DNA from: a virus
DNA: 21,513 nucleotides
IMG/VR virus record: IMGVR_UViG_3300035204_000266
Location: 1 to 21,513 of that record
Reading direction: 5' to 3' (one strand)
Shown: positions 1 through 21,513 of the stretch, piece after piece
Layout of the letters: every line of letters starts with the position of its first letter
How positions within the stretch are numbered: position 1 is the first letter of the stretch
Program-made: the position numbers and the translations under genes
The notes under the pieces: model-generated
Told to the model about the DNA's origin: nothing
Database searches by the model: none
What the model saw: the letters and a program-made list of their open reading frames with translations, nothing else

Positions 1-640
1 TCGCTCCACTCGTAATGATGGCCGCAGCGTCATCGGCCTTAATGTCCCCGGTTACATCTCCTGTCACGTCGCCTGTCACGTCGCCTGTTACGTCTCCTGT
101 CACGTCGCCTGTTACGTCTCCTGTCAGATTGCCAGTGACGTTTCCGGTCACGTTGCCTGTCAAGGCTCCTGTCACGTCTCCTGTCACTCCGCCAGTGGCC
201 GTGATTACCCCAGTAACATCAAGCGTCCCTGCGATGGCGGTATTGCCAGTGGTGTCGGCAACCGTAAACTTATCAGTGTCGCAGGTAATTCCACCGTCAG
301 CAGTAAGCGCACCCGTCACCGTGACAGCACCAGTGAGAGTAGATACCCCGGTGACATCAAGTGTCCCTGCGATAGTGGTATTTCCGGTGGTGTCAGCGAC
401 AATAAACTTATCAGTGTCGCAGGTAATTCCACCGTCAGCTTTAAGGGTATCAGTAAGGGTTGAAACTCCATTCACAGCAAACGTCCCCGTTGAGGATATG
501 CCACCGCTGGACAGTTTTAGGGCGGAATTTGTCGCGTCACCGTCCTGTATGGTGCGAAGCTCCCCGTCTATACCCCCGGAATCAACCTTCAATAGAAGGC
601 CGAATGTTGATTGGACTGTTTCTCCTGATAGTGTTGCCAT
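1..640 (-). CDS. Repetitive tail fibre-like protein, 3' end missing
   Basis: The reading frame starts at ATG 640 (MATLSGETVQSTFGLLLKVD) and is open to the left edge, so the C-terminus is outside the window. After a short N-terminal segment with the phage-typical RTIQDGDATNSALKLS, a module of about 32 residues (ADGGITCDTDKF.VADTTGNT.IAGTLDVTGV) occurs twice. A run of DVTG/NVTG tetrapeptides follows. Such low-complexity beta-rich repeats are common in shafts of tail fibres and receptor-binding proteins of marine and freshwater phages. It lies directly downstream of the 645-1457 gene, 4 nt away, at the far end of the late operon seen here. The fold and the receptor cannot be read from sequence. 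A neck or structural role other than fibre is possible. Confidence 0.72.
   Translation of the reverse strand, partial: MATLSGETVQSTFGLLLKVDSGGIDGELRTIQDGDATNSALKLSSGGISSTGTFAVNGVSTLTDTLKADGGITCDTDKFIVADTTGNTTIAGTLDVTGVSTLTGAVTVTGALTADGGITCDTDKFTVADTTGNTAIAGTLDVTGVITATGGVTGDVTGALTGNVTGNVTGNLTGDVTGDVTGDVTGDVTGDVTGDVTGDIKADDAAAIITSGA
51..206 (-). repeat. 12-bp tandem repeat encoding DVTG units
   Basis: About thirteen consecutive 12-nt units lie in phase, for example GTCACGTCGCCT and GTTACGTCTCCT on the plus strand. They encode Asp-Val-Thr-Gly and close variants in the partial fibre gene. The units from 51 to about 134 are nearly identical, while those to the right are more diverged. Three similar units occur in the other fibre gene at 4729-4764. 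The repeat could change copy number by slippage or recombination. Confidence 0.85.
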
Positions 641-644
641 GTCC

Positions 645-1457
645 CTACTTTTTTTCTAGTGCTTTCCTGATTTCCCTGTTCTTCCTGCTGTCTTTCAGAT
701 GCCTGTTCAACTTAGCATTCATAGACTTCTTGCCCTCATCTTCCTTCCCCTCGGCTTTTTGCTTCTCTTTTTTTATCTTCTCTCTTATCTCAGCTATGTC
801 CGGGGGGAACAGCCTCGCCGCAGGGTGGAAGGGGGGCCAATGCGTTTCGTGAATATCATCGTTCGCCTGATTTGCCAAAGCTAGGATAGTCCCACCCCTT
901 ACATTTGCCTTAGTAAGTTTTAATCCTACCTCTTCAAGTCTGAGTTTGGCTTGTTTTTCGGCCTGATTCCATTGATCCACCCCGTACTTCCACGGAAAGT
1001 GATCAATAACAACATTATCTCTATTCAACCCTTCAATTTCCCAATCTTCGTAATTGGGTTCTGCGCCATACTCCCCTTTTATCTCCCTCCCATGTTTCCT
1101 CTTCCAAGTCACATCAGGCATCTCGGTTCCCGGGAAAGGGATTTCACGAGCCTGTAGCATGGGCGGGGGAATCTGCCCGAATAGAGAGCGTTTACCGCTC
1201 TCCATCGCTTTGTACTCACGCTTCGCCCAATCTTCAAACCCCTCCTCGTCAACACCAATACCGCTAGGTGCCGATGGGCCGAGCCTCGCCCACCCCCACT
1301 CCTTCTCCTTGTCAGGTGGGCCGAAATCCCAACTAAAGGCATTTTTGTCAATGGTGGGTTTGGGTCGGTAGAAATACTTAGGCTTTTTACCTTGCGGGGG
1401 TTTCCCCGGTAGTGACCTCAAGTCCTTCGCTTGTTCGCGTGTTAATTCGATAGCCAT
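645..1457 (-). CDS. Hypothetical late protein, 270 aa, charged C-terminus
   Basis: I do not recognise this protein. It begins MAIELTREQAKDLRSLPG and is rich in Pro, Trp and charged residues. It has aromatic-rich segments in the middle (around WKRKHGREIKGEYGAEPNYEDWEIEG). The last 60 residues or so are a strongly basic and acidic Lys/Glu stretch likely to form a helix or coiled coil. No signal peptide or membrane segment is visible. The start lies 1 nt after the stop of the lipoprotein gene and the stop lies 4 nt before the fibre gene, so it belongs to the late operon. A structural or internal virion protein is possible, but nothing in the sequence proves it. Confidence 0.75.
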   Translation of the reverse strand: MAIELTREQAKDLRSLPGKPPQGKKPKYFYRPKPTIDKNAFSWDFGPPDKEKEWGWARLGPSAPSGIGVDEEGFEDWAKREYKAMESGKRSLFGQIPPPMLQAREIPFPGTEMPDVTWKRKHGREIKGEYGAEPNYEDWEIEGLNRDNVVIDHFPWKYGVDQWNQAEKQAKLRLEEVGLKLTKANVRGGTILALANQANDDIHETHWPPFHPAARLFPPDIAEIREKIKKEKQKAEGKEDEGKKSMNAKLNRHLKDSRKNREIRKALEKK

Positions 1458-1458
1458 C

Positions 1459-1665
1459 TTAATTATCCTCCAGCCGTTGCTCTAGTTGGTTAATGTACTT
1501 TCCTAAATCCCTTATCAAGGCCGCTCCCTCATCCGTTGCTGTCGCGTCCTCCATCCCCTGCGGATTCCTCGCCGCTATCTCGGAGAAGCCGTTCAGCTTC
1601 ACTGTCAAGCAACCGTTGCTCGCGACGAGCGCGAGCAGCAGCAATAAGGGCATCCACCTCTTCAT
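1459..1665 (-). CDS. Small lipoprotein, outer-membrane spanin (Rz1-like) candidate
   Basis: This 68-residue product starts MKRW followed by a leucine-rich hydrophobic stretch and ends the signal region at VASNGC, a plausible lipobox with Cys19 as the lipidated residue. The mature part is short, with a helix-prone C-terminus (LIRDLGKYINQLEQRLEDN). Rz1-type outer-membrane spanins have this form and are typically nested in, or overlap, the inner spanin gene in another frame. Here the gene overlaps the 3' half of the 1529-1780 gene by 137 nt. It follows two holin-like genes, which fits lysis. The role is inferred from position and lipobox, not from sequence similarity. Confidence 0.65.
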   Translation of the reverse strand: MKRWMPLLLLLALVASNGCLTVKLNGFSEIAARNPQGMEDATATDEGAALIRDLGKYINQLEQRLEDN

Positions 1666-1780
1666 CCTTGTTATCTTTCCGTTGCTGCGCGGCCATCGCC
1701 GTGCCTACGTCCATCAAGCCCTCCAGCGCATCCACAATGCGCGGGATGGCTTTCATGGCTGCGACGAATTCTGTTATCAT
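1529..1780 (-). CDS. Lysis-cassette protein overlapping the lipoprotein gene
   Basis: This 83-residue protein starts with an ATGA overlap on the stop of the preceding holin-like gene. Its N-terminal half (MITEFVAAMKAIPRIVDALEGLMDVGTA) is amphipathic rather than a clear membrane span. The C-terminal half is a charged helix (ARARREQRLLDSEAERLLRDSGEE). It occupies the place of an inner-membrane spanin: it is upstream of and overlaps the Rz1-like gene in another frame. However, an Rz-type protein should carry an N-terminal transmembrane anchor, which I cannot see. It may be a diverged spanin partner, a small holin or antiholin, or an unrelated protein. The tight coupling and the overlap argue that it is real. 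Confidence 0.6.
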   Translation of the reverse strand: MITEFVAAMKAIPRIVDALEGLMDVGTAMAAQQRKDNKDEEVDALIAAARARREQRLLDSEAERLLRDSGEESAGDGGRDSNG

Positions 1781-1989
1781 TTATCATCGCTCGCTTCAGC
1801 CCCTGATGCCTTTGCTGCTCCCCGGCTGTGGGAGTACCCGAAGCTCGCCAATGCGGCTGCAATGAAAGCTACTGCCTTCTCAGCACCAGAAACTCCTTCC
1901 GGCGTAATTACACCGGAGGCGTACAGGATGCCGCAAATCGTTGCGGCGGTTGCTAACCAGAACTCAGTTGTTTTGTATCCGCTCTTCAT
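1777..1989 (-). CDS. Holin-like small membrane protein
   Basis: This 70-residue protein starts MKSGYKTTEFWLATAATICGILYASGVI, a pattern I know from small phage holin-type proteins, followed by a second hydrophobic segment (AVAFIAAALASFGYSHSRG). The tail is short, hydrophilic and Ala/Ser/Asp-rich. Two membrane spans, small size and a location just before the spanin-like pair support a holin role: forming inner-membrane lesions at lysis time. The start overlaps the preceding stop as TAATG, so translation is probably coupled. An antiholin role cannot be excluded because the upstream neighbour is also a small membrane protein. Confidence 0.75.
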   Translation of the reverse strand: MKSGYKTTEFWLATAATICGILYASGVITPEGVSGAEKAVAFIAAALASFGYSHSRGAAKASGAEASDDK

Positions 1990-2153
1990 TATTCTTTATC
2001 TTTTATTAGGTTTCTTATTTTCAGGATAATGTAAAGCAGGGAGGCTGCGCTAATTGACACCTTGAGAATCGTATCAATCTCAAGTAGCCAGTTGCCCAAC
2101 CCGCCTGCAGAGGCGAAAGCCACCTTTATATCATCCAAGTCTATTAGTTTCAT
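1989..2153 (-). CDS. Small single-span membrane protein, holin or antiholin candidate
   Basis: From ATG 2153 this gene gives 54 residues starting MKLIDLDDIKVAFASAGG. That start is 1 nt after the stop of the upstream gene, and I prefer it to an in-frame start further upstream that would overlap that gene. The C-terminal half (ILKVSISAASLLYIILKIRNLIKDKE) contains one likely membrane span ending in basic residues. It sits next to the two-span holin-like gene and overlaps it by TAATG. Pairs of small membrane proteins at this place often act as holin and antiholin. The division of labour is inference. Confidence 0.65.
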   Translation of the reverse strand: MKLIDLDDIKVAFASAGGLGNWLLEIDTILKVSISAASLLYIILKIRNLIKDKE

Positions 2154-2154
2154 T

Positions 2155-2592
2155 TCATCCACCCGGAGCATCCGTAAATATATGTTCTGCTGGTTCTACC
2201 TCAACCCAACTAACGCTTCCCTCGTCCCAGCCAAAAGTCAAATCAGGGTCATCGGGAACCTCAACAGGGGGTTTCCATTGGGCAGAATCTTCGTCCAACA
2301 CCCATGATGGATAAGGCTTGCGTGGAACGAATACCCCGTCTGTCCCTATGTCCGGGTAATAGGTGTGGCCTATCCCAGCATAACGAAACCTCAATGGAGT
2401 CCCTCCCTTTAGATGAACCCCTTCACGGGTGTTGTAACTTGTCTGCACCCATGTTCCGCCATGCATTCTTTCCATAGCAGCAACGCCTTTCTCCGAAGAC
2501 TCATTGCCGTCATCATCAAGCAGTGCAGCATTGTTCAGACAATGAACCGCTACTACCTCATTCTCGTCGTTAATTTTCGCAAAATGTGCCAT
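2155..2592 (-). CDS. Tail-associated protein of the MAHFAK type
   Basis: This is a 145-residue protein beginning MAHFAKINDENEVVAVHCLNN. I place the start at ATG 2592, 1 nt after the stop of the glycine-rich gene. A longer in-frame extension would run into that gene. The end of the protein has the pattern YAGIGHTYYPDIGTDGVFVPRKPYPSWVLDE..AQWKPPVEVPDD. Proteins with this opening and this G.Y....D.F...KP.PSW.L.E....W..P...P.D ending are frequent near tail fibre genes in cyanophages and other aquatic phages. Their exact function is not established to my knowledge. Its place between the adhesin-like gene and the lysis genes agrees with a virion or tail role. Confidence 0.75.
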   Translation of the reverse strand: MAHFAKINDENEVVAVHCLNNAALLDDDGNESSEKGVAAMERMHGGTWVQTSYNTREGVHLKGGTPLRFRYAGIGHTYYPDIGTDGVFVPRKPYPSWVLDEDSAQWKPPVEVPDDPDLTFGWDEGSVSWVEVEPAEHIFTDAPGG

Positions 2593-2593
2593 G

Positions 2594-3409
2594 TTAGCTC
2601 GAAGCCCACACCATTGTGCCATCACCTGTCCACCTGTAGATGTAATAACCACCCGCACTCAGGTCGTCTGGAGCGGTGGTGTCATCCCAAGTCGGCTCAG
2701 ACAGGCCAGAGCTTGAATATTTAATAATTACCACTCCGCTCCCTCCGCTATCGCCAGTGGGGTATCCGCCTTGGCCACCATCTCCCGTGTTATCATCCCC
2801 GGCCCCGTCTCCTGACCCGCCCGTTGCGTATGTGGTTGCTGATCCCGATATGCTGTTGGATGTTCCCGGCCCTGCGCTCCAATAATTAGGGGAGCCAGCA
2901 TCACCACTGCTACCCCCACCACCGCCGTAGCCACCACTCCACGGAGGGTCGGAGGTAGAGTTATACACTGCTCCGTCATAGCCTTCTACCGGGGTATATC
3001 CTCCATCGTTTCCAGAGCCGGGGTCTTGATCAACAGGAGAACCATGACACCCCCCACCTCCACTGCCGCCGGAAGCGGCATCGTTTCCCGTGTAGGCGGT
3101 TTTCCGCGCCCCGTAACCCCCGCCAGTTGCTGAATACCATAGTGTGTCGGGGCCGATAACTGCAGAATCAGACCCGCTTGTATTGTCAGCCCCCCCTGCT
3201 CCAACTGTTATTTGGTAACTACCAACACCATCATTCGATATTCCGCTAAACATCCGATAACCTCCTGCCCCACCGCAACCACCCCATCTCACCCCGGTTT
3301 GCCCATCACCACCACCACCACCACCAGCAACAATAAGCAGGTCAAACGTCGATGGCATTGAGCCGCCGGAAGCAGCAGCAAAGCGATATGGATTGATAAT
3401 GTAACTCAT
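2594..3409 (-). CDS. Glycine-rich tail adhesin-like protein
   Basis: This 271-residue protein opens MSYIINPYRFAAA, an N-terminal signature I associate with phage tail proteins. A long Gly-rich body (about residues 27-215) follows, with repeated GGGG, GGYGGGGG and GGSGDG blocks separated by aromatic-containing turns. It ends with a compact segment rich in Trp and Tyr (GGYYIYRWTGDGTMVWASS). Glycine-rich blocks of this kind build the polyglycine type II core of the T-even gp38-type adhesin, where the loops between blocks contact the host receptor. A receptor-binding role is therefore a reasonable inference, not a demonstrated homology. It follows the long fibre gene by 1 nt. Confidence 0.75.
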   Translation of the reverse strand: MSYIINPYRFAAASGGSMPSTFDLLIVAGGGGGGDGQTGVRWGGCGGAGGYRMFSGISNDGVGSYQITVGAGGADNTSGSDSAVIGPDTLWYSATGGGYGARKTAYTGNDAASGGSGGGGCHGSPVDQDPGSGNDGGYTPVEGYDGAVYNSTSDPPWSGGYGGGGGSSGDAGSPNYWSAGPGTSNSISGSATTYATGGSGDGAGDDNTGDGGQGGYPTGDSGGSGVVIIKYSSSGLSEPTWDDTTAPDDLSAGGYYIYRWTGDGTMVWASS

Positions 3410-3410
3410 C

Positions 3411-5219
3411 TTATTTAGTACCGATCAACCAAATCTTTAAGCCTGTAGCATCTGAGGTTTCGTTAATATCCACCATGATGAAGCTGTTCTCGGCTAGTGA
3501 AGTCACAGCCAGCGAGGTGTTGGTTCCGTAATAGTCTAGCTCATCTATATTAAGATCACCACCACTGAACACGGTAGCCCCTGCATTCGTTGGGTCATCC
3601 TCGTGGTAGCGCACATCAATATTCACACCCGCAACACCTGTGTCAGCCCCACTCAAGGATGCTTTCACCTCGGTTAAGGTCATAGCTTCGGGGATCATAA
3701 ACGTTGCCTTATTGTCTCCCGCCTCCAGTGCAGTCGTCTCATCGGAACACGCAATCCCGATCTCAACTGGTAGAGTTCCTCCGAGTGTAAGGTTTCCCGA
3801 ACCCGTAACGGTTCCGGTTAAAGTTAAGCCATTGACTGTTCCGGTTCCGCCCACACTGGTTACAGTGCCAGTGTACTCGTCAGTGGATGCTATGGTTATA
3901 GAGTTTGCTGCATTGGTAACCGAAACATTTGTTCCTGCTGTAATGGTAGCAGCAGCAGGGCCGTCTGCTCCGCCTACTATAATCTGACCGTCAGTGGTTA
4001 GCGCAACTGCGCCTATTGCGTCTGTTCCTGTGTCTTGTGAAATCAGAACCGCCTTGTCAGTTAATGAGGTAGCCCCTGTGCCTCCTTGAGCCACTGTTAA
4101 TGCTGTGGTTAATCCGGTTAGCTCAGTGATGTCACCGTTTGCTCCCGAAGCAGCTTTGGCATTCCATGTGGCTGCACTAGCTATATATCCATCCGCTACT
4201 GCCGTGCCTTCCCAAGTTCCCGTGGCCACTGTTCCAGTTGTAACCAGTGAGCTGTCTCCGGGGTAAGCTGTTGCATCAGATAAATCAAAAGCCGGAGTCG
4301 CGTCAGAAGCTCCGAGAGCAACACTTACCCCGCCGTAACTCACTGAAGAATTGGTTAAGGCAGCATTCGCTATCCCCGAAAGGCCGAGCGTAATCGTTCC
4401 GCTGGTCGTGATAGGGGAGCCGGAGTCAACGTCGATACCGTCTGTGCCTGTTATGGCTACGCTGGTAACTGTTCCACTTCCCGATGCCGGAGCTTCCCAC
4501 GCCATATCACCATCGGTATTCTGAATGGTCAAGACGTGTCCATCCGTTGTGCCAGCAGCAAGTGCCGCTGGATCACCACTCGCATCACCATAAATAATCT
4601 TGCCCCTAGCCAATCCGGCCATCTTTGCCAAAGTAACGGCATTGTCGGCTATTGTGGTTGCGTTACTGCCCGAACTAGTCACATCACCCGTAAGGTTGGC
4701 ATTTGTGGTTACAGTGTCAGCATTCCCTGTCACGTTTCCGGTTACGTTTCCTGTAACACTCCCGTCCTTCAGGAGAACGCTATCAATGGTCACTCCCGCA
4801 GCCGAAGTTGTCTCGGAAATTGTATCGGTCTTAATGGAGTCTCCGGCAGTTACCTCAATATCCGTCCCCCCGGTAGAATTGCCAACAGCCAGAACCTCAG
4901 AAAGTGTGTCCGCCGTATCAACCTGAGCGTCCACATACGCCTTAATGCTCTCGGAGGTTGCAACCGTGGTACTGCTCGCTGTGCCGAATGAGTCGTCATC
5001 CAGCACCGCTGTGCCTGATACCCCCGTATTGATAACCGGACTCGTAAGTGTCTTGTTCGTTAGGGTTTGAGTTGATGCCAGAATCAGGTCAGTGACAGAG
5101 ACTTTCTTGGACTGCCCGCTGGCTGATACGTCTTTATCGCTAACATCAACTATCGGCAGAACATCCGCTCCTGCCGGATCGGTCAGTGGAGTTAGTTCAG
5201 TGATTTTCTCGTTAGCCAT
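3411..5219 (-). CDS. Tail fibre protein with beta-repeat shaft and C-terminal binding domain
   Basis: This is a 602-residue protein. The N-terminus (ANEKITELTPLTDPAGADVLPIVD...TQTLTNKTLTSPVIN) is a widespread phage fibre opening. The middle is a Thr/Gly/Val-rich repeat shaft, including a short VTGN repeat near residues 150-165. The last 120 residues or so, from about EIGIACSDETTALEAGDNKATFMIPEAMTLTEVKASLSG to ATGLKIWLIGTK, match a C-terminal beta-sandwich module that I recognise from many aquatic phage fibres and that probably carries receptor contacts. It starts 1 nt before an upstream stop and ends just before the glycine-rich gene. The domain assignment is from memory of the family. Confidence 0.85.
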   Translation of the reverse strand: MANEKITELTPLTDPAGADVLPIVDVSDKDVSASGQSKKVSVTDLILASTQTLTNKTLTSPVINTGVSGTAVLDDDSFGTASSTTVATSESIKAYVDAQVDTADTLSEVLAVGNSTGGTDIEVTAGDSIKTDTISETTSAAGVTIDSVLLKDGSVTGNVTGNVTGNADTVTTNANLTGDVTSSGSNATTIADNAVTLAKMAGLARGKIIYGDASGDPAALAAGTTDGHVLTIQNTDGDMAWEAPASGSGTVTSVAITGTDGIDVDSGSPITTSGTITLGLSGIANAALTNSSVSYGGVSVALGASDATPAFDLSDATAYPGDSSLVTTGTVATGTWEGTAVADGYIASAATWNAKAASGANGDITELTGLTTALTVAQGGTGATSLTDKAVLISQDTGTDAIGAVALTTDGQIIVGGADGPAAATITAGTNVSVTNAANSITIASTDEYTGTVTSVGGTGTVNGLTLTGTVTGSGNLTLGGTLPVEIGIACSDETTALEAGDNKATFMIPEAMTLTEVKASLSGADTGVAGVNIDVRYHEDDPTNAGATVFSGGDLNIDELDYYGTNTSLAVTSLAENSFIMVDINETSDATGLKIWLIGTK

Positions 5220-5489
5220 CTAAAACTCCCATGCTTTTTTGATCTGTTTAGTGGAGAAGGGTGACTTCTTCAGGAACCGGGAACCCTTCTCACATTCCAG
5301 CTTGTAGTACCCATCCCTGACCTGCTCTTTTTGCGAAGGGATACCAACCGCTCGCCCTGTCATGGCGAAGCTCTCCGGGGCGTTGCTCCTGTGATACTCA
5401 ACCCCATCAACGTCAACAGTCTCGCACCCCTTCGGTACGAGCCTCTCAATGGTGTCGCCGCTGCCGTTCTCGAACGTGAAGAGAGGCAT
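5220..5489 (-). CDS. Hypothetical late protein, 89 aa
   Basis: I do not recognise this protein with confidence. It begins MPLFTFENGSGDTIERLVPKGCETVDVDGVEYHR, which recalls the opening of small FmdB-type zinc-ribbon proteins, but the expected Cys pairs are absent: only two well-separated Cys are present. The C-terminus is basic (KKSPFSTKQIKKAWEF). It overlaps the preceding gene by TAATG and its stop is directly followed by the fibre gene. A head-completion or tail-connector role would fit its position between capsid and fibre genes, but that is only position. Confidence 0.7.
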   Translation of the reverse strand: MPLFTFENGSGDTIERLVPKGCETVDVDGVEYHRSNAPESFAMTGRAVGIPSQKEQVRDGYYKLECEKGSRFLKKSPFSTKQIKKAWEF

Positions 5490-5779
5490 TACAGCCCCAT
5501 CTCCTCGTCCTTAGCCGCTGCCGCTGACAGAAGATCAGCTTCCATGCCAGCCATCTCATCCGCCTCAGCAGCCGCTTCATCAAGTTCAACAGCTTCTTCA
5601 ACATACTCGATAGGCTGGCCGCCAGCGGCTGTAAGTTCAACGTGTGCTGTCCCGTCCTCGTTGACTGCAACAACTTCACCTTCAACCGTTTCGAGGACTA
5701 CAACATCCCCAACCCCCGGAGCTACTTCCGCACCGTCTTCCAGTTCGGACGCCAATGCGTCCAATGGTAATCTAATCAT
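5489..5779 (-). CDS. Hypothetical acidic late protein, 96 aa
   Basis: I place the start at ATG 5779 (MIRLPLDALASELEDGAEVAPGVGDVVVLETVEGEVVAV). An AAGG ribosome binding site lies 7 nt upstream, and a longer ATG at 5878 would put a strong stem-loop inside the coding region and lacks a good binding site. The product is very acidic, with a beta-rich N-terminal part (GDVVVLETVEGEVVAVNEDGTAHVEL) and an Ala/Glu-rich helical C-terminus. Small acidic proteins just after the capsid gene can be head decoration or completion proteins, but I do not recognise a family. Its stop overlaps the next start. Confidence 0.68.
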   Translation of the reverse strand: MIRLPLDALASELEDGAEVAPGVGDVVVLETVEGEVVAVNEDGTAHVELTAAGGQPIEYVEEAVELDEAAAEADEMAGMEADLLSAAAAKDEEMGL

Positions 5780-5813
5780 CTCGCAACCTTGTTTGTCTTG
5801 TTTATCAGAATGA

Positions 5814-5844
5814 CCGTGAGAGGGGGGCTTGCCCCCTCCCACGG
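5814..5844 (-). promoter_or_regulatory. Strong intercistronic stem-loop after the capsid gene
   Basis: CCGTG at 5814-5818 pairs with CACGG at 5840-5844. After one mismatch, a GC-rich 7-bp stem (5820-5826 with 5832-5838) closes a 5-nt loop. It lies between the capsid stop and the preferred start of the next gene. No T run follows on the minus strand, so it is more likely an mRNA stabiliser or a partial terminator that raises capsid mRNA relative to downstream genes than a full intrinsic terminator. Confidence 0.6.
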
Positions 5845-5892
5845 ATATAATAAGGGTTAATCCACCTTTAGGTTTCATAACTTGTTTAGCTC

Positions 5893-6984
5893 TTACGCAG
5901 TCGAAGCTGTGCGGCTTCGCATTACAACGTAGTAGTCACAGTTCTGCCTCAAGGCAGTCCAAAAACACTTAAAACCAGCGGTAATCGTGAGGTTAAGAGG
6001 ATCGCTCTTATCCGGTGAATCCGTGATTATAATTTTCGGACTGAATGGTGACTGACTGCTCAACTCCGGTATGCCATAGGCTCCTTCTCCCAAGAAGAGC
6101 GATGCGTGAACGCTCTTATCAACAGCAGTGCCGCCACCATCAGATGTGTCATAGATATATCTATCCGCATCGACTGCGGGGCTGGAGGCTGCACCCGTAA
6201 TGAATGAGTTGGTCGTCATTATGAAGCGTGCGCCGTATAGTCGCCCGACTTCACCTTTATACAACTCTTCTACATTGCTGTATTGAGCTGCATTCACCCA
6301 TGTCGTGTCCTTCATTACGTCACTCAAGACTTGAGGACTTGCAACACAAGCGTACATACCGCCCTTTGTTGGCTGCGCCCGATTAACCTTGAGCTTTGTT
6401 ACAGCATCAAGAATCGCACTCGCACTTAGCGTGGAGTCCGCTGGTGTCGCACCAGCAAAGAACGTGCTGTAATCGGAAGTACCGTCAGCATACATTTCAG
6501 TGATGGTGTCACTATTGTCGAGAGGAGAACCCTCAACAGCAGTGCCGCCAGACTGTGCGCCTTCGCCCACATCGGAACCAACCAATATGTTGCGAGTGAT
6601 GTTATCCATGTCCAGTGCTGCGTCCTGCCCGTTGATCTTGACACTCTGTTGCAGCGAATTAAATAAGTCCGTTGCGTTTAAGACGTCAGACAACTTAATC
6701 ACTTGGCCGCGCTGGATGAGGGTTTTTTCAACCTTCTCCAACGTAATAGCGCGTTCTCCGACAGAGCCAACAGTACCCTCAACGAGAGTATTTATTTCAG
6801 CCGCCGAAGGGGTGTCCCAACGAAACATGGTTATTGCTTTGTGGCCCGACTTCGCAGGAAGTGGGGCTTTCGATCCGAACTGATCCAGTACCAATGCTTG
6901 AACAGCGTAGGTCAGCAATTTCTTGCTGAAATAATTCTGATACTGGTAAGCCAGTGTGGTATCGGTAGTTACATTAACTGCCAT
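5893..6984 (-). CDS. Major capsid protein, N4-gp56 family
   Basis: This 363-residue protein opens MAVNVTTDTTLAYQYQNYFSKKLLTYAVQALVLDQFGSKAPLPAKSGHKAITMFRW and continues with TPSAAEINTLVEGTVG..ERAITLEKVEKTLIQRGQVIKLSDVLNATDLFNSL. This is the pattern of the N4-gp56 family of major capsid proteins, which form the icosahedral head. The length is close to that of other small members. A good ribosome binding site (GGAAGG) stands 8 nt before the start. It follows the scaffold gene and is followed by a stem-loop. The identification is by recognition of the family, not by a search. Confidence 0.87.
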   Translation of the reverse strand: MAVNVTTDTTLAYQYQNYFSKKLLTYAVQALVLDQFGSKAPLPAKSGHKAITMFRWDTPSAAEINTLVEGTVGSVGERAITLEKVEKTLIQRGQVIKLSDVLNATDLFNSLQQSVKINGQDAALDMDNITRNILVGSDVGEGAQSGGTAVEGSPLDNSDTITEMYADGTSDYSTFFAGATPADSTLSASAILDAVTKLKVNRAQPTKGGMYACVASPQVLSDVMKDTTWVNAAQYSNVEELYKGEVGRLYGARFIMTTNSFITGAASSPAVDADRYIYDTSDGGGTAVDKSVHASLFLGEGAYGIPELSSQSPFSPKIIITDSPDKSDPLNLTITAGFKCFWTALRQNCDYYVVMRSRTASTA

Positions 6985-7004
6985 AATTTACCTTCCGTCA
7001 GTTA

Positions 7005-7946
7005 TTAGGCATTATCGTGAGCCGCAGCCGCCTTCAGCAAATAAAACTCCTGATCCTCTAGTGTAAGATCATCAAAGGTCTTCTCGCCATCCAGCTTCTC
7101 GCTCGTGAATCCGCCGCCAACTGACATTTTCTTTTCCAGTTTGTTTAGTTTATCTGTTAGTTCCTTGACTTCAGCTCGACTCGATTCTGTCTTGGACGCC
7201 GCAACTTTCCACTGGGCAACACGAACTGCATGACGCAATCCCTGTCCCTCCGGCAGATACATGAGATCAGGATGTTCCTTCAGGATTCCGTTGGCGGTCT
7301 GGGTCAACTCCGAGGAGTTGTCTTTTAGCTCAGGCATTTCCCTGTATAGGTCATCCCGTGCCGCTTCCCATGTCTTTTGCGCTTGCTTGGTTGCTCGGTC
7401 CTGTTCAGCCTTTCGGCCCTCTTCGAGGATTTCCTTGGCCCGATCCTCTGCATCCGAGGCAAGCGATTCATCGCCTTCTTCCCTTAGCCTCCCAGCGGCA
7501 TTCTCATAATCCTCCGCCGTAAAGCCCTTGTCATCCCGGTAAGCCTTACCATCGTCATAATCGGTTTGCTTCTCTCGAAGCTCACTCTTCATGGATTCCA
7601 GCTCTTCACGTTGCTGCTTCAGCTCTTCCTTCTGGGAGTTAATCTCCTTCCAAGATTTCGCCTTGCGAGCCTCGTTCCTAGCCCACTTACTCTCACTCTT
7701 CTGCGGCTTGTCCTCCTCTTCAGGAGTCTCGCCTTCTGTCAATGAACTTTCAGGTTCATTAGCATCCTGCCCTTCAGGTTCCGGCTCCGGTTCTGCTTCC
7801 GGCTCAGGTGGCGGAGCTTCCTCCGGTTCAGGTTCCTCAGTCTTTATTTCGACTGAAGGTTGTTCCCCCGCTGCGACGGCAGTATCATACTGCTGCGCAG
7901 CGGCCAACAGAGTTTCGGCGGTTACTTCGCCGGATTCTTCTGGCAT
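7005..7946 (-). CDS. Capsid scaffold-like protein
   Basis: This is a 313-residue, very acidic protein. Residues 1-75 are Glu/Pro-rich and probably disordered (EEPEPEEAPPPEPEAEPEPEPEG). Residues from about 85 to 290 are charged and strongly helical, with long coiled-coil stretches (QKEELKQQREELESMKSELREKQ). The C-terminus ends in a short helical tail (LTLEDQEFYLLKAAAAHDNA). Composition, size and its place immediately upstream of the capsid gene are typical of phage scaffolding proteins, which direct procapsid assembly through a C-terminal helix. An AAAAGGAA ribosome binding site lies before the start. Confidence 0.8.
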   Translation of the reverse strand: MPEESGEVTAETLLAAAQQYDTAVAAGEQPSVEIKTEEPEPEEAPPPEPEAEPEPEPEGQDANEPESSLTEGETPEEEDKPQKSESKWARNEARKAKSWKEINSQKEELKQQREELESMKSELREKQTDYDDGKAYRDDKGFTAEDYENAAGRLREEGDESLASDAEDRAKEILEEGRKAEQDRATKQAQKTWEAARDDLYREMPELKDNSSELTQTANGILKEHPDLMYLPEGQGLRHAVRVAQWKVAASKTESSRAEVKELTDKLNKLEKKMSVGGGFTSEKLDGEKTFDDLTLEDQEFYLLKAAAAHDNA

Positions 7947-7965
7947 AATGCTTCCTTTTCAGTGC

Positions 7966-8346
7966 TTATCCTCGTCCAATCATCGCACTGAAACGATTGT
8001 CCGTTGCTGTGGGGTCTTTACTCGACAGATATTCGACCCCGTAAATATCCGCCGTAAAATCCTTTGACTCCTCGATGTCCTTCGCAAGAGCCTCAATAGT
8101 ATGTACTGTTGTTCTTACACCATTCGCAAAACCAGCCTCGTACTCAAGCCTTTTCTTTGCGGTCACTGCCTGTTGGTTCTGCTTCAGAACCATGTTCAGA
8201 AGTATCATCCTGAACCGTTTCCCTTCCTTTAAGACGAGAAACTTACGCAAAACACTCGCATCAGATGCGCCCCAGTCAGGCTCACCCACCCAAGGGATGT
8301 CACCTGATAGACGCCAAGCAATCTTCAAAAACCTCAAAAATCTCAT
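7966..8346 (-). CDS. Hypothetical protein between portal and scaffold, 126 aa
   Basis: I do not recognise this protein. It begins MRFLRFLKIAWRLSGDIPWVGEPDWGASDASVLRKFL. It has a helical middle (GKRFRMILLNMVLKQNQQAVTAKKRLEYEAGFANGVRTTVHTIEALAKDIEE) and a short C-terminal tail. Its start overlaps the portal stop as TAATG, so it is translationally coupled to the portal. The conserved-looking position suggests a head assembly role, but no motif supports a specific function. Confidence 0.7.
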   Translation of the reverse strand: MRFLRFLKIAWRLSGDIPWVGEPDWGASDASVLRKFLVLKEGKRFRMILLNMVLKQNQQAVTAKKRLEYEAGFANGVRTTVHTIEALAKDIEESKDFTADIYGVEYLSSKDPTATDNRFSAMIGRG

Positions 8347-10298
8347 TAAATCACTCCAACAGCAGCAGTCTCTTCAACTGGCATGGGGGCTTGGGGGGAT
8401 GGTTCCTGCAGCGGAGGTAGCATCTGCTCAGGTGGCATCTGCTCAGGCGGCACAGCCCCCTGCCCAGCAATCTCCTGAGCGAGCATGGCGTTGGCATCTT
8501 CCTCAGCGGGGAGAAGCCCAATGCTCTTCAAATATTCCATGACATCCTTCTGCAACGCTTTCCCATTATTGTTATCAACCTCAATCATCATCTGGAGCAA
8601 CCCGTCCAGTCTGGTTACAACTGCCTTGCCTCCCTGTGGACTAAGCTGCATTCCTGTCTGTCTGGATTCCTCAAGGAAAGCCATGATGACACCTATCCGT
8701 GTCTGGTAATTCAATCCCTGCCTCACCGGAATTATCTGGCCGATCAGCAGTGCGGGGATTGTCCGTTGCTCATCCTCGGCTTCGTCAGTCAACTTCTCGT
8801 TCGGATCACGAACCAACCTCGCAACCAGTGACGGGTCATCCAGCTCAATGATGCTCTTGTCCAACTCAACCTGATCTATCCAAGGCGAGTTCACAAACAA
8901 CTGCTTCCTTTGCACTGCCTTGTTCAGCAACATGGCGCGACTCACCATGTCCATCCCGCCACGAGGCTCAATTTGGTAGTCCTCGTGCAACGCCACCGGA
9001 TCAACATTCAAGTTGTCCTCAAGAAAACGATACTGCAAATCCTTGCTGTCGAACTGCACAAGCACACTCCACGCCTGACGGAATAGATCACCCAATGCTT
9101 GACGGAAAAGACGCAAACGCAAATCCATGTTTTGTTGTGCTTGGGCGTTTATGGATTCAATCTCAGTCGCTGTACGCCTGTCCCTGTCCGCCATGATTCC
9201 ATAGTCGGGAACGGTAACACGCTGTTCAGCAACCGATTGCGTTTGCGCCATCTCCTTGTCGAAGTCCATCGGCACATTGGGCATCTGGACGGGGGCAATC
9301 CCGAAGGGCAAAATCTGCCCCGGATTTAGCCTCAAATTAACAGAGTTCGGCAGATCACGCTCCGCCCGGAAAAGGGGCTTATTAAATAAAGTTGACGAAT
9401 CCTGCCTCTCATTCCACGCCTTCGTTAGCGCAGCTTCAAATGGAGCCAGCATCTCGCACACACCGCGAGGAGAATACCACCCACCATCCGTCACCTCGTA
9501 CCGCGACGAAACGAACGGAGGCATCCCGTGTTCAAACGGAACCGCCATTTTTTTGCGAAGCGGAATTTCGGGGGCTTGGGGAGAAAAACATTCCATCTGC
9601 CAATCCCCATTCTCTTCCCTCGAATAAACCTCCCAGACAATAACCTGCTCCTTGTCGACTGAGTGCGTTAATCCCTCCCGCAACTCACGATTATTCTTGA
9701 GGTCATTAAGCAGCCCGGACTCCTCAATCTTGCCGCCCATGATGCTGTCAGTGGTTGACTTGCTCGTGTCATAAATCCCAGCACGCTTGTAGGACTCAAG
9801 GCTCATTGGCATCACCTGACACAGCCTGTCGGCTGTCTCAACATTCTTCGTCCAAGGCGGGACAATCACATACAGCGGGTCAATCGCCTGAAACTCAACC
9901 TGCTTGCGATCCGGGTTCCAGAAAATCTTTATAACCCCATGACCACCCATCAACATGTGGTCTATCCAGCTCATCACTTCCATTGCGAAGTTGCTCTTCT
10001 CGTGCATCTTATACGAGAACCACTGTTCCGCTGCAGAAGTGTACGCACTCAACTGCGTCCGCATGGGAACAAACGTGGCAACCACATCCAACCCCATCGC
10101 TTGCTGGAAGAAACTCGGCTTGAGCTTGTTGATGGTGGTGTCTATCAGGGGGAAGTGAGCGTCAGCAGCATTTGGCCACGGGCCACCCTTCCGGCGCAGC
10201 CCGTCATTCCGCATCTGATACCATAGCCCTTGGCGCGTCTCCCATCGGGTGCGACTGGAGATGTCGTTGGCTATTAGGTCATAAAGTTTATCGCTCAT
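8346..10298 (-). CDS. Portal protein
   Basis: This 650-residue protein lies between the terminase and scaffold/capsid genes. It opens MSDKLYDLIANDISSRTRWETRQGLWYQMRNDG and contains the portal-like region around residues 80-160 (YTSAAEQWFSYKMHEKSNFAMEVMSWIDHMLMGGHGVIKIFWNPDRKQVEFQAIDPLYVIVPP). A second typical segment further on is GVCEMLAPFEAALTKAWNERQDSSTLFNKPLF. The C-terminus is Pro/Gln/Met-rich (QMPPEQMLPPLQEPSPQAP). A portal forms the dodecameric DNA channel at one capsid vertex and docks the terminase. Size and gene order support the call. The start overlaps the 46-residue gene upstream by ATGA. Confidence 0.88.
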   Translation of the reverse strand: MSDKLYDLIANDISSRTRWETRQGLWYQMRNDGLRRKGGPWPNAADAHFPLIDTTINKLKPSFFQQAMGLDVVATFVPMRTQLSAYTSAAEQWFSYKMHEKSNFAMEVMSWIDHMLMGGHGVIKIFWNPDRKQVEFQAIDPLYVIVPPWTKNVETADRLCQVMPMSLESYKRAGIYDTSKSTTDSIMGGKIEESGLLNDLKNNRELREGLTHSVDKEQVIVWEVYSREENGDWQMECFSPQAPEIPLRKKMAVPFEHGMPPFVSSRYEVTDGGWYSPRGVCEMLAPFEAALTKAWNERQDSSTLFNKPLFRAERDLPNSVNLRLNPGQILPFGIAPVQMPNVPMDFDKEMAQTQSVAEQRVTVPDYGIMADRDRRTATEIESINAQAQQNMDLRLRLFRQALGDLFRQAWSVLVQFDSKDLQYRFLEDNLNVDPVALHEDYQIEPRGGMDMVSRAMLLNKAVQRKQLFVNSPWIDQVELDKSIIELDDPSLVARLVRDPNEKLTDEAEDEQRTIPALLIGQIIPVRQGLNYQTRIGVIMAFLEESRQTGMQLSPQGGKAVVTRLDGLLQMMIEVDNNNGKALQKDVMEYLKSIGLLPAEEDANAMLAQEIAGQGAVPPEQMPPEQMLPPLQEPSPQAPMPVEETAAVGVI

Positions 10299-10435
10299 CT
10301 GCCCCTTCCCCTATCCCGACCACGGAGATCAGGTGCGTGTTCGCCAGCCTTCAGGTCTTCCTTGGTTGGCACAGTAAATCCTTGTGGCGTGACTTCTCCC
10401 GCCTTGGTCTTCGGCTCTTTCTCCTTCTTCGCCAT
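10295..10435 (-). CDS. Small basic protein upstream of the portal, 46 aa
   Basis: A short frame starts at ATG 10435 and encodes MAKKEKEPKTKAGEVTPQG, then FTVPTKEDLKAGEHAPDLRGRDRGRGR. A purine-rich GGGGGGAC ribosome binding site lies 6 nt upstream, its start directly follows the stop of the zinc-ribbon gene, and its stop overlaps the portal start as ATGA. The perfect fit into the gap between two genes makes it likely real despite its size. It is Lys-rich at the N-terminus and Arg-rich at the C-terminus, so it may bind nucleic acid or a virion partner. The function is unknown. Confidence 0.6.
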   Translation of the reverse strand: MAKKEKEPKTKAGEVTPQGFTVPTKEDLKAGEHAPDLRGRDRGRGR

Positions 10436-10717
10436 CTATCTGTCCCCCCACTTGGCATTTTCGCTGGGGTGAGGATGTCTGACTCTCATCCCAGCCCATG
10501 TAATCCGCATCATCGCCTCAGTTTTCATCACAGCATCAATACACTCATCACAGTAAACGTCATCAGTCGCCCAATCTTCAGCCACAGCCGAACCTAATTC
10601 GCCACAAACAGAACACTCCGTCAACCTTGCTTCAGTCGGCCCAATACTCGATTTCGCTAAGGTGTGCTTCACCTCAATATCCCATGAACATCCCCTGCGG
10701 CATTGCGTCCTGCTCAT
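10436..10717 (-). CDS. Small zinc-ribbon protein after the large terminase
   Basis: Up to 93 residues, with two Cys pairs, CSVC and CDEC, spaced about 20 residues apart. This is a likely zinc-binding ribbon. The ATG at 10717 would overlap the large terminase gene by 44 nt and has a poor binding site. A GTG at 10672, just after the terminase stop and with GGGA 7 nt upstream, would give 78 residues and keeps both Cys pairs. I report the longer frame but think the GTG start may be correct. Its function is unknown. Confidence 0.6.
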   Translation of the reverse strand: MSRTQCRRGCSWDIEVKHTLAKSSIGPTEARLTECSVCGELGSAVAEDWATDDVYCDECIDAVMKTEAMMRITWAGMRVRHPHPSENAKWGDR

Positions 10718-12263
10718 AGTCCGCCTGTGCCTCAGAAAAGATGTCGTTAAGTGTGGGACGGGTTAGGGCGTTGAACTGCTCCCAGCTCCCGCCAATTCCG
10801 CCCCCACACGCTATGCAACCCATCACCGCATCCGCACGGTCAGGACTATCAAGTCCTCTGGATCGCATCGCGTCCTTCCTCTCCAAACCCAACTTGCCTG
10901 TCCGGCTAACCTCCGCTCTCCTTGTCACCATCTGCTGGTGTAACGATTGGTCATCCGGCAAAATTATCTCACGCTTCTCAACGGCCCTAGCAGCCGTGTG
11001 CCACATCTCCGCACTCCGGTTCGCATACCGATCATCAAACGGCTTCGCCCCAAAGTTAACACGGTGTATATCGTACCCCGCATCCATCAGGGCATCGCAC
11101 AAAGGCAAACCCAGTCCCCCTTCATCAGCATAAATCTCGTCCTGAGTCAAGTTATGTTTTTTAATTAAATTGATTATCTTGCCGATGGTCGTGTTCGTAT
11201 TCTTCTCACGCCAGCAAACCATCTCCATGATCTTGTTGCCCTGTCGCATGGCAAACACACACTCATCACCGCCAGCAGCAAAGTCAATGAAGGCAACACG
11301 CATCCCAAGCTCCAAGTCCGGCGGGTTCTGCAAACACTCCTCAAGAGCCTTCAGGTTCAGCACCAGACCATCAGCACTGTCATCAACGAACTCACCATAA
11401 ATCATTGACCGCACCAACGGACTGTTCTCACCGTATAACTCTATCTGCGACTCAATCCATTCCTTCGTCAGGTGTGGACAGTCATAAGCCGTAACCGTGT
11501 GGCACTTCCAGAACTTGCGCTTCTTCGTGAACGCCTCGTAAAACTCACCAGCCGCCGCACCCGGACTGCTCATCACCAACAACCGACTCGGCTGACATCT
11601 GGCTATGGCTGTGAAGATGGAATCAGGGACGGTTTTCGCCTCATCAACAATCATCAATAAATTCTCTGTCGGCCCCTGCCTGTGCCAACCCTCAAACTTT
11701 CCGGGGTCATTCGTACTAAACCCAATCGCCCTCGACCCATTCGCATAATGCAACTCGTTACTCGTGATCCTCCATCCCTGCCCTAAACCCCCAACATACT
11801 TTCTCAACGTAGGCCAGAGCTGCCCCTCGACCTGACGCCAAACGCCAGCAGTCGTTACCACCAAGCTATCGGGAAACCTGACCATGTGCCACAGGATCGC
11901 ACTCGCCGCAACCACACTCGTCTTGCCACTGCCGTTCGCAGCCTTTAAGGCAACGCGACTCTCCTTCTCATTCAAGTCCATCAACACTTTGCGTTGCCAA
12001 TCATAAGCCTTTAACTGGATGAAGGTCTTGGGAAAGTTTTCAAGTAGGCTCGCCTCCTCCAGTGCATCGTGATCTTTAGCGATCCGCTCAAGCGCAGCTC
12101 TCGACTTCTTCTCACTTGGGGAAAGGATCAGGGAAGGGGCAGGAGCTTTCTTGACCTTCTTGGTCGGCAACACCACATCAAACTTCCCCTCTTTCGGCTT
12201 GGGGCCAGTTCTCTTGATCTTGGGCTGCTTCTTGAGCAACACCAACTTCTTCTTTGCTGCCAT
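10674..12263 (-). CDS. terL: Terminase large subunit
   Basis: This is a 529-residue DNA packaging motor. The Walker A motif AANGSGKT lies at about residues 108-115 and the Walker B LLMIVDEA at about 202-209, with Asp207-Glu208 as the likely catalytic pair. The SSPG coupling motif is near 232-235. The C-terminal nuclease domain has candidate metal-binding acids at Asp327 (VAFIDFAAGGD), Asp380 (IYADEGG) and in SPDRADAVMG near residue 490. The N-terminus is Lys-rich and probably disordered. The start overlaps the small-subunit stop (TGATG). Length and order fit the family. It cuts and pumps phage DNA through the portal using ATP. Confidence 0.93.
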   Translation of the reverse strand: MAAKKKLVLLKKQPKIKRTGPKPKEGKFDVVLPTKKVKKAPAPSLILSPSEKKSRAALERIAKDHDALEEASLLENFPKTFIQLKAYDWQRKVLMDLNEKESRVALKAANGSGKTSVVAASAILWHMVRFPDSLVVTTAGVWRQVEGQLWPTLRKYVGGLGQGWRITSNELHYANGSRAIGFSTNDPGKFEGWHRQGPTENLLMIVDEAKTVPDSIFTAIARCQPSRLLVMSSPGAAAGEFYEAFTKKRKFWKCHTVTAYDCPHLTKEWIESQIELYGENSPLVRSMIYGEFVDDSADGLVLNLKALEECLQNPPDLELGMRVAFIDFAAGGDECVFAMRQGNKIMEMVCWREKNTNTTIGKIINLIKKHNLTQDEIYADEGGLGLPLCDALMDAGYDIHRVNFGAKPFDDRYANRSAEMWHTAARAVEKREIILPDDQSLHQQMVTRRAEVSRTGKLGLERKDAMRSRGLDSPDRADAVMGCIACGGGIGGSWEQFNALTRPTLNDIFSEAQADYEQDAMPQGMFMGY

Positions 12264-12643
12264 CAGTTGCGAGACTTAACCCGCTCTGGAATCGAAGACA
12301 ACTGCGATAGCAACTCTGGTGAGATAGTGCTTTTTGCGGGCGAAGTGCCGCTTGCCGTCGCCTTCGGACTCCAGTGCGGGAATCTAGACTGGAGAAAAGC
12401 CAATGCCAACTTTCCATCCCGACTATCCATTATCTTCCTCACCAGTGCCTCCTCAGCTTGAGCCTGTGCCGCCAATACCTGCGCATTCAACTTAGGCTTA
12501 TCCTTCCTAAGCCTCTCCATCCTGCGCGGTGATATTCCACAAGCCCCACAAGCTGCCGTCAAACTCAACCCCAACGACAGCTTCTCCAAGAACATCTTCA
12601 AGGTGTCCCCGGTCAAATTCTTCTTAACAGAGATGTCAGCCAT
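12263..12643 (-). CDS. terS: Terminase small subunit
   Basis: From ATG 12643 this gives 126 residues, starting MADISVKKNLTGDTLKMFLEKL. A helix-turn-helix-like segment lies at about residues 24-50 (LGLSLTAACGACGISPRRMERLRKDKP), followed by a helical oligomerisation region and a Ser/Pro-rich tail. Small terminases recognise the packaging site and recruit the large subunit. Size, DNA-binding fold and position support this. No ribosome binding site precedes ATG 12643; the 16-bp palindrome ends only 3 nt upstream of it. A TTG at 12682 would add 13 residues that translate the palindrome, so the true start is uncertain. Confidence 0.8.
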   Translation of the reverse strand: MADISVKKNLTGDTLKMFLEKLSLGLSLTAACGACGISPRRMERLRKDKPKLNAQVLAAQAQAEEALVRKIMDSRDGKLALAFLQSRFPHWSPKATASGTSPAKSTISPELLSQLSSIPERVKSRN

Positions 12644-12646
12644 GTT

Positions 12647-12662
12647 TTTACTGTACAGTAAA
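12647..12662. promoter_or_regulatory. 16-bp palindrome, copy 1 (terminase promoter)
   Basis: This is a perfect TTTACTGTACAGTAAA palindrome, placed between a putative minus-strand -10 and the start codon of the small terminase. A protein bound here would block initiation of the whole late operon. Confidence 0.75.
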
Positions 12663-12664
12663 AC

Positions 12665-12692
12665 AATGTACCTAAAGTTCAAAACTTGTCCA
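12665..12692 (-). promoter_or_regulatory. Putative late promoter for the left arm
   Basis: On the minus strand, TGGACA (12687-12692, five of six bases of the -35 consensus) and TACATT (12665-12670, four of six of the -10) are separated by 16 nt. The 16-bp palindrome begins 2 nt after the -10, so it would cover the transcription start. The transcript leader before ATG 12643 would be very short. Confidence 0.4.
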
Positions 12693-12756
12693 GTTTTTTG
12701 TGGGGGGATGGTTGGTGATCGGCATTCGTGGGGGGTGGTGGCCTGTGGGTGGTATT

Positions 12757-12779
12757 GTACGTATACGTACTATACGTAC
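12757..12779. repeat. TACGTA-rich palindrome and direct repeat
   Basis: GTACGTATACGTAC at 12757-12770 is a perfect 14-bp palindrome. Its right part overlaps a 9-bp tandem repeat, TATACGTAC, at 12762-12770 and 12771-12779. It lies in the middle of the non-coding region between the divergent arms and could be a binding site for a regulator. No factor is known from the sequence. Confidence 0.6.
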
Positions 12780-12895
12780 GCGTATTATCTGGCAAGCATC
12801 ATCACATCGGGATGCGTTGATGAGTTGATGCAAGAGGGAATGAAAATGCCCCCTCTGCTCTTTTACTCCCCACCCCCTTCTCGACAATCCGCCGA

Positions 12896-12967
12896 GCCAC
12901 GCTGGGTACATCCTCAGGTCATTACGGCCACGCTCCGCCACGCTGGCCGAGGCAATCACGGCCACGC
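12896..12967 (+). repeat. Cluster of GCCACGCT direct repeats
   Basis: GCCACGCT occurs at 12896, 12927 and 12937, with a GCCACGC copy at 12961. The first two starts are 31 nt apart and the others lie closer. The region between 12644 and 12988 has no convincing gene on either strand, so the repeats may be protein-binding sites. Confidence 0.45.
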
Positions 12968-12988
12968 ATTGCACGGCCTTGGCCGATC

Positions 12989-13004
12989 TTTACTGTACAG
13001 TAAA
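12989..13004. promoter_or_regulatory. 16-bp palindrome, copy 2 (divergent region)
   Basis: A perfect TTTACTGTACAGTAAA lies in the non-coding region between the arms. The 10-mer CCTTGGCCGA occurs on both sides of it, at 12977-12986 and 13015-13024. A weak plus-strand -35-like TTGCAC (12969-12974) lies 16 nt before TACTGT inside the palindrome. Confidence 0.75.
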
Positions 13005-13079
13005 AACGCCAACGCCTTGGCCGAGTTTGCACCATGAATAAAATTAATGAAAATCCCACAATCCATTAAAACTTTTCAG

Positions 13080-13107
13080 TTGCCCTTTGGTACCAGTATG
13101 GTATCCT
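13080..13107 (+). promoter_or_regulatory. Putative rightward early promoter with extended -10
   Basis: TTGCCC (13080-13085) and TATCCT (13102-13107) are separated by 16 nt, and TG at 13099-13100 makes an extended -10. Transcription would begin near 13114 and give a leader of about 310 nt before the first early gene. The -10 is a moderate match, so confidence is limited. Confidence 0.4.
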
Positions 13108-13113
13108 GACAAT

Positions 13114-13422
13114 AGATTGAGTGAGGGAACGCAGCTAGCCCTCAACAAGTGGAACCGCCACGGCTCAGGTTTAAACCAGCGAGAGCATAACACAGGACCA
13201 AAGCAGGGAAGCCGCAACACGCGCCAGTCATGCGAGTAGTCCGCCAGCCACCGAGCCGATCTCGTGAGGGAAGGGGCTGGCGATCAAATCAAATTTCCGA
13301 GATTCAATTTTTTACTGTTCAGTAAAAGCAAATGTTACTTGGCCGAATTTAACACAGGCCAAGCCACGACCTACCGACCGTCAATAATCGCATCCTAACT
13401 TGTGACATGGCGGGAGGGAATA
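13114..13422 (+). ncRNA. Long structured leader upstream of the first early gene
   Basis: No gene is visible in this stretch. Several inverted repeats occur in order: GAGGG/CCCTC near 13121-13143, a GTGG/CCAC hairpin near 13150, the palindrome GGTTTAAACC near 13170, and CGCCAGCC (13242-13249) with GGCTGGCG (13275-13282). The 16-bp palindrome at 13311 lies in its 3' part, followed by CTTGGCC/GGCCAAG (13338-13344 and 13357-13363). I cannot match it to a known riboswitch. It may be a regulatory leader or a separate small RNA. Confidence 0.35.
13311..13326. promoter_or_regulatory. 16-bp palindrome, copy 3 (before the 280-aa gene)
   Basis: TTTACTGTTCAGTAAA has perfect 7-bp arms and TT at the centre. 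It lies about 96 nt before the start of the first early gene and 28 nt after an 8-bp GC-rich stem. It is followed after 11 nt by CTTGGCCGA, as at copy 2. Confidence 0.75.
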
Positions 13423-14265
13423 GTGGCACTAAAAACAATGAGTGAAACAAAACTAACTAAAGATCAGAAGATTGAACTTCAGAAGACCGAGCTGGGAGTG
13501 AATGCCTTGGCTTTCGACGTTGCGTCAATCGCAACGGCCAAAGCTGAGACCGAGCTTGAAAAGCAACAAAAGCTTTTCGACACCAGTAAGGAAATTGCCA
13601 AGGATGCCCGCAAGGCATCCCGCAAGGCTGAAGGAACCTTCACAGCCTCCATTCGACGTTGTTACAAGACAACTCAGAACGGGGACGTTACCAAGAAAGT
13701 CTGGTTAGAGATAATCGAGACTGAAGCACCTAACCAGAAAGGTACGTTCAATACCGTCTGGTCTGAAGAAGTGGCCAAGGCACGAGCCGTTGCCACTGGT
13801 GAGGTAATCAACCAGACCGAGCAACGCGGCCAAGGCAATAGCGAAGTGAAAGAGTCACTCGCCAGCGCATTGGTTAAACTCGAAGCTGGCGACTCGACTG
13901 AAGCCATGCGTGAAATTAACACGACCATCTTGGCCGCTGTCGATGCAACGTGGGGAAAGGATCAGGAGGGTAATGACCTTCCAAAGTCCATCATGGAAGC
14001 CAAGTCTAGCCTTGAATACTTCGCCATGCTTGGCCGGGTGTTTGCCGCAATCGAAAAGACCAGCCGCGCAATTAGCGTGGGAGCCGCGAAGGTGAGCAAA
14101 AATTCCTTCGAGCTTGCAAACACAACGCCGAAGGCCGAGTTGACCGATGAGGAAAAGGCCGAGATCGCAGCAGTGGCCGCGACCCAAGCCGAAGCCGACA
14201 AAGCCGCCAAGGGCAACGGCCGCAACCGCAAAGCCGCCACGTTGAAAGGTGGCGTCCTTGCGTAA
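13423..14265 (+). CDS. Hypothetical early protein, 280 aa
   Basis: I do not recognise this protein. I choose GTG 13423 (MALKTMSETKLTKDQ) because GGGAGGG stands at the right distance upstream. ATG 13438 is the alternative. It has a charged helical N-terminus (about residues 10-85, possible coiled coil) and a short beta-prone central part (TFTASIRRCYKTTQNGDVTKKVWLEI). A helical segment follows (DLPKSIMEAKSSLEYFAMLGRVFAAIEKTSRAI), and the tail is Ala/Glu/Lys-rich and likely disordered. It is the first gene of the right arm and is followed by a good terminator, so it forms its own transcription unit. An early takeover or nucleic-acid-related role is possible but unsupported. Confidence 0.8.
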   Translation: MALKTMSETKLTKDQKIELQKTELGVNALAFDVASIATAKAETELEKQQKLFDTSKEIAKDARKASRKAEGTFTASIRRCYKTTQNGDVTKKVWLEIIETEAPNQKGTFNTVWSEEVAKARAVATGEVINQTEQRGQGNSEVKESLASALVKLEAGDSTEAMREINTTILAAVDATWGKDQEGNDLPKSIMEAKSSLEYFAMLGRVFAAIEKTSRAISVGAAKVSKNSFELANTTPKAELTDEEKAEIAAVAATQAEADKAAKGNGRNRKAATLKGGVLA

Positions 14266-14285
14266 GCCAACCAAGTAACATTGCA

Positions 14286-14315
14286 CCCAGTCCGCGCAGG
14301 CGGGCTGGGGTTTTT
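14286..14315 (+). terminator. Intrinsic terminator after the 280-aa gene
   Basis: CCCAGTCCGC (14286-14295) pairs with GCGGGCTGGG (14300-14309), with one G-U pair, around a 4-nt loop. One G and five T follow (14311-14315). The T run merges into the palindrome at 14313. Confidence 0.85.
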
Positions 14316-14328
14316 ACTGAACAGTAAA
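14313..14328. promoter_or_regulatory. 16-bp palindrome, copy 4 (fused to a terminator)
   Basis: TTTACTGAACAGTAAA, with AA at the centre, begins 3 nt after the terminator stem and shares its T run. The GTG start of the next gene lies 36 nt downstream. Confidence 0.75.
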
Positions 14329-14363
14329 AGCCAAACGACAAACCCAAAAGAAAAGGAAACAAA

Positions 14364-14579
14364 GTGAAAAACATATCCAACATAATAGCAGAAATCCTAA
14401 CGGCGGAGGGTGCGCACATTGCGTCCCATGTCACGACATTGAAGGGTGATTTGCCAGACGGCAAACGACTAACCTTAAAGATTGAAGACCCGACATGCGA
14501 CCTATTCGGCCAGCCACGCAAGGCCGAGTACGGACTGAAGAAAAAGGAATTAATGCGAGCAGCACGCAAGGTAAAATAG
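14364..14579 (+). CDS. Hypothetical small basic early protein, 71 aa
   Basis: The gene starts at GTG 14364 behind AAAAGGAAAC, the standard binding site of this arm, and encodes MKNISNIIAEILTAEGAHIASHVTTLKGDL, ending KKKELMRAARKVK. The C-terminus is strongly basic and the middle is beta-prone (GKRLTLKIEDPTC). I do not recognise a family. It lies between two intrinsic terminators, so it is a single-gene unit directly controlled by palindrome copy 4. Small basic early proteins are often DNA-binding or host-takeover factors, which remains a guess here. Confidence 0.75.
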   Translation: MKNISNIIAEILTAEGAHIASHVTTLKGDLPDGKRLTLKIEDPTCDLFGQPRKAEYGLKKKELMRAARKVK

Positions 14580-14585
14580 ACCCAC

Positions 14586-14616
14586 GATCCACCCGCAAGG
14601 GTGGGTCTTTTTTTTT
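14586..14616 (+). terminator. Intrinsic terminator after the 71-aa gene
   Basis: GATCCACCC (14586-14594) pairs with GGGTGGGTC (14599-14607), with one G-U pair, around a GCAA tetraloop. Nine T follow (14608-14616). This is a textbook Rho-independent terminator. Confidence 0.92.
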
Positions 14617-14641
14617 GCCCAGATTTTCTGGGCATCCAGAA

Positions 14642-14757
14642 CCCTGTTATGATGCCCTGTTATAATGCCCTGTTATGATGCCCTGTTATAATGCCCTGTT
14701 ATAATCCGGCAATCCCAACCCCTGTTACAAACGGACGTTATCCACCCTGTTATAATC
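14642..14757 (+). repeat. 13-bp repeat array with DnaA-like box, possible origin
   Basis: Five head-to-tail copies of CCCTGTTATRATG run from 14642 to 14706, with the last ending in C instead of G. Two further partial copies lie at 14720 (CCCTGTTAC) and 14745 (CCCTGTTATAATC). Four copies contain TGTTATAAT, a perfect extended -10, and two contain TATGAT. TTATCCACC at 14738-14746 differs by one base from the DnaA box TTATCCACA. Iteron-like repeats with a DnaA box in a gene-free region suggest a replication origin. An array of promoter -10 elements is the alternative. Confidence 0.7.
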
Positions 14758-14786
14758 TTACCACGTTCTATAGACTTACAATTAAG

Positions 14787-14815
14787 TTGACATAGCGTAC
14801 ATAATCTGGTACACT
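14787..14815 (+). promoter_or_regulatory. Strong sigma70-type promoter with extended -10
   Basis: A perfect TTGACA -35 (14787-14792), a 17-nt spacer and TACACT as -10 (14810-14815), preceded by TG at 14807-14808. Transcription would start near 14822 and read into a gene-free stretch. It is the best promoter in the window by eye. Confidence 0.7.
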
Positions 14816-14986
14816 ATAGGCTCTTGGATGAGATAGTGTTCATTGACAACTCGACATCAGGCTGACAGGAAACTGTCAGGGCAGCGCAGCCCGTAGCCTT
14901 GGTGATACGGCTCTACCGAGTGGCGGGTAGGCGGGAAATTCTGTATACAGGCAATATATTATATGCCCCCGATAGAACAGAGTGCC

Positions 14987-15002
14987 TTTACTGTACAGTA
15001 AA
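14987..15002. promoter_or_regulatory. 16-bp palindrome, copy 5 (inside the possible ncRNA)
   Basis: A perfect TTTACTGTACAGTAAA, 19 nt after a small AT-rich hairpin and about 165 nt downstream of the putative start of the RNA. No gene start follows within 200 nt. Confidence 0.75.
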
Positions 15003-15100
15003 GTTGGCAGCACTCAACGGCGCAGCATACAGTGGCGCACAACAACATAGATAAGGGATGCTTCTAGGGTTGATGAGTGTGGATAGCAATACACTATAAT

Positions 15101-15129
15101 CGCCTCAGGTTTCGATCTGAGGCGTTTTT
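15101..15129 (+). terminator. Intrinsic terminator before the 141-aa gene
   Basis: CGCCTCAG (15101-15108) pairs perfectly with CTGAGGCG (15117-15124) around an 8-nt loop, and five T follow. TATAAT at 15095-15100 lies immediately before it but has no well-spaced -35. Confidence 0.88.
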
Positions 15130-15184
15130 ACTTTCAGGTAGGGTCAGACCTACCAAGTGTCCAACTAACAACAACAACAAGGTC

Positions 15185-15200
15185 TTTACTGAACAGTAAA
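15185..15200. promoter_or_regulatory. 16-bp palindrome, copy 6 (before the 141-aa gene)
   Basis: TTTACTGAACAGTAAA with flanking GTC and GAC extends the symmetry to 22 bp. The ribosome binding site of the next gene starts 4 nt later. A 6-bp inverted repeat, GGTAGG/CCTACC, lies at 15137-15154. Confidence 0.78.
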
Positions 15201-15220
15201 GACAGAAAGGAAACAGTGCC

Positions 15221-15646
15221 ATGAGTAAGAGAATAGATACAGTGCTAGTAAGTGATCGTGCTGATTACTTCGTACAATACCTGATCCAATTGGGTGAGGC
15301 TATTAACAACCTCAACGATAAGGTTGAGGAACTTCAGAAGGCTAACGACGGACTGACTGAGACTGGCGTTGAGCGGATAGTGCATGAGGCTATGGATAAC
15401 CATGACTTCGATGGCATTTTCTATGACCACAACCTAGCTACCGAGAGTTATGTGGATGATGTTCACAGTGAACTCGATGAGAAGATCAGTGAGACTGTTC
15501 ACGAGAATGACCTGAACAATCAGGTTAAGGGCAGTCTGTTTGATCTCCTGTTAAAGATGGCTGAATCAGTTGAGCCTGAACTGTGGAGAATCAGGGAAGG
15601 TAAGAGGAAAGAGTTGGTCAGCAAGACTGAGGAGGTATCAGAATGA
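15221..15646 (+). CDS. Hypothetical coiled-coil early protein, 141 aa
   Basis: The gene starts at ATG 15221 (MSKRIDTVLVSDRADYFVQYLIQLGEAINNLNDKVEELQKANDG) behind AGAAAGGA. The first 45 residues contain heptad-like hydrophobic spacing suggesting a coiled coil. The whole protein is acidic and helical, with a basic patch near the end (RIREGKRKELVSK). I do not recognise a family. Its stop overlaps the start of the cell wall hydrolase gene by ATGA, so the two are co-translated. This suggests a link to lysis or simply shared early expression. Palindrome copy 6 lies just upstream. Confidence 0.78.
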   Translation: MSKRIDTVLVSDRADYFVQYLIQLGEAINNLNDKVEELQKANDGLTETGVERIVHEAMDNHDFDGIFYDHNLATESYVDDVHSELDEKISETVHENDLNNQVKGSLFDLLLKMAESVEPELWRIREGKRKELVSKTEEVSE

Positions 15647-16122
15647 AAGGAATAATACTAACACTAATGATGGCAATGAGTGTACACGGCTGGGAACCAG
15701 TCGAGTCACCCATTGGAAATGACCGAGCAATCGTCGCTGCTGTGATAATCGCAGAAGCTGGCGGTGAATCCAAACGCGGGATGTGTGCAGTCTATGAGGT
15801 TATACACACTCGCGCTTCACACAGGGGAACAAGTTGTGTTACCGAAGTTATGCGACGCAAGCAGTTCTCTTGTCTCAACAACACCAGTCCTGAGAAGCTG
15901 GTAAGAAGGTGTCGTACACATAAGCATTACAAGTGGGTGCATGATGAACTGTTAAAGTTTGTCCCACTCACCATGTTTACTGTACAGGAAAACACACAGA
16001 AACTGAATCGGAACAGGGCTGACCACTACTATGCTCATAAGAAGATACCCAAACCATACTGGGTTGGGGCTTTGGAGGGTAAAGTTGTGGGTAATCACAA
16101 GTTCTATAAGCTAACCAGATAG
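15643..16122 (+). CDS. Cell wall hydrolase, SleB/CwlJ (Hydrolase_2) type; likely endolysin
   Basis: This 159-residue protein opens with a probable signal peptide or anchor (MKGIILTLMMAMSVHG). The hydrolase domain follows: AAVIIAEAGGESKRGMCAVYEVIHTRA, with Glu39 in AEAGGE as the likely catalytic acid, then RRKQFSCLNN. It ends ADHYYAHKKIPKPYWVGALEGKVVGNHKFYKL, the usual end of the family. These enzymes cleave peptidoglycan glycan strands. Four Cys in the mature part could form disulfides after export. A secreted endolysin that does not need a holin for release would explain why it lies far from the holin-like genes. A 15/16 copy of the palindrome lies inside the gene at 15975. Confidence 0.83.
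   Translation: MKGIILTLMMAMSVHGWEPVESPIGNDRAIVAAVIIAEAGGESKRGMCAVYEVIHTRASHRGTSCVTEVMRRKQFSCLNNTSPEKLVRRCRTHKHYKWVHDELLKFVPLTMFTVQENTQKLNRNRADHYYAHKKIPKPYWVGALEGKVVGNHKFYKLTR
15975..15990. promoter_or_regulatory. Degenerate palindrome copy inside the hydrolase gene
   Basis: TTTACTGTACAGGAAA differs from the consensus at one position (G for T in the right arm). It encodes part of MFTVQEN. It may be a weak binding site or chance. Confidence 0.35.
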
Positions 16123-16123
16123 A

Positions 16124-16192
16124 AGCGTAACCTCGTAACTTGCCCTGTTATATGGGGCTAAACTGAAAACCTAAGCGTAACCTAAGCGTAAC
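16124..16192 (+). repeat. AGCGTAACC direct repeats
   Basis: An 11-bp tandem repeat CTAAGCGTAAC lies at 16171-16181 and 16182-16192, and a related AGCGTAACC at 16124. A single CCCTGTTAT, the core of the 14642 array, lies between them at 16143. The stretch is a 104-nt gap between the hydrolase and the next gene. Confidence 0.6.
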
Positions 16193-16226
16193 GCATGGTT
16201 GTGCATAACTAACTGAAAGGAATACA

Positions 16227-16439
16227 ATGAAAACATATCATAGAATAATGAGCTGGTGTTGGTGGAAACTGTGGCGATTGTGGCACAACCACAATCACCC
16301 TCCCATAGAAGGCTACAAGGTTTATAGGCTGGGATGTGGCCCGTCGGACGGCGGCGATGGCGATTATGATAACTGGCAATGTCGCCTATGTGACTGGCTT
16401 GAGAAGCAAGACCGTTACCATCAAAGCTTCTTTCGATGA
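16227..16439 (+). CDS. Hypothetical Trp-rich small protein, 70 aa
   Basis: The gene starts at ATG 16227 behind CTGAAAGGAATACA, a binding site form repeated before other genes of this arm. The product, MKTYHRIMSWCWWKLWRLWHNHNHPP and on, has a Trp/His-rich N-terminus and a CRLC pair near the end (NWQCRLCDWLEKQDRYHQSFFR). His and Cys residues may bind a metal. The family is unknown to me. Confidence 0.65.
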   Translation: MKTYHRIMSWCWWKLWRLWHNHNHPPIEGYKVYRLGCGPSDGGDGDYDNWQCRLCDWLEKQDRYHQSFFR

Positions 16440-16623
16440 ATCGTCAATCCAATAGACACCTCTCCTTAAACCCAACAACCCCAGTTATTGGGTCATTGGG
16501 GATTGGATAAGTGGATTATGATTTGTCTTATAGAATATCAGACGGAACTTATCAGGCTGCTGGACGTATGCCTTGTCTGTAAAGTCAGATTATATACTCT
16601 TATAAGATTATGTCAAGTATGAA
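16440..16623. other. Gene-free AT-rich stretch
   Basis: No convincing gene is seen between the Trp-rich protein and the hairpin at 16624. A 7-bp inverted repeat, ATCCAAT (16447-16453) with ATTGGAT (16502-16508), encloses CCCAA/TTGGG repeats and may fold. The AT-rich part at 16585-16615 contains -10-like sequences such as TATACT after TTGTCT, but spacing is poor, so I do not call a promoter. Confidence 0.4.
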
Positions 16624-16700
16624 TTGTTCACGTCTACTGAGGTGACACTCATGATCTACACACCATGCAGGTCATGAGTGTCATTCGTGTCTGTGAACAA
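16624..16700 (+). promoter_or_regulatory. Large two-part inverted repeat before palindrome copy 7
   Basis: A perfect 12-bp stem, TGACACTCATGA (16643-16654) with TCATGAGTGTCA (16672-16683), has a 17-nt loop. It is enclosed by a perfect 8-bp stem, TTGTTCAC (16624-16631) with GTGAACAA (16693-16700). The structure ends 1 nt before the 16-bp palindrome. It has no T run of its own beyond the TTT that begins the palindrome. Confidence 0.75.
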
Positions 16701-16701
16701 G

Positions 16702-16717
16702 TTTACTGTACAGTAAA
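16702..16717. promoter_or_regulatory. 16-bp palindrome, copy 7 (before the zinc-ribbon genes)
   Basis: A perfect TTTACTGTACAGTAAA, 1 nt after a large inverted repeat. The downstream sequence GAGAAGGGTT leads to ATG 16733 and closely resembles the GAGAAAGGTT after copy 8. Confidence 0.78.
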
Positions 16718-16732
16718 GAGAAGGGTTAAGCA

Positions 16733-16984
16733 ATGAAAATGGGATTAAGAACAAGTCGGGTGTGCCAGCAGAGGCCAGCGCATAGGCTCCTGCACATCTG
16801 CCCAAACTGTGGAGAGAATATCCACAAGGTTGATGGGAAGACTGTGCATGACCTAGACAGGTGTGCGCTAACCAGAGCCAACAAGAAGGAGCTTACCGAG
16901 GGTGAGTTCGTCAAGGTGCTGAGGGCGCATGACCCTATGCACGAACTGAAGTTAATCAAGAAGAAGAAGAAAGGAATACAATGA
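16733..16984 (+). CDS. Small zinc-ribbon protein, 83 aa
   Basis: This begins MKMGLRTSRVCQQRPAHRLLHICPNCGENIHKVDGKTVHDLDRC. The CPNCG motif with upstream and downstream Cys and His residues suggests a zinc ribbon at about residues 11-44. The C-terminus is basic (KLIKKKKKGIQ). It is the first gene after palindrome copy 7 and overlaps the next start by ATGA. It probably binds nucleic acid or protein; the function is unknown. Confidence 0.72.
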   Translation: MKMGLRTSRVCQQRPAHRLLHICPNCGENIHKVDGKTVHDLDRCALTRANKKELTEGEFVKVLRAHDPMHELKLIKKKKKGIQ

Positions 16985-17190
16985 AGAAATGTGTGATATG
17001 CAAGCAAGACATAAAGCCTAACGCCATTGGCTGGGAACATGGCAACAACGCTCAACCAGTAGCAGAAGGGCAATGCTGTGATGAGTGCAATATCAGAGTG
17101 GTTGTCCCTGCCAGACTGCAGAAGCATTACGCTGGGATGACCATAAGCGAAGCGATGGAACTATCAGCCCAACTGAAAGGAATAGAGTGA
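16981..17190 (+). CDS. Small zinc-binding phage protein, 69 aa
   Basis: This opens MKKCVICKQDIKPNAIGWEHGNNAQPVAEGQCCDECNIRVVVPARL. Two Cys pairs (CVIC and CDEC) and the GNNAQPV.EG.CCD.CN...V.PARL pattern match a small protein family that I have seen in phages of several hosts. No biochemical role is known to me. The start lies behind GAAAGGAATACA and overlaps the previous stop. Its own stop overlaps a GTG start of the next gene. Confidence 0.8.
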   Translation: MKKCVICKQDIKPNAIGWEHGNNAQPVAEGQCCDECNIRVVVPARLQKHYAGMTISEAMELSAQLKGIE

Positions 17191-17396
17191 ACCCACAAAG
17201 CACATACCCACAAGATGATCGTGAGGACTTCCGAGAGTGGAAGGAACGTGACCTATACTACGAGGCTCAACATCCCTCAAATTATTACCTATACCACGAG
17301 GCCAGCATCGACAAACCAAGAGAAAGGAAAGACAATGGAAAAATACAAGATAGTCAGACACTACTACGACCCATGGAGGAGGAGCAGGACGATTGA
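17187..17396 (+). CDS. Hypothetical small acidic protein from a GTG start, 69 aa
   Basis: GTG 17187 overlaps the preceding stop as GTGA and has GAAAGGAATA just upstream, the standard binding site of this arm. The frame reads MNPQSTYPQDDREDFREWKERDLYYEAQHP and ends LRPMEEEQDD. The product is charged and Tyr-rich. Its last 62 nt overlap the well-supported gene that starts at 17335 in another frame, which lowers confidence. Confidence 0.5.
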   Translation: MNPQSTYPQDDREDFREWKERDLYYEAQHPSNYYLYHEASIDKPRERKDNGKIQDSQTLLRPMEEEQDD

Positions 17397-17532
17397 GTCC
17401 GGACTTACACTGGAACAGGTGCAAGCCCACTGTGGCGACCCTGAAACCAGCAGCAGCACTTGTGTGACAGCCAAGCGCAAGGCGTACACCCGTAAGGTGG
17501 GCGAATGGTTCGATGGCTATACAGCAGAATAA
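17335..17532 (+). CDS. Conserved small phage protein, 65 aa
   Basis: I place the start at ATG 17335 (MEKYKIVRHYYDPWRRSRTIESGLTLEQVQAHCGDPETSSSTC) because AGAAAGGAAAG stands just upstream. The pattern of a short YKIVR.Y strand, an R-RTI.-GLTLEQ.QAHC segment and a DPETSS motif is frequent in a small phage protein of unknown function. The C-terminus is WFDGYTAE. The function is unknown; its recurrence suggests a conserved early role. Confidence 0.8.
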   Translation: MEKYKIVRHYYDPWRRSRTIESGLTLEQVQAHCGDPETSSSTCVTAKRKAYTRKVGEWFDGYTAE

Positions 17533-17556
17533 CACTAACAAAAGAAAGGAAAGACA

Positions 17557-18216
17557 ATGAAAGTGAAAGGATCAGCTATCTTCTATGAGAATAGCAGGAT
17601 GAGGGCTGTTATCACTGGTCTGGATAGACCGTCTGATAACATCAAGACAGGCAGAATGGGTCAAACATTCATGCTCAAGAAGCAATACCCTGCCCGTGAC
17701 GTGAAGGGTGCTGGGTGTAATGGGTGTCCAGTATGGGAGGAATGCTACGTCAACTGGAGCCAAGCTCCCGCTGCTGTACACCGTACCGCTGAGGCAGACA
17801 GATATGCCTTTATGGGGGCTGAGGAGAGGGAGAGGCTATCTGACATAGCCTTACGCATCGGATCGGCTGGAGAGCCAACCTCAGTCCCTTACGGGGTATG
17901 GAAGAAACTGCTTAAACTATCCCCAAACTGGACAGGTTATACCCACAAGTGGAGACTGCCCAAGTTCCAGAACTTTAAGGAGTTCTGCATGGCAAGCGTA
18001 CACTCGGTGGAGGAGGCGCGTGAGGCACAGGCTATGGGCTGGCGTACGTTCAGGGCTGGCGGCATGGATGAGCCAGCGAAAGGTGAGATAGAATGCCCAA
18101 ACTCCACCAAGGGAATCCAATGTGCCGACTGTACCCTATGCAAAGGGTCAGCTATCAAGGCCAAATCAATCTACATCAAGGGTCACGGCCCTTGGTGGAA
18201 GAAGACAAGGGATTAA
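17557..18216 (+). CDS. Conserved Cys-rich phage protein, 219 aa
   Basis: The start at ATG 17557 follows AGAAAGGAAAGACA. The N-terminal part has the pattern ITGL...S.N.KTG.M.QT, then GAGCNGCPVWEECYVN at about residues 52-67. That arrangement, a Cys cluster ending in CYVN followed by AP.AV, is one I recall from an uncharacterised protein family of phages. A second Cys cluster lies near the C-terminus (ECPNSTKGIQCADCTLCKGS). Together about eight Cys could bind zinc or an iron-sulfur cluster. I cannot assign an enzyme activity. Confidence 0.75.
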   Translation: MKVKGSAIFYENSRMRAVITGLDRPSDNIKTGRMGQTFMLKKQYPARDVKGAGCNGCPVWEECYVNWSQAPAAVHRTAEADRYAFMGAEERERLSDIALRIGSAGEPTSVPYGVWKKLLKLSPNWTGYTHKWRLPKFQNFKEFCMASVHSVEEAREAQAMGWRTFRAGGMDEPAKGEIECPNSTKGIQCADCTLCKGSAIKAKSIYIKGHGPWWKKTRD

Positions 18217-18254
18217 TACCCCCCAATTAAATCCCTAGACAGAAAGGATAAGTT

Positions 18255-18509
18255 ATGTACTTAAAAGCGAGGAAGAACACACGCAGGTTCTACTACCATT
18301 ACCACAAAGCCGAGTCAAAGAGACAAGGCAGAAACGTGCTAACCGTACACTGGGGTGGTAAATGCCACCCAGTTAACGACATCGTGTGCCTTACCGAGTG
18401 TGAGACACACACCCAGAAGCATCAGCCTCGGTGTGTGCTGCGGGGTTGGGCAACTGAAGTCAACTTCAAGAAGGTTAAGGGCAGCATTGTTGCCGTTATC
18501 TGCAAGTGA
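18255..18509 (+). CDS. Hypothetical His/Cys-rich protein, 84 aa
   Basis: The start at ATG 18255 lies behind AGAAAGGATAAG. The product, MYLKARKNTRRFYYHYHKAESKRQGRNVLTVHWGGKCHPVNDIVC and on, contains a His/Cys-rich middle (CLTECETHTQKHQPRC) that may bind a metal. It has a basic N-terminus and ends VKGSIVAVICK. I do not recognise a family. Confidence 0.7.
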   Translation: MYLKARKNTRRFYYHYHKAESKRQGRNVLTVHWGGKCHPVNDIVCLTECETHTQKHQPRCVLRGWATEVNFKKVKGSIVAVICK

Positions 18510-18520
18510 AAGGATAAGAT

Positions 18521-18706
18521 ATGGGCAGAACTAAAGATCAATACATAGAATACTTAACCACTCTCGATCAGGATGATCCCCAGAACAGGGAGATTCAGGA
18601 TCGGAAACCAGACAACAACCAATCTAGGATTTTAAGAAATAATCTTAACCACCTAGACAAACCAACAAGAAAGGACAGTAATGTCATTGATGATAGACAG
18701 CAGTAA
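18521..18706 (+). CDS. Hypothetical polar small protein, 61 aa
   Basis: The start at ATG 18521 lies behind GAAAGGATAAGAT. The sequence MGRTKDQYIEYLTTLDQDDPQNREIQDRKP and on is very polar, rich in Asp, Asn and Gln, and probably disordered. It overlaps the next gene by 26 nt in another frame. The good ribosome binding site is the main support. Confidence 0.55.
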   Translation: MGRTKDQYIEYLTTLDQDDPQNREIQDRKPDNNQSRILRNNLNHLDKPTRKDSNVIDDRQQ

Positions 18707-19520
18707 GTCTGACTATGTGAGCATGGACTACCTAGCCACACGTGAGGCTCGTAATAAAACCAACACACACGTTGCAGTGCCGCATCACTGGTTCGTGGAG
18801 AACATTAAGAAACCCTTGGATGACAGGAAGATTCCGTATGAAAACCTACAGATAGCCCTGTCCAAGGATGAAGAAACCATGTTCGGTACGCTGGAACTAC
18901 CGGAAGTGTGTGTCCCCACAGTGGACGCACAGTACGAGTTGTTCCGCCGGACAAAGCTGAGTCCCAGAGACAGGCACAGCCTGTTAGTGAGGCTCGCGAA
19001 GCGTGGAGCGTTACCATCATCGCAGCTCATCAAGGTTGAGGAGGAGTACCTCAGGGATGATGAGGATGTGTTACGGGATGAACACTCCCGTAAACATAAC
19101 GTGTGGCGTCTGCTTCAAGCCTTCACGGAGAAGCAGAAGACTGGAGGCGGGTTCAGAGGCACTCAATCCAGACTTGACTCAATGGCTAGGAGGACAACCG
19201 AGGCAACTCGACTGTTCCTCAACCATTGTGATCCTGATGGAACCAAGGTCAAGGAGGTGATGGAGCAACCGCTACTGCTTAATGAGCAGAACAGCCTGTC
19301 CCAGTCCTACAAGTATATGCTGGGATTCAGGCACGGCAACCGGCTCAACATGAGTGCGGGTGTGGTGCTTGGGGTCACGGTCATGGTGTGCGATAACCTC
19401 TGCTTCAGTGGTGAGATCGAGGTGAGGCGCAGACACACAGTACACGCCATGCGCGACCTGCCGCTGATGATCGAGAACAGCATCGACAAACTGCTACAGG
19501 GAGGTATAGTAGCGGGATGA
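18681..19520 (+). CDS. DUF932-like phage protein, 279 aa
   Basis: The start at ATG 18681 lies behind AAGAAAGGACAGTA. The N-terminus reads MSLMIDSSKSDYVSMDYLATREARNKTNTHVAVPHHWFVENIKKPLDD. The C-terminal third (YKYMLGFRHGNRLNMSAGVVLGVTVMVCDNLCFSGEIEVRRRHTVHAMRDLPLMI) matches the pattern of DUF932-type phage and plasmid proteins, where a VCDNL.FSG strand is followed by a R+HT motif. Their molecular function is not settled. I infer a DNA-metabolism context because the next genes include recombination proteins. It overlaps the next start by ATGA. Confidence 0.72.
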   Translation: MSLMIDSSKSDYVSMDYLATREARNKTNTHVAVPHHWFVENIKKPLDDRKIPYENLQIALSKDEETMFGTLELPEVCVPTVDAQYELFRRTKLSPRDRHSLLVRLAKRGALPSSQLIKVEEEYLRDDEDVLRDEHSRKHNVWRLLQAFTEKQKTGGGFRGTQSRLDSMARRTTEATRLFLNHCDPDGTKVKEVMEQPLLLNEQNSLSQSYKYMLGFRHGNRLNMSAGVVLGVTVMVCDNLCFSGEIEVRRRHTVHAMRDLPLMIENSIDKLLQGGIVAG

Positions 19521-19831
19521 CCACATACAGGAAAAGCAAGTGGGGGCCACAAATCCTCTTGGAAAAGGTAGGCTCCGTTGAGTTTTGGGAAACAATCCCA
19601 AAATACAATCACTACGGTGGGGTGCGTCGTCAGGTTGGAGAGACATTCCAGCTTGACGGCGTGACCTACACTGTTATGGAGGTCACTCCCTCCGCAGCTT
19701 TGTGCAAGCAAACCGCTGCGAAGATCGTCAAATACATAGCAGACGATGGAGAGGAGAAGGAACGTAAAGTGTGGGGGAGCAGCACCATTCGTGTTGCTCC
19801 TTATCGCGAAAGGAACCAGAAAGTTGACTGA
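19517..19831 (+). CDS. Hypothetical protein, 104 aa
   Basis: The start overlaps the preceding stop as ATGA. The sequence MTTYRKSKWGPQILLEKVGSVEFWETIPKYNHYGGVRRQVGETFQLDGVTYTVMEV is beta-rich, with a small-domain look (VGETFQLDGVTYTVMEVTPSAALCKQ). The tail is basic (WGSSTIRVAPYRERNQKVD). I do not recognise a family. It belongs to the same operon as the DUF932-like gene. Confidence 0.72.
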   Translation: MTTYRKSKWGPQILLEKVGSVEFWETIPKYNHYGGVRRQVGETFQLDGVTYTVMEVTPSAALCKQTAAKIVKYIADDGEEKERKVWGSSTIRVAPYRERNQKVD

Positions 19832-20042
19832 AGAGGAGGAAAGCGCAAGAGACTTCTGCGAGGAACTGCGCTCGCTGGTTGACGTTCATGAGGTGAGGGG
19901 GTGTACACGTAGGCGTATGGGTCAAGCACTCATGGGCTGTGGCATGTCCAGCCTGAACGAATCAACAGATGATAAGGAGAAGGTCAAGGCTATGGCTAGA
20001 GAAATGGTCAAGGTTTGGTCTGAAATCATCGACGAAGATTAG
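19824..20042 (+). CDS. Hypothetical helical protein from a TTG start, 72 aa
   Basis: I choose TTG 19824 (MTEEEESARDFCEELRSLVDVHEVRGCTRRRMGQALMGCGMSS) because it overlaps the preceding stop by a few bases and has GAAAGGA upstream. An in-frame ATG at 19746 would overlap the neighbour by 86 nt. The product is helical, with an acidic N-terminus, a basic RRRMGQALMGCGMS centre and an acidic C-terminal helix (KVKAMAREMVKVWSEIIDED). The family is unknown. Confidence 0.6.
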   Translation: MTEEEESARDFCEELRSLVDVHEVRGCTRRRMGQALMGCGMSSLNESTDDKEKVKAMAREMVKVWSEIIDED

Positions 20043-20070
20043 TGCGGTTGAGTTAGGGCCGCGCTGACAC

Positions 20071-20110
20071 GGCGGGGCCGGGGACTTATCCTTTCTTCCT
20101 CGGCTCCGCC
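20071..20110 (+). terminator. Stable hairpin directly before palindrome copy 8
   Basis: GGCGGGGCCGGGGA (20071-20084) pairs with TCCTCGGCTCCGCC (20097-20110) over 14 contiguous base pairs, two of them G-U, around a 12-nt loop. C and TTT follow, the TTT being the start of the palindrome. This is a probable terminator of the upstream operon with a short T tract, or a fold that acts with the palindrome. Confidence 0.6.
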
Positions 20111-20111
20111 C

Positions 20112-20127
20112 TTTACTGTACAGTAAA
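20112..20127. promoter_or_regulatory. 16-bp palindrome, copy 8 (before the RHH-type gene)
   Basis: A perfect TTTACTGTACAGTAAA, 1 nt after the hairpin. A GAGAAAGG ribosome binding site follows directly and leads to ATG 20142. Confidence 0.78.
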
Positions 20128-20141
20128 GAGAAAGGTTGACT

Positions 20142-20216
20142 ATGTACCCCAAATGTATCATACTTGATGCTTATGGAGGACGAGTCATTAGGAGATACAA
20201 CCGCTGTTATATCTAA
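20142..20216 (+). CDS. Possible 24-aa leader peptide
   Basis: ATG 20142 has an excellent binding site (GAGAAAGG, 6 nt spacing) and reads MYPKCIILDAYGGRVIRRYN before RCYI and a stop. It overlaps the following gene, whose own starts lack a binding site, so its translation may deliver ribosomes to that gene. A short peptide that is only a leader is the simplest reading. Confidence 0.4.
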   Translation: MYPKCIILDAYGGRVIRRYNRCYI

Positions 20217-20379
20217 AGCCACCCCCGATGTTGACGCAACGAGGAGTGGACTTCATGTGAGGATTACGGCCCACCACCACGACAAGCTGGCCATGATGGT
20301 CAGGGAAACCGGACGGTGCAGATGGGACATAATAGAGAGACTGATAGATATGGCGAAGGTTGGCGAATACTCAGAATAA
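20173..20379 (+). CDS. Ribbon-helix-helix type DNA-binding protein candidate
   Basis: From ATG 20173 this gives 68 residues. The first 25 or so look disordered. The rest, SGLHVRITAHHHDKLAMMVRETGRCRWDIIERLIDMAKVGEYSE, has the form of a ribbon-helix-helix repressor: a short beta strand (HVRIT), helix 1 (HHDKLAMMVRE), a turn with Gly, and helix 2 (RWDIIERLIDMA). Such proteins bind palindromic operators as dimers of dimers. A GTG at 20257 behind GAGGAG would give a minimal 40-residue form. It is the first gene after palindrome copy 8, so it could be the regulator of the palindrome set and control itself. This is inference. Confidence 0.55.
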   Translation: MEDESLGDTTAVISKATPDVDATRSGLHVRITAHHHDKLAMMVRETGRCRWDIIERLIDMAKVGEYSE

Positions 20380-20382
20380 TCT

Positions 20383-20446
20383 GGAGGGGTTGCATTGCTT
20401 CTCTTGGGCATCCACAGCCCATACCTCCTTGCGATGTAATCCCTCC
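20383..20446 (+). terminator. Nested RNA fold filling the gap before the nuclease gene
   Basis: GGAGGGGTTGCATTGC (20383-20398) pairs with GCGATGTAATCCCTCC (20431-20446) over 16 contiguous pairs, three of them G-U. An inner TGGGC (20405-20409) with GCCCA (20417-20421) hairpin lies in the loop. TTTT follows. It may terminate transcription or control the nuclease gene, whose ATG 20457 lies 10 nt later and lacks a ribosome binding site. Confidence 0.6.
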
Positions 20447-20456
20447 TTTTAATTAA

Positions 20457-20792
20457 ATGAACAGCAGATCGAAAGGCAAGCGAGGTGAACTGGAATGGCG
20501 GGATGTCATCCGCTCGCATGGCTACGAGGCTCGGCGGGGACAACAGTTCTCAGGCAATCCAGACAGCCCAGACGTAGTGACTAACCTGCCCTTTCACTTT
20601 GAAGTTAAGCGAGTCGAGAGACTCAACATAGACAACGCAATGAAACAAGCAGAAGGCGAGTGCGGGGAGAAGCCACCACTGGTTGCCCATCGTAAGAACG
20701 GTGGCCCTTGGATGGTGACGATGCTCGCACCAACCTTCTTTAACCTGATAGAAGAAAGAGAAACCAATGCCAAACAAAGAAAGCAGCAGTGA
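20457..20792 (+). CDS. Holliday junction resolvase-like nuclease (Hjc/PD-(D/E)XK type)
   Basis: This 111-residue protein has the short PD-(D/E)XK nuclease layout: a basic N-terminus with KGKRGELEW (acid near residues 11-13), PDSPDVV with Asp39, and FHFEVKRV with Glu49 and Lys51 as the likely catalytic residues. The size and spacing match archaeal-type Hjc and phage resolvases that cut branched DNA before packaging. It overlaps the ERF-type gene by 26 nt. ATG 20457 lacks a binding site; a later ATG behind GAGGTG would remove the first acidic motif, so I keep the long form. A different PD-(D/E)XK nuclease is possible. Confidence 0.78.
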   Translation: MNSRSKGKRGELEWRDVIRSHGYEARRGQQFSGNPDSPDVVTNLPFHFEVKRVERLNIDNAMKQAEGECGEKPPLVAHRKNGGPWMVTMLAPTFFNLIEERETNAKQRKQQ

Positions 20793-21324
20793 CACACTGC
20801 CAACCGTGCTGGCCAAGGCGCAGTCGGAACTAAAGAAAGCAGCCAAGTCGGCTGACAACCCCTACTTCAAGTCGAAGTATGCGGGGCTGGATGAGGTGAT
20901 AGAAGCCTGTCGTAACACACTCAACAAGCACGGCATCGCCGTGACTCAGACTGTTGAGTATGTCCCCAGAATAACCAAGTACGAAAGCGAGGCAGCAGAT
21001 GGTTCTGCGGGCTGTGTAGTTACCCCTAGTCAGACACTGCTCGTGACTACCCTGCTCTACGGAGAGCAGTCCATCAGGAGCATTATCCCCTTGGAGTATA
21101 AGGCCGGAGATATGCAGTCCTTCGGGTCTGCTCTGACCTATGCGAGACGGTACGGGCTGGCTGCTATCTGCTGCCTGTCCACTGAGGACTCACTGGATGA
21201 TGACGGCAACAAGGCTGTCGGTGAGGAGAAGGTTGCGGCGAAGGTCAACAAGCGGAGTAACTACAGGTCGAAGCCATCAGTGCCGAAGGTTCCGGCTACC
21301 ACCGCTGATGACTTCCTGAAATAA
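20767..21324 (+). CDS. ERF-family single-strand annealing recombinase
   Basis: This is a 185-residue protein. The motif NPYFKSKYAGLDEVIEACRNTLNKHGIAVTQTV lies at about residues 31-63, and SFGSALTYARRYGLAAICCLSTEDSLDDDGN near 117-147. These are the hallmarks of ERF-type proteins, which coat single-stranded DNA and anneal complementary strands in phage recombination and genome circularisation. The C-terminal part is basic and flexible and ends TADDFLK, as is common in the family. It is the neighbour of the resolvase-like gene, a natural pair for processing recombination intermediates. The start at 20767 lies inside the nuclease gene and has AAAGAGAAA upstream. Confidence 0.87.
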   Translation: MPNKESSSDTLPTVLAKAQSELKKAAKSADNPYFKSKYAGLDEVIEACRNTLNKHGIAVTQTVEYVPRITKYESEAADGSAGCVVTPSQTLLVTTLLYGEQSIRSIIPLEYKAGDMQSFGSALTYARRYGLAAICCLSTEDSLDDDGNKAVGEEKVAAKVNKRSNYRSKPSVPKVPATTADDFLK

Positions 21325-21329
21325 TACTT

Positions 21330-21414
21330 TGAGGGATGGGCAGCAGCGATGGCACATTTCTCATGCGGCAGCTTCGCTCCTGCCGCGCCTCCGCCGTGAC
21401 CTGCCTGTCCCTCA
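21330..21414 (+). promoter_or_regulatory. Nested RNA fold after the recombinase gene
   Basis: TGAGGGATGGGCAG (21330-21343) pairs with CTGCCTGTCCCTCA (21401-21414) over 14 contiguous pairs, two of them G-U. Inside, GCGGCAG (21365-21371) pairs with CTGCCGC (21380-21386). The fold fills almost the whole gap between two genes. No T run follows, so a terminator is less likely than a processing or regulatory element. Confidence 0.58.
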
Positions 21415-21430
21415 TTAACTAAGGAGAATT

Positions 21431-21469
21431 ATGGACAACAGGGAGTCAAAAAAAAATGAGATCATATGA
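21431..21469 (+). CDS. Possible 12-aa peptide or misread 5' end of the next gene
   Basis: ATG 21431 behind a very good AAGGAG binding site reads MDNRESKKNEII and stops at once. It runs through nine A (21448-21456) into a different frame from the next start. If the run had one A fewer, it would be the in-frame start of the next gene. Confidence 0.3.
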   Translation: MDNRESKKNEII

Positions 21470-21513
21470 CGGTATGGATTCGTACGAGTTTATGCACTCC
21501 AACGGCAACTACC
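21456..21513 (+). CDS. Start of a further early gene, cut by the right edge
   Basis: ATG 21456 reads MRSYDGMDSYEFMHSNGNY and stays open to the end of the window. GGGAG lies about 10 nt upstream. Only 19 codons are visible, so no function can be given. The start may lie further upstream if the A9 run contains an error or a frameshift. Confidence 0.5.
   Translation, partial: MRSYDGMDSYEFMHSNGNY

Follow-up and report, generated by a model that had tools for sequence, protein, structure and literature searches.

The question raised by this locus is what is made from a stretch of about 300 nucleotides that holds no useful reading frame yet is enclosed by a strong promoter and a terminator. The stretch lies in 21,513 nt of viral DNA, from a phage genome recovered in environmental DNA (hereafter, the window; IMG/VR record IMGVR_UViG_3300035204_000266), and an earlier note, made from the sequence alone, read it as a small RNA gene that could serve as a replication primer or a regulatory RNA. 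The explanation favored here, to which we give a probability of about one half, is a gene for a noncoding RNA that also serves as the 5' leader of an early plus-strand operon and carries an operator for a putative phage regulator. The RNA gene part of this reading is well supported; the mode of control by the leader is what we infer. The features of the locus and its surroundings are collected in Table 1.

Table 1. Features of the RNA locus and the adjacent genes, by position in the window
Feature	Position	Strand	Basis or remark
Counterpart of the RNA palindrome, 5' of the hypervariable gene	13311..13326	.	equivalents in relatives
Hypervariable gene, predicted all-helical protein	13402..14265	+	between two palindrome copies
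Short direct repeats CCCTGTTATRAT	14642..14759	+	repeat family D3
Sigma-70 promoter TTGACA-17-TACACT, extended -10 (TGG)	14787..14815	+	promoter scans; kept in L006
Untranslated structured RNA, ~308 nt	14822..15129	+	start inferred from promoter, end from terminator
boxA-like box GTTCATTGACA	14838..14848	+	near inferred start; 9/11 to GYTCTTTAANA (PMC5725501)
Predicted three-way junction	14852..14909	+	P1 ATCAGGCT/AGCCTTGGTGAT, P2 CTGACAG-GAAA-CTGTCAG, P3 GGGC-AGCGCA-GCCC
Helix GAGTGCC..GGCAGCACTC, palindrome as cap	14979..15018	+	predicted fold
Palindrome TTTACTGTACAGTAAA inside the RNA	14987..15002	.	one of 8 exact window copies; identical in L006
Intrinsic terminator: 10-bp stem, TTCG loop, T5	15101..15129	+	terminator scan; kept in L006
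Palindrome copy just 5' of the first early-operon gene	15185..15200	.	motif scan
First gene 3' of the RNA, 141 aa	15221..15646	+	no family match; 85% aa identity in L006
Cell-wall hydrolase (Hydrolase_2 / endolysin)	15643..16122	+	family match

The promoter is found where the earlier note had placed it, with the hexamers at 14787-14792 and 14810-14815, a 17-nt spacer and TGG at the spacer end, and in a stricter scan it is the sole plus-strand site scoring at least 11 in the 21.5-kb window. A simple scan of positions 10000-21513 gives 22 promoter-like sites, compared with 10.9 ± 3.7 in shuffled sequences, and at about twice the shuffled rate, a single site taken alone is weak evidence. The structural elements that had been noticed downstream are also in place: the predicted fold contains the stems with the GAAA tetraloop (14869-14872), and the hairpin-rich stretch ends in a clean terminator (CGCCTCAGGTTTCGATCTGAGGCG at 15101-15124, followed by TTTTTA), with 10 pairs and a T run, which is conserved in L006, the closest relative. 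The segment 14822-15130 has a minimum free energy of -100.1 kcal/mol (z = -2.6), a value that was equally low in 1 of 100 shuffles. The absence of an open frame of useful length is borne out as well, the longest plus-strand frame wholly within the RNA being one of 51 aa with a TTG start that is lost in L006 through a 20-nt indel; a conserved open frame in relatives, named in the earlier note as the finding that would speak against an RNA gene, was looked for and not found, L006 being the relative that covers the region.

The RNA resembles no known family in the searches performed. The Rfam 15 covariance models gave no match at the gathering score in the window, L058 or L071, and at a permissive E-value, no leader match above chance in the window stretch, L016, L006 or the L031 leader. 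ARAGORN detected no tRNA or tmRNA, and a DNA similarity search of 14700-15220 against 50,697 named phages returned no match. A type III toxin-antitoxin system (ToxIN-like) was considered and rejected, given that the repeats lie upstream of the promoter rather than inside the RNA and that the protein encoded downstream, where a ToxN-like endoribonuclease would be expected, matches no family.

L006, a single contig that covers the whole region, was found by a search with the downstream protein, and its comparison with the window sets the RNA apart from the DNA ahead of it. The RNA is 93.8% identical between the two, the three genes 90.1%, 91.0% and 88.5%, and the stretch 3' of the terminator 94.2%, whereas the region of the upstream repeats and the promoter is only 55% identical. 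Within this diverged region, the L006 promoter (TTGACA-17-TATGAT with TGC) keeps the -35 hexamer, the spacing and the TGn despite a different spacer sequence. Because the promoter and the terminator are kept while the spacer and the repeats drift, the pattern amounts to more than chance. In the consensus fold of the window and L006, none of the 84 pairs is broken, five changes affect one side of a pair and none affects both sides, the consensus energy is below that of all 60 column shuffles, and the GNRA loop changes from GAAA to GCAA. As judged from these comparisons, the promoter and the folded untranslated RNA are maintained by selection; the window RNA is conserved and probably folded, on grounds other than covariation. 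In L006, the small terminase gene (2393-2809) is apparently frameshifted, possibly through a sequencing error.

Further relatives were collected by searches with the large terminase, an early gene and the small terminase. Among named phages, the terminase of this family is nearest to those of Akkermansia phages (34-38% identity), and neither the terminase nor the small terminase found a match in 84,980 genomes of bacteria and archaea, which leaves the phage without a host or prophage context. The layout common to the family consists of the small terminase, a hypervariable gene, a strong promoter, an untranslated leader of ~100-700 nt and an early or lysis operon. The leader locus is present in 11 contigs besides the window (L006, L016, L010, L058, L071, L109, L057, L031, L086, L088 and L101), in these ~1.3-2.4 kb beyond the start of the small terminase, and the relatives' promoter is TTGACA/TTGACT-17/18-TANNNT, mostly with TGn. 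Not every member of the family has the module: L013/L014 and L023, with terminases 80-94% identical, show no such promoter and leader. A survey of intrinsic terminators, the type that can be read from sequence as Rho-dependent termination cannot, found a clear one between the leader and the operon only in the window and L006 (L016, L010 and L031 were scanned, the others inspected by eye); in L057, this interval holds a hairpin followed by a few T residues. The pattern AGGAGATGCGCTRRAGR has 22 matches in viral contigs, the only relatives among them being the contigs L058, L071 and L010.

Directly upstream of the window promoter are the CCCTGTTATRAT repeats, four at 13-bp spacing and others dispersed, which are possible candidates for iterons or activator sites. 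A different repeat, TATATGGGCGGC, occupies the equivalent place in L016, L010 and L058. One copy of TATATGGGCGGC or a variant is also seen inside the RNA, just 3' of the boxA-like box, in the leaders of L016, L058, L071 and L109.

Covariation is strong in one group of leaders, those of L058, L071 and L109, which are alike and differ mostly in ways that preserve pairing. Their alignment by sequence only contains 7 compensatory pairs, 3 of these in the palindrome, where column shuffles average 0.9, and has a consensus energy of -106 compared with -66 ± 6. A covariance model built on the junction region of these three recovers L016 (E 5.5e-9) and L010 (2e-4). In the alignment derived from the model, which is fitted to structure and hence leans towards it, 15 of the 24 pairs are altered on both sides and the covariation score is 0.546, compared with 0.250 ± 0.042 in shuffles, collapsing when the partners are slid by 1-3 columns; the same helices are backed by the sequence-only alignment. 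The window RNA is not detected by the model (3.7 bits), so one RNA family including the window is not claimed. What the window and the relatives share is position, promoter, box and palindrome design, which does not amount to common descent of the whole RNA. By eye, a three-way junction of similar topology can be made out in the window RNA and in the relatives' leaders, an observation that is a lead only. Another leader type is represented by L031, L086 and L088; in L031, the tip of one hairpin is extended by an insertion of 150 nt. Since the RNAs that relatives carry at this locus fold differently, the picture is that of a fast-evolving control leader for the early genes and not of an empty gap.

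The best lead to the mechanism appears to be the boxA-like box. A TCTTTGACAT- or TTCATTGACA-like box is found in 10 of the 12 leaders, ~15-24 nt after the inferred start and usually after a small hairpin, and in both the window and L006, the order is promoter, boxA-like box, terminator, early genes. Of the boxA references used for comparison, only the consensus that served for scoring, GYTCTTTAANA, is taken from a publication (PMC5725501), and it is matched at 9 of 11 positions in the window, 10 in L086 and 8 in both L058 and L071; for L109, the highest score falls outside the start-proximal box. Over seven leader groups, two of which (L101 and L057) are without a box, the combined p of the match is a modest ~0.01. 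The 10-mer TCTTTGACAT, identified de novo, occurs with at most 2 mismatches in 5 of the 7 groups, compared with 0 of 100 shuffles; under two other k-mer settings, the box was equaled in 3 and 11 of 100 shuffles.

The palindrome inside the RNA is shared with other units of the genome, as the earlier note had it. The motif, TTTACTGWWCAGTAAA, is found at eight places in the window as exact copies and once with one mismatch, where 0.23 matches would be expected by chance allowing 3 mismatches, and L006 has 5 exact and 3 one-mismatch copies (0.1-0.2 expected by chance across the window and L006). The one-mismatch copy at 15976, within the hydrolase gene, is a coding coincidence, since L016, whose own palindrome differs, has it too. 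Repressor operators and stoperators are characterized by a single motif in many copies that lie largely outside genes, and this is the distribution found. The palindrome cores vary between phages and recur within each genome (TACTGTACAGTA, TTGTAGCTACAA, TACTGCGCAGTA and TGTTCGCGAACA, as well as the further phage-specific cores TTACCGCGGTAA, TGTTAGCTAACA, CACAAATTTGTG and CAAACGATACCGTTTG). The leader palindrome recurs upstream of the hypervariable gene in L016, L010, L071, L109, L101 and L031/L086/L088, and, with variants, in L058; L057 has palindromes elsewhere and none within its short leader. This is the pattern to be expected if each phage had a single regulator acting at these sites and the specificity of the regulator shifted. 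In L071, two palindrome sets are apparent (1376, 3070 and 1950, 3417), AGTGTTCGCGAACACT-like at some sites and AAGTTACCGCGGTAACTT flanking the hypervariable gene. Beyond the contigs listed above, the viral contig L051 has ~30 sites within 2 mismatches of TTTACTGNNCAGTAAA.

The hypervariable protein is 44% identical between the window and L006, compared with 85-95% for its neighbors, and 22-44% identical in most phage pairs, compared with 75-95% for neighboring proteins; it has a lysine-rich tail in most phages. AlphaFold models of this protein (pLDDT 48 for the window, 71 for L016) gave no fold match, the best E being 0.22, and with models of such poor to moderate quality, we do not name it as the regulator of the palindromes. 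On the other side of the leader, L016 and L010 have the cell-wall hydrolase gene directly 3' of it. Two more untranslated stretches are seen in the window. That at 13090-13401 is long, with a possible promoter (TTGCCC-16-TATCCT), the palindrome at 13311 and a fold z of only -1.2, and its equivalents in L058 and L071 carry GTTCTTTGAAAT and GATCTTTGAAAA, which are close to boxA. The noncoding stretch at 16440-16717 is conserved, alignable with L010 and L006, and has a palindrome at its end and a minus-strand promoter at 16616-16589 that matches the consensus at 12 of 12 positions.

Taken together, the position, the promoter, the box, the terminator and the early genes downstream point to a leader that chooses between an early stop and read-through, the short RNA being the terminated product. 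RNA polymerase would start near 14822, the boxA-like site would be transcribed soon afterwards and the RNA would fold. In the default state, transcription would stop at 15101-15129 with the release of the ~308-nt RNA, and in the alternative state, brought about by Nus-type antitermination or another trigger, it would continue past the terminator to the hydrolase and recombination genes; the antitermination step would require a putative phage or host factor. The palindrome would be the site of a putative regulator that also binds the copies ahead of other genes, and when bound within the leader, this regulator would block elongation in a stoperator-like manner. A more far-reaching version, which we consider doubtful, is a swappable control module in which the leader RNA bears the identity palindrome of the genome, the fold, the embedded operator and the hypervariable gene co-evolve as an immunity or exclusion system, and the regulator acts on elongation through the leader. 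If the leader mechanism is true, the window offers compact constructs for testing the timing of early genes in uncultured phages, and the palindromes predict which related phages have a common regulator.

The choice between a leader and an RNA acting on its own turns on where the transcript ends. Only the window and L006 have an intrinsic terminator at the end of the RNA, no clear one being seen ahead of the operon elsewhere, and for this reason the RNA is read as a cis-acting leader, which is likelier than a trans-acting small RNA or a primer. A stand-alone RNA of 308 nt that pairs with host or phage messages or binds a protein, read-through being incidental, would fit the high conservation of the RNA and its own strong promoter and clean terminator in these two genomes, and there is a precedent in phage ICP1 and its satellites, where noncoding RNAs are the most abundant transcripts and one of them opens the lysis cluster (PMC7567579). 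We nevertheless consider it unlikely: most of the relatives' leaders directly precede the operon without a clear intrinsic terminator at the 3' end and apparently run into it, and among the 25 longest inverted repeats of 12500-21513, those that touch the RNA are the palindrome arms, which leaves room for shorter complementarity. For an antisense immunity RNA of the P4/P1/N15 type, which would be complementary to the leaders of its targets, this listing gives no candidate among its long repeats other than these arms. What survives of the small RNA gene proposed initially is a noncoding transcript gene with a promoter, a terminator and a conserved fold; as a general picture, the stand-alone small RNA is unsupported.

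The case for a replication primer is circumstantial, resting on the adjoining repeats and the nearby turn of the GC skew. Here the repeats would be iterons, the promoter would activate an origin and the transcript would be processed into a primer, in line with the location of the repeats directly upstream of the promoter, the other repeats at the same place in relatives and the exchange of the module between relatives, which is common for replication modules. This is rather improbable, considering that the repeats are nearly lost where the promoter and the leader stay (L057 and L031 retain only one or a few poor copies), that the skew changes sign where transcription also turns and that no initiator protein is recognized adjoining the locus. 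Less probable again is a code at the RNA level, with the palindrome acting as a transcript hairpin, to be recognized by matching hairpins in other messages or by a protein that binds RNA, and not as a DNA operator. In most members the transcript does include the palindrome, which in the window sits on top of a helix, and in L058, L071 and L109 it changes symmetrically within an otherwise conserved leader, but a DNA site for a dimer predicts symmetric change equally well, palindrome copies precede genes on both strands, and perfect symmetry allows only a 4-nt loop. Finally, leftover intergenic DNA with a promoter and a terminator that arose by chance, for which the doubled rate of such sites in simple scans of the region could be invoked, is scarcely credible in the face of the conservation pattern, the fold energy and the recurrence in twelve contigs.

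Among known systems, the arrangement of the cis-acting leader proposed here is reminiscent of lambda PR/PL - nut (boxA, boxB) - tR1/tL1, where a strong promoter, a boxA-like site, a terminator and early genes follow each other; it differs in that the boxA match of the window is modest, the folded RNA is much longer and most of the relatives lack a clear intrinsic terminator. The put RNA antiterminators of HK022, compared by description, are likewise cis-acting folded leader RNAs of early phage transcripts; they are two-hairpin elements much shorter than the window RNA and need no phage protein to act. The rrn leader, which is bound by NusB/S10, also has a small hairpin and then a GYTCTTTAANA-like box near the transcript start (PMC5725501), but the phage leader precedes early genes instead of rRNA and its box deviates at 1-3 positions. 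In cluster A mycobacteriophages (L5, Bxb1), stoperators are present in many copies per genome, mostly away from promoters, and the motif differs between related phages (PMC6550527); the palindromes described here are similarly multicopy and differ in sequence between related phages, although they are 16-20 bp long and have a putative regulator, whereas stoperators are oriented sites of 13 bp. GOLLD, ROOL and OLE are large, ornate folded noncoding RNAs of unknown role, of which GOLLD and ROOL are phage-borne (PMC12286853, PMC7567579). Compared with these, the leaders at this locus have no Rfam match, span 100-700 nt, are highly variable between relatives and are placed as operon leaders. As far as sequence can tell, they are undescribed structured phage RNAs, one group of which covaries strongly, at a fixed locus adjoining a fast-changing gene and operator pair.

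Follow-up and report, generated by a model that had tools for sequence, protein, structure and literature searches.

The window, which here means the whole 21,513-base virus record analysed and which belongs to a tailed phage on the basis of terminase and portal matches, carries a conserved plus-strand RNA fold, E1, in the gap behind a small RHH-type gene, and E1 defines a new family of conserved phage RNAs without a counterpart in Rfam 15. The stem letters of E1 vary between related phages, whereas one unpaired stretch, CCUCCUU, is identical in every distinct copy. The features of E1 and its surroundings are as follows.

20071 to 20110, plus strand: E0, hairpin resembling a terminator for the upstream operon, with the loop UCCUUUCU (20089-20096), the complement of AGAAAGGA (fold, relatives)
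20136 to 20164, plus strand: RHH promoter, TTGACT-17-CATACT, with 8 nt between its end and the ATG (promoter scan)
20173 to 20379, plus strand: small RHH-type gene, always directly 5' of E1, with its start at or near +1 of the promoter (relatives, sequence pattern, promoter scan)
20383 to 20446, plus strand: E1, whole element, a conserved structured RNA 3' of the RHH stop codon (fold, relatives, covariation)
20383 to 20398, plus strand: 5' arm of the E1 outer stem P1, partner 20431-20446 (fold, covariation)
20405 to 20409, plus strand: 5' arm of the E1 inner hairpin P2, partner 20417-20421 (fold, hand alignment)
20417 to 20421, plus strand: 3' arm of P2 (fold, hand alignment)
20423 to 20430, plus strand: E1 3' junction, unpaired ACCUCCUU, with the letters of the anti-Shine-Dalgarno (anti-SD) tail of 16S rRNA (motif count)
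20431 to 20446, plus strand: 3' arm of P1 (fold, covariation)
20457 to 20792, plus strand: PDDEXK/RusA-like nuclease gene without a Shine-Dalgarno (SD) sequence (PHROGs and Pfam matches, SD duplex scan)

The fold has the form described in the initial annotation, namely an outer stem of 16 bp, three pairs of which are G-U, and an inner hairpin, here of 5 bp, and it occupies the space from the RHH ORF, whose last base is 20379, to the nuclease ATG at 20457, starting 3 nt past the RHH stop and ending 10 nt short of the ATG. Its MFE is -34.4 kcal/mol (z score of -6.2), a stability reached by 0 of 200 shuffled sequences, and 6 of 10,726 64-nt windows on both strands of the record are at least as stable. 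E1 sequences from the window and 8 sources gave no match to Rfam 15 at the curated (gathering) cut-off; at an E-value threshold, sub-threshold matches alone appeared, mostly chance matches of the microRNA type, and the element of L013 scored 11.1 bits with the suhB model, for which the gathering score is 41. A literature search and Rfam 15 likewise yielded no description of an E1-like phage element.

Relatives were collected by a nuclease-based search, which returned 35 viral loci, and by a search with an RHH alignment, which returned 21 loci. A fold of the E1 plan lies 1 to 5 nt past the RHH stop codon in all 21 other RHH-encoding viral contigs, a set that includes near-identical contigs and several refetched from the nuclease search. 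A covariance model made from 10 E1 copies and run on 93 loci recovered 22 copies of full length, along with two truncated fetches of a single additional contig; all full-length matches occupy the same place after the RHH gene, one per contig, and the sole remaining match is the minus-strand echo of a true site. No additional copies were detected in the 93 loci or in 7 bacterial loci that encode related nucleases, E1 is absent from L017 to L036, whose nucleases are 59 to 63% identical, and a search for RHH relatives in bacterial genomes found none. The gene 5' of E1 is an RHH gene in every E1 locus. By eye, the nuclease directly follows E1 in the window, in L003, -004, -009, -013, -037, -038, -122, -123, and -125, and in the truncated L008, at an E1-to-ATG distance of between about 10 and 40 nt, and a different ORF, in some cases with its own SD sequence, follows in the remaining loci, which are about half of the relatives. 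Since the gene after E1 varies and the RHH gene is constant, E1 belongs to the RHH gene rather than to the nuclease gene, and the proposal that the fold holds the nuclease start region in a regulated state does not extend to the family.

Stem letters vary between E1 copies, and the alignments indicate that pairing is kept by compensatory change. In an alignment fitted to the model, with 18 distinct copies and 20 modelled pairs, which leaves out L004, L007, and L125 (elements identical to those of L003, L006, and L122, respectively) and the truncated L008/L045, 92.4% of cells are paired, against a shuffled mean of 84.3%, and 9 of the 20 pairs show changes on both sides, against a shuffled mean of 5.1. 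The observed values for paired cells, both-side changes, and covariation score are reached by none of 500 shuffles, and shifting the partner column by 1 to 3 positions lowers the paired cells to 48 to 57%; the measure of further pair types is unexceptional, being reached by 52 of 500 shuffles. Because the model alignment takes the structure as its guide and has related rows, an independent hand alignment of 14 copies was made, from which the near-identical L003, L006, L014, and L123 were omitted. Standard pairs fill 296 of its 311 cells (shuffled mean of 265 and maximum of 277 in 1000); both-side changes are seen in 13 of its 27 pairs (shuffled mean of 6.8, maximum of 11). The compensatory changes by which the initial annotation proposed to check the stem are thus present in relatives, and uncompensated breakage of pairs was not found in them. 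The hand alignment also contains 41 G-U cells and 0 A-C cells, and since A-C is what G-U becomes on the opposite strand, the selected RNA is the plus strand, as the G-U pairs of the single window fold had already suggested. A function on the minus strand was rejected on the same counts. Relatives retain neither the SD-like AAGGAGG that precedes an ATG on the window's minus strand nor the frame of a possible leader peptide that begins with TTG in the 5' arm and stops in the 3' arm (both by eye). E1 thereby adds a well-supported structured RNA to those of phages, with covariation enough for a model.

The constant part of E1 is unpaired. The 3'-junction letters CCUCCUU are identical in 18 of 18 distinct copies, the full ACCUCCUU is present in 16 of the 18, and the stems and the other junction vary; the unpaired junctions of E1 are 81% pyrimidine. 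CCUCCUU is the sequence of the anti-SD end of 16S rRNA. The junction could pair with a GGAGG in E1's own 5' arm in groups A, B, C, and E of the five groups into which the copies fall, but in group D (L010, L013, and L015) the 5' arm lacks GGAGG and CCUCCUU is retained, so the motif is not preserved for pairing within the element. No conserved AAGGAGG-like partner in cis was found across the 17 loci scanned. Among individual candidates, an AGGAGG in the RHH coding part (Arg-Arg codons) of several relatives is missing from the window, L010, and others, and the lysin ribosome-binding site (RBS) GAGGAGGU, complementary to the loop over 8 nt in the window, is replaced in L040 and L038. No conserved target RBS for the E1 loop was found. 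Most RBSs of the window phage are GAAAGGA, with which only five letters of the loop (UCCUU) pair. Matches of 8 letters to the 16S tail number 3 in the sense direction of the window, with about 3 expected by our own arithmetic, which is not above chance, and a 16S match sought in one genome of a likely host was not found.

The RHH gene itself appears to have a near-leaderless message. The RHH label of the initial annotation fits the sequence pattern of the protein and has no Pfam or PHROGs model match behind it. A promoter-like pair (-35 TTGACA/T, a spacer of 15 to 17 nt, and a -10) precedes the RHH gene in relatives, with the -10 ending 7 to 11 nt before the RHH ATG in the best-scoring pair of 18 of 20 loci (including L009, L012, and L014, in which promoter positions were shifted by 3 nt by eye) and in the two others by eye. 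The plain reading of this conserved promoter is that the RHH mRNA would start at about +1 and be about leaderless. The near-leaderless message that had been suggested for the nuclease is thus not borne out, the promoter evidence concerning the upstream RHH gene instead. Upstream of the promoter, the loop of E0, UCCUUUCU, complements the main RBS motif of the phage; by eye, a clear GAAAGGA or AGAAAGGA precedes 7 of 19 plus-strand starts in the window. Most relatives have CCUUUCU or a near form in this loop with different stem letters (by eye). The E0 loop of group D is possibly boxA-like instead, the boxA sequence being UGCUCUUU. The palindrome TTTACTGNNCAGTAAA, one copy of which lies in the same region, occurs nine times (0.10 expected), at 12647, 12989, 13311, 14313, 14987, 15185, 15976, 16702, and 20112 on the plus strand; the copies are intergenic, one lying just 5' of the RHH promoter, and they are likely operators of a phage repressor. 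Other palindromes occur at the RHH promoter in several relatives.

The gene downstream of E1 had been labelled Hjc-like, which is right in kind: the protein matches PHROG_244, "RusA-like," with an E value of 5e-19, and Pfam PDDEXK_15 below the cut-off of that model. The reported lack of an SD sequence was confirmed, as the duplex of the nuclease ATG region with the 16S tail has an energy of +2.9 kcal/mol, the weakest among 36 starts. An ORF that has its own AAAGGAA separates E1 from the nuclease in L002, L005, and L006, and the lack of an SD sequence at the window nuclease goes with the absence of that intervening ORF. An HTH-like ORF overlaps the nuclease start in L017, L019, and L021, and in L030 to L034, where E1 is absent, an RHH-like ORF overlaps it by about 25 nt. 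Such overlapping ORFs in other lineages suggest that the nuclease gene is used to coupling.

The phage terminase is nearest to those of Akkermansia phages (35 to 38%), and the best bacterial match of the nuclease is a Verrucomicrobia MAG (63%), from which a Verrucomicrobiota host is guessed. A second conserved nested RNA fold, E2, lies 3' of the ERF gene at 21330 to 21414 on the plus strand. The letters of its outer stem differ among relatives with pairing retained, its core is CAGCGAUGG...CCUACGCCGUGACC with the variant AAAGAUAGCC...GGCUACGCCGUGA, and no Rfam model matched it above threshold. The stretch between 14640 and 14760 on the plus strand contains short tandem repeats of type CCCTGTTATAATGC, each with a TATAAT-like word.

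Regarding function, we tentatively favor E1 as an element of the 3' UTR whose exposed anti-SD sequence would pair in trans with ribosome-binding sites, a proposal that we hold to be quite possibly correct. The long, covarying P1 and the short P2 hold the pyrimidine-rich internal loop open with CCUCCUU on its 3' side, and the loop would pair with purine-rich RBSs of other mRNAs, of the phage or of the host, and lower their translation. The acting form may be the RHH transcript itself or a processed fragment, and the carrier mRNA would be spared because the RHH start is leaderless and the nuclease start has no SD sequence. Counted in favor of this proposal are the compensatory fold, the invariant loop, the single copy per phage found only after the RHH gene, the retention of CCUCCUU where the 5' arm lacks GGAGG, the lack of a conserved partner in cis in the loci scanned, an E0 loop that complements RBSs, and the layout shared with alpha-r14 sRNAs; counted against it are the lack of a conserved target, the five-letter pairing with the main RBS, and 16S-tail matches at chance level. 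A broader variant, which we regard as very unlikely, is that E1 is an abundant decoy of the 16S tail that would occupy SD sites broadly and lower SD-dependent translation of host or late phage genes, while the leaderless RHH gene and the recombination genes, being independent of SD sequences, would remain translated; if it were true, a viral mimic of the ribosome tail would shift the translation mode of the cell. If the loop does pair with RBSs, it offers a testable route by which a phage may favor leaderless or SD-less messages over SD-led ones, and E1 suggests an unrecognized phage control over which messages are translated.

Other explanations account for parts of the pattern. E1 might be a processing or stability hairpin, serving as a site for an RNase III-type cut or as a block to exonucleases and separating the RHH mRNA from that of the nuclease and ERF genes, and its very stable stem, its constant position 1 to 5 nt past the stop codon, and its two helices flanking an asymmetric internal loop in a location between early genes, as at T7 RNase III sites, agree with this; however, CCUCCUU is invariant in 18 of 18 copies while stem letters change, and we know of no RNase III-type site that needs an invariant 7-letter unpaired motif with a variable stem, which leaves this explanation rather unlikely. 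Binding of a protein, either the RHH protein or a host CU-binding protein, in a feedback on expression of the RHH gene or operon is unlikely. It would be in keeping with the company of E1 and RHH in 21 of 21 other RHH contigs and with an invariant single-stranded motif and junctions that are 81% pyrimidine, and a protein reading CCUCCUU would leave the same conservation pattern; RHH proteins are, on the other hand, known as DNA binders, a palindrome or other operator-like DNA lies 5' of the RHH gene in part of the set, and the motif is a known RNA-RNA pairing sequence.

Termination, which the initial annotation had raised, is distinctly unlikely in the form of a transcription attenuator or terminator for the nuclease and ERF genes. 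The stem is followed by UUUUAAUU in the window, and U-rich tails occur in groups A, B, and C. They are lacking in groups D and E (L009 to L015, 7 of 20 loci); since two of the five groups are without it, termination is not the common function. Moreover, E1 is not among the terminator-scan results, its invariant internal loop is not needed by a terminator, and the stem-to-ATG gap of only 10 nt leaves no room for a promoter in between. There is only a slight chance that E1 is a coupling device, with ribosomes that end at the RHH stop melting or skipping the hairpin and restarting at the SD-less nuclease ATG. The missing SD sequence and the ORFs that overlap the nuclease start in L030 to L034, L017, L019, and L021 would suit such a device, but in roughly half of its loci E1 is directly followed by another ORF, sometimes SD-bearing, and the spacing to the nuclease ATG ranges from about 10 to 40 nt.

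Among known systems, T7 RNase III sites, which lie between early genes, are long intercistronic stems interrupted by an internal loop; E1 differs from them in its invariant unpaired motif and in its occurrence after one gene only, once per phage. The cI mRNA of phage lambda transcribed from PRM is leaderless, and it resembles the window in that a promoter puts the start codon of a small phage gene of the DNA-binding type at about +1. This likeness concerns the RHH gene rather than the E1 fold, and we know of no E1-like 3' element of lambda cI. A phage precedent for pairing with an RBS is the c4 RNA of phages P1 and P7, in which unpaired stretches pair around the RBS and block translation (PMC12197685). 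The c4 RNA acts on one named gene (ant), whereas E1 has no defined target, and the lack of any gathering-level Rfam match for E1 means that it matches no c4 model either, if Rfam has one.

The closest likeness in layout is to the alpha-r14, "cuckoo," and CcsR RNAs of alphaproteobacteria (including NfeR1 and CcsR1 to CcsR4). In PMC7143759, alpha-r14 sRNAs are described as having "hypervariable" stems and unpaired anti-SD motifs, and the combination of variable stems with a kept unpaired anti-SD sequence is also found in E1. In addition, PMC10253847 describes some CcsR RNAs as cotranscribed with ccaF1, a small-protein gene with a DUF1127 domain, and E1 likewise follows a small-protein gene, that of RHH. 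The alpha-r14 and cuckoo RNAs consist of hairpins in tandem, each carrying the motif in its terminal loop, and lie on bacterial chromosomes, after DUF1127 genes or alone, whereas E1 is one nested fold of phages with the motif in an internal loop after the RHH gene. The motifs also differ, CCUCCUU in E1 compared with CCUCCUCCC in cuckoo RNAs. E1 has no gathering-level match to known Rfam models, including those of the suhB/mmgR clan, the comparison with cuckoo RNAs being one by description. Without tandem terminal-loop hairpins and without a model match, E1 is therefore not filed as a member of the cuckoo or alpha-r14 RNAs, and by analogy it may at most work like one. If its loop does pair with RBSs, phages would have independently reached the layout of bacterial anti-SD sRNAs.
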